DNA from: Candidatus Cloacimonetes bacterium HGW-Cloacimonetes-2
GTDB lineage: Bacteria; Cloacimonadota; Cloacimonadia; Cloacimonadales; Cloacimonadaceae
Length of the DNA: 64,000 bases
Direction: 5' to 3'
Assembly: GCA_002842035.1 (NCBI GenBank)
Contig: PHBP01000004.1
Coordinates: forward strand, 124,001 to 188,000
Made by a program: the position numbers and the translations under genes
In this document: one piece after another, positions 1 to 64,000 of the stretch
How the letters are laid out: the number at the start of each line of letters is the position of its first letter
How positions within the stretch are numbered: position 1 is the first letter of the stretch
The notes under the pieces: generated by a model
What the model saw: the letters and a program-made list of their open reading frames with translations, nothing else
Databases searched by the model: none
What the model was told of the DNA's origin: nothing

Positions 1-1098
1 CGCTGCCACAGTGCCTAATTTGGATTGAAACACCACTTCATTGAGTTTTGGTATATAGCTCTCAAGCGGCTTTGCGCTATCTTCCTTGAAGTACCACATA
101 GCATCCGCCAGCCTTGCACGTACGACCTTTTCGTTACCACCCCGGATAATCTCCGAGCAAGCCGGATCGCCATTTGAGATAAAGACGAATTTGTTAGTGA
201 GTTTCCCGGTCTTATCCACTACAGAAAAGTACTTCTGATTCTGGCTGATGGTCGAGCTGATAATCTTGTCCGGCAAGACCAGAAACTCCCTGTCAAACTC
301 TGCCACCACGGCAGTCGGATACTCCACCAGATCAGTGACCGTATCGATCAGTCGTTCATCCATCACAACCTTCTGTGATGAGTCCTGCCCCAGGCAACTC
401 TCCAGTTGTGCTCTCAGGATCGCTTTACGTTCATCCCGCAAAGCTATCACGCGGTGCTCTCTCAGTGTCCCACAATAGTTCGCCTGGCTACAGATCTGGA
501 TTTCCTTGCCCAGTCCCAGATACCTGTTGCCATAGCTGGTTCTGCCACTCTTGATTCCATATGCTTCCAGCGGTAGCAGTTCATCTCCCCAAAGTGCCAC
601 AATCCAGCGCAAAGGCCGGATAAAGCCCAGCTTTGCCTGATTCCAGATCATCTTCTTGGGGAAAGGTATCTGCGGTAAAAGCTCCAGCAACCACTGTGAG
701 ATGATTTCCGCTGTCTGCCTGCCCGGGATATCCAGATCGATACAGACGAATTCGCCTTTTTCTGTGCTTTCTGTGCTTACCTGGCTGATATCCGCCTGGT
801 TCTTTTTCAGAAATCCCAATAGTGCCGGAGCTGGTGCTCCATCTGCAGTAAAGGCAATTGACTTGGCGGGACCGGTGCGATGCAGCTTGCGATCTGCCTG
901 TGCCGAAAGGAGTCCTTTGCACTCGATCACAAACCTGCGTGGTGTAGAGCTCAGCATCAGTTCACTATATGCCAGCTCAGTGGTTTTAAGCAGATTCTCA
1001 AAGCTTTGTTTGATGTATTTAACTGCCGGATCAATCGAATCAACCGGGATTTCTTCGACACCGATTTCCACGAGCAGATCTTTGTAATCCAAAATCAT
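1..1098 (-). CDS. glyS: Glycyl-tRNA synthetase beta subunit (N-terminal part, cut by left edge)
   Basis: The frame is open from an ATG at 1098 to the window edge, giving 366 codons without a stop. The translation begins MILDYKDLLVEIGVEEIP, the classic start of GlyS, and continues with matching family blocks such as SSTPRRFVIECKGLL, MIWNQAKLGFIRPLRWIVAL and YGNRYLG. The beta subunit of the alpha2-beta2 bacterial enzyme holds the tRNA-binding and editing-like HD regions, while catalysis lies in GlyQ. glyQ is not in this window. The start lies 9 bp downstream of the porV-like stop, so the two are probably co-transcribed. The ribosome binding site is weak (GGGG just before the ATG). The C-terminal half is off the window. 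Confidence 0.93.
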   Translation of the reverse strand, partial: MILDYKDLLVEIGVEEIPVDSIDPAVKYIKQSFENLLKTTELAYSELMLSSTPRRFVIECKGLLSAQADRKLHRTGPAKSIAFTADGAPAPALLGFLKKNQADISQVSTESTEKGEFVCIDLDIPGRQTAEIISQWLLELLPQIPFPKKMIWNQAKLGFIRPLRWIVALWGDELLPLEAYGIKSGRTSYGNRYLGLGKEIQICSQANYCGTLREHRVIALRDERKAILRAQLESCLGQDSSQKVVMDERLIDTVTDLVEYPTAVVAEFDREFLVLPDKIISSTISQNQKYFSVVDKTGKLTNKFVFISNGDPACSEIIRGGNEKVVRARLADAMWYFKEDSAKPLESYIPKLNEVVFQSKLGTVAA

Positions 1099-1107
1099 CC
1101 CCGTTAA

Positions 1108-2070
1108 TTAGAATTTATAATTCAGGCTTAGCTGATTGAGCAGACCCAGGTCTCCCCCGGAGCTCAGCCCATAAGATATCTGATAATTGCGCCAGTTCCA
1201 AGCCGCACCCAGAGCCAGCCCTGAGGTCCAGCCCCAGTTTCCGCCGATATTGCCATCTCCGGCATCGCTGGAGAAACCGCCTCTGAGTATAAAGGCGTCA
1301 TTAAGATTGTATTCCAGCCCAAGCCCTGCAACGATGTTTTCGCCTGTAGCTTTGCTGATATCCAGGCTGGAGATTACCCGCTCGCCAAAGCGGTAGCTGA
1401 CACCTGCAGCAGCGATAAAAGGCAGGGTCTCTTTGTACTCTGAATCGGAGTAATGCGTCAGTTGCAAGCCCAGATTGCGAAATCCCAGCCCCACCTTGAT
1501 ACGATCATTGACCGGATGATGAAAGAGTCCGCCATCCAAAACAACCGCCATTGCAGAGCTATCGTCGATCTGATCATACACGACCTTGATACTGCCGCCC
1601 AGATCGATCATCGGGCTTACAAACTTGGCAAGCGAAAAGCCGGCTATGATATTCTGTGCACCAAAGGTCTCGCCGGTCTCGATCAGATCTCCCTGTTGAG
1701 AGATCTCGGTGCGTTCCATCGTACCAAAATTCATATACTTGAGCTGAAAACCATAGGCAGTAAAAGGATCTTTGGAGCGCACAAATTGCACTGCACCGCC
1801 ATTGGTATCCACATAATAATTCACATAGGTGCTACTGATTTCCGATTGATCCAGCCTGATAATCGAAGCCGGATTAAACTGCATTCCATCGGGATTCTTT
1901 TCCAAGCCCATCATCGCCTGCCCCATTGCGGCAGCGCGAGCGGATATGCTTACTTTGAGAGGCGCGAAACCGGCAGTGCCGGCATCTTCGTTTATAGCAT
2001 TTATAGTACCGATCAGTCCAAGGCTAAGCGCCAAGCTGAGCAGCAATGACAGTTTCAATCTTCTGAACAT
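1108..2070 (-). CDS. PorV/PorQ-family outer-membrane beta-barrel protein (UPF0164-like)
   Basis: A 320-residue protein with a basic N-terminus and hydrophobic signal peptide (MFRRLKLSLLLSLALSLG, ending about residue 26). The family's N-terminal block follows, with ARAAAMGQAM and NPASI, and then alternating strands to a terminal aromatic (LNYKF), as outer-membrane barrels have. PorV/LptO proteins are shuttle components of type IX secretion in Bacteroidota, and related barrels are common in the FCB group. I chose the internal ATG at 2070 because a GGAG lies about 9 nt upstream and the signal peptide starts there; a longer frame reaches 2121. The gene overlaps the end of the upstream PTS gene by 47 bp. 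The exact role is inferred. It could support export of the FlgD-tailed surface protein encoded at 11713. Confidence 0.8.
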   Translation of the reverse strand: MFRRLKLSLLLSLALSLGLIGTINAINEDAGTAGFAPLKVSISARAAAMGQAMMGLEKNPDGMQFNPASIIRLDQSEISSTYVNYYVDTNGGAVQFVRSKDPFTAYGFQLKYMNFGTMERTEISQQGDLIETGETFGAQNIIAGFSLAKFVSPMIDLGGSIKVVYDQIDDSSAMAVVLDGGLFHHPVNDRIKVGLGFRNLGLQLTHYSDSEYKETLPFIAAAGVSYRFGERVISSLDISKATGENIVAGLGLEYNLNDAFILRGGFSSDAGDGNIGGNWGWTSGLALGAAWNWRNYQISYGLSSGGDLGLLNQLSLNYKF

Positions 2071-2497
2071 TTTGATACAACTCCGTTTCGTCCCGGGAGC
2101 CGAGCAGCTCCATTCTGGCATCGTCCTGACGCAAATACTCGGATAGGCTGCGCAGGATCTTCATATATTCCTGATTGGAGTGTTGAGGCACGGCAATCAG
2201 AAACACGATTTTGACCGGAAGTTCATCTATGGATACAAATTCCAGCGGTGTCTTGAGCAGGCATACTGCTATACGGAGACAGGAGACCGTTAGATCACGG
2301 GCATGGGGAATTGCAAGTTCCCGCCCGATCCCGGTGCTCATAATCTCCTCTCTGCCTTTAACGGCCGCCGCAAATCTATCCGGAAACATCAGACATCCGC
2401 TTTCGGACAGCAGATTGACCATATAGTCTAGGCACTCGTTTTTGGTCCCAAAATGATCCACAATCCTGACCAAATCGGAGTGAAATAGTTTATTCAT
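2024..2497 (-). CDS. PTS EIIA type-2 domain protein (PtsN/FruA-like)
   Basis: A 157-residue single-domain protein matching the mannitol/fructose-type EIIA fold. The motif GREEIMSTGIGRELAIPHAR carries the phospho-accepting histidine at residue 65 in IPHA. Single EIIA proteins without a membrane EIIBC usually act as regulators (EIIA-Ntr type), receiving phosphate from HPr or NPr. No sugar permease lies nearby, which favours a regulatory role; this is inference. It lies between a histidine kinase and the porV-like gene, all on the minus strand, and its 3' end overlaps porV by 47 bp, suggesting translational coupling. Confidence 0.82.
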   Translation of the reverse strand: MNKLFHSDLVRIVDHFGTKNECLDYMVNLLSESGCLMFPDRFAAAVKGREEIMSTGIGRELAIPHARDLTVSCLRIAVCLLKTPLEFVSIDELPVKIVFLIAVPQHSNQEYMKILRSLSEYLRQDDARMELLGSRDETELYQNVQKIETVIAAQLGA

Positions 2498-2601
2498 CGT
2501 CTCACCATCAATAATCTTAGTGTTCGAACCAGCATTTTAATCTTGGCTCAGACGTCAACCTCTTTTAGGCTGATACCCCCAAACAATATCCAAACAGATA
2601 G

Positions 2602-3789
2602 TTAGCAACATTTCCCGCAGGTACAGGGAAGCCCCAAAGGCAGGAATAACTCCACCTTGGTCCCTTTCTTGAGCTTGCTTTCGAGGTGAATTTCCCCACC
2701 AAGCTGCTCCAAATAGTTCTTTACAAGGATCAAGCCCATACCTTTGCCAATTTCGTTGGCAGTGCCTTTTCTGGGCGAATCCTGATTATCGTCAAATATC
2801 CCCGCCAGGACTGATCTGGGTATGCCAATGCCCTGATCAGTCACCCTGATCCACAGCTTCTGCTCCATAATCCCGCTTTCGATTTTGATTAACTGGTCGT
2901 AATCTGAGTACTTGATTGCATTTGATACGATATTGCGCATCACGGAGCTCAAGAGCCTGAGATCGGTAATCACGTGCAGCTCTTCCTCTATATCAAATTC
3001 AAAGCGGATCTGCTTGTCGCTGGAATGTTTAAAGAGAGAATACAGGACATCCGAGATCATCTTTCTGATGTGGATCCGGCTGGGATTGAGCTTTATCCCG
3101 CCCGCTTGTATGCGAGACCACTCCAAAAGATTGTCCAGATGGTAGTTGATTGATTGTGCCGAACTGTGGATCTGGCTACAAAAATCCACGATCTGATCCA
3201 CACTCATATTTTCCTTGTTATAAGTAATAAATTCAGCCAGACTGATGATCGCATAGATAGGATTTTGCAGGTCGTGCGCTATTATATTGAAGAATTTATC
3301 TTTCAGGGTATTGTATTTCTTCAAGTCTTGTGTGATAGCCAGCAGCTTTGCCTCCGTCTCTTTTTTATAGGAGATATCGCCGATCACGCCATCCAGATAG
3401 ACAGCTTCGCCCAGCTCGTTGTATATTGCATTACCTTGCTCCCATACCCACAGCATCTTGCCGGACTTGTGTCTCAACCGGTATTCGAGCTGAAACTGGG
3501 TGCGCGTTTCAACGGCTTTGGTAATCGTATTGGAAACGTAGTCTATATCATCCTCATAGATGAGATCTACAAACGAGATGGCTTCATTGTAGAGTAGCTC
3601 TTCCGGCTGATGTCCCGTGAGCCGGATACAACCCTCGGAAAGAAATAGCATTGTCCACTGCTTGTCATAGACGCAGCGATATACAATTCCCGGAAGATTG
3701 TGCAAAAGATTAGCCATCAGCTCCGGTAAAAGCTGATTGTAAGAGCTTACTCCATCTTTTTCAAACTGGCTTATAACTTGATTCTTCAT
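2602..3789 (-). CDS. PAS-domain sensor histidine kinase, soluble, with cysteine-rich C-terminal tail
   Basis: 395 residues with no membrane segment, so probably cytoplasmic. A PAS domain spans about residues 28-145 (PAC part YRLRHKSGKMLWVWEQGN). A HisKA domain follows, with H-box histidine 172 (FFNIIAHDLQNP), and then a HATPase domain with N-box N286/N290 (MRNIVSNAIKYS), G1 DQGIGIP from 318 and G2 GKGMGL from 348. All catalytic motifs are present. Unusually, the protein ends PCTCGKCC, with cysteines at 389, 391, 394 and 395. No response regulator is adjacent, so the partner is elsewhere. A TTGACA box lies 43 nt upstream. The start is ATG 3789, with an AAGGA-type ribosome binding site. Confidence 0.9.
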   Translation of the reverse strand: MKNQVISQFEKDGVSSYNQLLPELMANLLHNLPGIVYRCVYDKQWTMLFLSEGCIRLTGHQPEELLYNEAISFVDLIYEDDIDYVSNTITKAVETRTQFQLEYRLRHKSGKMLWVWEQGNAIYNELGEAVYLDGVIGDISYKKETEAKLLAITQDLKKYNTLKDKFFNIIAHDLQNPIYAIISLAEFITYNKENMSVDQIVDFCSQIHSSAQSINYHLDNLLEWSRIQAGGIKLNPSRIHIRKMISDVLYSLFKHSSDKQIRFEFDIEEELHVITDLRLLSSVMRNIVSNAIKYSDYDQLIKIESGIMEQKLWIRVTDQGIGIPRSVLAGIFDDNQDSPRKGTANEIGKGMGLILVKNYLEQLGGEIHLESKLKKGTKVELFLPLGLPCTCGKCC

Positions 3790-3832
3790 AATAAATCCTT
3801 GGTCGTTTATACTGCTGATACTTAGCTCACTT

Positions 3833-3838
3833 TGTCAA
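3833..3838 (-). promoter_or_regulatory. TTGACA box upstream of histidine kinase
   Basis: An exact TTGACA on the minus strand, 43 nt before the kinase ATG. No TATAAT-like hexamer lies at 16-18 nt. A TATCAG lies 12 nt and a TATAAA 21 nt downstream of the box. It is one of nine such correctly oriented boxes in the window. Confidence 0.35.
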
Positions 3839-3909
3839 TATCTTTTTCTTTGAGTTTTTGCTTTTCCCCTGTTTTTGGTATCTGTAGTGGGGGTTTTTTG
3901 GATCACAGC

Positions 3910-4110
3910 TTGCTGCTTGAATCCTCTGGTGATCCTCTGGTGATCCTCTGGTGATCCCCTAGTGGTGACAAGGGGATCTCCAGAGCAGTACAGGAGTTTC
4001 ACGTGGGATTCCTATAGGGAAGAATTGAACAATGAGTAAAGGAGGAAGGAGCTTTTACCACAGAGAAAGCTGAGTAGAGCGGAGAACGGCAGAGGGAGGG
4101 GGCTGCGCAT
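3910..4110. repeat. Dispersed intergenic repeat, copy A, with 11-bp tandem units
   Basis: This fills most of the 3790-4176 gap, which has no gene. It contains four 11-bp tandem units at 3920-3963 (consensus GATCCTCTGGT or GATCCCCTAGT), followed by a GGTGACAAGGGGATCTCC-type stretch and a purine-rich core at 4034-4070 that reads into ACCACAGAGAAAG. The same order of blocks recurs at 38215-38410 (copy B), and the core alone recurs near 50574-50617 (copy C). Function is unknown. It lies just upstream of gatE. Confidence 0.7.
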
Positions 4111-4176
4111 CAAATGCCTTGACGATTATCAAAGCCGAGAAAATGATGCCGCAGCGATCGAATAAGAGGTTTCCAA

Positions 4177-6156
4177 ATGAATATTCAGGAAAATCGGGAA
4201 AAGACCCGTAAACAAGTAGGCTGGATCGAGCTAAAAGATGCAGACAACAGCACATACCAAAACCTGGGCTTTATGTGCGGGCTGGAAGTGCATCAGCAGA
4301 TATACACGGAAAAGAAGCTGTTTTGCCGCTGCAAAGCAGGTCTATATCACGACTTTAACGATTACGATGCGGAGATTGTGCGGCATATGCGCCCCACCTT
4401 AAGCGAACTGGGTGAATACGACGGCACTGCCCTGATGGAATTCAAGACCCGCAAAAAGATCATTTACCGCATCAAAAACGATACCGCCTGCACCTATGAA
4501 ATAGACGATACTCCGCCTTTTGTGATCAACAGGGAAGCCCTCAGAAACGCTATGACTATCGCTCTCCAGCTCAAGACCAAGATCGTGGGAGAGCTCCATA
4601 TCACTCGCAAACAATACCTTGATGGCAGCATCCCGACAGGATTTCAACGTACTGCAATCATTGGAATAGAGGGAGAAATCCCCATCTCAAACAAGATGAT
4701 CCGCATCATCCAATTCAGCATCGAGGAAGATAGCTGCCGCGAAGTCTCAGATCATCGCCACACCAGGGTTTATTATGCAGATAGACTCGGGATGCCGCTC
4801 TGTGAAGTGGTGACCTATCCCGATATGCTGACGCCTTGGGAAGCAGCCGAAGCCGGATATCGCATCCGTTACCTTACCCGCAGCACAAACAAGGTGCGCA
4901 AAGGGATCGGAGCCGCTCGTCAGGATGTAAACGTCAGCATCACCGGCGGTACACGCATAGAGATCAAAGGCGTGGCACATATCTCCTGGATACCCAAGCT
5001 TACCCACAATGAAGCTTTTCGCCAGAAAGCCCTGCTCGAGATCAGAAAAGAGATAAGAAAACGCTGTGGCGAGGGAAAAGACTGGAAACTGCAATACAAA
5101 GAGCTTCCTGCTGACGATTGGAAGCATATTCCAATGCTCAAAAAAGCCAGTACCGAATGCTGGAAACTGATCGCGATCAATCTGCCTGATTTTGGAGGAT
5201 TGCTATCCTTCTTTACCCAGCCGGGACAGTCTTTTGCCACCGAGATCGCCAATCGTCTCAAAGTGATCGCCTGTCTGGAAGAGCCCAATATCTATCACAG
5301 TGAAGAGCTGGAGCCCACTCTTGGCGAGCAGGACATTAAGAACCTGAAGGCTTTCCTGAAGAGTGGCGAGCGCGATGCCCAGATCTTGCTATGGACTCCC
5401 GATGAGGATTTGAAGACAGCGATCGAGACCATTGAAGAGCGTTGCAAAATGGCATTTATCGGGATACCCAACGAGACCCGCAAATCTCTGCCCAATGGCA
5501 CGACCATCTTTGAGCGAGTCCTGCCAGGAGCGGACAGAATGTATCCGGATACGGATTCTGCACCTATCCCGATCGACGATATGATGATCGAGGAAGCCAG
5601 AAAAGACCTGCCGGTGGAACTCAGCATCAGGATGGATCAGCTTGCCCAGTGGCAGGTGCCAATCGATGCCTATGCCTATATCTTGAGGAACAACCTGATG
5701 CCAATCCTGGAAGCAGCTTCGAGTGAACTTGCTATAGCTCCCAAAGAGCTGGCACTGTGCTATGCGCACAGGCTCAAATCCTATCAGGCAGATAGACCTC
5801 TGCCCTTTGCTTATGACAGAATTATCGATCTTTACCGATATATCAAAAAGAACAAGCTGGAGCGCCAGATCCTGAAGCCGATGCTAAAGACGCTCTACCA
5901 CAATCCCAATATGCAGTTTTCCTCCATCCTTGCTACTGTGGGTTACAAGCCCTGCAAAGCGGAGGATATTCTGGAGCAGATACCGCTCTTACATGCGATG
6001 TTTGGCAAGCTGAAACACCGCTGTGTCGATCAGCGCAAAGCTGAGATCAATTGGATTATGGGCAGGCTCAAGGGAGTTGCTTTGGGCAATCTGGAGCCCG
6101 CAGAATTACGCAAGAGAATTGAAGCAGTGGTCGATGCGGAGGTGGCAAATGCTTGA
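4177..6156 (+). CDS. gatE: Glu-tRNA(Gln) amidotransferase subunit E (archaeal-type GatE)
   Basis: 659 residues. GatE is the kinase/transamidase subunit that converts Glu-tRNA(Gln) to Gln-tRNA(Gln), using ammonia delivered by GatD. The GatB/E signature GLEVHQQI lies near residue 35. The GatE-type motif RQDVNVSI...IEIKGV follows, and the AspRS-like (GAD) insertion that separates GatE from GatB is present (PGQSFATEIANRLKVIA and PGADRMYPDTDSAPI). A C-terminal YqeY-like helical tail completes it. The length is slightly above archaeal GatE (about 600-630). It starts at ATG 4177 after AAGAGG and overlaps gatD by 8 bp. GatDE is considered archaeal, whereas bacteria normally use GatCAB, so its presence beside bacterial core genes is odd. 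Confidence 0.93.
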   Translation: MNIQENREKTRKQVGWIELKDADNSTYQNLGFMCGLEVHQQIYTEKKLFCRCKAGLYHDFNDYDAEIVRHMRPTLSELGEYDGTALMEFKTRKKIIYRIKNDTACTYEIDDTPPFVINREALRNAMTIALQLKTKIVGELHITRKQYLDGSIPTGFQRTAIIGIEGEIPISNKMIRIIQFSIEEDSCREVSDHRHTRVYYADRLGMPLCEVVTYPDMLTPWEAAEAGYRIRYLTRSTNKVRKGIGAARQDVNVSITGGTRIEIKGVAHISWIPKLTHNEAFRQKALLEIRKEIRKRCGEGKDWKLQYKELPADDWKHIPMLKKASTECWKLIAINLPDFGGLLSFFTQPGQSFATEIANRLKVIACLEEPNIYHSEELEPTLGEQDIKNLKAFLKSGERDAQILLWTPDEDLKTAIETIEERCKMAFIGIPNETRKSLPNGTTIFERVLPGADRMYPDTDSAPIPIDDMMIEEARKDLPVELSIRMDQLAQWQVPIDAYAYILRNNLMPILEAASSELAIAPKELALCYAHRLKSYQADRPLPFAYDRIIDLYRYIKKNKLERQILKPMLKTLYHNPNMQFSSILATVGYKPCKAEDILEQIPLLHAMFGKLKHRCVDQRKAEINWIMGRLKGVALGNLEPAELRKRIEAVVDAEVANA

Positions 6157-7531
6157 TATCTTCAAAGGCTACAAAGGCGCAGCGCTCGAGACCCTGAAAC
6201 GCTTTCAGGTAAGGGTTTGGGGCGATACAACGATCGAGACTAAACGTGGCACTTTCCAGGGCATCATCCTGCCCAGATCAGAAAACGACGATGACAAGCA
6301 TATCGTGATCAAGCTGGTGACCGGCTACAACGTTGGCATAGACATCGATACAATCACATCGATGACCGAGACCGGTTATAAAGAAGCTCATTACAAGATC
6401 CCGGAGCGGGAATTTCCCACTACGCCAAATCTGCCCAAGGTAAAGCTCTTTGGCACGGGTGGGACAATCGCCTCCAGGCTGGATTATCGCACAGGAGCGG
6501 TGATTCCTGCCTTTTCCCCGGGCGAGCTCTATGGCGCAGTGCCGGAGCTGGCAGATATCTGCAATTTGCAGACCGAAAAGCTCTTTGCGGTCTTCTCTGA
6601 AAATATGGGGCCGGAGCAGTATAAAAAACTGGCAGTTTCCATAGGCGAGGAGATAAGTAAAGGAGTAGATGGCATCATCATCGGGCATGGAACCGATACG
6701 ATGCATCATACAGCCGCAGCTTTGTCTTTTATGTTGCAGGATATACCTGTGCCGATCGTGATGGTGGGCTCGCAGAGATCTTCAGACAGACCTTCTTCGG
6801 ATGCCGCTCTGAACCTGATGCATGCAGCTACCGCTGCCGGACACGGCGATATCGCGGAGGTAATGGTCTGTATGTTTGGGCCAACAAGTGATGAATATGG
6901 GCTCTTGCATCCCGGAACAAGGGTGCGCAAGATGCACTCATCCTATCGATCCACCTTCAGGACTATCGGGGATATTCCTCTGGCAACCGTTACCCGGGAA
7001 GGTGTGAAGCCATTAAAGCCGGATTACAATCCCAGGCGTAGCGATCACAACGTTAAAGTCCTGCCTTTCTTTGAAGAGAGAGTGGCAATCGTCTATTACT
7101 ACCCAAATATGCATCCTGACATTATAGATTCGCTTACCGATAACGGCTACAAAGGCATCGTGATCGCCGGAACGGGATTGGGACACATCAACAAACCTGT
7201 CTATCCCGCCATCCGCAGAGCGGTCGAGAAGGGTGTTCATATTTATATGACAGTACAGACGCTTTGGGGTTACGTCCATATGTTTGTATATGATACCGGA
7301 CGCGATCTGATGAGTATGGGAATCGTCCCGGCGGAGAATATGCTGCCGGAAGTGGCGTATATCAAGCTGGGCTGGGCTTTGGGACAAAGTAACGATCCTC
7401 AGGTGGTCAGAGACCTCATGCTAAAGCCAATTGCCGGGGAAATCACCGATGGTGAGCCTTACAATGGCTATCTGGTCTTCCAGGGTGGAATCGAAGAGGT
7501 CGAAGAATTCATCAGGAAGTTCCATAAATAG
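6149..7531 (+). CDS. gatD: Glu-tRNA(Gln) amidotransferase subunit D (archaeal-type GatD)
   Basis: 460 residues. GatD is an asparaginase-like glutaminase that frees ammonia for GatE. An N-terminal SH3-like GatD domain (residues 1-90) precedes an L-asparaginase fold. Catalytic motifs are GTGGTIAS (nucleophile T103) and GHGTDTM (T182, D183). The N-terminal extension and the pairing with gatE distinguish it from a free asparaginase. The ATG at 6149 overlaps the gatE stop and has a GGAGG about 6 nt upstream; a longer open frame back to 6023 runs inside gatE and is not used. The pair forms a translationally coupled operon. Confidence 0.93.
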   Translation: MLDIFKGYKGAALETLKRFQVRVWGDTTIETKRGTFQGIILPRSENDDDKHIVIKLVTGYNVGIDIDTITSMTETGYKEAHYKIPEREFPTTPNLPKVKLFGTGGTIASRLDYRTGAVIPAFSPGELYGAVPELADICNLQTEKLFAVFSENMGPEQYKKLAVSIGEEISKGVDGIIIGHGTDTMHHTAAALSFMLQDIPVPIVMVGSQRSSDRPSSDAALNLMHAATAAGHGDIAEVMVCMFGPTSDEYGLLHPGTRVRKMHSSYRSTFRTIGDIPLATVTREGVKPLKPDYNPRRSDHNVKVLPFFEERVAIVYYYPNMHPDIIDSLTDNGYKGIVIAGTGLGHINKPVYPAIRRAVEKGVHIYMTVQTLWGYVHMFVYDTGRDLMSMGIVPAENMLPEVAYIKLGWALGQSNDPQVVRDLMLKPIAGEITDGEPYNGYLVFQGGIEEVEEFIRKFHK

Positions 7532-7598
7532 CGAGCTAAAGATAGTTTTTGCCGGGATCAACTGCAGTCAGCAAGGGTAAGATTTCCCCGATAATAGG

Positions 7599-7604
7599 TT
7601 GACA
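7599..7604 (+). promoter_or_regulatory. TTGACA box upstream of ABC exporter operon
   Basis: An exact TTGACA in the 164-bp gap between gatD and the ABC transporter genes, 91 nt before the ATG. No convincing -10 hexamer at normal spacing. Confidence 0.3.
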
Positions 7605-7695
7605 AAATGAAGCTGATTGTCAGAGTGGCGCGGTGAGTTTTGTGAGGATATCATAGGCTCATCGAATCCCAGATTTCGATACAAAGTGGAGTAAA

Positions 7696-9447
7696 ATGCG
7701 TACATTCGACAAGGTTCTTCCCTATCTGAAGAAGAGCTATAAACAAATCCTCGGTGGCATTGCTATGTTGATCCTGGTGGATATTGCCCAGCTGGCAGTT
7801 CCCAAGGTGATGCAATATGCCATCGACCACATCCAGAGCCGCAGCATCGATAATACCGGCCTTATCTACATCGCACTGATCATCGTGGCTTTGGCTATTG
7901 CGGTGATGGTATTGCGTTTCTTTTGGCGCATCCTGATCATCGGAAATTCCCACAAGATAGAGCAAAGCCTGAGGCAGGACTTTTACAACCATCTGCTCAA
8001 GCTCTCGCAAAACTTCTTTAATAAGAGCAAGACCGGAGACCTGATGGCGTATGCCACAAACGATCTGGGCTCGGTGAGGATGCTCTTTGGAATGGGCTTT
8101 ATTGCCGCGATGGACATCATATTTATGACGGTGGCATCCTTTAGCTTTATGCTCTCGATAAATTTCAGGCTGACTGCTCTGGCAATCATCCCGCTACCTT
8201 TCCTTTCCTTTACCATCAGCTATTTTGGCAAGCGTATGCACAAGGGATTTGCCAAGGTACAGGAGTCCTTTGCCACACTATCGGGCAGGATACAGGAGAG
8301 TATCTCAGGAATACGCATAGTAAAGGCTTTTGTACAGGAAAAAGCAGAGCTGGAGAAGGTCGATGAGGTCTCTGTAAACTTTGTGCAGCAGAATATCAAG
8401 CTCGCCAAGATCTCCGGTATCTTCCATCCTTTTATGAGCTTTGTGATCAGCACTTCGATGATCATCACGCTGCTCTTTGGCGGTAGGGCTGCCATACGCG
8501 GAGAAATCACTATCGGCGAGTTCATTGCTTTCTTTTCCTATCTGGGAATGCTGGTCTGGCCAATGATCGCCATCGGTATGATAGTCGATATGTACCAAAG
8601 AGGTACTGCCTCACTAAAGCGATTGAATGCGATCTTTGAGATCAAGCCCGAGATCGATGATACTGATGCGGATAGTTCTATTACGGAAATCAAGGGCTCG
8701 ATTGAGATACGCAATCTCAATTTCCGTTATGGCGAAGGTCTGCCCCTGATCTTTAGCGATGTATCAGCCAAGCTTGATGCCGGAAAGACTCTTGCAGTAG
8801 TCGGGCGTACAGGAAGCGGCAAGACCAGTCTGATTGAGCTCTTGGTGCGCATTTACAATCCCCCCAGGGAATCTATCCTGATCGATGGAAGAGACATTTA
8901 TGAGATACCTCTGAATGTCCTGCGCAGAGATATGGTGCTGGTGCCGCAAGATATCTTCCTCTTCTCCGATACCATCGCCAATAATATCCGCTTGGGTAAT
9001 CCCGATACACCCGATGAAGCAGTTTTTAATGCTGCCAAAGCAGCTAATGTTTACAACGAGATAATGGAGTTTGAACAAGGCTTTGAGACTGTGATTGGTG
9101 AAAGGGGAGTTACTCTCTCCGGAGGCCAAAAGCAGCGTGTGGCAATTGCCAGAGCCCTGCTCACCGATCCTCAGATCCTCATCCTCGATGATGCTCTTTC
9201 TGCAGTAGATACAAAGACAGAAAGGCACATTCTGGAAAACCTTATCAAAGTAAGACAGGGCAAGACCACTATCATCATTGCCCACCGTATCTCCTCTATC
9301 CAGCATGCAGACAAGATCATCGTACTGGGTGATGGTGTCATCCTGGAGAGAGGTACTCATCAAAGCCTGGTTGATCAGGGCGGACTCTATAGCGAACTGG
9401 TGGAAAAGCAAAGAATTCGTGCCAGAATCGAAGGGGAGGAGCTATGA
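7696..9447 (+). CDS. ABC exporter half-transporter, degenerate-site subunit
   Basis: A 583-residue half-transporter. An ABC type-1 exporter membrane domain with about six helices (residues 1-310) is followed by an ATPase domain. Walker A GRTGSGKTS lies near 370, the signature LSGGQKQR near 475, and Walker B ILILDDALSAVD near 495. The catalytic glutamate after Walker B is aspartate (DD), as in the degenerate-site partner of heterodimeric exporters such as TM287/288 and BmrCD. It overlaps the next gene by ATGA (4 bp), so the two subunits are translated together. The substrate is unknown; lipid or drug export is the family's usual role. Confidence 0.92.
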   Translation: MRTFDKVLPYLKKSYKQILGGIAMLILVDIAQLAVPKVMQYAIDHIQSRSIDNTGLIYIALIIVALAIAVMVLRFFWRILIIGNSHKIEQSLRQDFYNHLLKLSQNFFNKSKTGDLMAYATNDLGSVRMLFGMGFIAAMDIIFMTVASFSFMLSINFRLTALAIIPLPFLSFTISYFGKRMHKGFAKVQESFATLSGRIQESISGIRIVKAFVQEKAELEKVDEVSVNFVQQNIKLAKISGIFHPFMSFVISTSMIITLLFGGRAAIRGEITIGEFIAFFSYLGMLVWPMIAIGMIVDMYQRGTASLKRLNAIFEIKPEIDDTDADSSITEIKGSIEIRNLNFRYGEGLPLIFSDVSAKLDAGKTLAVVGRTGSGKTSLIELLVRIYNPPRESILIDGRDIYEIPLNVLRRDMVLVPQDIFLFSDTIANNIRLGNPDTPDEAVFNAAKAANVYNEIMEFEQGFETVIGERGVTLSGGQKQRVAIARALLTDPQILILDDALSAVDTKTERHILENLIKVRQGKTTIIIAHRISSIQHADKIIVLGDGVILERGTHQSLVDQGGLYSELVEKQRIRARIEGEEL

Positions 9448-11615
9448 GAGGCGGCGGAATGATGGGCGGCGGTGGACGCGGAGCTTTCCAGGCAGACGAC
9501 CTCAAGGGCAAGATCTACGATCGTAAGCTCTACTCCAAGATGTTCAAGTATGTGATGCCCTATTTGAAGTGGGTCATCATCTCCTTTGTGATTCTAATGG
9601 CAGTGGCTGCTGCAGAAATGGTGCTGCCTCTGATTCAGAGAACAGCTATCGACGACCATATTGTCTCAGACAAGACGGTAGCTATCTTCAATGACCAGGC
9701 TCAATACGAGAGCTTTCTGGAACGCTACGAATTCCTGAAGCTCAAACACTTTGAGTACAACGACAGGTTCTTTGTGATCATTGGCACCAAAGACCGCAAC
9801 AAGATGGATGCTCCGGAGCTCAAGGCTATGGAAGACAGCGATCTGCTGTGCAAGACCTACGTCTTTGAGCTGGCTGATAAGCCCGGCACTCACGACCTGC
9901 TCGAGAAGCACTTCCCCATCAATGATAATCCCCAAATACAGAACAAGGTACTCACCGGATGGTTCAAGGTCTCAGATGATAAGATACTCGTCACCAGAGA
10001 GACTCTAAATCATATCCCCGGCAAGGACAGGATCAAGATTCGTGAGGATTCATCGCGCAGTCTAATGGTGCTTGCTTTGATCTTCTTTGCCATTATCGCA
10101 GTGCGTCTGGTCTCGATGTATGCCCAATCCGTAATCACTGCATATTACTCCCAGATGGCAATGAACGACCTGCGGCACGACGTCTTTGCACATATGCAAA
10201 AGATGCCCGTGCAATATTTTGACCAAAACCCTGTGGGCAGGCTGGTGACACGCGTCACAAACGACATCCGTGCCATCGACGAGATGCTTGCTTCCGGCGT
10301 GATTACCATCCTGCAGGACTTCTTCCTGATCATAGGTATCGTGGGCTTGATGCTTTTCCTGAATTGGCAGCTTGCCCTGATCAGCTTTATTATCCTGCCT
10401 TTTGTGATCTGGACGATCTCTATCTACAGACGCAAGACCAGAGTCGTCTATCGTGAAGTAAGAAAGTATCTCGCCCAGCTCAATGCCACTCTGGCAGAGC
10501 ATATCGCAGGACAGAAAATCATCCAGCTCTTCAATCAGTATTTCCACAAGCGTGATGAATTCTCCCGCATCAACCATGATTACTTTGTCACGTCAATCAA
10601 GCAGCTCAAGCTCTTTGCTTTCTTCCGTCCGATAATCCACGTATCATCTCAATTCTCTGTGGCGCTGATTGTTTGGTACGGTGGTGGGCAGATACTGCGC
10701 AATGCAATAACCATCGGTCTCCTGATGGCATTTACCCAGTATATCTCCAAGCTCTTTGAGCCGATCAATAGCTTCAGCGAGAAGTTTAACATCCTGCAGG
10801 GAGCTTTGGCAGGTGCAGAGCGTATCTTTGACCTGATGGAACAGAACCCGGATGACTACCGCAGTGAGCTTGCCAGCAATATCAGATTTGAGGGTGAGAT
10901 CGAGTTTCAAAACGTCTGGCTGGCATACAATCCCGGCGAGTGGGTGCTAAAGGATATCTCTTTCAAGATTCGCCCCGGAGAAAAGATCGCCCTGGTGGGT
11001 CACACCGGCAGTGGCAAGACCTCAATCGTTAGCCTGCTGCTGGGATTTTACCCTTATCAAAAGGGACGCATCCTGATCGATGGCAAGCCGCTTAATCAGT
11101 ATGCTCTGGAAGATCTGCGTCGCAACATCGGCATAGTCCAACAAGACGTCTTTATCTTCAGCGGAAATATCAGGGACAACATCGCCCTCAATAATGGCGA
11201 GCTGACCGAGGAAGAAATAATGCAAGTCTCTGAATACGTCAATGCTGATAAGTTCATCAAACAGCTTCCTCAAAAGTATGAAGAGCCTGTGATGGAGCGT
11301 GGTGCTACCCTCTCCACCGGACAGCGTCAATTAATAGCCTTTGCCCGCGTCCTTGCTTATAATCCCTCTATCTTTATTCTGGATGAAGCCACCAGCAATA
11401 TTGACACTGAGACAGAGATCCTGATTCAGGACGCTCTGGAGAAACTGATCAAGGATCGCACCTCGATTATCATCGCTCATAGATTGTCCACAATCCAGCA
11501 CGCAAACAGGATTCTGGTCTTGCACAAGGGAGAGATTGTCGAGGAAGGCTCTCACTATGATTTGCTTGATAAGAAAGGCCTTTACTACGACTTGTATCGT
11601 CTGCAGTACACATAA
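9444..11615 (+). CDS. ABC exporter half-transporter, catalytic-site subunit with extracytoplasmic insert
   Basis: 723 residues, about 130 longer than a normal half-exporter. The N-terminus is glycine-rich (MRGGGMMGGGGRG). After the first transmembrane helix (about residues 30-55) comes a roughly 140-residue soluble insert, about 60-195, before the next helix. The ATPase has Walker A GHTGSGKTS near 518 and Walker B IFILDEATSNID with the catalytic glutamate intact. Its signature is LSTGQ rather than LSGGQ. A DD Walker B in one subunit and an altered signature in the other is the expected pattern when both form the same degenerate ATP site. It pairs with the upstream gene. The insert should face the periplasm and has no motif I recognise. 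Confidence 0.92.
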   Translation: MRGGGMMGGGGRGAFQADDLKGKIYDRKLYSKMFKYVMPYLKWVIISFVILMAVAAAEMVLPLIQRTAIDDHIVSDKTVAIFNDQAQYESFLERYEFLKLKHFEYNDRFFVIIGTKDRNKMDAPELKAMEDSDLLCKTYVFELADKPGTHDLLEKHFPINDNPQIQNKVLTGWFKVSDDKILVTRETLNHIPGKDRIKIREDSSRSLMVLALIFFAIIAVRLVSMYAQSVITAYYSQMAMNDLRHDVFAHMQKMPVQYFDQNPVGRLVTRVTNDIRAIDEMLASGVITILQDFFLIIGIVGLMLFLNWQLALISFIILPFVIWTISIYRRKTRVVYREVRKYLAQLNATLAEHIAGQKIIQLFNQYFHKRDEFSRINHDYFVTSIKQLKLFAFFRPIIHVSSQFSVALIVWYGGGQILRNAITIGLLMAFTQYISKLFEPINSFSEKFNILQGALAGAERIFDLMEQNPDDYRSELASNIRFEGEIEFQNVWLAYNPGEWVLKDISFKIRPGEKIALVGHTGSGKTSIVSLLLGFYPYQKGRILIDGKPLNQYALEDLRRNIGIVQQDVFIFSGNIRDNIALNNGELTEEEIMQVSEYVNADKFIKQLPQKYEEPVMERGATLSTGQRQLIAFARVLAYNPSIFILDEATSNIDTETEILIQDALEKLIKDRTSIIIAHRLSTIQHANRILVLHKGEIVEEGSHYDLLDKKGLYYDLYRLQYT

Positions 11616-11640
11616 TATGCAGTATGGCACAAAAAAAGCT

Positions 11641-11670
11641 TTGACAAATTATAGCAATGTGAAATAGAAT
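11641..11670 (+). promoter_or_regulatory. Sigma70-type promoter of the surface-protein gene
   Basis: TTGACA at 11641-11646 and TAGAAT at 11665-11670, separated by 18 nt, in the short gap after the ABC exporter genes. The start codon at 11713 follows 42 nt later, with AAGGAGGA in between. It is the best-formed promoter in the window. Confidence 0.65.
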
Positions 11671-11712
11671 AGCACAGTAAAGAAACATCCCTTAACTACT
11701 AAGGAGGAACCA

Positions 11713-14517
11713 ATGAGAAAAGGATGGCTTATTTTATTAGCCCTCGTCGCTTTCACAGCGATGCTTGTTGCCGGAAACCCCGGCCGCTACGAGGTTGTCC
11801 ACTATTCGGAAGATTTCGAAAGTGGAGCAACCGGCTGGACCCACTACGACGGTGGACAAGCCCCCAGCAACTGGCATATTTATAACAACGGTGATGCTCA
11901 AGGCAACGTATGGTGGATGGGCGACCCCGCTCTTGCATCCGGTGCCAACATCGGTGGTTATCATGATCACCAGTATGTTGTGTTGGATACACCTGCCCGC
12001 ACCCTCAGCAGCGCCAATGCCACACTTACTTTCAAACTTCGTTACAACGTCGAAGCCACATCCGGTGCCACTGCACCTTATACCGGCTGGGATGCATGCA
12101 ACGTAAGAGTTTCCACAGACAACGGTGCCACTTGGACACCTATCTCAGGAACTCCTGCCTACAATATGACATCTGCTTATTCCTTTGGTTTTGAGCATGG
12201 TGAAGGTCCGAACATCCCCGGTTGGGGCGGCGTCCAAGCTACTTGGGCAAATGCCACATTCAATCTGAGCGCATACGTTGGCCAGTCAGTCAAGATCAGA
12301 TTTGCTTTTGCTTCTGATCCTGCTTACAGCACCGGCGATGCCCCCGCAATGTTTGGTATGATGGTTGATGATATCGCTTTTGGCGGTTACAGCAACAATG
12401 GTACTGACGACGGCCAGATGACCTGGGCAAGTATGGTTCCCCTGGGTGGAGATCTGTGGCACATCGCAACTGATGCCCTCGCTCCCTCACCCAGCAACGT
12501 GATGGCTTGCACAAACACCCAAGGCACTTACAACCCCAATATGATGAACTACCTTGTAAGCCCTCCGATCCAGTTGCCCACAACCGGCGACATCAGAGCC
12601 GACTTTATGATCAAGGGTTCATTCACCGATCCCAACACCTTCCCCGAAGTTGATTACTTTGGCTGGGAAATCTCTGTAAACAACGGTACCACCTGGTTTG
12701 CGATGAGTAATCCCTTCAACGATCCTGCCGGAAGTAGCTATGTCTATTCAGACGCTCCGCCTGAATGGTCATCAATGACCGAAAGCTATACCCTTACCGG
12801 TATTCTTTCACCCAACTATGCAGGTGAAACTGCTATCTTCCGTTGGTACTTCAAGTCTGATGCCGATACCCCCAGTGGAACCGGTATCTTTATCGATGAT
12901 TTCAAGATCTACAACGATATCTTCATCGCTGAGCCCGAAAACCTGGCTGCAACAGTCAATGGTGACGACGTTACCTTGAACTGGACAGTTCCCGGTGGCG
13001 GTGGCGGTGGCGAAGAAGGCTGGCTGAATTATGACGGCGAAAATGCCGGAAACTCAGTCGGTACCAATGGCGTTGCCGATTTTGACGTTGCTGCCAAATG
13101 GGATCCCGTTGGCGAGCATGGTATCTCCCCGTGGGTCGGAATGAATATCACCAAGATCAAGTTCTTCCCCGCCGAGCCTACCAACCTGTGCACCTACACT
13201 GTCCGTATCTGGACCGGTGCTGCCGGTAACATCGCTTACGAGCAAGCAGTTGCTGCTCCTCTGATCGACCAGTGGAACGAAATCGTCCTCACCACCCCCT
13301 GGACCATTCCTTCAGGTCAGATTGTGATGGCAGGTTATCGTTGCAATGCCACCGGTGGTTATCCTGCCGGTACCGATGCTGGTCCCCAGGTCGAAGGTTA
13401 TGGCAATATGATCCGCTTCAACAACGCCTGGACCACCCTTTCCGCTCTGGCTGCCACGCTTACTTACAACTGGAACATCCGCATCTACGTGCAGGATGCC
13501 GCCGGCCGTGAGTATGTACTTGGTCAGGAATATCCTACCAACAACCAGTTTGCAGAAGGCACTCTTGCAGTGAACCAGGAACGCGATCGCGACGTTACAG
13601 CTTACAAGATCTATCGTAACACCATCCTGATCGACGAAATCCCCGGAACACAGCTTACTTACACCGATATGAACGTTGAAGGCGGACTTCACACTTACTA
13701 TGTGACCGCTATGTACGGCACCAACGAATCCCTCGCTTCCAATACCGCCGTTGCTTTCGTGCTGCCCACAATGCATGCCGAACTTTCCAACGACGACGGC
13801 AATGCCGAAGCCGGATACTCTGTCGGTTCAACCCGCCAGATGGCTGCCAAATACAATTACAATCAGCCTGTAACCGTGAAGTATGCCAAGGTCTTTGTCC
13901 ACACTCAGGGCACTGCCAGCATCATCATTCGCGTGTTTGACGACAATGGCACAGACGGAATGCCCGGAACTCAGCTTGCTCAGTTCCAGTATCCTGCCGC
14001 CAACGTCACAGCCGGCTGGAATTATATTACACTTCCCGATGGTATCGTGGTTGATGATGGTAGTTTCTATATTGCCATCCTTGAAACCACCGGTGCTTCT
14101 CAGATCGGCTTGGACAACAACAACAATGGCCACAGCTACAAGAAGATCACCACCAACTGGGAACCCATCACCGAAGGCGATGTGATGATCCGTGCGATCG
14201 TGCAGTATTCCACTGCAAATGATGATGGCAGCGTGACCCCTGTGGTCTTTGCCGCCAACAACTATCCCAACCCCTTCAACCCCACCACCACCATCGCTTA
14301 CAGCGTGCCTACCAGCTCACAGACCACCCTTAGAGTTTACAACATCAAGGGTCAGCTTGTCCGCACCCTGGTGAATGGACTTACAACCGCCGGAAACCAC
14401 AGTGTTACTTGGAATGGTACCGATGACAATGGTTCCTCCGTTGCCAGCGGCGTCTATTTCTACAGACTGAATTCCGCCGGACAGACCATCACCAAGAAGA
14501 TGGTACTCTCCAAATAA
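11713..14517 (+). CDS. Secreted multidomain surface protein with FlgD-like C-terminal sorting domain
   Basis: 934 residues. A signal peptide (residues 1-20, ending near LVAG) leads into beta-rich choice-of-anchor-type modules (YSEDFESGATGW, MMVDDIAFGGY), repeated twice. An FN3-like segment near 415-435 holds a hexaglycine hinge, and further beta-sandwich modules follow. Residues about 855-934 form a FlgD-Ig-like tail (YPNPFNPTTTIAYSVP, then VYNIKGQLVRTL, ending KKMVLSK). Such tails mark cargo of type IX-like secretion in the FCB group. The gene has its own promoter, a near-perfect ribosome binding site (AAGGAGGA) and a terminator. Its codons strongly favour C-ending forms (AAC, ACC, TAC), which suggests high expression. 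Binding target unknown. Confidence 0.88.
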   Translation: MRKGWLILLALVAFTAMLVAGNPGRYEVVHYSEDFESGATGWTHYDGGQAPSNWHIYNNGDAQGNVWWMGDPALASGANIGGYHDHQYVVLDTPARTLSSANATLTFKLRYNVEATSGATAPYTGWDACNVRVSTDNGATWTPISGTPAYNMTSAYSFGFEHGEGPNIPGWGGVQATWANATFNLSAYVGQSVKIRFAFASDPAYSTGDAPAMFGMMVDDIAFGGYSNNGTDDGQMTWASMVPLGGDLWHIATDALAPSPSNVMACTNTQGTYNPNMMNYLVSPPIQLPTTGDIRADFMIKGSFTDPNTFPEVDYFGWEISVNNGTTWFAMSNPFNDPAGSSYVYSDAPPEWSSMTESYTLTGILSPNYAGETAIFRWYFKSDADTPSGTGIFIDDFKIYNDIFIAEPENLAATVNGDDVTLNWTVPGGGGGGEEGWLNYDGENAGNSVGTNGVADFDVAAKWDPVGEHGISPWVGMNITKIKFFPAEPTNLCTYTVRIWTGAAGNIAYEQAVAAPLIDQWNEIVLTTPWTIPSGQIVMAGYRCNATGGYPAGTDAGPQVEGYGNMIRFNNAWTTLSALAATLTYNWNIRIYVQDAAGREYVLGQEYPTNNQFAEGTLAVNQERDRDVTAYKIYRNTILIDEIPGTQLTYTDMNVEGGLHTYYVTAMYGTNESLASNTAVAFVLPTMHAELSNDDGNAEAGYSVGSTRQMAAKYNYNQPVTVKYAKVFVHTQGTASIIIRVFDDNGTDGMPGTQLAQFQYPAANVTAGWNYITLPDGIVVDDGSFYIAILETTGASQIGLDNNNNGHSYKKITTNWEPITEGDVMIRAIVQYSTANDDGSVTPVVFAANNYPNPFNPTTTIAYSVPTSSQTTLRVYNIKGQLVRTLVNGLTTAGNHSVTWNGTDDNGSSVASGVYFYRLNSAGQTITKKMVLSK

Positions 14518-14538
14518 ACTAAGTTAATACTTAGATAC

Positions 14539-14570
14539 AAAGGGACGCCCGCAAGGACGTCCCTTTCTTT
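14539..14570 (+). terminator. Rho-independent-type terminator after the surface-protein gene
   Basis: A 9-bp perfect stem (AAAGGGACG with CGTCCCTTT, 14539-14547 and 14558-14566) with a 10-nt loop and a short T-rich tail. It begins 21 nt after the stop codon of the 934-residue protein. Confidence 0.7.
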
Positions 14571-14608
14571 GTCCTGGAATTTGGCTCGGCGCTTATGCGC
14601 TGCCCGCA

Positions 14609-15263
14609 GTTAATAGTTAACAAGTTAGTAAGTTAGTGAGTGATTAGCTGCGCATCGTGCAAAGATCATTTCTTCGTATCAAACCTATCAGAAGGACCAC
14701 TTACCGTTGATCTCTTCACTTATCCAAACGCCCGACCTTCTCCGTCATTCCTGCAGACCTACCCCCAAGCCCGCCCCCCTCCGTCATTCCTGCGAACGAA
14801 TCAGCAAAGCGTATGCTTTGGTGAGTCGTGTAGGCAGGAATCTCCTTGTGCTATCGCCTACCTATCCTTGGCTCCGCTTGGCATCCTGCCTGCTGCCTGC
14901 TTGTAGCCTGCTTGAATCCTGCATGGAGATGCATCAAACAACTGATAAACGGGCACTTAGGATTGTATCATGCATAAGGAGCGCAGAATGGCTGATCAAA
15001 CCAAATTCGGAGCTTCGGAAAGCTCCGTTACGTCTGATTGCGGAGCTTTGGAAGGCTCCGGTTAGGTTTACAGGAATGACGGCAGGGGGTACAGGTTGGG
15101 AGACTACTTCGTACAATGCGCAGCGAATCACCATTAACTTACTAACTGATTAACTAATAACTGCGCTCTGCGGAGATCTAACTGCCTAACTGCTAACTTC
15201 TATCTGTGCGAAGCACGCAGCGTAGCTAATCACTATTAACTCATTAACTCACTAACTATTAAC
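14609..15263. repeat. Large imperfect inverted-repeat intergenic element
   Basis: The 804-bp gap between the surface gene and rpsG has no credible gene. Its outer arms, 14609-14660 and 15206-15263, are inverted copies of each other (GTTAATAGTTA..., GTGATTAGCT, GTGC/GCAC words). Nested inside, 14741-14797 carries two CCGTCATTCCTG copies that match the inverted CAGGAATGACGG at 15071-15083. Two short hairpins built on GGAGCTT/AAGCTCC lie at about 15011-15061. The arms are rich in TTAACT/ACTAAC words. It looks like a palindromic mobile or decayed repeat with no transposase. Confidence 0.6.
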
Positions 15264-15265
15264 TC

Positions 15266-15297
15266 TAAAAAAGAAAACCCTCTCGCATGGAGAGGGT
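15266..15297 (-). terminator. Terminator of the rpoBC-rpsLG operon
   Basis: On the minus strand an 8-bp stem ACCCTCTC/GAGAGGGT (15277-15284 with 15290-15297, 5-nt loop) is followed by TTTCTTTTTT. It lies 25 bp downstream of the rpsG stop and is a good intrinsic terminator. Confidence 0.8.
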
Positions 15298-15321
15298 CTT
15301 CGGATATTGATAACTGCGCGC

Positions 15322-15792
15322 TCAGAAACGGAGATGGGCGAAAGCCTTGTTGGCATCGGCCATCTTGTGGGTATCTTCACGCTTTTTGATGCTGGAGCCT
15401 TCTTTCTTGTAGGCAGACATCAGCTCTCCGGCCAAGCGTTCGATCATAGTCTTTTCGCTGCGGGCACGGGAATAGCTGATCAGCCAGCGGAAGGCGATAG
15501 CACGGCCGTTCTTCTCGTTCACTTCCATAGGGATCTGATAGTTTGATCCACCAACACGGCGAGAAACTACTTTTACGAGGGGACGAACGTTGTCGATAGC
15601 GCCTTTGAAGACTTCCAGGGGATCCTGCTTGGTCTTTTCGGCGATGATATCGAAGGCACCGTAAACGATCTTTTCGGCGAGCGATTTCTTGCCTTGCACC
15701 ATGAGGCAGTTCATAAACTTGCTCAGTACTACATCGTTGTACTTGGGATCCGGAAGGATTTCACGGACGACTGCTTTTCTTTTTCTTGGCAT
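15322..15792 (-). CDS. rpsG: 30S ribosomal protein S7
   Basis: A 156-residue S7 of normal length. It nucleates assembly of the 3' domain of 16S rRNA and lies next to the tRNA exit site. Family blocks are seen through the whole chain (MPRKRKAVVREILPDPKY, GGSNYQIPMEV, RSEKTMIERLAGEL). It directly follows rpsL and is the last gene of the long minus-strand operon. The usual str-operon neighbours fusA and tuf do not follow; an intrinsic terminator does. The start is ATG 15792 with AGGGAGG upstream. Confidence 0.98.
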   Translation of the reverse strand: MPRKRKAVVREILPDPKYNDVVLSKFMNCLMVQGKKSLAEKIVYGAFDIIAEKTKQDPLEVFKGAIDNVRPLVKVVSRRVGGSNYQIPMEVNEKNGRAIAFRWLISYSRARSEKTMIERLAGELMSAYKKEGSSIKKREDTHKMADANKAFAHLRF

Positions 15793-15806
15793 CTAAGTAT
15801 CCTCCC

Positions 15807-16187
15807 TTACTTCTTGACCTTGGGACGCTTGGTACCGTACTTGGAGCGGGAAACAGTACGTTTCTCGACACCGGCGGAATCCAGAGCACCACGGACAATG
15901 TGATAACGAACACCGGGAAGGTCTTTTACACGACCACCACGCACCAAAACGATGCTGTGCTCCTGCAAGTTGTGTCCCTCACCGGGAATATATGCTGTAA
16001 CTTCAAATCCGTTTACCAGACGGACACGTGCGACTTTACGCAAAGCTGAATTGGGTTTCTTGGGCGTTGTCGTGTAAACACGAGTGCATACTCCGCGCCT
16101 TTGCGGACATCCTTGAAGCGCCCTGTTCTTCTTTTTCTTTTCAATTTCAGTTCGGCCTTTGCGTATCAGTTGATTGATGGTTGGCAC
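15807..16187 (-). CDS. rpsL: 30S ribosomal protein S12
   Basis: A 126-residue S12, full length. It sits at the decoding centre and carries the streptomycin-determining loops. The conserved segments [16 protein letters not shown] and [22 protein letters not shown] keep the lysines at positions known for resistance changes, so the sequence looks wild type. It starts [12 protein letters not shown]. It lies between rpoC and rpsG, the order found in many bacteria. Confidence 0.98.
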
Positions 16188-16226
16188 TGATAACCTCCAT
16201 TTTTATTTTCATTGCTATTGGTATTA

Positions 16227-20711
<4,485 letters not shown>

Positions 20712-20722
20712 CTTGCTACTCC

Positions 20723-23700
20723 TTACTTGTTCTCATCGTCTTTGAGGAATTCGATATCAAAGCCGAGAGATTTCAGCTCGCTGATCAGCACATTGAAGGA
20801 TTCCGGCACTCCTGGAGGAGGCGGGTTCTCTCCGCGTGTGATGGCTTTGAAGGCATTGTTGCGGCCATCGACATCGTCACTCTTGATGGTGAGCATTTCT
20901 TCCAAGAGATGAGCAGCACCATAAGCTTCCAGTGCCCAGACTTCCATTTCTCCCAGACGCTGTCCACCGTGCTGGGCTTTACCACCCAAAGGTTGCTGCG
21001 TTATCAGGGAATAAGGGCCTGTGGATCTGGCATGCATCTTGTCTGCTACCAAGTGGTTGAGCTTCATCATATAGATTACGCCAACGGTCACTCTCTCTTT
21101 GAAAGGTTCGCCGGATTTGCCATCATATAGCACCTGCTTGCCATCTGAGGAAAGACCTGCATTGGCAAGTTCCTTGCGGATATCATCGTTTGAGGCACCA
21201 TCAAAGATAGGTGTTTCAACTTCAAATCCCAGTACGCGGGCTGCCATACCCAGGTGAGTTTCCATAATCTGGCCGATATTCATACGGGAAGGCACACCCA
21301 GAGGATTCAAAACGATATCCACAGGAGTTCCGTCTTCCATAAAGGGCATATCTTCGATAGGAGCCACGATGGAGATCACACCCTTGTTACCGTGACGACC
21401 AGCCATCTTGTCACCGACTTCGATCTTGCGTTTCTTGGCGACATAGACTTTGACCATCTTGCGAACACCATATTGGAGTTCGTCACCGTGCTTGATACGC
21501 TCAAATGACTTCTTGTAGATGTTATCGCTCTGTTCCAGCGAGTGTTTGACCTTGAGTATAATATCATTGTAGATATAGTCGTTCTTGTCGGGATCCTGGA
21601 CCAAGTCCACATCCAGATCGAGCTTTTTGAAGTTGATCCGCTTCAGGTCATCCTTGGTGATCTTCTTACCGGGGGCGATGAAAGGCATATTGGATTTCTC
21701 GTCCCAGATATTCTGAGCTACTTCACCCAGCAGAGCAGCCGAAAGCTTCTCTTCTTTGAATTCTTCGATCTTCTTGCGGCGGTTGTTGAGCTCGGCTTTG
21801 AGCTTCAGGATTTCATCTTCCTTGTTCTCTTCCATATCCGTGCCCTCTTCGAGGCGGGAGAAGACCTTCACATCGATCACCACGCCTTCCATACCGGGCT
21901 TGGCTTTGAGGGAGCTATTGGTAAAGTCCCCTGCGCGATCACCAAATAGGGCGCGCATCAGGTTCTCTTCCGGAGAAGGATCGATCTCGATGCTCTTGGG
22001 TGTTACCTTACCAACGATAATGTCGCCGGCGTGGATAACGCTACCGACACGGATGATACCTGTCTTATCAAGGTTTCTAAGAGCCTGGGCAGGTACGTTC
22101 GGAATATCATAAGCGAGTTCTTCACGGCCGTTTTTAACGTTACGGACCAATACTTCCATCTCTTCGATGTAGATAGAGGTCAAAGTATCTTCACGAGCCA
22201 CCTTTTCACTAAGGATGATGGCGTCTTCGTAGTTGTAACCATACCAGGGCATGAAAGCTACCAGCATATTGGTGCCGAGAGCTAGCCTGTTATCTTCAAC
22301 GCAAGCGCCATCAGATATTGCCTGGCCTTTCTTGACCTGATCGCCAATCCTGACAGTCGGACGCTGATTGACGCAAGTGTCCTGGTTTGTGCGGACAAAC
22401 TTCTTCAGATAGATCCTGTTACCCGTGCTGAGATAGACTGCCTCGTCTTTCTCATTCTTGGGCTTGATCTCTATGTAAGAAGAAGTCACGCCGGTCACTA
22501 TACCATCATAGGGAGCGACTGCGATGCTGGAGGTATCCATAGTCGCGATTCTCTCCATACCGGTACCAACCAGTGGAGCTTGGGGATTGATCAGGGGAAC
22601 TGCCTGGCGTTGCATGTTTGATCCCATCAAAGCACGGTTTGCATCGTCGTGCTCCAGGAAAGGAATCATCGCCGCAGAGACAGATACCATCTGCTGCGGT
22701 GCAACGTCCATATACTGGACTTGCTTGGGGCTTACCTGGATAAATTCACCACGTTCACGGGCAAAGACCAGCTCTTCCACGATCCGGCGGTTGTCATCCA
22801 GATGAACGTCGGATTGTGCGATGATATACTTCTCTTCCTGAGCAGCATCGAGATAGTCATACTCATCCGTTACCACTCCATCTTCGACCTTGCGATAAGG
22901 AGTCTCCATAAAGCCAAGGTGGTTTATGCGGGAATAGATCGAGGGGGATACTATCAGACCGATATTGGGTCCTTCAGGTGTCTCAATCGGACAGACGCGG
23001 CCATAGTGCGAAGAGTGAACGTCGCGTACTTCAAAGCCTGCTCTATCACGAGTAAGACCACCTGGACCAAGAGCCGAGAAAGCTCTCTTGTGGCGCAAAG
23101 CTGCCAGAGGATTGGTCTGCTCCATAAACTGAGAAAGCTGTCCGGTGAGGAAGAAAGACTGCACCACTGAGATCAAAGCATTGCTATTGACCAGATCGTG
23201 GACAGTGATTTCATCCGAATTGGATATAGCCATACGTTCCTGGATGATTCTGGAAACCATCGCCAAGCCGGAGTTATATTGCTCTTGAAGAAGCTCACCA
23301 ACCGTCCTGACTCTGCGGTTTGCCAGATTGTCTATATCATCGATCTCATCTTCATCGTGATAGATGTTGATAAGTGTCTTGAAGATATAGACAAAGTCCG
23401 TCACTGTAAGGGTGCGGGTATTGATATCGACATCGATACCCAGGCGTGTATTGACTTTGTATCTGCCCACTTCTCCAAGGTTGTAACGCTTCTCATTGAA
23501 GAACATCCTGTCCACCAGTTGTTTTGCGACCTCGACGGAGGCTTCTTCACCTGGACGAATCAGGCTGTAAATCTTCTTGAGAGCATCTTCCTGGTTGTAG
23601 GTGGGATCTTTGGCTATGGTATTTTCCAAGACTTTACGAGCAATCTCGTAATCATAATTTATTACGTCTATCTGTTTGATACCGTGAGCGTCCAGAATGG

Positions 23701-24502
23701 TGATAAGGTTATCGGTAACCAAGTCATTGGCTAGCGCAACAGGTTCCGGGAGGGATTCCACAACGATGTCTGCATAGATATGGCGGCCTTTCGCCTCTTT
23801 AAGCTTCAGGGTCTCCTTCTCGTAGAAGATCTTTCTGAGATCCTGATTTGTGGATATACCGATTGCACGCAGCAGTGTCGTCACGGGGAGTTTGCGGCGC
23901 TTGTCGATATGGACGTACATCACGTCGTGTATGTCTATATCGAATTCCAGCCATGAACCGTTGTAAGGTATGACTTTAGCGGAATACAGCATCTTGCCGC
24001 TGGCGTGTTTCTCCTCGGAGAAGAAGACGCCGGGTGAGCGTTGAAGCTGAGATATGATTACCCTTTCAGCTCCATTAACTATGAAAGTACCCTGTTCAGT
24101 TATGAGCGGAATCTCGCCCAGAAACACGTATTGTTCGATGGTATCTTTGTGTTCTCTTCCATTCTCTGTCTGTTCAAAAACGTTCAGGCGTAGCTTGGCT
24201 TTGAGGGGTGCTTGGTAAGATAGATTTCTTTCCCTGCACTCATCGATGGAGTACTTCTCCTGCAGGATGTTGTATTCGATGAATTCGAGCGTAAAATTGC
24301 CCTTGCTGTCCTCTATGGGGAATATGGATTCAAAGACTGCCTGTAGTCCCTTCTTTTCCCGGCGTTGAGGGTGTATGTCCTTTTGCAGGAATTCATTGAA
24401 TGAATCTACTTGCATGGCCAGAAGATTAGGTATCTCAACCTCTGGGATTCCCAGTTCGGCGAATCTTCCGGAGATCCGGGAATAACTTTTGATCTTTCTC
24501 AA
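20723..24502 (-). CDS. rpoB: DNA-directed RNA polymerase subunit beta
   Basis: 1259 residues, full length. The rifampicin region reads SQFMEQTNPLAALRHKRAF, followed by SALGPGGLTR. Relative to E. coli, D516 is E and R529 is A, while H526 and S531 are kept. The C-terminal GEMEVWALEAYGAAHLLEEM block that contacts beta' is present. It follows rplL after a 207-bp gap that holds a strong hairpin with a U-rich tail, so polymerase synthesis may be set by partial termination. The start is ATG 24502; the leader from 24503 to 24654 is AT-rich without an ORF. Confidence 0.98.
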   Translation of the reverse strand: MRKIKSYSRISGRFAELGIPEVEIPNLLAMQVDSFNEFLQKDIHPQRREKKGLQAVFESIFPIEDSKGNFTLEFIEYNILQEKYSIDECRERNLSYQAPLKAKLRLNVFEQTENGREHKDTIEQYVFLGEIPLITEQGTFIVNGAERVIISQLQRSPGVFFSEEKHASGKMLYSAKVIPYNGSWLEFDIDIHDVMYVHIDKRRKLPVTTLLRAIGISTNQDLRKIFYEKETLKLKEAKGRHIYADIVVESLPEPVALANDLVTDNLITILDAHGIKQIDVINYDYEIARKVLENTIAKDPTYNQEDALKKIYSLIRPGEEASVEVAKQLVDRMFFNEKRYNLGEVGRYKVNTRLGIDVDINTRTLTVTDFVYIFKTLINIYHDEDEIDDIDNLANRRVRTVGELLQEQYNSGLAMVSRIIQERMAISNSDEITVHDLVNSNALISVVQSFFLTGQLSQFMEQTNPLAALRHKRAFSALGPGGLTRDRAGFEVRDVHSSHYGRVCPIETPEGPNIGLIVSPSIYSRINHLGFMETPYRKVEDGVVTDEYDYLDAAQEEKYIIAQSDVHLDDNRRIVEELVFARERGEFIQVSPKQVQYMDVAPQQMVSVSAAMIPFLEHDDANRALMGSNMQRQAVPLINPQAPLVGTGMERIATMDTSSIAVAPYDGIVTGVTSSYIEIKPKNEKDEAVYLSTGNRIYLKKFVRTNQDTCVNQRPTVRIGDQVKKGQAISDGACVEDNRLALGTNMLVAFMPWYGYNYEDAIILSEKVAREDTLTSIYIEEMEVLVRNVKNGREELAYDIPNVPAQALRNLDKTGIIRVGSVIHAGDIIVGKVTPKSIEIDPSPEENLMRALFGDRAGDFTNSSLKAKPGMEGVVIDVKVFSRLEEGTDMEENKEDEILKLKAELNNRRKKIEEFKEEKLSAALLGEVAQNIWDEKSNMPFIAPGKKITKDDLKRINFKKLDLDVDLVQDPDKNDYIYNDIILKVKHSLEQSDNIYKKSFERIKHGDELQYGVRKMVKVYVAKKRKIEVGDKMAGRHGNKGVISIVAPIEDMPFMEDGTPVDIVLNPLGVPSRMNIGQIMETHLGMAARVLGFEVETPIFDGASNDDIRKELANAGLSSDGKQVLYDGKSGEPFKERVTVGVIYMMKLNHLVADKMHARSTGPYSLITQQPLGGKAQHGGQRLGEMEVWALEAYGAAHLLEEMLTIKSDDVDGRNNAFKAITRGENPPPPGVPESFNVLISELKSLGFDIEFLKDDENK

Positions 24503-24654
24503 AAGCTCACTCCTTTGCGCTTCTTGAGCGCCTTGTCATTATCGGCGCCTGGTTGATTGATCTGATTGTCAGTGTGCAAGTTGCTATTGCTATCATTGCA
24601 TCTGGTTGAACTGATAATGTGCTCTGCATATTGGGGCTTATTAAAGCAAGATTA

Positions 24655-24688
24655 GTCCAAAAAAAGCCCTTGCGGACTTTTTTTGGAC
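24655..24688 (-). terminator. Internal terminator/attenuator between rplL and rpoB
   Basis: On the minus transcript the arms 24677-24688 and 24655-24666 pair perfectly over 12 bp, and three further pairs (one G-U) close a GCAA tetraloop, with runs of seven A and seven U facing each other. It begins 21 nt after the rplL stop. E. coli has an attenuator at the same place, so partial read-through into rpoB is likely. Confidence 0.8.
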
Positions 24689-24709
24689 CATAAGTTTCGG
24701 CAAAAGCCG

Positions 24710-25087
24710 TTACTTGACTTCGACGGTTGCACCAGCTTCTTCAAGCTTTTTCTTAACGGAATCGGCTTCTTCCTTGCTGACTTTCTCGGATACGAGCTTA
24801 GGAGCTCCATCGACCAAGTCTTTGGCTTCTTTGAGACCGAGCTTGGTGATCTCGCGGACGACTTTGATCACGTTGATCTTCTTGTCTCCGGCATTGGCCA
24901 GGATCACGTCAAATTCTGTCTGTTCTTCTTTGGCTTCGGCAGCGCCGGCGGCAGGAGCGGCAGCGACGGCTACGGGAGCAGCAGCGGAGACGCCAAAGAT
25001 CTCTTCCATTTCTTTCACGAGCTCGGACAGCTCGAGGACGGTCATATCTTTGACGAGGTCAATAACTTGTTGCTTTTTATCGGACAT
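24710..25087 (-). CDS. rplL: 50S ribosomal protein L7/L12
   Basis: 125 residues. It forms the flexible stalk that recruits translation GTPases. An N-terminal dimerisation domain ([20 protein letters not shown]) is joined by the Ala/Gly/Pro hinge (residues about 34-52) to the C-terminal domain with EKTEFDVIL-like and [13 protein letters not shown] motifs. GGAGGAAC precedes the ATG. It follows rplJ by 33 bp and precedes a terminator hairpin. Confidence 0.98.
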
Positions 25088-25120
25088 TGTTCCTCCAGGT
25101 ATATATCATTTATTTTTTGT

Positions 25121-25657
25121 TTAGCTGGCTTGCGCCTGTTTCTTGGCAACAGCATCGAGAGCGTAAACGAATTTACGGATGATGCCTTGGCTCACGCCGA
25201 GGAAGCCTGTGATCGGGGCTTGTAAGCCACCCAGCACCTTGGCGAGCAGTTCTTCACGGGAAGGCAGAAGGGCCAGAGCTTTGAGCTCATTTTCACTAAA
25301 TACGTGTCCTGCCACGTATCCTGCTTTGAATTTCGGAAATTTGGCGTCTTCCATCACTTCTTTCAAAAACTTGGTCATAACGCGAGCGGGTGAAACCTCA
25401 TCGAGATTGCATACAGCCACTGCGGTCGGACCAACCAGTTCTGAATCCAAATCATTGATGCCAAGCTCGTTTAATGCCAGCTTGATCAATGTGTTCTTTT
25501 GAACGAAGTAATCCACACCTGAGGCTCTGAATCGAGCTCTGAGTGCGTTCACCTGTTCGATGTTAATTCCCTTGTAATCCACAAGTACAATCGCTTTTGC
25601 GCCGTCTAATCTTGATTTCAAGTTCTCTACAATGTCATACTTAACACTTTGAACCAT
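25121..25657 (-). CDS. rplJ: 50S ribosomal protein L10
   Basis: 178 residues. It anchors the L7/L12 stalk to 23S rRNA. The family N-terminus (LDGAKAIVLVDYKGINIEQVNALR) and the C-terminal helix (GIIRKFVYALDAVAKKQ) are seen. Only 12 bp separate it from rplA, so there is no room for the separate L10 leader found in E. coli. Confidence 0.97.
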   Translation of the reverse strand: MVQSVKYDIVENLKSRLDGAKAIVLVDYKGINIEQVNALRARFRASGVDYFVQKNTLIKLALNELGINDLDSELVGPTAVAVCNLDEVSPARVMTKFLKEVMEDAKFPKFKAGYVAGHVFSENELKALALLPSREELLAKVLGGLQAPITGFLGVSQGIIRKFVYALDAVAKKQAQAS

Positions 25658-25669
25658 TCCAATACTCCC

Positions 25670-26374
25670 TTAGCTTCTAGCTTCCAAGGTTGCGCTTGCG
25701 ACCTGTAATTTGATTCCGGGTCCCATCGTCGTAGCGAGTGTGATGCTCTTGATGAATATGCCCTTCAAGGTGGCGGGACGTTCTTTGAGGATGGCTGCCA
25801 AGATGACTTTGATGTTGCCTTTGAGGTTCTCGACCGGGAAAGAAATCTTTCCGGCAGGAATATGCAGATTGGCGAACTTATCAACGCGATAAGTAACCTT
25901 TCCGCCCTTGGCATCATCGATTGCTTTGGCAAGGTCCATTGTAACTGTTCCGACCTTGGGGTTTGGCATCAGTCCGCGAGGACCGAGGACACGACCCAGT
26001 TTACCGATTTTACCCATCAGGGTAGGGGTTGTGATGACCATATCGAAATCGAACCATCCACCGGATATCTTCTCGATCAGGTCGTCCAAACCCACGTAAT
26101 CGGCGCCAGCTTTTCTGGCTTCATCTGCCTTATCGCCTTCAGCAAAGACCAAAACGCGCACTGTCTTACCCGTTCCATGGGGCAAAATAATGGAGTTTCT
26201 GATTTGCTGGTCGGCTTTACGAGGGTCGACGCCAAGGTTGAAGTGAACTTCGACAGTCTCATCAAATTTTGAAGCCGGTAAGGTCTTCAATATCTTGAGA
26301 GCTTCGTCGAGGTCAAAACGCTTTTGGCGATCATAGCTCGAATAGGCAGTTGTGTACCTTTTACTATGTTTCAT
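25670..26374 (-). CDS. rplA: 50S ribosomal protein L1
   Basis: 234 residues. It forms the mobile L1 stalk near the E site and in many bacteria represses its own operon. The family blocks KILPGPRGLMPNPK-like (LGRVLGPRGLMPNPKVGT) and HIPAGKISF are present. It starts at ATG 26374, 45 bp after rplK. Confidence 0.97.
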   Translation of the reverse strand: MKHSKRYTTAYSSYDRQKRFDLDEALKILKTLPASKFDETVEVHFNLGVDPRKADQQIRNSIILPHGTGKTVRVLVFAEGDKADEARKAGADYVGLDDLIEKISGGWFDFDMVITTPTLMGKIGKLGRVLGPRGLMPNPKVGTVTMDLAKAIDDAKGGKVTYRVDKFANLHIPAGKISFPVENLKGNIKVILAAILKERPATLKGIFIKSITLATTMGPGIKLQVASATLEARS

Positions 26375-26419
26375 TGACTCTCCTTATGAATATTATCTCC
26401 TGCATAAAAGCCGCGTGCC

Positions 26420-26851
26420 TCAGTCTTCGACTGTGACGCCCATGCTTCTTGCAGTACCTGCGATCATACTCATTGCGGATTCAAGGGTATGGCAATTCAT
26501 ATCTTGTATCTTGAGCTGAGCGATAGTTCTCAGCTGATCTTGGTTGAGTTTTCCCACTTTGGCTTTGTTAGGGGTAGCGCTGCCTTTGGCAAGACCTGCT
26601 TCTTTCTTGATCAATATGCTTGCGGGCGGGGTCTTGATCTCAAAGGTAAAGGACTTGTTTTTGGCTACATAGATCATTACCGGGAATACCATTCCGGGCT
26701 GATCAGCCGTCTTCTCATTGAACTGACGGCAAAATTCAGGAATATTTACACCAGCCTGACCTAAAGCGGGACCGACCGGAGGAGCCGGAGTCGCTTTGCC
26801 GGCGGGGAGCTGCAATTTGATTACTGCCACGGCATCTTTGGGTTTTGCCAT
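26420..26851 (-). CDS. rplK: 50S ribosomal protein L11
   Basis: 143 residues. It is part of the GTPase-associated centre and the stringent-response sensing site. The conserved [20 protein letters not shown] and the C-terminal RNA-binding block with [12 protein letters not shown] are present. It lies 25 bp after nusG. Confidence 0.98.
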
Positions 26852-26876
26852 TTTTCTTCCTCTGTATTTTAACTAT

Positions 26877-27419
26877 TTATTTCTTAAGTAATTCAACCTG
26901 GTTGGAATTGAGCTCGACAGGAGTCTTTCTGCCAAAGACGGTAACTTCTATAGTGAGCTTTGTACCGCCATCTGCGACCTTTTGGATAATACCCTCAAAG
27001 TCGGAGAAAGGACCGGTCGTAACCTTGACCGGATCTCCCGGAAAAAAAGTAAAGGCGGGCGTACCCGCTTCTCTATCAGTGATGCCAAACAGACGATCAA
27101 CCTCTTCCGGGTTCAAAGGAATAGGATCTTTCTTATCCTTGGTGAGCCCCAGGAAGTTCGTAACACCAACTAAGCCTAAAATATAAGTCTTGAGCTCGGA
27201 TGTCATCTCCGCCTCAATAATGACATAGCTGGTGAAAAGCTTTTTCTCGCGTTCTACTTTCTTGCCTTCACGAATAATAAAAGTGCTGCGCACCGGTACT
27301 AAAACCTGTCCTACCAGGCTCTCCAGCGGGGTGCCGATCACACCTTTCTCGATGGCTGTTTTAACCTTGTTTTCGTATGCGGAGTAGGTATGGATCACAT
27401 ACCATTTCTTTTCAGCCAT
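26877..27419 (-). CDS. nusG: Transcription termination/antitermination factor NusG
   Basis: 180 residues with an N-terminal NGN domain (KKWYVIHTYSAYENKVKTAI) that binds the polymerase clamp and a C-terminal KOW domain (GDPVKVTTGPFSDFEGII) that contacts Rho or S10. Standard length without the insert seen in some phyla. It follows secE by 4 bp and precedes rplK, the universal order. Confidence 0.97.
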   Translation of the reverse strand: MAEKKWYVIHTYSAYENKVKTAIEKGVIGTPLESLVGQVLVPVRSTFIIREGKKVEREKKLFTSYVIIEAEMTSELKTYILGLVGVTNFLGLTKDKKDPIPLNPEEVDRLFGITDREAGTPAFTFFPGDPVKVTTGPFSDFEGIIQKVADGGTKLTIEVTVFGRKTPVELNSNQVELLKK

Positions 27420-27423
27420 GGCT

Positions 27424-27609
27424 CTAGAATATCAGGTTGATTATGCTGTTGAATCCCAAATCTATCAGGGACAAGAAGAGTGCTACGATGGTGGACATAA
27501 CGATCACCACCAGGGTACCTTCTTTCAAATCTGCTTGTGAAGGCCAAGTCACCGATTTCATCTCGGCACGAACTTCACGGAAAAAAAGTGCTATCTTTTC
27601 GAATTTCAT
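27424..27609 (-). CDS. secE: Preprotein translocase subunit SecE
   Basis: A 61-residue single-span SecE. An amphipathic helix with the conserved EMKSVTWPSQADLKEGT motif precedes one membrane segment (about residues 35-58). I start it at ATG 27609; the frame stays open to 27696 but that part overlaps the end of the tRNA-Trp gene. It lies between tRNA-Trp and nusG, as in many bacteria. Confidence 0.95.
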   Translation of the reverse strand: MKFEKIALFFREVRAEMKSVTWPSQADLKEGTLVVIVMSTIVALFLSLIDLGFNSIINLIF

Positions 27610-27666
27610 CGTATTCACCAGTGTCTTTAATAAACAAGCCGCAGCTGCGTGCGGCAATAAAAACTG

Positions 27667-27742
27667 TGGCAGGACAGGCAGGAATCGAACCCGCAACCCC
27701 CGGTTTTGGAGACCGGTGCTCTACCAGTTGAACTACTGTCCT
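27667..27742 (-). tRNA. tRNA-Trp (CCA)
   Basis: A cloverleaf with acceptor arms AGGACAG/CTGTCCT, anticodon loop CTCCAAA giving CCA, T-loop GGTTCGATT and an encoded 3' CCA. It is embedded in the operon between rpmG and secE. Confidence 0.96.
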
Positions 27743-27763
27743 GCAACATTTATACCGCAGCGC

Positions 27764-27910
27764 TTAGCGCTGTTTGTGCAAGGTATGTTTCCGGCAGGTG
27801 GGGCAGAACTTCTTCAGCTCCATCCTGTTCGGGTGCTTGCGCTTGTTTCTGGTCGTAGTGTAATTACGATTCTTACAATCTTCGCAAGCCAGAATAATGA
27901 TATCTCTCAT
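27764..27910 (-). CDS. rpmG: 50S ribosomal protein L33
   Basis: A 48-residue protein, [17 protein letters not shown] at the N-terminus and ending KHTLHKQR. Two CxxC pairs (CEDC and CPTC) make it the zinc-binding C+ form of L33. It lies between tuf and tRNA-Trp, the same neighbourhood as in many bacterial rpmG-secE-nusG clusters. The gene is shorter than 60 codons, so an ORF caller with a length cutoff would miss it. Confidence 0.95.
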
Positions 27911-27925
27911 TTTGATTCTCTATTC

Positions 27926-29110
27926 TTACTCGATGATGGAAGAAACAACACCACTACCGATTGTGTGTCCACCTTCACGGATAGCGAAACGAAGTCCCTG
28001 CTCCATGGCGATGGGGGTAATCAGCTCGGCTTGAATTTCAACGTTGTCACCGGGCATTACCATCTTGACACCTTCGGGAAGGGTCAGGCTGCCTGTAACG
28101 TCGGTGGTTCTGAAATAGAACTGAGGACGATAACCGGTCTGGAAGGGCTTGTGACGTCCACCCTCGTCCTTTGTAAGAACGTAGGTCTGTCCCACAAACT
28201 TGGTGTGAGGGGTGATGGACTTCGGCTTGGCAAGAACCATACCGCGTTCCACGTCTGTCTTGGCAAAGCCACGAAGCAGCACACCAATGTTGTCGCCGGC
28301 TTGGGCTTCATCGAGAAGCTTACGGAACATCTCGACACCTGTGCAGGTGGTTTCGACAGTCTCGCGAATACCAACACGTTCGATCTTTTCCTGAATCTTA
28401 ATGATACCACGTTCCACACGGCCTGTAGCAACTGTTCCACGACCGGGAATCGAGAAAACGTCTTCCACGGGCATCAGGAAAGGCTTGTCAACTGCGCGGT
28501 CGGGCAGCGGAATGTAGCTGTCCACGGCATCCATCAACTCCTGGATCTGGGCTTCGCCTTCAGGCTCGCCATTCAGGGCTTTAAGGGCGGATCCACGAAT
28601 GATAGGGACTTCATCGCCAGGGAATTCATATTTGTCAAGAAGCTCACGAACTTCCATCTCGACGAGATCAAGCAGTTCGGGATCTTCAACAAGGTCGCAT
28701 TTGTTAAGGAACACGGTCATGGCAGGCACGCCAACCTGGCGGGCAAGCAGGATGTGTTCGCGAGTCTGAGGCATAGGACCGTCATAAGCGCTAACGACGA
28801 GGATAGCACCGTCCATCTGGGCGGCACCGGTGATCATGTTTTTGATATAGTCGGCATGACCGGGGCAGTCAACGTGGGCATAGTGACGGTTTTCTGTTTC
28901 GTATTCAACGTGGGCGGTTGCGATGGTTATACCACGGGCTTTTTCTTCCGGGGCATTGTCAATACTGTCAAAGGAACGGAATTTTGCTCCGCCCTTCTTT
29001 GCAAGATAGGCTGTGATAGCAGCCGTGAGCGTCGTCTTACCATGGTCAATGTGACCAATCGTACCAACGTTTACGTGTGGCTTGGTACGTACGAATTTCT
29101 CTTTTGCCAT
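27926..29110 (-). CDS. tuf: Elongation factor Tu
   Basis: 394 residues, full length. The GTPase motifs are G1 GHIDHGKT at 19-26, DCPGHADY (G3) and NKCD (G4). The effector region [14 protein letters not shown] is conserved. It delivers aminoacyl-tRNA to the ribosome. The start is ATG 29110 with GGAGGAAC; a 6-bp hairpin lies directly upstream of that site. It follows four tRNA genes, matching the E. coli thrU-tyrU-glyT-thrT-tufB order. Only this tuf copy is in the window. Confidence 0.99.
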
Positions 29111-29114
29111 TGTT

Positions 29115-29136
29115 CCTCCTGGAATTCTTCAATTCC
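29115..29136 (-). promoter_or_regulatory. Small hairpin abutting the tuf ribosome binding site
   Basis: On the minus strand GGAATT GAAG AATTCC (29136-29121) forms a 6-bp stem with a 4-nt loop immediately before AGGAGG of tuf. It could be an RNA-processing signal between tRNA-Thr and the tuf message, or a translation element. No known family was recognised. Confidence 0.4.
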
Positions 29137-29177
29137 ATTCCTTGTAGTTTTTATGATCTTTACACAACAAAAAAAGA

Positions 29178-29253
29178 TGGAGCTCATGACCGGATTTGAA
29201 CCGGTGACCTCGTCCTTACCAAGGAAGTGCTCTACCTGCTGAGCTACATGAGC
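29178..29253 (-). tRNA. tRNA-Thr (GGT)
   Basis: Acceptor GCTCATG/CATGAGC, anticodon loop TTGGTAA (GGT), T-arm GGTTCAAATCC, encoded CCA. It is the last tRNA before tuf, corresponding in position and anticodon to E. coli thrT. Confidence 0.96.
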
Positions 29254-29277
29254 TTATCTTCTATATATTTCAAAAAA

Positions 29278-29354
29278 TGGAGCGGGAAACGGGGTTCGAA
29301 CCCGCGACCCTCAGCTTGGAAGGCTGATGCTCTAGCCAACTGAGCTACTCCCGC
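29278..29354 (-). tRNA. tRNA-Gly (TCC)
   Basis: Acceptor GCGGGAG/TTCCCGC, anticodon loop CTTCCAA (TCC), T-arm GGGTTCGAACCC, encoded CCA. It corresponds to E. coli glyT in order and anticodon. Confidence 0.96.
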
Positions 29355-29378
29355 TTAATTTTCAGGTCGGCTATAATA

Positions 29379-29464
29379 TGGTGGAGAGGGGAGGATTCGA
29401 ACCTCCGAAGTCGTCTGACGACAGATTTACAGTCTGTTCCCTTTGGCCGCTCGGGAACCTCTCC
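29379..29464 (-). tRNA. tRNA-Tyr (GTA)
   Basis: An 86-nt class II tRNA with a long variable arm. Acceptor GGAGAGG/CCTCTCC, anticodon loop CTGTAAA (GTA), encoded CCA. It corresponds to E. coli tyrU. Confidence 0.96.
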
Positions 29465-29475
29465 ACAATAATATC

Positions 29476-29550
29476 TGGAGCCGATGAAGGGAATTGAACC
29501 CCCAACCTATTGATTACAAATCAATTGCTCTACCTTTGAGCTACATCGGC
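29476..29550 (-). tRNA. tRNA-Thr (TGT)
   Basis: Acceptor GCCGATG/CATCGGC, anticodon loop TTTGTAA (TGT), T-arm GGGTTCAATTCC, encoded CCA. It is the first gene of the tRNA-tuf unit and corresponds to E. coli thrU. Confidence 0.96.
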
Positions 29551-29586
29551 GATGGGTTTTGCCAATCAATTTGTATCCCTAAAAAT

Positions 29587-29592
29587 TGTCAA
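29587..29592 (-). promoter_or_regulatory. TTGACA box of the tRNA-tuf operon
   Basis: An exact TTGACA on the minus strand, 36 nt before the first tRNA. At 17-nt spacing the hexamer is a poor TTGATT; a TACAAA lies 11 nt downstream of the box. As the first gene is a tRNA, a promoter must be close, so this is the best candidate. Confidence 0.45.
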
Positions 29593-29638
29593 CCACTTTT
29601 TTGGCTTCACTCTATAAACGGCTTTAGAGAACAAGTTT

Positions 29639-30880
29639 TCAGGCTACCCTATTCTTGTCAATAGGAAATTCCACTCTTTTACTGCTCCTTTCATACCATA
29701 CTGCAACCAAAACCAGTAAAATACCGGTCAGTATCAGGATTGACTCCACCGAGACAGCATCTGCCAGCGGTCCAAAAAGCATAATCCCGATCGGCATAGC
29801 ACTCACGGAAACTATTTGCAGAATGGAAAATACACGTCCCAGCATATCTTCCCGGGTTTGCTCCTGTACAAAGACAGTCTCGGAAGTGATCAATAGAGGC
29901 AGAAACAAGCCAGCAGTGCCCATGATACAGAGATAGAGCACGAAATTGGGGGCCAGGCCCAAGAGCGCAAAGAGAATCCCAAAAGCTCCCAGGCTAAGCG
30001 CTATCATACGAACTTTATCTTTGAAGTCACCATGCAGGGAGATCAGTATTCCCCCTACCAGAGAACCAATTGTCCAGACCATCTCATTCACGGTCAATCT
30101 CCAAACATCTCCGCCAAAGCTTCTGCCAACTTGCAGCGGTGTCAGGATAATCGCAGGGGTCATCAGGAAAAAGGAGAAGCCATAACACAATACTATCCGC
30201 TTTAAGAGAGGATGGCTGAAAGTGTAGCCAAAGCCCTCTTTCAGATCTTTAAATATTGTATTCTTGACCTTGATTCCCGGATTTTTCTCGATCTTGATAA
30301 ACGCCAGGATTCCTACAGCCAGAGAGGCTGTAATCACATCCACGAAGAATGCCCAGGAGATATCCAGCCAGCCCAGCAGTAAACCTCCGGCGGCAGGTGC
30401 CAGCAGCATTAGAGCGGATGATATGGATTGATTCACCGCCTGCACCCGGGTGAGCCCCTCCGGAGGAACCAATTGCGGATAGATGGCATTGACTGCGGGA
30501 GATTGTACCCCGCTGCCCAGGGCTCTCACAGCAGAAATTGCCAGCAGCAGCCAGATCTGTCTGAAACCGGCAATGTAAAACAAAGCCAATACCAATGTTG
30601 CAAGTGCTACAAAGGTATCGGACAGCATAATCAGGTGTTTACGGTTGTATCTATCCGCCCAAACCCCTCCCCAAAGCGAAACCAACACCTGGGGGATCAT
30701 CGTGGTAAGGGTTCCCAGCATCAGCCAGGTTCCGGAGGAAGTTTCCAGAGTGATATGCCAGATGATGGCAAAGCCGACTACAGAAGAGCCAAACAGCGAT
30801 AAATTCTGGCTGATTAGAAACAGCAGGACTCTGCTGTTAAAGAGAGAGCTTCCCTTTTTATTAGTTGTATCTAGTAACAT
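29639..30880 (-). CDS. MFS transporter (MFS_3/EntS-like exporter)
   Basis: 413 residues with about twelve membrane helices. The N-terminus (FLISQNLSLFGSSVVGFAIIW) and the loop-2/3 motif WGGVWADRYNRKHLIMLSD match the MFS_3 branch that includes enterobactin and macrolide exporters. The substrate cannot be told from the sequence. ATG 30880 has AAGGA upstream and a TTGACA box 37 nt away. It stands alone between the tRNA-tuf unit and a long gap. Confidence 0.88.
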   Translation of the reverse strand: MLLDTTNKKGSSLFNSRVLLFLISQNLSLFGSSVVGFAIIWHITLETSSGTWLMLGTLTTMIPQVLVSLWGGVWADRYNRKHLIMLSDTFVALATLVLALFYIAGFRQIWLLLAISAVRALGSGVQSPAVNAIYPQLVPPEGLTRVQAVNQSISSALMLLAPAAGGLLLGWLDISWAFFVDVITASLAVGILAFIKIEKNPGIKVKNTIFKDLKEGFGYTFSHPLLKRIVLCYGFSFFLMTPAIILTPLQVGRSFGGDVWRLTVNEMVWTIGSLVGGILISLHGDFKDKVRMIALSLGAFGILFALLGLAPNFVLYLCIMGTAGLFLPLLITSETVFVQEQTREDMLGRVFSILQIVSVSAMPIGIMLFGPLADAVSVESILILTGILLVLVAVWYERSSKRVEFPIDKNRVA

Positions 30881-30917
30881 GATCGATCCTTATGTAATCT
30901 ATGATAGACTTCCAGCC

Positions 30918-30923
30918 TGTCAA
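30918..30923 (-). promoter_or_regulatory. TTGACA box upstream of MFS gene
   Basis: An exact TTGACA only 37 nt before the start codon. A -10 at the usual 16-18 nt would place the transcription start inside the ribosome binding site; a TATCAT lies 11 nt downstream of the box instead. Confidence 0.35.
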
Positions 30924-31055
30924 CTCTGCTATCTGATGGCGTTCTCTCAGGCCGGGGAGAGTATATATTTCATTGCAGAGCTTTATCCCGGTTTTGGTAG
31001 ATTCGGGACTTAGGAACTAACTACTGCGAAAGGATCAAGCACGTAAACGCATCAT

Positions 31056-31166
31056 TTACCTCACTCTTGGAATGCTGAACGCAATAGCCTGCTCAGCCGG
31101 AATTCTGTCAAGCTTCTCCACAAAGGTCTCTAGCTTCACAGAACAATCTAAGTTGAAAGATATCCA
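31056..31166 (-). other. Possible remnant of a coding region in the 30881-31275 gap
   Basis: The 395-bp gap upstream of the MFS gene holds no intact gene. One minus-strand stretch of 36 codons, bounded by stops, reads in a protein-like way (VKLETFVEKLDRIPAEQAIAF) and ends at a TAA. It has no start with a ribosome binding site and no recognisable family. It may be the tail of a decayed gene or chance. Confidence 0.2.
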
Positions 31167-31275
31167 TTACTGTTGAGAACACTATATCTTACCTTAGATG
31201 TGTGAAATCAGTATAGCTATCGATATCTTGCCTCTAGATCTAGTTTTCGAGGTTTTTATGGTGGATCCCGCCATA

Positions 31276-34200
31276 TTATTGAGGTTCCATCAAGTCAGTC
31301 TGAGTATTGGTGCTGGTGGATGGGCTGGAAGGATTGCAGGCTACAACTTTGAAGAAGATCCTGCCACTGGTTGTCGTATCGATGCTGAGGGTGTGGACTG
31401 GTGCAGTGACGCTTATGTAGCCGGGGGACCAGTTTACCAGATCTTCCGAGCTATAGACGTGGTATTCTGTGGCTCCTGCAACTGAATCCCAGCTAAGGAT
31501 AACATCGCTGTTGGAAGAGCTGATACTGACGTTGGGGGTATCCAGAAGCCCGTCAGGCGTATATATGGGAGGCCCTACGAAATCATCCAGCCACAATGCA
31601 AACAAGTCATAGCTCAAGGCTCGAATGGCAACATAGACCACGGCATTGCCATAAGCATCCAGATTGTAGGTCTTTTGATTCCAGGTTGGATTGGCTAGCC
31701 CACTGTCGATCATGGTGAAGGACGCGGGATTGGTATCAGTGGTGGAAACCAGCACTTCCCAGGGATCAGAATAATACCCATTCATCCAGAAGCTGATAGT
31801 ATCGACGCGGGAAGCGCTCAACATCAATGGGGGAGTGATGATCCAATCGTTGCTCTCCTCATAGCTTTCATACCAGACTTGAATGCCGTGTGAGCCATTG
31901 TGAGCAAAGTTGCTAGCCGAAATGCTCCATTGATTTGTGCCAGAGTCAGCGTTCAGGACAGTCCAATTGGCAGGGATTATGCCAGATTCAAAACCTTCAT
32001 TCAACATTTCCCTGGGTGTAATAGTTACAGCCAAACTGGGGCTGATGTCGTTTGCCGGAACCGTATCTCCTGGCAATGCTACTTCGGCATAGAGATTGGC
32101 AGTCCCAAGGTAGATGGCATCCGGGGTCCAATTAAACGTATGGGTGGTGGAGGCATATCCTCCTAAAGCCGGCATTGCGAAAGAAGCCAGGGTTGCTTCG
32201 GGAGATTGACATTTCAGATACACAGTGTAGCCGCTCTGCAAGGCAAAGCCATTGTTTTGGATGCCGACGGTGTAATCATAAGGCCTGGCGATAGCGATCG
32301 CGGAAGGTCCTGTGATGGAGGTGGCGGCAATATCCAGATTGCTTGATGTATATAGCGGTGGGCCAAACACATCATCCAACCAGATTCCGTTCTCATTGTT
32401 TCCGCGATAACGAATGGCAAGATAGATCATGGCACCGCCAAAAGAATCCAGATTATAGTTCGGGCTGAATACCTGAAGATCTGGGATGCTAGAGCTTCCT
32501 ATCGCAGTAAATGAAGCGGGTTGAGTGTCTGTGGTGGAAACGAGCACTTCGAATTCTTCGGGATAGTTTGAATAGATCTTACGCAGTGAAAACCGGAAAT
32601 TATCTGGGACAATCTCGCTTCCACCCAATCTGGGACTGATCAGCCAATCATCATTCTGGCGGGAGGGCTCTGCAAAGATGCAAGCCGAAACTGCCCCTGT
32701 GATGACATTGATGTTGCTCACTGACCAGCTCTTTGTGCCTCCATCCAGATTGAGGACAGTCCATCCACCCGGTATGGCTCCGGATTCAAAACCTTCAGTC
32801 AAAGCACCCTCAGGCAGGGTGACAAATGAATACACGGCATTGTTTGAGGAGTGCTCACCCTGAGCTTCGGCTATAACTGACCAATAATAGGTAGTAGATG
32901 GCTGCAGTCTGGACGCTTCCGGCAAGGTAAAGCTGGTGGCGGGTGCCTCAACCACTGCGCTGAGATTGTCCAGTGTGGGAGGATTGACGGTGCTGACGCA
33001 AAGTTTGTATGAACTGGGCGGAATACCGGCGGATGGTGCTGTCCAGCCAAAGCTTGCCAGGGTGTTTACAAAGGTGGCTTGATCGAGCGGTAAATTCAGA
33101 GTGACCGGATTGGGAGCTGTGACGCTGAGTTTCACATCATCCAGGGCGAGATAGTTTGTGCTGCCGCCAATGTATCCCTTGATCCCCAGATAATAGGTTC
33201 CGGAACCGGAGGGAGTGAAGCTTCCGGCTATCCGTTTGTACTCACTCGTATCAAGGAAGGTGGGTTCGGCAATGCTATTGGTCATGGCAACAATAGTTGG
33301 ATCAGTGCCGTAATAAATCCCCATCTGGGCATAGTTTGGATTTGTTGATTGTTGACGGGCATAGAGCTCAACATCATAAGTGCGCGAACCAACCAACGTG
33401 ATGGGATGGAACAACCAGGATACTGCCGTCGCTCCGTCTGAATGGAATAGATAGACGTTGAACTCGCCGGTTCTGGGTTCCAAGCTTCCAGAATAGGTTG
33501 AATTTGCAGTCCAGGGGCTGGATCCAGTTTCCATGGCCAGAGTCCACTCCGAGATATTGGAAGTGCCGTCGATGCATCCTACCTCAAAGCTCTCCGTAGC
33601 AAATTGGTCTCTTTGGATATGGAAGCTCTGGGTGGCTGGAGCAGGGCTGGCTGTGCCCGCCAAAGAATAGGCCACGACAGTCCAATACCAGTTTTCTCCA
33701 TAGCTGAAGCCAAACCCAGCTTGTGCCACAGGATTGATGGTTACGCTGGTTAGGTTGGTGATAGTGTGTTGGCCGGGATATCCGCTATTGAAGATTTGTG
33801 CGGGATCATCTTTGACCAGATAGATAGTGTAATGGTCTGGCACAAGTCCAACTGGATTGGGAGACCAGACGAAGCTGAAGCTGTCCTTGTTTACTCCATA
33901 AGCATTGTTGGCTGGAGACACTAAAACAGGGCTTTTAATCTGGGAAGCATATCTCCAGGCCAGATCTGGATAACCGCTGTTATCCAGAGGGCTGAGATTC
34001 CAATAGTCGTTGCTGCCATTAGTAGTCTCTACTGTAAAATCCCATCCGGTGAAAGTGGACTGGGTCTTCATCTGAGCGGTGGTCTTGCCTGTCCCGCCAT
34101 AAGAAGTTGCCTGTCCGCTGGTCTGGGTATCCCAGTAAGAGCTGATAACGCTTCCGCCACTGGAACCAAGCAAACCACCTTTTTGTCCTCCGGAAACCGT

Positions 34201-36213
34201 CCCGGTAGAATAGCTATTGATGATCGATCCGGTTGCACCTTGATTGCCCACCACACCGCCAATAAAGTGCGCTCCGATGACGTTTGCATGGGAATAGCTG
34301 TTATTGATGCTTCCCTGGTTTTGACCCACAAGTCCCCCAATGGAATTCTGATTGCTGCTTATGCTCCCGGAAGAAAAGCTTCTGTTGATGGTTCCATCAT
34401 TCCAGCCCACCAATCCACCACACCAGGTGCTTCCGGTTATTGTGCCTGTGGAATTGCAGTTAGTGATAGCAGCGCCGGTTTCGTTTCTGCCTGCGATGCC
34501 ACCCAGGCCGTTAGCTGTAACGCCGGCGCCGGATCTCGAGACAGTGCCGGTAAAAGTGCAGCCTATGATGGAGCCGGCATTGTTGTTTCCGCAGATTCCT
34601 CCACCTGTTGTTGCATTGCCGATGTTGACTGCTGCCGCCGAACTGCAATTCTCGATGCTGCCTTTATTGTGACCCACTATCGAGCCTGTATCGGCATCAC
34701 CGAGGATACTGCAAGTGCTGCTCAGATTCAGGTTTTTGATAGTGCTCCCAACGGCAGTCATTCCAAACAAACCGTGATAGCTTCCGTAATAAGCTGTGCG
34801 GAGGTTGGAGATAGTGTGCCCATCTCCGTCCAAACCACCGTAAAACATATTGGTGTTGTTTCCAATGGGAAGCCAGCCATTGGTGCCCCAGGCTGCATAC
34901 CCTTCTCCGCCTGGAGATAGGTAGGAAAGCAAGTCAATGTCGCTGATCAATTTGAAATAAGTGCGGGAAGAGGCAGAGCCCGGATAGTTGCGGATCAGGT
35001 TCAGTTCCCTGGCATTGCTCACGGTGAACGGATCTGTCTGGGTTCCGGTGCCGGAAGCAAAGTAGTTCTTCTCAAACTTGATATTGTCTACATAGAGCCT
35101 GCCGTTGTAAGCGCTGGTACCCAGGAAGCGGATCTGTTTCGTTCCGGGCGGAAGATCAAAGGTGCGGCTTGCCCACTCTGTGGAGGCAGGAGCCCATTGT
35201 GCTCCAGAGTGAGGAGCAGCGGTGGCCATACCTCCTCCGGTTCCGGCATTGTATGAGGCAAGAGTAGTAAACGAAAGACCGTAATCCAGGGAATATTGGA
35301 TGTCCAGCCGCTCATTGGCATTGGGAGCCAGATAGGGGGAATAGGCATAGTCATAGCTTAGCTTCCCGCCATAATCACCCAGATTCAGATTTGGGGTGGT
35401 GAGGACGATTTGCCGGTCGGCAAGAACGTTTTCAAAAGAACAGAGAGCGCTTCCCGTTCCACTGGCTCCATACGCGTTGCTGTTGCCGCGCCACCAGGCA
35501 TTCAGACCTGGAGCCTCCCATGTGTTTGGCACCGACCAGTATGAGGGAGGGAAGGTGGTCGAAGCAAAGGTCTGAGTCGAAGGGAAAGTGCTGATGGACG
35601 TATCCTGATACTGCACACTGAAATCATCAACGTACCAGGCGGGCCCCCAAGCACTGATTCCATTAAACCAAATAAAGATCTCCTGCCCTGCCCATCTGCT
35701 CAGATCGATGCTTTCCGATACACCCGTACCCGGGTATCCAATGCTATTTTCCGGAATGGTGTAACCATCATTTGAATTGAAGGCAGTTCCAAAGCGTTCC
35801 CACACTTTAGTGTAATTGCTTTCGTTTACATATACGTAAACAGCACCGTAGTCGTAATTATTTTCAGTCCTCTGACCATGAGACCACTTGAAATTCAATC
35901 TGTACTGTGACCCTGGAATTATGATCCAAGGAGTCCATAGGCTCCTACCCTGACCTATCCAGTAATCGTTAAAAAAGCAGCAGGCTTGACTATGGTAAAC
36001 TTGCCAGGGTAAAGGGTCGGCATAGCCGTTATCATTAAATGACCAATCTTCCGGAATAGTGCCGGGGGCAACGCTATTGAAATCTTGCGAATAAGGGGCT
36101 GTATAGACGATGCGGGTTTGTGGCAGATAACTCTCTAAGTTGAGAGGTTCAAGCGCATATGCTGAGAAGATCATAAGCGACATTGCGAGCAGCAACAGGT
36201 TCTTTCTTGTCAC
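31276..36213 (-). CDS. Giant secreted surface protein with GLUG repeats and choice-of-anchor modules
   Basis: 1645 residues from a GTG start at 36213, chosen because AAAGGAG lies 9 nt upstream and a signal peptide follows at once (VTRKNLLLLAMSLMIFSAYA). N-terminal choice-of-anchor J-type modules (EDWSFNDNGY, WYVDDFSVQY) lead to a GLUG-repeat beta-solenoid at about residues 480-710 (GGLVGWNDGTINRSFSSGSI and similar). FN3-like modules follow, then two closely similar C-terminal modules (EGFESG.IP..WTVLN ... WLDD..GPP.Y). It ends in an FN3-like domain and a Ser/Thr-rich tail (SSPSTSTNTQTDLMEPQ), without the FlgD-type sorting domain seen in the 934-residue protein. It is likely cell-surface; ligand unknown. 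Confidence 0.85.
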   Translation of the reverse strand: MTRKNLLLLAMSLMIFSAYALEPLNLESYLPQTRIVYTAPYSQDFNSVAPGTIPEDWSFNDNGYADPLPWQVYHSQACCFFNDYWIGQGRSLWTPWIIIPGSQYRLNFKWSHGQRTENNYDYGAVYVYVNESNYTKVWERFGTAFNSNDGYTIPENSIGYPGTGVSESIDLSRWAGQEIFIWFNGISAWGPAWYVDDFSVQYQDTSISTFPSTQTFASTTFPPSYWSVPNTWEAPGLNAWWRGNSNAYGASGTGSALCSFENVLADRQIVLTTPNLNLGDYGGKLSYDYAYSPYLAPNANERLDIQYSLDYGLSFTTLASYNAGTGGGMATAAPHSGAQWAPASTEWASRTFDLPPGTKQIRFLGTSAYNGRLYVDNIKFEKNYFASGTGTQTDPFTVSNARELNLIRNYPGSASSRTYFKLISDIDLLSYLSPGGEGYAAWGTNGWLPIGNNTNMFYGGLDGDGHTISNLRTAYYGSYHGLFGMTAVGSTIKNLNLSSTCSILGDADTGSIVGHNKGSIENCSSAAAVNIGNATTGGGICGNNNAGSIIGCTFTGTVSRSGAGVTANGLGGIAGRNETGAAITNCNSTGTITGSTWCGGLVGWNDGTINRSFSSGSISSNQNSIGGLVGQNQGSINNSYSHANVIGAHFIGGVVGNQGATGSIINSYSTGTVSGGQKGGLLGSSGGSVISSYWDTQTSGQATSYGGTGKTTAQMKTQSTFTGWDFTVETTNGSNDYWNLSPLDNSGYPDLAWRYASQIKSPVLVSPANNAYGVNKDSFSFVWSPNPVGLVPDHYTIYLVKDDPAQIFNSGYPGQHTITNLTSVTINPVAQAGFGFSYGENWYWTVVAYSLAGTASPAPATQSFHIQRDQFATESFEVGCIDGTSNISEWTLAMETGSSPWTANSTYSGSLEPRTGEFNVYLFHSDGATAVSWLFHPITLVGSRTYDVELYARQQSTNPNYAQMGIYYGTDPTIVAMTNSIAEPTFLDTSEYKRIAGSFTPSGSGTYYLGIKGYIGGSTNYLALDDVKLSVTAPNPVTLNLPLDQATFVNTLASFGWTAPSAGIPPSSYKLCVSTVNPPTLDNLSAVVEAPATSFTLPEASRLQPSTTYYWSVIAEAQGEHSSNNAVYSFVTLPEGALTEGFESGAIPGGWTVLNLDGGTKSWSVSNINVITGAVSACIFAEPSRQNDDWLISPRLGGSEIVPDNFRFSLRKIYSNYPEEFEVLVSTTDTQPASFTAIGSSSIPDLQVFSPNYNLDSFGGAMIYLAIRYRGNNENGIWLDDVFGPPLYTSSNLDIAATSITGPSAIAIARPYDYTVGIQNNGFALQSGYTVYLKCQSPEATLASFAMPALGGYASTTHTFNWTPDAIYLGTANLYAEVALPGDTVPANDISPSLAVTITPREMLNEGFESGIIPANWTVLNADSGTNQWSISASNFAHNGSHGIQVWYESYEESNDWIITPPLMLSASRVDTISFWMNGYYSDPWEVLVSTTDTNPASFTMIDSGLANPTWNQKTYNLDAYGNAVVYVAIRALSYDLFALWLDDFVGPPIYTPDGLLDTPNVSISSSNSDVILSWDSVAGATEYHVYSSEDLVNWSPGYISVTAPVHTLSIDTTTSGRIFFKVVACNPSSPSTSTNTQTDLMEPQ

Positions 36214-36343
36214 GATGAGATACTCCTTTAACTCTGATGGATAACATATTGCGGTTGCTGGGCGTACTCCCAATCATTATTCGGCTCAATCAGCGCAATC
36301 CTATGATCAGATTTTGGCGGAAGAAAGTTTACAATTAGTTTTT

Positions 36344-36349
36344 TGTCAA
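36344..36349 (-). promoter_or_regulatory. TTGACA box upstream of the giant surface protein
   Basis: An exact TTGACA on the minus strand, 130 nt before the GTG start, in the gene-free stretch 36214-36533. A TAAACT lies 12 nt downstream of the box. Nothing else was recognised in that gap. Confidence 0.35.
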
Positions 36350-36533
36350 TCTAATTGTGATGACTTACTCTGTTTCCTAATAAAAACTGTTTAAAATGCC
36401 GATCTTCATTAAGCGGTTATGGACCCTCACTGACAACTTCAATTACATCTCCAATAATGGATAGTCTTCGGTGCATACTTTCCGAATCGCTGGCTGAGAT
36501 CAATCTCTAAAGCCCGGAGTTTTTTCCCAATCT

Positions 36534-37319
36534 CTATCTAATGCTCCCGCTATCTCCCCTAATTAGCTTGTCCACCCGTTCCCGGTGACGAGCATGCCTG
36601 TTCCAGTTATATTCCTCAGCGCAATAAGTACTCATATACCAGATTATCCCGCCCTCGGTCTTGCTGTAGTTATGCGCTTCCAGATTGATTTCAAAGTCTT
36701 CCTCTGGCTGATAGCCGCTCCATAGGCTCTTGCGGAAAGTATAAGCTCTGGCTGCCGGGCTGATCTCTTTGATATAGCTATAGTGTGAACCCGTTACGGA
36801 ACCATCCAATTTCATATTCACAACCTGAGCTCTGGGATCTGCCCCCAGAATCCATTGCAAACTATAATCTTGCTCAGGATCGAAATCTGGCGGATTGATC
36901 AGGTATTCTGCCGGCATCAGCATAGACCCGCTCACGGTTTTATCCGCAAACTTGATCTGATAGACTACTTCTTCATTGTAATCAGTTGGCAGCGCTCCAC
37001 TTAGATAGCTCATATCCATATCATACCTATAGAAAGTGTCGCCGTTTTGTGTTACAACATTCATATACTCCGGATAGACACGCTGCGTCTCTATCCAAAG
37101 CTCTTTGAGCGGCATTTTGCTTACCAGACTGCAATAAACGTCGCTGTCTCTGAGATCGATATCTTGCGTGTACTCCAGGATAAGATAGAAATCCTCTTTG
37201 GGTGAAAACAAAGCATCCACCAAAGAGGGCATATCCGTATCGCCATCGCGACTATCGCAGGAACTAATGCCCAGAGCCAAAAGCCCAAGCATCACTAGCA
37301 GAACCATTCTTTTCATCAT
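36534..37319 (-). CDS. Predicted lipoprotein, unknown family (paralogue of 37401-38120)
   Basis: 261 residues. A lipoprotein signal peptide ends in GISSC with the acylated cysteine at 21. The second ATG (37316) fits the GGAGG better than the first. The mature part is beta-rich. It shares with the next gene a pattern of DPEQDYSLQW, an aromatic-rich stretch ending in TFRKSLWSGYQPEEDFEI, and NYSKTEGG, each with a counterpart in the neighbour, so the two are probably diverged duplicates. No known domain was recognised. A TTGACA box lies 68 nt upstream. Confidence 0.75.
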   Translation of the reverse strand: MMKRMVLLVMLGLLALGISSCDSRDGDTDMPSLVDALFSPKEDFYLILEYTQDIDLRDSDVYCSLVSKMPLKELWIETQRVYPEYMNVVTQNGDTFYRYDMDMSYLSGALPTDYNEEVVYQIKFADKTVSGSMLMPAEYLINPPDFDPEQDYSLQWILGADPRAQVVNMKLDGSVTGSHYSYIKEISPAARAYTFRKSLWSGYQPEEDFEINLEAHNYSKTEGGIIWYMSTYCAEEYNWNRHARHRERVDKLIRGDSGSIR

Positions 37320-37387
37320 TCCTCCCCTATCCTGCGGTTTTGCTACCGTAGATTAGTAATGTATCTCATCAATAACTTATGCATTTT

Positions 37388-37393
37388 TGTCAA
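37388..37393 (-). promoter_or_regulatory. TTGACA box upstream of lipoprotein gene 36534-37319
   Basis: An exact TTGACA on the minus strand, 68 nt before the start and just past the stop of the upstream lipoprotein gene, so the two lipoprotein genes may be separate units. No clear -10. Confidence 0.35.
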
Positions 37394-37400
37394 GCCGGAA

Positions 37401-38120
37401 TCACTTATCTTTTGCACTCTCAGGCATTAGATCCCCCCCTTGAGATCTAAGATAGCTAACTCCTTCACACTCAGGAGGGTACACCCAGGAACTAATGTTG
37501 AAGCTGCTGATCGCCAGCATTTCATTCCCGTGGGTGCTGTAGTTTACCGGCGTAACCTTTACCCTTAGGAAGACATCTTCATCACCCTCCCAAAAATCAC
37601 GATCAATCGTAAATGAACGCCTATTGCCCGGAATCTGTACTACCAGATCAGGTCTGTCATCCAAAGCCATAACAGTGATCACATAGTATTGTGGACTCTT
37701 CTCGCTGGTCCAGGTAAATCTGTAGTCCTGGCTTTCATCAAATGCCGGAAAGGTGAGACTCGGCACTTGGGGTTGGATGATGGTTCCGCTGATATTATCA
37801 GTGCCACAGACCAGCTCGTAATTTACAGTATCCTCCATCGCAGTAAATTGACCAAAGATATCCTCGTACAACCAGTAGCTATATGGCTCGCCGTTAATTG
37901 GCTCCGGCCAATCAAACAGCCTACCGTTGATCTTCAGGCTGTGCAACCCCGTATTCCACGGTTTACGGAGCATCGCCTGTGTGCCAGTTACACTCAGTAC
38001 ATAGGTGAATTCCTCCGAATATCCTGCTGCTGTGAGATCCAGACCCGTTATCTTCTTTGTGTTGCAGGAGCTAGTTAGCAGCAACAATATCAATAAGAGC
38101 AAGCTATAGATCCGCTTCAT
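37401..38120 (-). CDS. Predicted lipoprotein, unknown family (paralogue of 36534-37319)
   Basis: 239 residues. The signal peptide MKRIYSLLLLILLLLTSSC has the lipobox cysteine at 19. The mature part contains DESQDYRFTW, RRSFTIDRDFWEGDEDVFL and NYSTHGNEM, which line up with the neighbouring lipoprotein in order and spacing. It is a probable outer-membrane or periplasmic-face lipoprotein of unknown role. A GGGAG precedes the ATG, and a TTGACA box lies 62 nt upstream. Confidence 0.75.
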   Translation of the reverse strand: MKRIYSLLLLILLLLTSSCNTKKITGLDLTAAGYSEEFTYVLSVTGTQAMLRKPWNTGLHSLKINGRLFDWPEPINGEPYSYWLYEDIFGQFTAMEDTVNYELVCGTDNISGTIIQPQVPSLTFPAFDESQDYRFTWTSEKSPQYYVITVMALDDRPDLVVQIPGNRRSFTIDRDFWEGDEDVFLRVKVTPVNYSTHGNEMLAISSFNISSWVYPPECEGVSYLRSQGGDLMPESAKDK

Positions 38121-38182
38121 CGATTCTACTCCCTCGGGACTTATTTAAATCCCTTGTGCGATGTTCTTTATGTGTCCTTTCT

Positions 38183-38188
38183 TGTCAA
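38183..38188 (-). promoter_or_regulatory. TTGACA box upstream of lipoprotein gene 37401-38120
   Basis: An exact TTGACA on the minus strand, 62 nt before the start; TAAAGA lies 12 nt downstream of the box. Confidence 0.35.
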
Positions 38189-38214
38189 ATTCTTTTTCAC
38201 CTCTCTATACTCCC

Positions 38215-38410
38215 TGCTTGAATTCTTAGGAGATCCTCTGGTGATCCCCTAGTGATCCCCTAGTGGCGACTAGGGAATCTCCAGTGCAGTGCCTGTGATT
38301 TACCTGGGAGTTCAAAGGGTGAGCTTTTCACAAGGAGTCAAGGAGGAAGCAGTTTTTTACCACATAGAGAGCCGATAAAGGCAGAGCGGAGCGCTACGCG
38401 CTGTGGGGAA
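38215..38410. repeat. Dispersed intergenic repeat, copy B
   Basis: This fills much of the gene-free gap 38121-38511. It has the same block order as copy A at 3910-4110: three 11-bp tandem units at 38232-38264, then a GGCGACTAGGGAATCTCC-type stretch, then the purine-rich core at 38334-38374 running into ACCACATAGAGAG. Downstream, 38440-38515 carries GCTGCGCTGCGTTCGAAGA and GCGCGAAGCACAG words that also occur in the 14609-15263 element. Confidence 0.7.
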
Positions 38411-38511
38411 GTGGTGCAGTGATGGTGGGGTGTAGTGATACGCTGCGCTGCGTTCGAAGATCGTTTCTACGCCTATGTTTTCTGATCGCTTTTCACTGCG
38501 CGAAGCACAGC

Positions 38512-39276
38512 TTACCAGACAAGCCGCTCACAGCTCATCCTGAGGTCACTGCCGATGCTGCTGAGGGGATTGGTCTTCCACCAGCGTGGATGGCTCAAGA
38601 ATAGGAAAGTCTCGCCCTTTTCGATCTGCTTTTGCGGGCTGAGGGGGCTGTAAGGGCAGAGCGAACCGCCATCGCTGATATGAACGCCATAAGCTGCTAC
38701 AATCGCCTCATCATAAGCCTCATAAGCGATACCGCATTGAGCGCGGAATCCGGGATCACGTATCACCTGACGATTACCCAGATTGAGAATCTTATTTGCA
38801 AAGTCGCCATGCGCTGCGACAGCGCTGAGGGCTAGTCCGCTCCGGGCTCGTAAGTCCTTGATATTATTACGAAACTGCTCCCTGATCTGGTCGTAATGAT
38901 CCAGCAGGATCAGTTTGTCACGGATATGCCTGGCTTTGGCGTAAGTAGCTGCTTCTTCGAAGTGATAGCCTATCTCGTGACCATTTGCCGCCAGCCGGGA
39001 AATCACATCGTCGTTCCAGGTATTCAGCCTGAAAAAGTAGCTCGCTTTCACCCCCAGAGATTCCTCTATTTGGGCAAAAGCAAGCGCCGCAAGAGGATCG
39101 TTGTCAATATCGTGACGTAGAATCAGGCAGCGGGAGGGAGCACTCAGAGCGATAAAAGATTCCATACCAAAGATTTGGTAGGAGCGATCGAGGGCAGAAC
39201 GGAGGATTTGCTCATAATCAGCAAAGCTATGGGGGGCACGGAAGTAGTCCTGAAGCTTGGCAAGGGTGCGCCTCAC
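38512..39276 (-). CDS. Polysaccharide deacetylase-fold protein (WbmS-like)
   Basis: 254 residues from a GTG at 39276 that shares one base with the stop of the upstream asparagine synthase gene and has GGAGG 4 nt before it; an in-frame ATG at 39333 lies inside that gene. The NodB-like fold shows RHDIDND at 54-60 (metal-binding aspartates) and GHEIGYHFE at 99-107 (histidines). It probably removes or alters an acyl group on a surface sugar. It is the last gene of the glycan operon. Confidence 0.78.
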   Translation of the reverse strand: MRRTLAKLQDYFRAPHSFADYEQILRSALDRSYQIFGMESFIALSAPSRCLILRHDIDNDPLAALAFAQIEESLGVKASYFFRLNTWNDDVISRLAANGHEIGYHFEEAATYAKARHIRDKLILLDHYDQIREQFRNNIKDLRARSGLALSAVAAHGDFANKILNLGNRQVIRDPGFRAQCGIAYEAYDEAIVAAYGVHISDGGSLCPYSPLSPQKQIEKGETFLFLSHPRWWKTNPLSSIGSDLRMSCERLVW

Positions 39277-40826
39277 TAATCCTCCAGAGCTTCTTTGAGC
39301 GCTAAAACTGATTGCAAGGCATTGAGATTGCACATCTGGATGCTCGCCTCAGGATCGACAAAATCAGGGTAGTTTACGCCTTTCAAGAGCAGGCTGCTGA
39401 CCTTTGCCTTTATCGTATCCAGCGGATTGGATGGATCAAGAAACCTGCCATAGCGGATATCGGTGAGATCGCCGATAAAGCTTTTCAGGATGCGGCTGGT
39501 GAGTCTATCAGAAAGCCCTGGTTTGGAGAATATCTCCACATTCATGGGCAGGTAGCGGACGGCATAGTCGTGCCACAGCTTCCGGTTTACTCTCAAGTGC
39601 AAGGGAACAGCCTCCCAAAAGTCCATCAGAGCGGTATCCATCAGGGGTAAGCGCCATTGGTAACCGTAATATTCATAGACTCTTAGCGAATTGAAGATGA
39701 ATTTGCCCAAGCGCTCGCGAAGATCCCAGGATTCCAGTATTCCTGCTGCCAAGGCAGGATTCATTGTGGCAGGAGGATTGATCTCAGAAAGCAAATGGTC
39801 GGTAAACAGCGCTCGGTAACCTCCATCCTGCCAATTCCAGAGGCTGTAATGTCTCTTGATCAGTGAATTGACCAGATAAGCGGGACTGATGGTATCGAGT
39901 TCAGGTAAAGCCGGGCTGAGGTGGCTGCCTTCCAAAAAGTCCGCTGCATGTCCGGGGACAAAGACGCTATCCTCCGGAATCAAGCCTTTGTCCTTTAGGT
40001 ACTTGACTGCCAGCCAATCCTGCGTGTGAGGGCAGGAGCAGTAGTTAAAGGAATGTGCGAAGTAATCATTGCGTTCGGGGCTGTGATAGGATCGATACCA
40101 CAAACGGCGGTTGTGCGGGATGAAGATCCAGCGATAGCCAAGTTCCTGCGCAGCACGTTGAGAGAGCAGGGATTCGGGATTACCGGGACTGCCGTAGCTA
40201 AAGCAGATAAGCTTTTCGTAGCCCTGTCGCTTCAATATATGTGCAATCAGGCGGGAATCCCAGCCGCCGCTGAGGGGTAGCAGCACAGTACGACCATCAA
40301 GACTGCGGATCAAGCGCCGGGCAAGCTGATTGTGAATATCATCGAGCTGTTCACACAGGATATCGGGATCATCTGCCAGGGTACTATCCGGACGGAAGCT
40401 GTAATACTCCACGATCCGGGGTGGCTTTGCCGCTTCCCAGCAGAGATAGTGACCCGCAGGGATCTGCTTGATGGCAGGGTGTAGAGTAGAATCTTCGGTG
40501 GTATAGCCGGTGGCGAGGTATTCAGCCAGAGCCAGGCTGGGGGCTTGTTTCAGGATATCCTGGCTAAGCCGCCCCAGTTCCCTGGCAGTACTTGCGATCC
40601 TCTTCTGTGGATCATCCGGACGATAAAAAAGCGGCGTGGAACGGTATCGGTCAACTGCTGCAAAGATTGTCTCACCAAGCTTGATTTGAACACTGAAAGA
40701 GCCATTAGCGCGCTTGAGCCTATCCAGAAATTCCGCCTCGCTGCCGGATGATGCAAAGTAGTGCCGGGTCTCATCACCTTCGTAGTAAGCGCCATTTATA
40801 TCATATAGATATGATGTTTTGGTCAT
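39276..40826 (-). CDS. Asparagine synthase-like amidotransferase lacking the glutaminase cysteine
   Basis: 516 residues. A class II glutamine-amidotransferase-like N-terminal domain (1-165) is followed by an asparagine synthase ATP-pyrophosphatase domain with the PP-loop SGGWDS at 186-191. The N-terminus reads MTKTSYLYD, so the catalytic Cys at position 2 is missing and the protein cannot use glutamine in the usual way. In O-antigen and capsule clusters such proteins are thought to amidate sugar acids rather than make asparagine. The ATG overlaps the flippase stop by 4 bp and the stop touches the deacetylase start, so it is translationally coupled on both sides. Confidence 0.85.
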   Translation of the reverse strand: MTKTSYLYDINGAYYEGDETRHYFASSGSEAEFLDRLKRANGSFSVQIKLGETIFAAVDRYRSTPLFYRPDDPQKRIASTARELGRLSQDILKQAPSLALAEYLATGYTTEDSTLHPAIKQIPAGHYLCWEAAKPPRIVEYYSFRPDSTLADDPDILCEQLDDIHNQLARRLIRSLDGRTVLLPLSGGWDSRLIAHILKRQGYEKLICFSYGSPGNPESLLSQRAAQELGYRWIFIPHNRRLWYRSYHSPERNDYFAHSFNYCSCPHTQDWLAVKYLKDKGLIPEDSVFVPGHAADFLEGSHLSPALPELDTISPAYLVNSLIKRHYSLWNWQDGGYRALFTDHLLSEINPPATMNPALAAGILESWDLRERLGKFIFNSLRVYEYYGYQWRLPLMDTALMDFWEAVPLHLRVNRKLWHDYAVRYLPMNVEIFSKPGLSDRLTSRILKSFIGDLTDIRYGRFLDPSNPLDTIKAKVSSLLLKGVNYPDFVDPEASIQMCNLNALQSVLALKEALED

Positions 40827-42097
40827 CGTTTTAACAGGCTCTTGAGAATAGCGAGATCGGTTTTATCCGGCAGGACTAAGGCTCTTAGAGAGAAGGATTC
40901 TTTGGTGGATAGTACGAAAAGATAAATCAAGCCATACGCCAGATAAGAGATGGTCGAGGCAACCGCTGCTCCGCGGATGCCATAGATGGGGATGAAGAAG
41001 TAGTTGAGGACGATATTGACCAGTAGGGTTACCATAGTAATACGCATCGGAATGCCGGGGCGTCCGGAGCTGAAAAACCAAGGGGAAGCGAGCTTTGGGA
41101 TGGAGGCAAAGAGCACTCCGGGAAGCAGGATCATAGTTACGGCTACTGCACCGGAATAGGACTTGCCATAGACTGCCGGGATCAGTAAGCTGCCTGCCAA
41201 ACCGACCAGCATCAGGCAGAAACAGATCCAGAATCCTGTGCGGATTGTTCTGTAAAGCAGTGCTTTACCGGTTTCTTCGCCTTCCAGATTGTAGAGCCTG
41301 CCGGTGAGAGCGGTGTTGATTGAGAGCGGGAGCAGGAAAAGAAGCTCTGCAATCAGAACAGCGATGGTATAAACACCCAATTCGGCATCGCCAATCAGAT
41401 GCTTGATCATCACCTGGTCTGCCCGGTAATGCAGATAGGCAAAAAGCGCTGCCAGCCAGCCGATCAGACCGTATGAGAGCTCTGCCTTGAGCACAGTGGT
41501 TGAGACCACAGCCTGGAGCTTCTCTTTGATATTTCTCTGTAAGAGCAAGTACCAGAGAAGCATCGCGATGACAGTGATCCAAAAGTAATTGCCAATTGCC
41601 AGGATGCCCAGTATCCAAAGCAGGACGATTGCGCCTGATTTGAGGAAGAAAACGATGAGACCTGTGTTGTTGTTGCGGATGATCTCTTCATCACCAATCA
41701 GCCAGGATTGTGCGTGGTTTGTCAGCATCGTGGAACTCATTAAGAGCAAACCTCCGCCGACGAGGAGGATGGGGTATCCTGACAAGAAGATGCCAGTATA
41801 GCGCAGGAATATTATAAGAGCAGAAAGGGCTAAGCAGATGAGGATCATATAGTTGAAATTGCTACTGTAGATGATACTTCGCTCGTAGTCACTGCGTTTT
41901 TGGAAATAGGTGACAGCAGAAACGATCCCAAAGTGACCAAAAGTGCCAAGCAGATTGAAGATGAGGATTAGATAGGCGATATAGCCTTGTCCGGTGGGAC
42001 CCAGAGCACGGGCAACGATGACGCTGGTGAGGATACCGAAGATGATTCGAAGGACCTGGCTGAGCAGGTTGTGCCCGATATTCCTGCTGTATCCCAT
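40823..42097 (-). CDS. Polysaccharide flippase (Wzx/MVF family)
   Basis: 424 residues with about twelve membrane helices. The N-terminal block (NIGHNLLSQVLRIIFGILTSVIVARALGPTGQG, shown in part) is typical of lipopolysaccharide and capsule repeat-unit flippases. It should move lipid-linked sugars across the inner membrane. It lies 1 bp after ruvB and overlaps the asparagine synthase-like gene by ATGA, so it is part of the glycan operon. Confidence 0.85.
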   Translation of the reverse strand: MGYSRNIGHNLLSQVLRIIFGILTSVIVARALGPTGQGYIAYLILIFNLLGTFGHFGIVSAVTYFQKRSDYERSIIYSSNFNYMILICLALSALIIFLRYTGIFLSGYPILLVGGGLLLMSSTMLTNHAQSWLIGDEEIIRNNNTGLIVFFLKSGAIVLLWILGILAIGNYFWITVIAMLLWYLLLQRNIKEKLQAVVSTTVLKAELSYGLIGWLAALFAYLHYRADQVMIKHLIGDAELGVYTIAVLIAELLFLLPLSINTALTGRLYNLEGEETGKALLYRTIRTGFWICFCLMLVGLAGSLLIPAVYGKSYSGAVAVTMILLPGVLFASIPKLASPWFFSSGRPGIPMRITMVTLLVNIVLNYFFIPIYGIRGAAVASTISYLAYGLIYLFVLSTKESFSLRALVLPDKTDLAILKSLLKR

Positions 42098-42098
42098 C

Positions 42099-43118
42099 CT
42101 ATTGGAAGAGCTCGGTTTGCTCCGTTAATGGACTGATTCCGAGGTGTTTGTAGGCCTTGAAAGTTACCTTGCGGCCTTGTGCGGTACGCTCCAGGAAGCC
42201 TTGCTGCACCAGATAGGGCTCAAAGATCTCCTCGATAGTGCCTGCATCTTCTCCAATCGCAGTGGAAAGAGTCTTGATCCCTACAGGACCGCCACGATAA
42301 TTCTCGATGATTGTATTGAGCAGGCGTTTATCCATCTCGTCCAGGCCGGCGTGATCCACCTGCAGCATCTCCAGGGCAGATAAGGCGATTGGCAAGGTGA
42401 TGGAGCCATCTCCCCGGATCTGGGCATAGTCACGGACTCTACGCAGGAGGCGATTTGCGATACGCGGGGTACCCCGGCTACGACGGGCCATCTCGGCTGC
42501 ACCTTCATCATCGATCGGAACTTCAAGGATCTTGGCTGAGCGTTTGATGATACGGATGATAGAAGCTGTGTCGTAATAATCTAGACGCAATACGATGCCA
42601 AAACGATCTCTCAGGGGAGGTGTAAGCAAGCCGGCGCGAGTGGTAGCGCCAACCAAAGTAAAGGGTTCAATGTCGATCTTGAGGGTTCTGGCGCTGGGAC
42701 CGCTATCGAGGATGATTTCCATCTCAAAGTCTTCCATCGCGGGATAGATATACTCCTCTATCACGTGGGAAAGGCGGTGGATTTCATCTATGAAGAGGAG
42801 CTCACATCTGCCGAGATTGGTGAGGATACCTGCCAGATCGCTGGGTTTTTCCAGGACAGGTCCGCTGGAGACGGTAATGTTTACGCCCAGTTCGCGGGCT
42901 ATGATTGATGCGAGAGTAGTTTTGCCCAGGCCGGGAGGACCGTAAAAGAGCACGTGATCAAGAGCTTCTCCCCTCTTGCGGGCTGCTTTGATGGAGATAT
43001 CAAGCAATTCCTTGATATGGTTTTGCCCGATGAAATCACCCAAAGTCTTGGGACGTAGTGCCCGGTCAAAATCGTTTTCTTCATTGAGCAAGACCGGATT
43101 GTTGATGCGTTCGAGCAT
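42099..43118 (-). CDS. ruvB: Holliday junction branch-migration ATPase RuvB
   Basis: 339 residues, normal length. Walker [10 protein letters not shown], Walker [11 protein letters not shown], sensor 1 [18 protein letters not shown] and the C-terminal winged helix ([15 protein letters not shown]) are intact. It drives branch migration with RuvA. It is embedded in a surface-glycan operon, 1 bp from the genes on either side; ruvA and ruvC are not in the window. Confidence 0.98.
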
Positions 43119-43119
43119 T

Positions 43120-43572
43120 CTACTGCCTGCTCCAGGGCGGGATTGTGATGGGGTTGTCGAGGTGTTTGATCAAGGCTGTACCTTCGGGGATTACGATATC
43201 CCAAGCCTTGGTCTCACCACTGGCTCTGTGAGTTAGTACCATATGCATAGTCATCCCGGGCTTCCAGTCCACCCCGAAATTACCTAGTTGAACAGAAGCA
43301 ACGACTGTAAACGGAAAGCGTACGCCATCGCCAACTTGCTTTACTGCAATAGAATGCATAGGTTTTGTCTGAGTGCTCATTATGGAATCGGGAAACTCCA
43401 CTATCTGCGCAGTAAGTATATATTCATTGGCAGAACGGCCTGAATCAGCGGTTACTACCGGATCTTGTCCATTATCTAGCACCAGCTTTTGGACGTACAT
43501 TCTAGGAACCGTGAGAGCTCCCAAAGTCAATCCAACTATCAGTAATATACTCAGTATCAATAGCTTCTTCAT
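43120..43572 (-). CDS. Secreted protein of unknown function
   Basis: 150 residues with a clear signal peptide ([19 protein letters not shown]). The mature 130 residues are predicted beta-rich, with no cysteines, no lipobox and no motif I recognise. It lies between dpm1-like and ruvB genes at spacings of 9 and 1 bp, so it is surely co-transcribed. Possibly a periplasmic protein; the function cannot be stated. Confidence 0.75.
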
Positions 43573-43581
43573 TATCTCACC

Positions 43582-44295
43582 TTACAATTGTTTGAGCAGC
43601 TTCAAGAGCTGCAAATGCCAGACCATCCAGGCAGCTTCCCAGACGATGTGACGGCTCATTTTGGACACACCATTGAGGCGCTCTGTAAAGACAATCGGTA
43701 CCTCTTTGATGCGGAAGTTCTTGCACCAGACCCTGAAGTTCATCTCGACCTGGAAGGCATATCCATCGGAAAGGATACGATCCAGATTGATGGCTTCGAG
43801 TGTCTTGCGGCGGAAGCATTTGAAGCCACCGGTAGGGTCTTTGACCGGCATTCCGGTGATGATGCGTACATATTTGGAGGCAAAGTAGCTGATCAAGAGA
43901 CGCTTAAAAGGCCAGTTCACGATATTGACTCCATTGGAATAGCGACTGCCGATCACCAGGTCGTACTTGCTTGCAGCCTCCATCAGCCGGGGAATATCGT
44001 GGGGATTGTGCGAGAAATCCGCGTCCATCTCCATAATCAGGTCGTAATCCCTTGCCAGAGCGTATTTGAACCCTGCTACATAGGCAGAGCCAAGGCCCAG
44101 CTTGCCGGGACGCTCCATCAAGTGAATCCGGGAGTCCTCGGCCATTATGCGTCTTACGACATCCGCGGTACCATCCGGAGAGCCATCATCAATCACCAGG
44201 ACTTCGAGGTTCTCAGCCAGATTAGGCACCAGCTTCAGCATCTTCTCGATATTATGTATCTCGTTGTAAGTAGGTATGATTACTAGAGCTTTCAT
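43582..44295 (-). CDS. Polyprenol-phosphate mannosyl/glycosyltransferase (DPM1-like, GT2)
   Basis: 237 residues. GT2 motifs are IIPTYNE, VIDDGSPDGT, the metal-binding MEMDADFSH, and the DPM1-type PTGGFKCFRR and SDGYAFQVEM blocks. It transfers a sugar from a nucleotide donor to undecaprenyl phosphate at the inner membrane. It has no C-terminal membrane domain, so it is the soluble bacterial form. It lies 2 bp after the acyltransferase gene. Confidence 0.92.
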   Translation of the reverse strand: MKALVIIPTYNEIHNIEKMLKLVPNLAENLEVLVIDDGSPDGTADVVRRIMAEDSRIHLMERPGKLGLGSAYVAGFKYALARDYDLIMEMDADFSHNPHDIPRLMEAASKYDLVIGSRYSNGVNIVNWPFKRLLISYFASKYVRIITGMPVKDPTGGFKCFRRKTLEAINLDRILSDGYAFQVEMNFRVWCKNFRIKEVPIVFTERLNGVSKMSRHIVWEAAWMVWHLQLLKLLKQL

Positions 44296-44297
44296 TG

Positions 44298-45050
44298 CTA
44301 TTTATCCAGATTGTTCTTGAGTAACTGGAGCTCCGGAACCTCGCGGAAAGGCTTTGCCGGACTGCCCAGGACTATTGTTGCTTCCGGGACGTCTTTGCTG
44401 ACCACTGCGGCAGCAGCAACCACTCCGTCCGAAGCAATCGTCTTGCCGGGAAGGATAGTGGCATTTACACCGATTCTGGCACCCCGCTTCAGGGTCACCC
44501 CCTTGAAGTGGGTAAAACGCTCTTTATCCCTAGCCATATAGTTATCGTTGCTGGTGGCCACACAGGGAGCTACAAAGCAGTAATCCTCCACTGTTGAATA
44601 GGCTGTGATATAGCTGTTTGTCTCGAATTTATTACGATCGCCGATAGTGACGAAGTTCTCAATGGATACGTTTCTGCCGATGATATTGAGGGTACCGATC
44701 GTAACATTCTCTCGCAGAGTCGCCATATCAGCGATCAGGTTGCGCTCACCTATCTTGCAGCCTGCATAGATTACGACATTAGCACCAATCTGGCAAAACG
44801 AGCCCACCATAGCAGGAGCTAGATCGGTCGGCACTTTGAAGATACTACGCGGTGAAGAAAGAGGAAGCTTACCGATAATAGTATTGTCATCTATACGGAC
44901 ATTATCACCAATCACAGATCCCTCGTGAATCACGACGTTACTGCCAATCAGGCAGTTCTCCCCTATACGGACATCGTCCATTATCACGACGTTGAATCCC
45001 AGTTTTACGCCATCCTTCAAGACGGCTTTTGCTGATACATACTGATTCAT
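44298..45050 (-). CDS. Hexapeptide-repeat acyltransferase/sugar N-acyltransferase-like
   Basis: 250 residues forming a left-handed beta-helix, with many [LIV]GxxxX hexads from residue 20 to about 225 (IGENCLIGSNVVIHEGSVIG and so on). A lid (DNYMARDKERFTH) and the C-terminal GSPAKPFREVP resemble WbbJ-type O-acetyltransferases. I chose ATG 45050, which has GGAGG 5 nt upstream; an in-frame start at 45074 has none. It is the first gene of the glycan operon and is divergent from the xer gene with a 77-bp gap. Acyl donor and acceptor are unknown. Confidence 0.85.
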   Translation of the reverse strand: MNQYVSAKAVLKDGVKLGFNVVIMDDVRIGENCLIGSNVVIHEGSVIGDNVRIDDNTIIGKLPLSSPRSIFKVPTDLAPAMVGSFCQIGANVVIYAGCKIGERNLIADMATLRENVTIGTLNIIGRNVSIENFVTIGDRNKFETNSYITAYSTVEDYCFVAPCVATSNDNYMARDKERFTHFKGVTLKRGARIGVNATILPGKTIASDGVVAAAAVVSKDVPEATIVLGSPAKPFREVPELQLLKNNLDK

Positions 45051-45127
45051 ATTTCCTCCAGCAGGTGAATCCAATATTTTTCTTTACAAGTAATAAGGCA
45101 AGGAAAAAATGCAGAAGAGGTTCGATT

Positions 45128-46054
45128 ATGACTCTTAGCAACCAAGAACTGCTGATCAAATTCACAGATCGTCTCGCCACTGAGGGAAAGTCCCGCAGGA
45201 CTATCTCCGGCTACCAGCTCGATCTGGAGCAGTTTTGCGCTTACATATCGCAAGCCTCGCCCACATCGGAGCTACCACTGGCAAACGCCAAGGCGCAGAT
45301 GATCAAGGGCTTTATGCACTGGCTATATCAAAAGGGCGATACAAATCGCAGCATCTCCCGCAAGCTCTCTGCTTTGAATAAATTCTACACGTGGCTGAAA
45401 CTCGAAGACTATATCGAGTCCAGCCCGATGGATCGCATCAAGCGTCCCAAGTTCCAAAAGAAACTCCCCAAACACTTTACCGAAGACGAGATGAAGACAC
45501 TGCTCTCCATCCCCGATCTCGAGGACAAATTTGGCATTCGCAACAAAGCTATGCTGGAACTGATCTATTCCTCAGGGCTCCGTTTGATGGAGCTGGCTGC
45601 TGTGCGCATTCAGGATATCGATCTGCATCGCGGCCTGATCCGCCTCAGAGGCAAAGGCAGTAAAGAACGTATCGTACCGGTGGGAGATCCAGCCATCGCT
45701 GCCATCCGTGAATACATCAAGATACGCTCCACTTTCGGGGAGAACCAGGATCCCGATAAGCTCTTTCTTACTCACACCGGCAAAGCTTGGGATTCCAAGC
45801 AACTTGGCCTCATCCTTCAGAGATACCTCAGCCTGGTAGCCCAGCAGGAAGGCTATACCCTTCACACATTGAGGCACAGCTTTGCAACTCATCTGCTCCA
45901 GCGTGGAGCGGATATCCGGGCTATCCAGGAAATGCTGGGGCATTCCAAACTATCAACCACAGAGGTTTACACCCACGTCACAATTGATGACATTAAAAAG
46001 GAATACCTGAGGGCACATCTCCGCTCCAAAGATCCCGGAGATACAAAAGCTTAG
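45128..46054 (+). CDS. Tyrosine recombinase, XerC/XerD family
   Basis: 308 residues, normal for Xer. An N-terminal SAM-like core-binding domain (5-90) precedes the catalytic domain with R152 (SSGLRLMELAA), K176 (RGKGSKER), H246-x-x-R249 (HTLRHSFATH), H272 (GHSKLST) and Y281. It probably resolves chromosome dimers at dif. I chose ATG 45128 (AAGAGG upstream); the frame is open back to 45029 but that part overlaps the divergent acyltransferase start. Its stop overlaps the convergent lipoprotein stop by three bases. No dif-like site was recognised nearby, and no phage genes flank it. Confidence 0.93.
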   Translation: MTLSNQELLIKFTDRLATEGKSRRTISGYQLDLEQFCAYISQASPTSELPLANAKAQMIKGFMHWLYQKGDTNRSISRKLSALNKFYTWLKLEDYIESSPMDRIKRPKFQKKLPKHFTEDEMKTLLSIPDLEDKFGIRNKAMLELIYSSGLRLMELAAVRIQDIDLHRGLIRLRGKGSKERIVPVGDPAIAAIREYIKIRSTFGENQDPDKLFLTHTGKAWDSKQLGLILQRYLSLVAQQEGYTLHTLRHSFATHLLQRGADIRAIQEMLGHSKLSTTEVYTHVTIDDIKKEYLRAHLRSKDPGDTKA

Positions 46055-47088
46055 TTTTCCGTCTCCTTGCCGTCTTCGATTCTCAGACTTAGGATTGCAA
46101 AAAGACCGTCATCGTTCCAATTTGGCGTAATATGACCAACGCCCATGATCCTGCGTTTGGGAATGATATTCTTGTTAAAGATCATCATGCGCTCGCCTGT
46201 ATCCAAATTCTCCTGATAGACTTTTATCTGATCATAATCATAATAATAAAGCAGATTGGCAGCCCTGCTGATCCTATATGATGTTGCAGTAGGCAGCATC
46301 CTCCAGAGCATAGTCCGATTATCTCTATAATATCTTCCAAAATAGGTCGCCCCCCTCGGAAGCAGATAGCTACCATCAGCCGTAAGCTCTGCCAAATAGA
46401 TGATCTCTGTGACAATCGCCCTGCCTGTCCCATCCAGATTCATACTATTGAGATGGTAAGCGCTATAAGCGGGATGCGTGCTAAACATCATTCTCCCGCT
46501 CAAGTGATCCACCCAGCAATCAGTTACCCCACGATCCAGATTCTCATCTCCGGTCTTCAAACTATGGACTAATCCTGTTTGCAAATCCACATAGAGCGGA
46601 TATCCCTGCCATTCCCAGCTATTCTCTCCATTCTTGCACATAAAGGCCAGATACCTGCCATCTTTACTTGCCGTAGGCGAGTAGTATGTCACACCGGTCG
46701 AATCCACCAAAACCTCTTCCGTCCCGCCAGCTATCCTTTTTCTGCAGATCTTGCCATTAGAACTATAATAGACTGCATCTCCCTGAGAACTCAAGCTATA
46801 TATATTACCCATACCGGGGATCAGGATATCACTCGTCTCCAAGGACACAGTAGTGTTAGTAAGCTTGGAGTAGATTTTGAACCTATCGCTTAAGATCAGA
46901 AGCCTGCCATCCGGTAGTGTATTCATAGATCTGATTCCCCCAATAGAATCCGGCAAAGCCATCACATGCGCAATCCCATCCGCATCCACCCAAGCCAGCT
47001 TGCTCTCTGTCGGCACCGGCTGATAATCGCTAGAACAGGCAGTCACCAGGATCATAGCCAGTAACATCAGTAAGTATAAATTCTTCAC
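46051..47088 (-). CDS. Beta-propeller lipoprotein (TolB/WD40-like), tandem copy 2
   Basis: 345 residues from a GTG at 47088 with GGAGG 5 nt upstream; the frame extends to 47124 without a ribosome binding site. The lipobox ends VTAC with cysteine at 18. The rest is repeated blade-like segments (SPTASKDGRYLAFMCKNGE, VDHLSGRMMFSTHP, LTADGSYLLPRG) typical of TolB-like propellers. The start overlaps the stop of the similar upstream gene by GTGA, so both are made together. It may be a periplasmic scaffold or sensor; function unknown. Confidence 0.8.
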   Translation of the reverse strand: MKNLYLLMLLAMILVTACSSDYQPVPTESKLAWVDADGIAHVMALPDSIGGIRSMNTLPDGRLLILSDRFKIYSKLTNTTVSLETSDILIPGMGNIYSLSSQGDAVYYSSNGKICRKRIAGGTEEVLVDSTGVTYYSPTASKDGRYLAFMCKNGENSWEWQGYPLYVDLQTGLVHSLKTGDENLDRGVTDCWVDHLSGRMMFSTHPAYSAYHLNSMNLDGTGRAIVTEIIYLAELTADGSYLLPRGATYFGRYYRDNRTMLWRMLPTATSYRISRAANLLYYYDYDQIKVYQENLDTGERMMIFNKNIIPKRRIMGVGHITPNWNDDGLFAILSLRIEDGKETEN

Positions 47089-48113
47089 AATAACCTCCGA
47101 TCGTTGTTCTCGCGCTCTCCCCAACCGGTGATCCTAATCTTGGAACCATCCGCCTTCATCATTAACTCATTCAGGTAGTAAAGATGATAAGCTCCCACGA
47201 TGCCGGAATGTAATTCCGTAAGCTCACCCGTGATCAGATTGTACCTGACGATGCTAAAATACTTACCGGAACCTGGCAACATATAAAGCTCATCCTCATC
47301 TGGCATCATGGCAAAACTTCTGACTTCGGTAAACTGGATAGTCCGCCCCGTTTGCAGATCGTAAATAGGCAATGGGTAACTGGAAGGCCCGTCGTCAGCT
47401 ATTGTCCCTGCCAAGAACCTGCCGCTGGCAGATACCTGAACGTTCTCTACCCGAATATTCCCGAAATTGATGGCTACCTGATCCTGAGAGCCATCCCTTT
47501 TTCTCACCCTCACTTGGGTAGAATTCTTGTTATCCATCACATAACACAGATAGCTCAGCTTCTGCAGATCTTCGTTGTAAAAGACTTTTTGAACTGAGTA
47601 CTCAGTTGATTGCTCTTCCATATCTCCACTGGCCAGATCCACCAGACAGAGGCTATTTGCCCGGTCAATCCTGTATCCGGAGATGAAATTCTCATTATTG
47701 GAAAGCTGTATCTCTTTGAGGGGAACATCACTGATCTTGTTGATATCGCCCCCGTTGAAATTGCAGCACCAGAGCCCATACTCATTGCAAAACCAGATCT
47801 TCTGTTGCTCCAGCGAATAAGTGATTCCATAGCCATAACAATCTATGCTGTCCGGTAAAAGCTGCTGATAGTCGCTATTGTTCAGGCTTGCCCGATAGAG
47901 CTTTGCTTTGTAGTAAATCAGGTAGTCGTCATCGAGCCAGATCGGCTTGCCAAAAGTCTGGTGCGCCATTAATGAATAGTCATCAAAGCTGACATTCCCG
48001 CTCCGCTCGATCTCCATCCGGATCATCCTGGTATTGGAGGACTGCTCCTCATCCCGATCACAGCCGACAATCGCCAGCACTACAATCAACAGCACCCAAA
48101 AAAACCTCTTCAT
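47085..48113 (-). CDS. Beta-propeller lipoprotein (TolB/WD40-like), tandem copy 1
   Basis: 342 residues from ATG 48113, with AAGGAG upstream. The lipoprotein signal peptide MKRFFWVLLIVVLAIVGC has the cysteine at 18. The mature part has propeller-like repeats (EYGLWCCNFNGGDINKISD, SASGRFLAGTIADDG, LQTGRTIQFTE). It is similar in size and layout to the downstream gene, which suggests tandem duplication. The gap to pfkA is 82 bp. Confidence 0.8.
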   Translation of the reverse strand: MKRFFWVLLIVVLAIVGCDRDEEQSSNTRMIRMEIERSGNVSFDDYSLMAHQTFGKPIWLDDDYLIYYKAKLYRASLNNSDYQQLLPDSIDCYGYGITYSLEQQKIWFCNEYGLWCCNFNGGDINKISDVPLKEIQLSNNENFISGYRIDRANSLCLVDLASGDMEEQSTEYSVQKVFYNEDLQKLSYLCYVMDNKNSTQVRVRKRDGSQDQVAINFGNIRVENVQVSASGRFLAGTIADDGPSSYPLPIYDLQTGRTIQFTEVRSFAMMPDEDELYMLPGSGKYFSIVRYNLITGELTELHSGIVGAYHLYYLNELMMKADGSKIRITGWGERENNDRRLL

Positions 48114-48195
48114 CCTATTCTCCTTAGCAAAGTCTCCATAATGCCCTACCACCCGTATCTTAATGCAATTTCTATTCCCATGTGCAGCGGATAGT

Positions 48196-49293
48196 CTAAT
48201 CTCCCAAGCTCATTCCCATCCCACGCGCCGTTTTTACCAGGTCAGAATCCAGCTCGATCAGGTTGTAATTGCGGATAGCGTCTTTGATCGGCACTGCAAT
48301 TATATCGGGATGCCGGTAAGCCACCATATGTCCCCACTTTTGCTCCAGCACCATCTCAAAGGCTTTTACCCCAAATTGAGAAGCCAGGAGCCTGTCAAAA
48401 GCATTCGGCCTACCGCCCCGTTGCAGATGCCCCAGGATGGTCTCGCGGATCTCTGCCTGGCAACCGGCCTCTTTCAGTTCGTGGGATAGCCTTAGCCCGG
48501 CACCGCCAAGTTTGATCTTCATAGCTCCCGGTGTCTCGCTTTCCACAAATTCCATCTCCCCATCCACCTGCCTGGCACCTTCGGCTATCACTACGATTGC
48601 AAAGCCGGAGCCGGATTTGACCCTATGGTTGATCGCCTCCACCACCTTGTGGATATTATAGGGAATCTCCGGGATCAGACACACCTCCGCACCCCCGGCA
48701 ATTGCCGCATGCAGAGCGATCCAGCCGGCATAACGCCCCATCACTTCCAGGATGAGTACTCTATGATGACTGGCAGCAGTGGTCACCAATTTGTCCACCG
48801 CATCCGTCGCTACATCTACCGCAGTCTGAAACCCAAAGGTAAAATCTGTATCGGATAGATCATTGTCGATAGTCTTTGGCACCCCAATGATATTGCAGCC
48901 CTTTTCAAATAGTCCCTGGGAGATACGTTGCGAACCGTCACCCCCGATATTGATCACAGCCTCGATATTCTGATAGCGAAGCCTTTCCAGGAGGTCATTG
49001 CTGCGATCCACTGTCGTCCAGGAGCCATCCTGATTCTTTACAGGCCACTCAAAGGGTCCGCCTTTATTGGTGGTTCCGATGATTGTGCCGCCCTGCACGT
49101 GGATACCGGCAACCCTTTCCTCGGTAAGCTCTACCAGGTGCATTGGGTCCAGCAGGATTCCATTGAAGGCATCTATACTGCCCAATACTTCCCAATCCTC
49201 TTCCCTTGCCGCACGCTTTACGATCGCCCGGATCACTGCATTAAGGCCCGGACAATCTCCACCACCGGTGGCTATCAATAGTCTCTTTTTCAT
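48196..49293 (-). CDS. pfkA: 6-phosphofructokinase, group with mixed ATP/PPi-type signature
   Basis: 365 residues. It phosphorylates fructose 6-phosphate, committing sugar to glycolysis. The donor-site motif is GGDGS at 117-121, with the glycine usual for ATP enzymes. The second motif is PKTIDND from 139, with the lysine usual for PPi enzymes. This mix is known from ATP-dependent PFKs of the long-chain lineage (for example trypanosomal PFK), so ATP is the likelier donor, but this is inference. I chose ATG 49293 (AGGAG 5 nt upstream) over the TTG one codon earlier. Confidence 0.93.
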   Translation of the reverse strand: MKKRLLIATGGGDCPGLNAVIRAIVKRAAREEDWEVLGSIDAFNGILLDPMHLVELTEERVAGIHVQGGTIIGTTNKGGPFEWPVKNQDGSWTTVDRSNDLLERLRYQNIEAVINIGGDGSQRISQGLFEKGCNIIGVPKTIDNDLSDTDFTFGFQTAVDVATDAVDKLVTTAASHHRVLILEVMGRYAGWIALHAAIAGGAEVCLIPEIPYNIHKVVEAINHRVKSGSGFAIVVIAEGARQVDGEMEFVESETPGAMKIKLGGAGLRLSHELKEAGCQAEIRETILGHLQRGGRPNAFDRLLASQFGVKAFEMVLEQKWGHMVAYRHPDIIAVPIKDAIRNYNLIELDSDLVKTARGMGMSLGD

Positions 49294-49301
49294 CAAAACT
49301 C

Positions 49302-50372
49302 CTATTTGTCGCTGATTATGGCCGAGATCAGGCTGCGTTCATCCATCTGCTTCAGGATGATATTGAGTGAGCTCATTATCGGCACGGCAAAGATCATCCC
49401 CACGATACCCCAGACGTAGCCCCAAAAGACCAATGATACCAGGATCACGATCGGATTTAGGTTAAGCTTCTGTCCCATATACTTGGGTTCCAGATAATTG
49501 CTAAAGAACATCTCCGAGCCCATCAAAAGAGCCGCCACAGCAACTACTCTAAAATCAAACCCATACTGCAGCAGGCATACCAAAAGCGGAAAAGCTGTCG
49601 CAATGATAGAACCGATATTCGGGATAAAATTCATTGTGAAAATCAAGAGCCCTGCCACGATCACGAAATCCACCCCAAAAATCCACAGCACGATCATCCC
49701 GACCACAGCCGTCATCAAACTGATCAGGCTTTTATTGGCAAAGTACCTCTGGATCTGTGCTTCGATCCTTAGGATTGTATCCAGGGTCTGCCGGTTTTCC
49801 TCTTCATTCATTACATTCTTGAGGCGTTGCTCCAGCTTTCCCGCACCTGTTACCATAAAGAGCAGGATGATCGCCGTAAGAAAGGCGGTGCTGCCAAAGC
49901 TCATAAATGAACCCATCGTCCCGGTCAAGAGCTTGGTCACAGATAGATCGGTACTGCGAAATAACTGTGAACTATCGAAATTGGGTATTTTGGCAAATGC
50001 GATATCGAGCTGGGCAGATAGCTGTGAAAGCGATGCTTCCAGGGAATTAAAGCTCTCTACCATCTTTGCCTGATACTTTGGCATTTGCTGAATAAAGCCA
50101 ACCACAGCAGCATAGACCAAGCCTCCCACCAAGGCAAAAACCACCAGAATCACCAGCACCATCAAGCCGATATTGATCCATAGCGGCACCTTTCGCTTTG
50201 CCAGCCAGGTACGCATCGGAGCGAACACAAAGCTGATAAAGACAGCAAATAGCAAGGGGATAAAAACCGTCGCCAGGGTCTTGAGGATCAAGACTATCAC
50301 CGGAACGGCTATGATGATCAAAAGGATCCTGATCCACCTGAGTTCCATTATCTGATCCGGGCACTTTTCCAT
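49302..50372 (-). CDS. AI-2E family transporter (PerM/YdiK-like permease)
   Basis: 356 residues with seven to eight membrane helices and the family's central amphipathic region (MPKYQAKMVESFNSLEASLSQL). The C-terminal block GVDFVIVAGLLIFTMNFIPNIG is the family hallmark. Members include autoinducer-2 exporters and Na+/H+ or small-solute transporters, so the name does not fix the substrate. It ends 8 bp before pfkA. ATG 50372 has AGGA upstream. Confidence 0.88.
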   Translation of the reverse strand: MEKCPDQIMELRWIRILLIIIAVPVIVLILKTLATVFIPLLFAVFISFVFAPMRTWLAKRKVPLWINIGLMVLVILVVFALVGGLVYAAVVGFIQQMPKYQAKMVESFNSLEASLSQLSAQLDIAFAKIPNFDSSQLFRSTDLSVTKLLTGTMGSFMSFGSTAFLTAIILLFMVTGAGKLEQRLKNVMNEEENRQTLDTILRIEAQIQRYFANKSLISLMTAVVGMIVLWIFGVDFVIVAGLLIFTMNFIPNIGSIIATAFPLLVCLLQYGFDFRVVAVAALLMGSEMFFSNYLEPKYMGQKLNLNPIVILVSLVFWGYVWGIVGMIFAVPIMSSLNIILKQMDERSLISAIISDK

Positions 50373-50426
50373 ATTAATCCTGCTTCATCCGTACTTCACT
50401 ACTATCCTGATAAGACCTGTCTTTAC

Positions 50427-50432
50427 TGTCAA
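50427..50432 (-). promoter_or_regulatory. TTGACA box upstream of AI-2E transporter
   Basis: An exact TTGACA on the minus strand, 54 nt before the start codon; no good -10 at normal spacing. Confidence 0.35.
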
Positions 50433-50559
50433 TCCTTTTTTTGGCACACTCTATACACTGTTAAGATTTCCGAGCCGAAGCATCAGATTCTATACTTATA
50501 TGGGGGACAGATTCTCCAAATCCGGACAGATCTGCTGTGGTTTCTTTTCCACATACCCC

Positions 50560-50790
50560 GCTTTTGATCAACAAGGAGTAAAGGAGAAAGGAGTTTCATT
50601 TATAAACCACAGAAAGTGTAGTCTTAGCCTGGGAACTATCAGACAAAGAGGATATCAGCGAAAGAGGAATCCCACAAATTGGAATGTTAGCACCACAAGG
50701 ACAAGATTCTCGTACTATGCGCAGCTCAAACTGTCTAAGTTCTAACTACTCTCTGTGCGAAGCACGGCATCCGTCACTTTTCACTGTAAC
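50560..50790. repeat. Dispersed intergenic repeat, partial copy C
   Basis: Part of the 781-bp gap 50373-51153. The purine-rich core at 50574-50617 (AAGGAGTAAAGGAGAAAGGAG, running into AACCACAGAAAG; quoted in part) matches copies A and B, without the 11-bp tandem units. Further on, 50735-50785 carries TCTAACT and CTCTGTGCGAAGCACG words shared with the 14609-15263 element. Confidence 0.5.
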
Positions 50791-50868
50791 ACCCTATGAA
50801 TAATAGCTTTCCTATCTTTCTTAGAGTAGAATCGAACATCTAAGTAATCCTTACAAGTTGCTCTCAGA

Positions 50869-51080
50869 TTATTCACTACTACGGCTCTGATCCGCCCGTT
50901 CGGCTGTAACTACTTCCCCATCGTATGCCATCTGTGCAGCTTGTTGCAATAGAGCCGCCCTGGCATCCAGGAAGCGTGTGTAATCTTCTCTGATCTATCC
51001 AACAATGTCGTCTGTAAAAATCTCTCACAAAAACCTTGACGATTGCAGTACATTCTACTAATTGCAGTCTGTGGGAATTT
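50869..51080 (-). pseudogene. Decayed gene remnant, C-terminal end only
   Basis: On the minus strand about 43 codons ending at a TAA (50869-50871) read in a protein-like way (EDYTRFLDARAALLQQAAQM, then AYDGEVVTAERADQS). An in-frame stop precedes them. Another frame just upstream reads TAIVKVFVRDFYRRH, as if a frameshift broke the gene. No start or ribosome binding site was found. The family was not recognised. Confidence 0.35.
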
Positions 51081-51153
51081 AGTCTGGTGGGAAGGTACGA
51101 ATAGCTTACACAGGCACTAGCCAGATTCTTATAATTTCTCATAAGAGGAGCTT

Positions 51154-52599
51154 ATGAATATTAAGGCGATTACTTTCTTAGTTTTATCACTACTTACAGT
51201 GCATCTAATTCGAGCCCAAGAAACTCCTGAAGACGAGATGCGGATTCTCATACAAGGGCTGGAGTGCTCCAGATACAATTACTACTCCGACTTGGATTCC
51301 ATCGCAAACAGTCTACCCAAACCGGATCCACAGAGTGATTTTGAAACATCTGATGAGTATCAGGGACGCTTAATAAATCAATACTATGCGGGACAATCCA
51401 CCCTGTTTCCCCTGATTCTCGGGCACAATAGAAGCGAACTGGACAGCCTTATTACATTGCGCCATGATCTAATGCGGCAACAATATCCAAGAACCGATGT
51501 TAGCTTGGAAAAAGGCAGGTATGACATCGAGAGGCATGTTTGGCCAATGACACTCAGGATTACAGATGCCTCTGCAGAACCATTGAGCTTTGATATGAGC
51601 CTGGATCGAGATAGGGCTCAAGCACTCAATCAAGCTTGGGGTAGCATAGAAGTCACTTTGTTTGAGCAGTTCGATATTAGAATACCCAGGTTGATACCAT
51701 CCAGCGTGCTCATCGTCAATCCTGCCACAGGTGATAGTATCCGTCATTATTTCAATCCACTCGTAGAATTGCCATCTGGCTCTACAATTTACGAATTCTC
51801 CCCCGACGGGAATTATCTGGCAACGAATGGTGGACGCGAGGTGTTTCTATACAGTCTTCTTTCTGGAGGCAGAACCTCCCTTTACGGAGATTGGGAAGAC
51901 GGTCCCAAGAGCTTTGCTTTCAGCAGCACATCACGTTTGTTGGCCGTTCTGACATATTACTACATTCTCGTTTATGATACTAGCAACATGAGTCTTGTAT
52001 GTGATATTGGGTTGAATGTAGTGAGAGATTTGCATAGTATCTCTTGGTCCCCGGATAGCAAGTTTCTAATTGGTACTTCCGGAAGATATGAACATCTGGT
52101 TATGATCAGTGTAAATCCAGAGATGAAGTTATGGGCTTACAGAGCGGGTCAGGACAATTTTGGATCTTTGGGTTTTTCCTCACGAGGACATGTTCTGGGA
52201 ACAAACATTGGCCTAAGCAATAAAGTCACCTACACTAAAGACCTGCTCAGGAACCAGAGTAGAATAGTCTTTCGATACCCAGAGCTTATCAAGATCTCCC
52301 GCTTGAGTGATAATTTCAGGTATGTTGCTTCTGTGGACAATAACAACAAGCTCTATATTGTCGATGTTGAGACTGGGAGACAGGTTTTTGCCAAAGAATT
52401 CAGCGAAACTGTGCTGGATATCGATTTCTGCGCAGGATCACGCTTCATCTCGATTAAAACCAGCACTGAGATCCAGATCCTCAATCTTGGAGAATACTCT
52501 TTGCATCATCGCTTCCAAGTTTCCAATGCTGGTGAGTTTTCCCTCAGTCCTGATGGTGGTTTTCTGGCCGTGAACGGGTATATATATAGGGTTAGATAG
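51154..52599 (+). CDS. Secreted WD40/propeller-like protein
   Basis: 481 residues with a signal peptide (MNIKAITFLVLSLLTVHLIRAQ) and no lipobox. Residues about 25-200 form a charged, aromatic-rich domain I do not recognise. From about 205 come WD40-like blades (YEFSPDGNYLATNGGREVFLY, FAFSSTSRLLAVLTYYYILVY, ISWSPDSKFLIGTSG, FSLSPDGGFLAVNG). A GAGGAG-type ribosome binding site precedes ATG 51154, and a TTGACG lies 112 nt upstream. Its function is unknown; it separates the repeat-rich gap from the defence island. Confidence 0.8.
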   Translation: MNIKAITFLVLSLLTVHLIRAQETPEDEMRILIQGLECSRYNYYSDLDSIANSLPKPDPQSDFETSDEYQGRLINQYYAGQSTLFPLILGHNRSELDSLITLRHDLMRQQYPRTDVSLEKGRYDIERHVWPMTLRITDASAEPLSFDMSLDRDRAQALNQAWGSIEVTLFEQFDIRIPRLIPSSVLIVNPATGDSIRHYFNPLVELPSGSTIYEFSPDGNYLATNGGREVFLYSLLSGGRTSLYGDWEDGPKSFAFSSTSRLLAVLTYYYILVYDTSNMSLVCDIGLNVVRDLHSISWSPDSKFLIGTSGRYEHLVMISVNPEMKLWAYRAGQDNFGSLGFSSRGHVLGTNIGLSNKVTYTKDLLRNQSRIVFRYPELIKISRLSDNFRYVASVDNNNKLYIVDVETGRQVFAKEFSETVLDIDFCAGSRFISIKTSTEIQILNLGEYSLHHRFQVSNAGEFSLSPDGGFLAVNGYIYRVR

Positions 52600-52906
52600 C
52601 TAAGCAAAGCGAGGTGGTCAGAATTGCCCGGAATCTATAAGGCTGTACCTGCAGAAACGAGGTGTCCCTCAAGCAAAGTATATCTTTCCAGGGAGGCAAA
52701 CAAGCTCCATGGATTCATGAAGCATTGTTTCAAACCGCAGGCTTGTTTGAGACAGCGCTCAGGAATGTTGGATCGTGGGCTGGGCAGGTAAGTCGGGGGT
52801 TGCCCTATGCTACCATACATCCGTTCTTCTCATCCGAATGTATCCACAACCTTCTCCACAACGAGAGCGAAGCAATATCGTAGACACTTCACCCTGATGT
52901 GTGGGA
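52600..52906. other. Gene-free boundary between WD40 gene and defence island
   Basis: 307 bp in which I see no gene, tRNA or integrase site. A short inverted pair (GTTTCAAACC...GGCTTGTTTGAGAC, about 52728-52755) could form a hairpin. A TATCCACA occurs once near 52840. Both neighbouring genes end here (convergent), so it is a natural junction for inserted DNA. Confidence 0.4.
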
Positions 52907-54163
52907 TCACCCGCTCTGCAGACCGTCTATCCACACCGTAAAAGCCTCTCCAATACTTTCCTGCCATTTTGTTATGTTCGTATTGATCGGGATGTAGATA
53001 ACGCTACACTCCACATTGATCCCAGTATTGGTCTTGTTTGAGAAGTGACCCCCAACAGACGCACAATCCCCAGGGTAAACCAGGGCGACTTGTTCAGTTT
53101 TCATTATACCTGCATAGGAAAACATTTGTTGGAGATCACCAGAGGAAGGCTTTGAATCTGTTGGGGTTTTCCATTTTGTGTCCCAGATCCAAGTGACTGA
53201 ATTGTCTCTACTTTGAATTACTATGTCTGGTCTGATCTCTGACCTAAGTCTTCCAGATTCCCAAAACTCATGCCTCACCTGGGGTCTTATCGAGTAATCC
53301 CCTTTTCCACCTAACTGCTTTCTCAGGCTTTTAAAGACAAACCCCTCCCACAGCATGTTCATGTCAAACATCAGAGCCAGGACATTATTCCTACCGCTCT
53401 GAATGTCCGGATGATAGTTCAAGAGCAGCAGCTTTGCAATATCGATCGCTTTGCGATACCTTTCTGTTTGTCTATTGAAGCGTAGCCTTGCGAAGGTATC
53501 AGCAGTGACCTTCATCCGAGGCATTTCCGGGAACGATAGCTCCAATTGGCAGATGCGGCTATGAAGGGAAGCTTTGCAACACAATATCTTAATCAGACTT
53601 ATAGCCTGATACAGAATGATATGCCACACATGTTCGTGGTCGTAAATAGTGTTTCTGGTATAGAACCGTTCCTGATGCACAAGGTTTTTTTGGATTTGCC
53701 GGGAGAAAATCAACCTACCCTTCAGGGCGTACTGGTTGCTATCGTTACTGCGGTATTTCCTCACCAATCCAGTTCTAAGCAGGTACTCCACTTCTTTGAT
53801 GAAGATCTCAAAATACATCTCGAGTATGGAGTTTGGCTTGAGCTTCAGGTTGCTATCGCCGGTCGTCTGGGCATCCAAATCATTTACAACGCGCAACATA
53901 CTGATCAGAATCTGTTGCCATTTACCCTTATCCGGCTTGCTTTCCCTATCAGTCTTGGGCAGAACCTCGATGATGGTGCTGCCGACCTGGATCACTCCCA
54001 CATACTCACAAAACTTGATGCCTTTATTAATCAGTTTGTAATAGGGAAAATCCTTTCCGGAGCCAAAAAAAGTCTCCAGGGCATTTAGCTCAGTTTCAGC
54101 GAGACCGTCCTCTATTCTCAGGCACTGATGTTCGAAGACTTGTCTAGGATTGTTCTTGGCCAT
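52907..54163 (-). CDS. mcrC: McrC, nuclease subunit of the McrBC restriction system
   Basis: 418 residues. The family N-terminus (FCEYVGVIQVGSTIIEVLPK) and central blocks are present. A PD-(D/E)XK-type site lies near residues 305-335 (RPDIVIQ... IWDTKWK), with aspartate in the E position as McrC often has. McrC cleaves DNA when stimulated by McrB GTPase, which translocates between modified sites. It overlaps mcrB by 20 bp, so translation is coupled. It is the last gene of the island. Confidence 0.92.
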   Translation of the reverse strand: MAKNNPRQVFEHQCLRIEDGLAETELNALETFFGSGKDFPYYKLINKGIKFCEYVGVIQVGSTIIEVLPKTDRESKPDKGKWQQILISMLRVVNDLDAQTTGDSNLKLKPNSILEMYFEIFIKEVEYLLRTGLVRKYRSNDSNQYALKGRLIFSRQIQKNLVHQERFYTRNTIYDHEHVWHIILYQAISLIKILCCKASLHSRICQLELSFPEMPRMKVTADTFARLRFNRQTERYRKAIDIAKLLLLNYHPDIQSGRNNVLALMFDMNMLWEGFVFKSLRKQLGGKGDYSIRPQVRHEFWESGRLRSEIRPDIVIQSRDNSVTWIWDTKWKTPTDSKPSSGDLQQMFSYAGIMKTEQVALVYPGDCASVGGHFSNKTNTGINVECSVIYIPINTNITKWQESIGEAFTVWIDGLQSG

Positions 54164-56180
54164 TTTTTCCAGACATCATAAGGTGTATAGCTTCTTTGAA
54201 CTCAGCAACATCTTTCGGTAACCTGATCTTGTAATTGTCTTTCACCAGTGATTCTTTATCATCGTAAACAAAATCAGAGAGCTCTGCTACTCCTAACTCT
54301 TCTTTTTCCACAAAGCCTGTTCCCAGCACCAGCCCGATTTTGGCATAGTCTCCGTAGAAATACTCTTGGAGCAGTGGTAATATTTTCTGGTTGAATACCT
54401 CCATCAGCTCTTCCGCGTCGTCTATATCCAGGAAGTAACTATGACCAATCTGGTGGTCTCGATCCAAGAGAATTCTGATTCTGCTATTTATTGTGGTCAA
54501 GATCTCCTTCATCGAGTAATCGCAAAGCACTTTCGCCATTAGATCATTGCCCTGATCGTCCTTGATCTTGGTAAGAGGCGGGAATTCCTTGAAGGTAAAG
54601 CGTCTGCGGAGAGCTGTATCGAGAGCTTCCACGCTGCGGTCGGCGGTGTTCATTGTGCCGATGATGTAAAGATTAGGCGGCACAGAGAATTTCTCTTTGC
54701 TATATGGCAAAGTCACTTTCAGGGCTTCCTTCATTCCGGCACGTTTATCCGGCTCGATCAGAGTGATAAGTTCGCCAAAGATCTGGGAGACGTTGCCGCG
54801 ATTGATCTCGTCGATGATGAGGATGTAGTTTTTATGCGATCCGATACCTCTCTTTAGGTTGCAGTTAGATTCTAAGTATTCAATAACTCCCTGTAAATAC
54901 CCGCTGAAAAACAACGTCCTATCTGGATCGATGAGGTGCTCAATCAGCTTCGTCTTGGTTAGTGTTGCCCTCTTTGTAAGCTCTTTTCCTGTGAACAAGC
55001 TTAAGTTGCTCTTGCTGTTCAAAGTAATACCAAATGCATTCCCCGTAGGTGTTTTAAGCTTTAGAGGCTTATCATCTATCTCTGCCAATTCCCTGACCAG
55101 CTTGGCATAAGATTGCTCAAAGTTGTTGTCATCTGGCATTACAGCTTTATCGCACATTTCCTTAAATATTCCGGGCTCAACATCGTAAGTCAGGAGATTA
55201 TCTTGATCTTCACTAGTAACAGGCTTAATCCCCTCAATGAAGTCCTCGTAGCTCATGCTTTGATGGAATGTAGTGAAGACAATCCTGCCTGCTTCTACAA
55301 GTTCTTGATATCTCTTCCTGATATCATCTCTTGTTCTCGGAGTCTTCATGAACTCCGGATCGGCTATCTCGACTGCAAGATTGATAGAATTGTAGGTCTT
55401 CCCGGTGCCGGGAGGACCGTAGAGGATTTGGTTTAATTTAGGATCAGGGTAAAGATTGGCTTTCTTTGGGATCGGGACTTGCGCCGTAAGTGAATGAGGT
55501 GTAACAGTATCTTTCTCATTACTATACTGCCCAGCTTCATAAGAGATTTCTAAGTTTGTCATGGAGGTTAGCTCCCTAATCTTACCTAACAAATTCATGT
55601 ACGTAGTGTAGCTTTTGTAGCTGGAGAGATTAACTTTGAAGTCGTACTTTACCTCGAGATAATTTCTTGTTTTGATATCCAGATTCAAATAGTACTCCGG
55701 ATCAATTAAAAACAGTCCTTGGCTCAACTTAGGATTACTTAAACCATCAATATTTAAAAGCGCCTGAAAATCTCTGTCATTCAATGTATGAGCCACTGCT
55801 TTTTCGAAACATGTCCATATCGTCTGAATCCTAGTATCATTGCTATCTGCCTTGCGCATCCACTCCCAGACTGCTCGTGGATCTGTGTGAGGAACGCCAA
55901 ATACATCAATGGGGGCAGTAATACCGATGCTAGCAGATAGGTTTTGTAGAATATCAATGCATCTCTTAACATCATACTTGTAAATGCTAAACAAGAACGT
56001 AAACGGATCTATTGCGCTTAGTTGAATCACGGAACCGTTACCATTCTCTCTCTCCAGCCCTGTAACTCCTGCTTGCACAAGTTCATCAATCAGCTTGGGT
56101 TGACGTTCTTTCATGGTCAATATATATTGAACTAACTCTTTGTGAGTTTGTACCCAGGAAAACACTCTTGTCTCTGCCAT
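54144..56180 (-). CDS. mcrB: McrB, GTP-driven AAA+ motor of the McrBC restriction system
   Basis: 678 residues. An N-terminal region of about 235 residues is probably the DNA-recognition part and does not match the E. coli DUF3578 domain by eye. The AAA+ motor has Walker A GPPGTGKT at 255-262, Walker B ILIIDEINRGN, and the McrB signature MNTADRS followed by ALDTALRRRF. The methyl or other mark recognised is unknown, as N-terminal domains vary widely. It starts at ATG 56180, 118 bp after the small HTH-like gene. Confidence 0.93.
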   Translation of the reverse strand: MAETRVFSWVQTHKELVQYILTMKERQPKLIDELVQAGVTGLERENGNGSVIQLSAIDPFTFLFSIYKYDVKRCIDILQNLSASIGITAPIDVFGVPHTDPRAVWEWMRKADSNDTRIQTIWTCFEKAVAHTLNDRDFQALLNIDGLSNPKLSQGLFLIDPEYYLNLDIKTRNYLEVKYDFKVNLSSYKSYTTYMNLLGKIRELTSMTNLEISYEAGQYSNEKDTVTPHSLTAQVPIPKKANLYPDPKLNQILYGPPGTGKTYNSINLAVEIADPEFMKTPRTRDDIRKRYQELVEAGRIVFTTFHQSMSYEDFIEGIKPVTSEDQDNLLTYDVEPGIFKEMCDKAVMPDDNNFEQSYAKLVRELAEIDDKPLKLKTPTGNAFGITLNSKSNLSLFTGKELTKRATLTKTKLIEHLIDPDRTLFFSGYLQGVIEYLESNCNLKRGIGSHKNYILIIDEINRGNVSQIFGELITLIEPDKRAGMKEALKVTLPYSKEKFSVPPNLYIIGTMNTADRSVEALDTALRRRFTFKEFPPLTKIKDDQGNDLMAKVLCDYSMKEILTTINSRIRILLDRDHQIGHSYFLDIDDAEELMEVFNQKILPLLQEYFYGDYAKIGLVLGTGFVEKEELGVAELSDFVYDDKESLVKDNYKIRLPKDVAEFKEAIHLMMSGKNGQEQS

Positions 56181-56298
56181 TCTATCTCCTATCTACTTTT
56201 TATCTCATTATTGGTATCATCTGCTTATCTGCTAAACCCTATCCATCTGAATGACTCACATTGCAGAGGTCATAATCACAATGTTATTTAATGCTTGG

Positions 56299-56637
56299 TT
56301 ATGCTTGGATCTTGTTCAGCTTCAGCAGGCGGGCTTGGATAGCCCAGTTTGTTCTGCCATGTCTCTTGGCAATAGAGGCCATATCCATTCCCGAATCAAA
56401 TTCTGCAATCAGAGAGGCCTCTTCCTCTGCTGTCCATGCATTTCCCGAATGCCCGGGAAGGCTTCCAGATCTTTTTATGCGTGATTCTGTCTTCTTTAGT
56501 TGCTCCAAAGCAGTGAATAAGGCCCGCACAGTCTCTGGATTTTGAAACACACTATCATGTTCCATCACTTCACCAGTTTGGGGGTTTACCCCATCTGCTA
56601 AGTATTGAACAATCTCAATAGCTCTTTTGAGTTCCAT
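56299..56637 (-). CDS. Small HTH/SANT-like protein of the defence island
   Basis: 112 residues. The N-terminal half (ELKRAIEIVQYLADGVNPQTG) is helical. The C-terminal half (AWTAEEEASLIAEFDSGMD, IAKRHGRTNWAIQARL) matches a Myb/SANT- or resolvase-like DNA-binding helix pattern seen in small accessory proteins near helicases and restriction genes. A strong AGGAGGT lies 5 nt before the ATG. It sits between doc and mcrB, all co-directional. It may regulate the island; this is inference. Confidence 0.7.
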   Translation of the reverse strand: MELKRAIEIVQYLADGVNPQTGEVMEHDSVFQNPETVRALFTALEQLKKTESRIKRSGSLPGHSGNAWTAEEEASLIAEFDSGMDMASIAKRHGRTNWAIQARLLKLNKIQA

Positions 56638-56688
56638 AACTACCTCCTATTTTGTTATAATATCTTGCGATTATTTTACCTGACGTGC

Positions 56689-57135
56689 CTATCTCTCATC
56701 ATCCTTGATTGCATTATAAATCTCCAGCTTGAGAGATTCTTCCTCTTCCTTACCTTCCAATAGGGCAAGAACAATTCTGGACAGAAGGTCTTTGTCTATC
56801 TTTCCAGCAGCTACGTGATAACTGATGTTCTCCATGTGATGAATGAACTTACCAGCCAATGCCAGATAACCATTTATCAACAGAAACTGAGCTCCTAATG
56901 AGATTGCTATCCGCTTGTTGCCATCAGCAAAGCAATGGAATTTGCATGCTCCCCAGATCAAGTGAGTCAATTTATCAGCAAATCTTGGATAGTAATCGTC
57001 GTTCTGTATGTGATTAAGCACGCTTTCAAGCTGACCGCTATTGATGATGCTGGTATCTCCTCCGCCACTTACACGGACTGTTAATAAGTGAGTATCAATC
57101 GCCTGCTCGATAGTGATATAGTTTACAGGCATCAT
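56689..57135 (-). CDS. Doc/Fic-family toxin
   Basis: 148 residues. The Doc form of the Fic motif, HCFADGNKR, at 67-75 keeps H67, D71, N73, K74 and R75. In P1 Doc this motif phosphorylates EF-Tu; classical Fic proteins instead AMPylate. The helical fold around FLLINGYL fits. Its first ATG overlaps the stop of the upstream HTH gene (ATGA), so the pair is coupled as in toxin-antitoxin modules. The usual Phd antitoxin is absent; the long upstream protein would have to take that role. Confidence 0.85.
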   Translation of the reverse strand: MMPVNYITIEQAIDTHLLTVRVSGGGDTSIINSGQLESVLNHIQNDDYYPRFADKLTHLIWGACKFHCFADGNKRIAISLGAQFLLINGYLALAGKFIHHMENISYHVAAGKIDKDLLSRIVLALLEGKEEEESLKLEIYNAIKDDER

Positions 57136-58154
57136 CCTCTATCCTTAAGCCGTTTCATCACATCTTTCGCCTCTTCCAGACGTTCTGCCAGTTCCTTGCT
57201 TTTTTCTCCCAGGAAGCGTTCAAATTCTTCTGCCTGCAAAGGGGTAATATATTCTTCAAGCTGCAGATGCAGTGCATCGCGGAAAGCAAGGTCGCGACTT
57301 GCCATCTTTACTCTGGCTTTTTCTATCAGTGGTTTCCACAATGGCTGGCTCTCGAAGCTTCTAAACAACTCATCGGTTTCGTAGAAGGTAAGTTTACGTC
57401 CAATTCTTTTGGATTCTTCTTCTATCAGTTTAGCAAAACCGTATTCATAAGCAGCAACGAGGTCGAGAACCTCAGCATAAAAGGTGTCCCTGACCTTGTC
57501 TTTCTTTTGCAGCCTCAGAATAGTCCGATAATCTAGTGCCTGTTCTTTAAAAATACTAACATAGATTCTATCAGTATAAAGAGGATACTTGAAATTACCC
57601 ATATCAACATAATCCCGCAGTGCATCTGTGAACTGAACTCGGTAATTCTCTCCCTTAAACCATGACCTCAAGAAATCTTCATCTCTTTGATTAATATATT
57701 TGGTCCCTCCACCAGTTTTGGCGTTGATAGTATCTATCACAATGTCAAGGATTGCCTGTCTGAGAAGCCTGGCTCGTTCACTTTCCACTATCAGCATTCC
57801 AAGGTTTAAAAACGCCCTGAAGTCAAATATACCTAACTGCGGTGCTTTAATGTCAGGGAAATCAATTTCACTAAGATCTGCCCATTTAGCAGTTAACTTG
57901 AAATCTATTAGGCGTTTACCCCGTAAAACCTCGTAACCGTTATTTTTCAGCTCATCTTCAAAGTTACTTAGGTAGTTTTTTATTGTTCGGGGAGTTACCT
58001 CATAGAAGTCTGCTAAATGCTCAATCAGAAACACCAGCTTGTTATCAAAAAGAATACCTTGCAGCTTGACTGCTTTCTGAATTTCACTGAGGGCATACTG
58101 GTTATTCAGTATATTCTGTCTGTCCAAATTCGAGTTAGTTAGATCCTTTGCCAT
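57132..58154 (-). CDS. HTH DNA-binding protein paired with Doc toxin
   Basis: 340 residues. An N-terminal winged-helix/HTH (FLIEHLADFYEVTPRTIKNY, about residues 43-62) is followed by a long helical domain (ESERARLLRQAILDIVIDTI; ELAERLEEAKDVMKRLKDRG at the end). Similar proteins starting with LDRQNILNN are known to me next to Doc/Fic genes in Bacteroidota, annotated only as DNA-binding. It is probably the repressor and antitoxin of the downstream doc gene. It is much larger than Phd. The gap upstream (58155-58390) is empty apart from a possible TTGACT-type box. Confidence 0.75.
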   Translation of the reverse strand: MAKDLTNSNLDRQNILNNQYALSEIQKAVKLQGILFDNKLVFLIEHLADFYEVTPRTIKNYLSNFEDELKNNGYEVLRGKRLIDFKLTAKWADLSEIDFPDIKAPQLGIFDFRAFLNLGMLIVESERARLLRQAILDIVIDTINAKTGGGTKYINQRDEDFLRSWFKGENYRVQFTDALRDYVDMGNFKYPLYTDRIYVSIFKEQALDYRTILRLQKKDKVRDTFYAEVLDLVAAYEYGFAKLIEEESKRIGRKLTFYETDELFRSFESQPLWKPLIEKARVKMASRDLAFRDALHLQLEEYITPLQAEEFERFLGEKSKELAERLEEAKDVMKRLKDRG

Positions 58155-58390
58155 CTTATACTCCCTAGTAGTCCCAGATCAGATTTTTAGATTCCTCTCT
58201 AATGAGCCTATTGGCATCCACTCTCAAGATCAGAGCTGCCCCGGAGGGCAAGTTTCTTTCAACATCTATATTCATATAAGCTCCATATAGTTTTAAGAAT
58301 ATTTCAGCCACATACAGTCAATAACTATTTGGTTGGGTGAATGCTCTTGGCATGAGGGTTCACATATCAGGTATGTATCATAGTCTCTGA

Positions 58391-60388
58391 TCACTCCAAC
58401 TCCTCCATCCCAATGCTTTTCAGGTAATTATACATTGGGTCATAGTATTCTGGCTTGCGGGTGGGATCCTCTGCATCGCCTTCCGGAACTACTATCACCA
58501 GCCCCTGTCTGGCACGAGTGAGCAAGACTCTATAGGCATTCTTCTGATAGAGCTGTCGGTCTTCTTTACGCACCTGATTCCAGCGGCTGCCTTTGAACTC
58601 CCAGTGCTCCCAGGAATTCTGATTGTAACGGAAATCACCATCGCAGACCACGCAGGTCCAATCCAACTCCAATCCTTGAATCTGAAATTCTGTGGCCACA
58701 TCTTCCAGATAGTAGGAGGAGCGTACGTCGTCCTTGCCTTTTAGGAACCAATGAACTGGATCAACAGGAGTTTTCACATCTATGGCGTGAGGCTTCAAAC
58801 GCTCAGCTTTGGAGGATACCACTATTCCATAGCGTTCCGAGCCCCGGGCTTGAGTCTTTAGCCAACGCTTGGCTTTACTGAGCTCTCGGGTGAGCACCAC
58901 CGGATACTTCTCCTGAAAGCGTTGAAGCTCGCCATTGGCTTCAAGTGGCTCTAGATCCAGGAGGTGCTTCACAAAGCTTGAGACACGTTCAGCTCTGAAG
59001 GATCGCAGGGAAACACTGAGATGCAGATTGTTACGTAGCTCGACCATATCAGGCTGTTCCCAAGAGGCTAGAATCTCCTCAGCATTATACTCGCTATCGG
59101 CAAGATGATCCGAGATATAAATATGCCAATCAGGATAGGAATTCTGTAGGGCGCGGAGCCATTCTCCGATGCCAGCTTCTCCGGTGTGAATCTCCTGTCC
59201 GCCACCCACCAGACAAACGATCACAGCCCAATCCTGGTGCCTGTCCAGATAGGAGATCAGGAATTCTGGCTCGGACATGCTAAAGTCCGGCCGGTTCTTT
59301 TTGCGACTCATAAAGTCGGCTGTCTTATCTAGATTCCAGGCTCTCTGAGCCTCGTCAAAGATTGCCACGTGATCATGCGGAGGAGCAGCATCCACCAAAG
59401 CAGCATCCCGGAAATGATGAACGTTTTGGATGAAGGATTTCACCACCGAGCGCGTGAACTTCTTATCTGGAGAAAGCTCGCCAGACTTCATCTTTTGCTT
59501 GCGATCCTGATAAAGGGCTTCCTGCAAGACTTGCACTAGAGGTCCGTTTCCAGAAAGAAAGACGCTGTGCAGGTCACTTTCCAGATCGATAAACTTGGTG
59601 GCGATATCCAGGCCAACCAAAGTCTTTCCAGCCCCCGGCACACCAGTTACAAAGCAGATGGATTTCTGAGCCAGGTCTCGGCTGGTCTCAATGATCTGGC
59701 CAATCTCGCGCGAAGTAACGGATAGATTGGTGGCTCCTGCCTCACTGCGGGTGATGCTTTCCACGGAATGCTTGCTGTAGAGCGTGGTTGCGGCTTCCAC
59801 GATGGTGGGCGTGGGTTTGTAATGCCCAGCTTCCCAGCTTGGGATATCGATAATGGGCTCGTTCTTATAAAGATTAAACAAGTTCAGCAGAATTTCACCT
59901 AGGCTAGAGAGGCTACAGGCAGAAGGACGATGAAGAAGGTCGGGATTGGGCTCAAAGCTTGAGATGATCTGATTCTGTGGTGCAATCCGGCTTTGTTGCA
60001 ACCCACTGATGGCCAGAATGGGAATGATGCGCTTATGATGGCTTGTTTCATGGAAATTCTGTAAATCCAGAGCATAGTCCCAGACCTGATCCAAGGCTTG
60101 GGCATTGTATTCCCGGGAACCGATCTTGAATTCTATCACAAAAATGATGGAGCTACTTATTACAATGGCATCTACTCTTTTACCCATCCGGGGAATAGAA
60201 TACTCCAGATATACTTTGCCCTCAAGAGATTGTAATGCCTCTTTCAGGCAGACAATCTCCTCCTGCCAGGCCTCCCGCTGAGTCTGGAGCAAAGTAAACT
60301 CGTTATTCTGAGCGAGCTGATCCCGGATCACCGAATCCGGTGTGACCAGGAATTCGGAGATAGGGGCGGAGTAATAGGAGCGGGTCAT
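58391..60388 (-). CDS. PD-(D/E)XK-like nuclease domain fused to DUF2075 helicase
   Basis: 665 residues. Residues about 45-130 look like a PD-(D/E)XK nuclease fold: E62, D73 (KRVDAIVI) and E86-F-K88 (VIEFKIG), then a helical QALDQVWDYALDL. From about 215 a DUF2075/Schlafen-type P-loop helicase follows, with Walker A GVPGAGKT at 249-256, Walker B FDEAQRAW at 344-351, and C-terminal helicase motifs (EFQIQGLELDW; NAYRVLLTRARQGLVIVVPEG). This suggests an ATP-driven DNA nuclease. It lies 56 bp after drmB, where drmC is found in DISARM. ATG 60388 has AAGGAG upstream. Confidence 0.85.
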   Translation of the reverse strand: MTRSYYSAPISEFLVTPDSVIRDQLAQNNEFTLLQTQREAWQEEIVCLKEALQSLEGKVYLEYSIPRMGKRVDAIVISSSIIFVIEFKIGSREYNAQALDQVWDYALDLQNFHETSHHKRIIPILAISGLQQSRIAPQNQIISSFEPNPDLLHRPSACSLSSLGEILLNLFNLYKNEPIIDIPSWEAGHYKPTPTIVEAATTLYSKHSVESITRSEAGATNLSVTSREIGQIIETSRDLAQKSICFVTGVPGAGKTLVGLDIATKFIDLESDLHSVFLSGNGPLVQVLQEALYQDRKQKMKSGELSPDKKFTRSVVKSFIQNVHHFRDAALVDAAPPHDHVAIFDEAQRAWNLDKTADFMSRKKNRPDFSMSEPEFLISYLDRHQDWAVIVCLVGGGQEIHTGEAGIGEWLRALQNSYPDWHIYISDHLADSEYNAEEILASWEQPDMVELRNNLHLSVSLRSFRAERVSSFVKHLLDLEPLEANGELQRFQEKYPVVLTRELSKAKRWLKTQARGSERYGIVVSSKAERLKPHAIDVKTPVDPVHWFLKGKDDVRSSYYLEDVATEFQIQGLELDWTCVVCDGDFRYNQNSWEHWEFKGSRWNQVRKEDRQLYQKNAYRVLLTRARQGLVIVVPEGDAEDPTRKPEYYDPMYNYLKSIGMEELE

Positions 60389-60444
60389 GGGAGTATCTCC
60401 TTATGTTTTGAAGTTCGAACGTATTTTGATATTCTCATATGTTA

Positions 60445-62079
60445 TTACCTCCCAGCTCCCAAGATATTCCCAAAGCCATAAGACCTGTCGACAACAAAGG
60501 ATCTGTCCAGTAGGCTATTGAAAGATTCACATGAGGTCTCCGGCAGTAAACTGCAGGAAAAGCACACTGAGCTTTGCTTGTAACACACCGGATCGTTGGC
60601 ACAGTACATAGCTTTGTCAATTGCTTCGAAGAGAATTTGGTTCAAGTCTCCTCTCTCAACCATTGTGACTATTCCCCCAAAACTCCCCTCCGATCCAGAG
60701 ACTGTGTAGATCATGATTCCTGCGTGTAAACCACTGGACGCATAAATCCTCTCCTGCAGTGATGTAGCAGGATATCCGCATACATATTCCAACTGCTTTA
60801 TCAGTAGATGCGAGATCGTATGTAATAAAATGTACTTACACATCGCATAGTCTTTGTTATTGCTTGAGTTCAGAAAATCAATCCTGGTCAGTGCTTTTTG
60901 GTGGGATCCCAAACGAGTCTTGAAATCAGAGTTCAGTAACGCTGATTCGTACCAATCCACTATTGTACTATTCTCAAAAACTATCAGGAATCCCTCGCCA
61001 GAGGATTGCACACATGGCAGAAACTTGGTTCCAATGCCTTCCTTAGTAACATGCATGGAGATGGCCGGGTCAAAGATCGTTCCGAAAGCAACAGGCTGAA
61101 GGCGGCTGTAGGAACAGAGAACTGATACCATATTCAAGGTTCTGACGGATGCTATCGAGAAGCAGGAATTGGAACGGGGCAGAGCTTTGAGGTGAATCTG
61201 GAGTTTATCTTCTTCCGAGGAGTCGTACTGAGCCTTGACCAGATAATCTAGCTCCTGACAGCGGTAATCCATTTCATGTTGCAGGACTTCCTGTCTCATC
61301 TCGTCCTTGACAGGGATAAGCAAACTTCTCACGATGGCAGGGAAGTAAACGCTATTGCTGGACTTGAGAACAGTTCTGAACTTGTTACCTTTTGTGGGGG
61401 TTCCGAAGATACCAATGAGCGAGGCTGATGCTTTGCATTTCTTGCAATATATCCTAATTGACTCCAGATTGTCTGAATATTCGGAAGATTTGTAGTAGAA
61501 CTCATGTTCTTCACAAGATCCGAGGTTTGAAGCTTTATTGTCAAACCATTCATTCCAGGGAAAATCCGAGATTTCTCCATCCTCAGAAACCTGGATAAAC
61601 CTGACCTGCTCAAGCAGTATTCGTAATGGTTTTTGACCATGAGATGGCTTCCGACAGTGGGGACAGTAAAGGTCAAAATCCTTGCCCAGACGATTCATCC
61701 TAAACAAACTCAGCCAATCCTCATACTTCATAAATCTCTTGCACTTGGGACAAAACATCCAATTTGGGAAGTATTCTGCGGAGACAAGCATAGTTTCTTG
61801 CGTCACCCGGTTGCCATTGTTTGATGTCCCGTTTATAGGTACTGATAGTAGATATGAGATATTCCTAAACTGAGCCTGAAGTTTGCAAATGAGTCGTTTA
61901 TCATGGATGGAAATCTTCTCTAGAGCATCTCTATCTTTTCCTGTGACTTCATGGATGAAGTAAGGCCATTTCTCCAATAGCTGAATCATCAACGATCCGG
62001 TGGGAGTTTCCACCAGAGATCCAATACCACCGTAAGAACTGATGATGTTGTGGCAGGGTATTTCAAAGTATTTACTCAT
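60445..62079 (-). CDS. drmB: DrmB-like protein (DUF1998), DISARM core component
   Basis: 544 residues. The N-terminus (ISSYGGIGSLVETPTGSLMI) and the segment NWMFCPKCKRFMKY match DrmB. Zinc-type cysteine pairs are CPKC and CPHC (about residues 112-150), then CKKC. The DUF1998 C-terminus has CANDPVC, CFSC and TSCESFNSLLDR. DrmB partners the helicase DrmA in DISARM, where the pair binds and unwinds DNA with 5' overhangs. It overlaps the drmA stop by 8 bp, so the two are translated together. Confidence 0.88.
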   Translation of the reverse strand: MSKYFEIPCHNIISSYGGIGSLVETPTGSLMIQLLEKWPYFIHEVTGKDRDALEKISIHDKRLICKLQAQFRNISYLLSVPINGTSNNGNRVTQETMLVSAEYFPNWMFCPKCKRFMKYEDWLSLFRMNRLGKDFDLYCPHCRKPSHGQKPLRILLEQVRFIQVSEDGEISDFPWNEWFDNKASNLGSCEEHEFYYKSSEYSDNLESIRIYCKKCKASASLIGIFGTPTKGNKFRTVLKSSNSVYFPAIVRSLLIPVKDEMRQEVLQHEMDYRCQELDYLVKAQYDSSEEDKLQIHLKALPRSNSCFSIASVRTLNMVSVLCSYSRLQPVAFGTIFDPAISMHVTKEGIGTKFLPCVQSSGEGFLIVFENSTIVDWYESALLNSDFKTRLGSHQKALTRIDFLNSSNNKDYAMCKYILLHTISHLLIKQLEYVCGYPATSLQERIYASSGLHAGIMIYTVSGSEGSFGGIVTMVERGDLNQILFEAIDKAMYCANDPVCYKQSSVCFSCSLLPETSCESFNSLLDRSFVVDRSYGFGNILGAGR

Positions 62080-64000
62080 AATCTGCGTTCCTTTTCACAC
62101 CTTTGATTGTGTGCAGCTTGATAACAGCATTGGGACTGACTTCTCTCATTGAGTTAACTGCCAGCCAATCTCCACTCTCATAATCCAGAGCGGCTGCATC
62201 TGAGGCACTCACCAGTAGTTTGCTGAAAGTCAAGTCTGGCTCCAGGGATAGTTTCTTGCGGAGTAGCTGAGTATGCTCCTTGATCTTTCTTTTCATAAAA
62301 CCCAGCATTTCATCATCATTCATTCTCTGTGCCATAAACGCTAGTAACTCGTCGATATCTGAAGGCTTAACAAGGGCAGGCGTTTCGATTCCCTTTACCA
62401 ACCTCAGATAAGCAGCCAGAAGAGTCGGCATGAGTTTCCTAATAGCAATCCTCGTGTATGGTGTAATTGAGATTGGTTCCACAAAACGGTAATAGTTATG
62501 GTGAAAAGACGCGAAGTTTTCAAAGTGGGATTTGTCTCTCACTCGGAACGGATTGAAAAGGCTAAGAACTAGACCGGGATGCCTGCGTGCAATACGACTG
62601 GTAACCTGTATATACTCTGAAATGCTTTTAGGCTGCCCGTTCATGAGAATCAGATTCAAGCGTTCAATATCCAGCCCCACCGATATCATATTTGTGGCAA
62701 AAACTATGTCAATAGGGTTGAATCCCCCGTTTTGTAATTCGTCTTCCGTTACACCTGCAGATTCCAGTATATGTAGAATAGATTTCACTTCATGGCCAGA
62801 AATTCTGCTCGTTAGCTCTTTGGGGGGATTCAGCCAGTGCTTTTTACACAAAGGGTAATGTTTTAAGACCATTTGCGAATAGGCCTGTTGAATCTCGTCC
62901 CGAGCTTTACTGTACATCCTTCCCAATTCCCTGAGCGAGTTGTAATAGGAAACCACAGTCCAGTAATCGTCAAGCCGTTCGCTGATTTTACCCTTGAGTT
63001 CCCAGCGGCTGAAGAGCAGGAGTGAGAGAAGCTTGATCTGAGTGGTAGTGAAGGTCTTACCGGTTGGTAAAACTCCGATGTACTGCCGGTGAAGGTCATT
63101 GGTGTCCACTTTGGCGAAGAAATTATCTTCATAATTGATGCCAGGAGGCGGGAAGGTTTTTACTGATCTGTTGCCGAACAGTCCTTTAACCTGTTCTGAC
63201 GCATTCTTTATGGTGGCAGTAGAGGCTATGATCCTCGGCATCATACCTTTTTTTCGGCATAACATGTCTATTACACTCTCAAAAAGCGCAGTGATGCTTC
63301 CTAGGGGTCCCGAGATCAGGTGCAGCTCATCCTGAATAATCAAGTCTGGTGGAAGGTTGCCTGAAGTACCGCCAAAGAAGCTGGATGACTCTTCCACCCA
63401 TGCCAACCTGGCAAATTTATCTATAGTGGCAAAAAGCAGAGAAGGGGGATTATTGTAGAGACTTTCATCTACCAGATCGATAGGTAACCCATCATGATAA
63501 TGACAATCTGGGTTTAAACAGCGGATTTCAAACTTGTTTCTTAGACAACTAAAACCCATTCGACCTTCTTGTATCAGGCTTGTTCCGCACCAGGGGCAAT
63601 CACTCAACGGGAACTTGTTTTGCCTCAGTGCGTCTTCCAGGTTTTGTGCTCCGTCTATCTTTTCAATGATCGCTAGAGCGCTGTCATCTCCTTCATGAAG
63701 TTTGTTGGGGGATGAGGCAGCGCCAATCCACAAACCAATGGAATATGGGTGATTCTCTGTTAGAGAGTGCATGAACTGATCACAAACGAAATTCAGAGAT
63801 AGGATCATCCTGGAAGCCCTCTCAAACTGCTGTGCTGTGAGCAATCGGAGAGTATAGCGCATAATAACGGATGTGCCTAAGCCTTGCTTTCCGTTGTTAA
63901 AGCGCCTGAATAAGAGGGAGAAAGCTGTAAGGAGGAAGTATGCCTCAGTCTTTCCTCCTCCAGTAGGAAACCATAGTAAATCGATGCTCTTTGATCGTAA
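62072..64000 (-). CDS. drmA: DrmA-like SF2 helicase (N-terminus beyond right edge)
   Basis: The frame is open from the stop at 62072 to the window edge, about 642 codons. An apparent ATG at 63862 is internal: upstream of it the same frame encodes Walker A (LLWFPTGGGKTEAYF, about 63938-63980). Further motifs are motif Ia (MRYTLRLLTAQQFERA), a zinc pair CPWC with CLNPDC, a DEAH-box variant (IIQDELHLISGPLG), SAT-type IIASTATI, and motifs V-VI (MISVGLDIERLN, QVTSRIARR). These match DrmA throughout. Methyltransferase genes, which would confirm DISARM, would lie upstream, outside the window. Confidence 0.92.
   Translation of the reverse strand, partial: LRSKSIDLLWFPTGGGKTEAYFLLTAFSLLFRRFNNGKQGLGTSVIMRYTLRLLTAQQFERASRMILSLNFVCDQFMHSLTENHPYSIGLWIGAASSPNKLHEGDDSALAIIEKIDGAQNLEDALRQNKFPLSDCPWCGTSLIQEGRMGFSCLRNKFEIRCLNPDCHYHDGLPIDLVDESLYNNPPSLLFATIDKFARLAWVEESSSFFGGTSGNLPPDLIIQDELHLISGPLGSITALFESVIDMLCRKKGMMPRIIASTATIKNASEQVKGLFGNRSVKTFPPPGINYEDNFFAKVDTNDLHRQYIGVLPTGKTFTTTQIKLLSLLLFSRWELKGKISERLDDYWTVVSYYNSLRELGRMYSKARDEIQQAYSQMVLKHYPLCKKHWLNPPKELTSRISGHEVKSILHILESAGVTEDELQNGGFNPIDIVFATNMISVGLDIERLNLILMNGQPKSISEYIQVTSRIARRHPGLVLSLFNPFRVRDKSHFENFASFHHNYYRFVEPISITPYTRIAIRKLMPTLLAAYLRLVKGIETPALVKPSDIDELLAFMAQRMNDDEMLGFMKRKIKEHTQLLRKKLSLEPDLTFSKLLVSASDAAALDYESGDWLAVNSMREVSPNAVIKLHTIKGVKRNADYE

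Follow-up and report, generated by a model that had tools for sequence, protein, structure and literature searches.

A GatDE amidotransferase gene pair encoded beside GlnRS in Cloacimonadota and other bacteria

The amidotransferase GatDE is stated in reviews to occur only in archaea (PMC9499178, PMC8007984), and one of these words it as ‘only in archaea missing AsnRS’ (PMC8007984). The archaeal enzyme recognises the D loop and the first base pair of its tRNA (PMC9499178). Bacterial GatCAB carries out the same Glu-tRNA(Gln) reaction, and its GatB subunit shares the kinase and transamidase cradle with GatE. According to a 2014 survey (PMC4206432), no bacterium was known to make Gln-tRNA(Gln) by both routes. 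Deinococcus, Thermus and Bdellovibrio do combine a direct synthetase with an amidotransferase for one amide amino acid, in their redundancy of AsnRS and GatCAB (PMC4206432).

Here we analyze a gatE-gatD pair from a member of the Cloacimonadota. It matches archaeal GatDE (Methanothermobacter thermautotrophicus 2d6f and Pyrococcus abyssi 1zq1) in its two subunits, their domain order and their catalytic residues, but it has a bacterial host, stands alongside GlnRS and contains a GatE that falls in its own clade and is ~30% identical to the archaeal protein (~17% in the tail). The first pair of tRNA-Gln is U1-A72 here and A1-U72 in archaea. In contrast to bacterial GatCAB, there is no GatA or GatC, ammonia would come from an asparaginase-type subunit, and GatE lies far outside GatB. 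Compared with the AsnRS and GatCAB redundancy, the amino acid is glutamine, the amidotransferase is GatDE, and no non-discriminating synthetase was identified; since glnA is present, the biosynthetic rationale for that redundancy does not apply. We found no description of bacterial GatDE in the freely accessible literature that was searched. NCBI models would name such bacterial genes GatD or GatE, so the proteins have probably been annotated already and their meaning passed without remark.

The gatE-gatD locus

The window, which is the whole 64,000-nucleotide stretch of DNA that was analyzed, comes from a genome of 2.51 Mb in 14 contigs that is 99.55% complete. Its phylum is Candidatus Cloacimonadota, since three genomes of that phylum have GatE proteins with the very sequence found in named Cloacimonadota records. 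The locus comprises the following features.

4165..4170 (hand-counted, +/- a few bases), + strand: putative ribosome binding site of gatE, the purine-rich AAGAGG in AAGAGGTTTCCAAATG, proposed from the sequence.
4177..6156, + strand: gatE, Glu-tRNA(Gln) amidotransferase subunit E, 659 aa (NCBIfam equivalog, PDB alignment, Foldseek), with a kinase and transamidase cradle at residues ~1-310, an AspRS-like insertion at ~311-470, and a helical and tail domain at 471-659.
6137..6141 (hand-counted, +/- a few bases), + strand: putative ribosome binding site of gatD, GGAGG, within the 3' end of gatE, likewise proposed from the sequence.
6149..7531, + strand: gatD, subunit D, 460 aa, with an SH3-like N domain and a type I asparaginase fold (NCBIfam equivalog).

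The start of gatD is the ATG at 6149 (MLDIFKGYKG), which is common to relatives and has GGAGG upstream; the mechanical open reading frame opens earlier, at 6023. With this ATG as the start, the last 8 nt of gatE, its stop among them, belong to both genes, and since the GGAGG of gatD lies inside the end of gatE, translation of the two genes may be coupled.

Both subunits exceed equivalog cut-offs in NCBIfam profile searches. GatE scored 473.6 bits against NF003107 (cut-off 456) and 407.2 bits against TIGR00134 (cut-off 319.6), and GatD scored 506.4 bits against TIGR02153 (cut-off 324). GatB models reached 127.8 bits on GatE at best, far under their cut-off of 338; these profile scores, together with a tree position outside GatB, rule out a mislabelled GatB. 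The archaeal GatDE structures 2d6f and 1zq1 were the best sequence matches in the PDB, with full-length alignment for both subunits and GatE aligned end to end with 2d6f_C and 1zq1_C. A Foldseek search with the AF2 model of GatE (pLDDT 80) returned 1zq1 and 2d6f as top matches, while the GatD model was poor (pLDDT 67) and was excluded from use.

A preliminary description of this DNA had identified a GatDE pair from an AspRS-like insertion in GatE and from an SH3-like N domain with T103, T182 and D183 in GatD, and our analysis bears out this assignment. The insertion motif PGADRMYPDTDSAPI is found at residues 450-464 of GatE, within the full-length alignment to archaeal GatE. GatD contains PF18195 (the N domain, above its cut-off), PF00710 and PF17763, and its T103, T182, D183 and K261, the asparaginase-type Thr, Thr, Asp and Lys, are invariant across 25 GatD proteins from several phyla. 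Eighty-six positions of GatE are shared by the three archaeal sequences and almost every bacterial one, and many of these recur in GatB; the core catalytic positions common to GatB and GatE are kept in bacterial GatE. At a further 24 positions bacterial GatE has a fixed residue that differs from the archaeal one, and some of these adjoin the EED motif; identity between bacterial and archaeal GatE is 29% in the insertion and 17% in the tail. It is very probable that the pair carries out GatDE chemistry.

Distribution, selection and origin

The preliminary description had also regarded the DNA as bacterial and not archaeal, which agrees with the bacterial-type rpoB and rpoC on the same contig. 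A chimeric contig, the concern it had raised, is very unlikely because 50 genomes of the phylum carry GatE and the pair is like its neighbours in both GC and GC3. Purifying selection on both genes is strong: in comparisons of close pairs, gatE has a dN/dS of 0.05-0.16 and gatD one of 0.01-0.04. For GatD, Cloacimonadota and other phyla share 72-78% identity, against 57-61% for GlnRS of the same genomes. The gatE-gatD genes are thus a resident, constrained pair. Across 108 loci the only conserved neighbourhood was gatE-gatD itself, with no metabolic or other conserved partner gene besides gatD.

GatE was found in 50 of 125 Cloacimonadota genomes, including 25 of the 71 high-quality ones, and numerous close relatives do without GatDE. 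GlnRS is present in nearly all of the 125 and a GatA equivalog in only one; that genome (G124, locus L064) also has a fragmentary gatE match and GlnRS. A wider scan for bacterial-type GatE patterns confirmed at least 560 loci, the best 80 of which are all bacterial. Hosts among these 80 belong to the Cloacimonadota, Bacteroidota, Zixibacteria, Acidobacteriota, Aminicenantes, Calditrichota and Ignavibacteria, and also include Clostridium tagluense and a member of the Bacteriovoracaceae. Among 42 GatE genomes from the wider scan, GlnRS was found in 40 (39 over the cut-off and one in pieces) and GatB in five, leaving 37 without it. From these counts, the usual state is GlnRS plus GatDE with no GatCAB, and GatDE beside GlnRS looks like a second route that is widespread among anaerobic bacteria and has been overlooked.

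No bacterial-type GatE was found on phages or bacterial plasmids. The one GatE-like plasmid match is haloarchaeal: a 987-kb plasmid of Natrinema thermotolerans (CP031304.1, locus L326, ~2480-4350) carries a copy that looks like a pseudogene, since it is split across two frames and unannotated.

In our tree, all bacterial GatE sequences fall together (SH-aLRT 97), distinct from archaeal GatE (99) and from GatB (100), and the branches separating them are very long; the possibility raised earlier that GatE would cluster inside bacterial GatB is thereby set aside. Archaeal GatE is represented by three euryarchaeal rows, of which two were read off printed PDB alignments and the third is the frameshifted haloarchaeal plasmid copy. 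The quick tree splits Cloacimonadota GatE, and separate origins inside the phylum are disfavoured, as a tree with a single clade fits slightly better (p-AU 0.82). One Cloacimonadota clade would suit an old gene followed by repeated loss. Bacterial GatE is a separate clade and was compared with only three euryarchaeal sequences, so the ancient transfer proposed in the preliminary description, for which it had looked to branching nested within archaea, may have taken place, or the pair may be long established in bacteria.

Gln-tRNA(Gln) machinery and the proposed role of GatDE

The preliminary description had predicted that gatCAB and glnS would both be absent and that GatDE would serve as the only, or a mixed, route of glutaminylation. 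The first part stands: GatA and GatC have no match in the window genome, and the sole GatB_N match is gatE itself. The second part and the GatDE-only route fail, since the genome encodes a canonical GlnRS (730.9 bits, cut-off 425.8). Every GlnRS active-site residue that we checked is present and identical in genomes with and without GatDE, so that no altered GlnRS active site accompanies GatDE. The single GluRS is of the bacterial, tRNA-Gln-discriminating class, not the non-discriminating kind, and keeps Arg in the Arg358 column in both groups of genomes alike. It has been reported that this type of residue rule for GluRS discrimination is not universal and depends on the phylum (PMC3927822). 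With the discriminating Arg358 present, we saw no sign of a relaxed GluRS as the source of Glu-tRNA(Gln).

These enzymes make it very improbable that GatDE is the main or sole route to Gln-tRNA(Gln) with a non-discriminating GluRS. The absence of GatCAB would fit such a role, as would two GatE-containing genomes that are more than 90% complete and have no GlnRS match (G050 and G061). However, GlnRS is as rarely missing from high-quality genomes without GatE (3 of 46) as from those with it (2 of 25), so its absence looks like assembly gaps, and for the window genome a main route is refuted unless its GlnRS is inactive.

Glutamine supply offers another conceivable reason for GatDE, namely that glutamine is made on the tRNA to make up for a missing glutamine synthetase. 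Asparagine can serve GatD-type enzymes as amide donor. An analogous use of GatCAB to supply asparagine may occur in Bdellovibrio and others (PMC4206432). Nevertheless, glutamine synthetase is present in 45 of 50 GatE-containing genomes, GatE occurs in only five of the 18 genomes that have no glutamine synthetase, and the window genome has glnA, which is unchanged by the presence of GatDE. These counts contradict glnA loss as the reason for GatDE, and we consider this explanation extremely improbable. Nine Cloacimonadota genomes from two genera (G028-G030, G032, G033, G035-G037 and G043), some of them 99% complete, showed no glutamine synthetase match.

The window genome has two tRNA-Gln genes, CUG and UUG, and we found no dedicated extra tRNA-Gln gene, including in a census of 43 tRNA genes. 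In this census, U1-A72 combined with a compact 7-nt D loop occurs only in the two tRNA-Gln and in tRNA-Asn, and the D loops of tRNA-Glu are 8-9 nt; an enzyme that reads tRNA shape could therefore separate the Gln from the Glu tRNAs. The CUG tRNA-Gln has a U13-G22 pair and is missing base 47, features that recall the GluRS1 of Acidithiobacillus (A. ferrooxidans), which is limited to tRNAs with an augmented D stem and without base 47 (PMC9976931). The same two features are found on tRNA-Gln(CUG) in genomes without GatDE, and covariation of tRNA-Gln with GatDE was rejected, its features being alike in both groups. Since GluRS Arg358 and the tRNA-Gln features are the same with or without GatDE, there is no genomic mark of a Glu-tRNA(Gln) supply.

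The tRNA-Asn, like tRNA-Gln, has U1-A72, G73 and a 7-nt D loop, which are features that an archaeal-type GatDE would read, and this resemblance may leave asparagine open as a second substrate. Action on Asp-tRNA(Asn), or on both the Asn and the Gln tRNAs, in place of GatCAB would also be in keeping with the absence of GatCAB and with a scan for AsnRS motifs that covered 1.25 Mb, half of the genome, and turned up none. However, relatives without GatDE are also without GatCAB, so the group must have AsnRS, and the AspRS sequence GWVHKRRDLGG has Leu in the position that is His in non-discriminating AspRS. Characterised GatDE is specific for Glu-tRNA(Gln). Taken together, we regard a role on Asp-tRNA(Asn) as improbable.

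Somewhat less doubtful, though still unlikely, is that the enzyme was repurposed for a substrate outside translation or for a special tRNA. The 24 positions fixed differently from archaeal GatE and the divergent tail could reflect such a change, and GlnRS alongside makes the classical role unnecessary. Against this, gatD is the only conserved partner gene, there is no additional tRNA-Gln gene, and the core catalytic positions common to GatB are kept.

On balance, we lean toward a functional bacterial GatDE that acts as a Glu-tRNA(Gln) amidotransferase in an auxiliary or repair route beside GlnRS. The functional reading is based on two neighbouring genes that are intact and overlap, on the conservation of their catalytic residues and on strong purifying selection, with GlnRS present and GatCAB absent; the further step to an auxiliary or repair role is an inference that we favour. 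GatD would free ammonia from glutamine or asparagine and pass it to GatE, which would use ATP to activate the glutamate on Glu-tRNA(Gln) and then amidate it, giving Gln-tRNA(Gln). GlnRS would supply most Gln-tRNA(Gln), and GatDE would convert the Glu-tRNA(Gln) left over from imperfect charging by GluRS. The most plausible substrate would be the CUG isoacceptor, which resembles tRNA-Glu in having a U13-G22 pair and no base 47. Several findings speak against a repair route: GluRS Arg358 and the tRNA-Gln features are unchanged by GatDE, the tail shares just 17% identity with the archaeal one, the first pair is U1-A72 and not the archaeal A1-U72, and many close relatives lack GatDE. It is possible, if rather tentative, that the bacterial branch in its many anaerobic phyla has a distinct role beyond GlnRS, for example in correcting Glu-tRNA(Gln) formed by misacylation or in amidating a different aminoacyl-tRNA, and is for this reason retained alongside GlnRS under strong selection.

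Both routes to Gln-tRNA(Gln) in one genome, repeatedly across bacterial phyla, contrast with the 2014 survey (PMC4206432) and bear on the amidotransferase complement of the last common ancestor and on why GlnRS never entered archaea. Apparent isolates, among them Clostridium tagluense A121 and Perlabentimonas gracilis, provide testable bacterial systems for the question of why both routes are kept.

Other features of the window

Elsewhere in the window, a tyrosine recombinase of the phage integrase family (45029-46051) lies amid housekeeping genes. A possible defence island at 52910-63862 contains a McrBC component, an SLFN-g3 helicase and a DISARM DrmA-like helicase, the latter with a score under the cut-off. 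A 1665-aa protein at 31279-36273 carries GLUG motifs and a cleaved-adhesin domain; a protein bearing a T9SS sorting tail (11713-14514) and a PorV/PorQ-family protein (1111-2121) point to type IX secretion in this genome.
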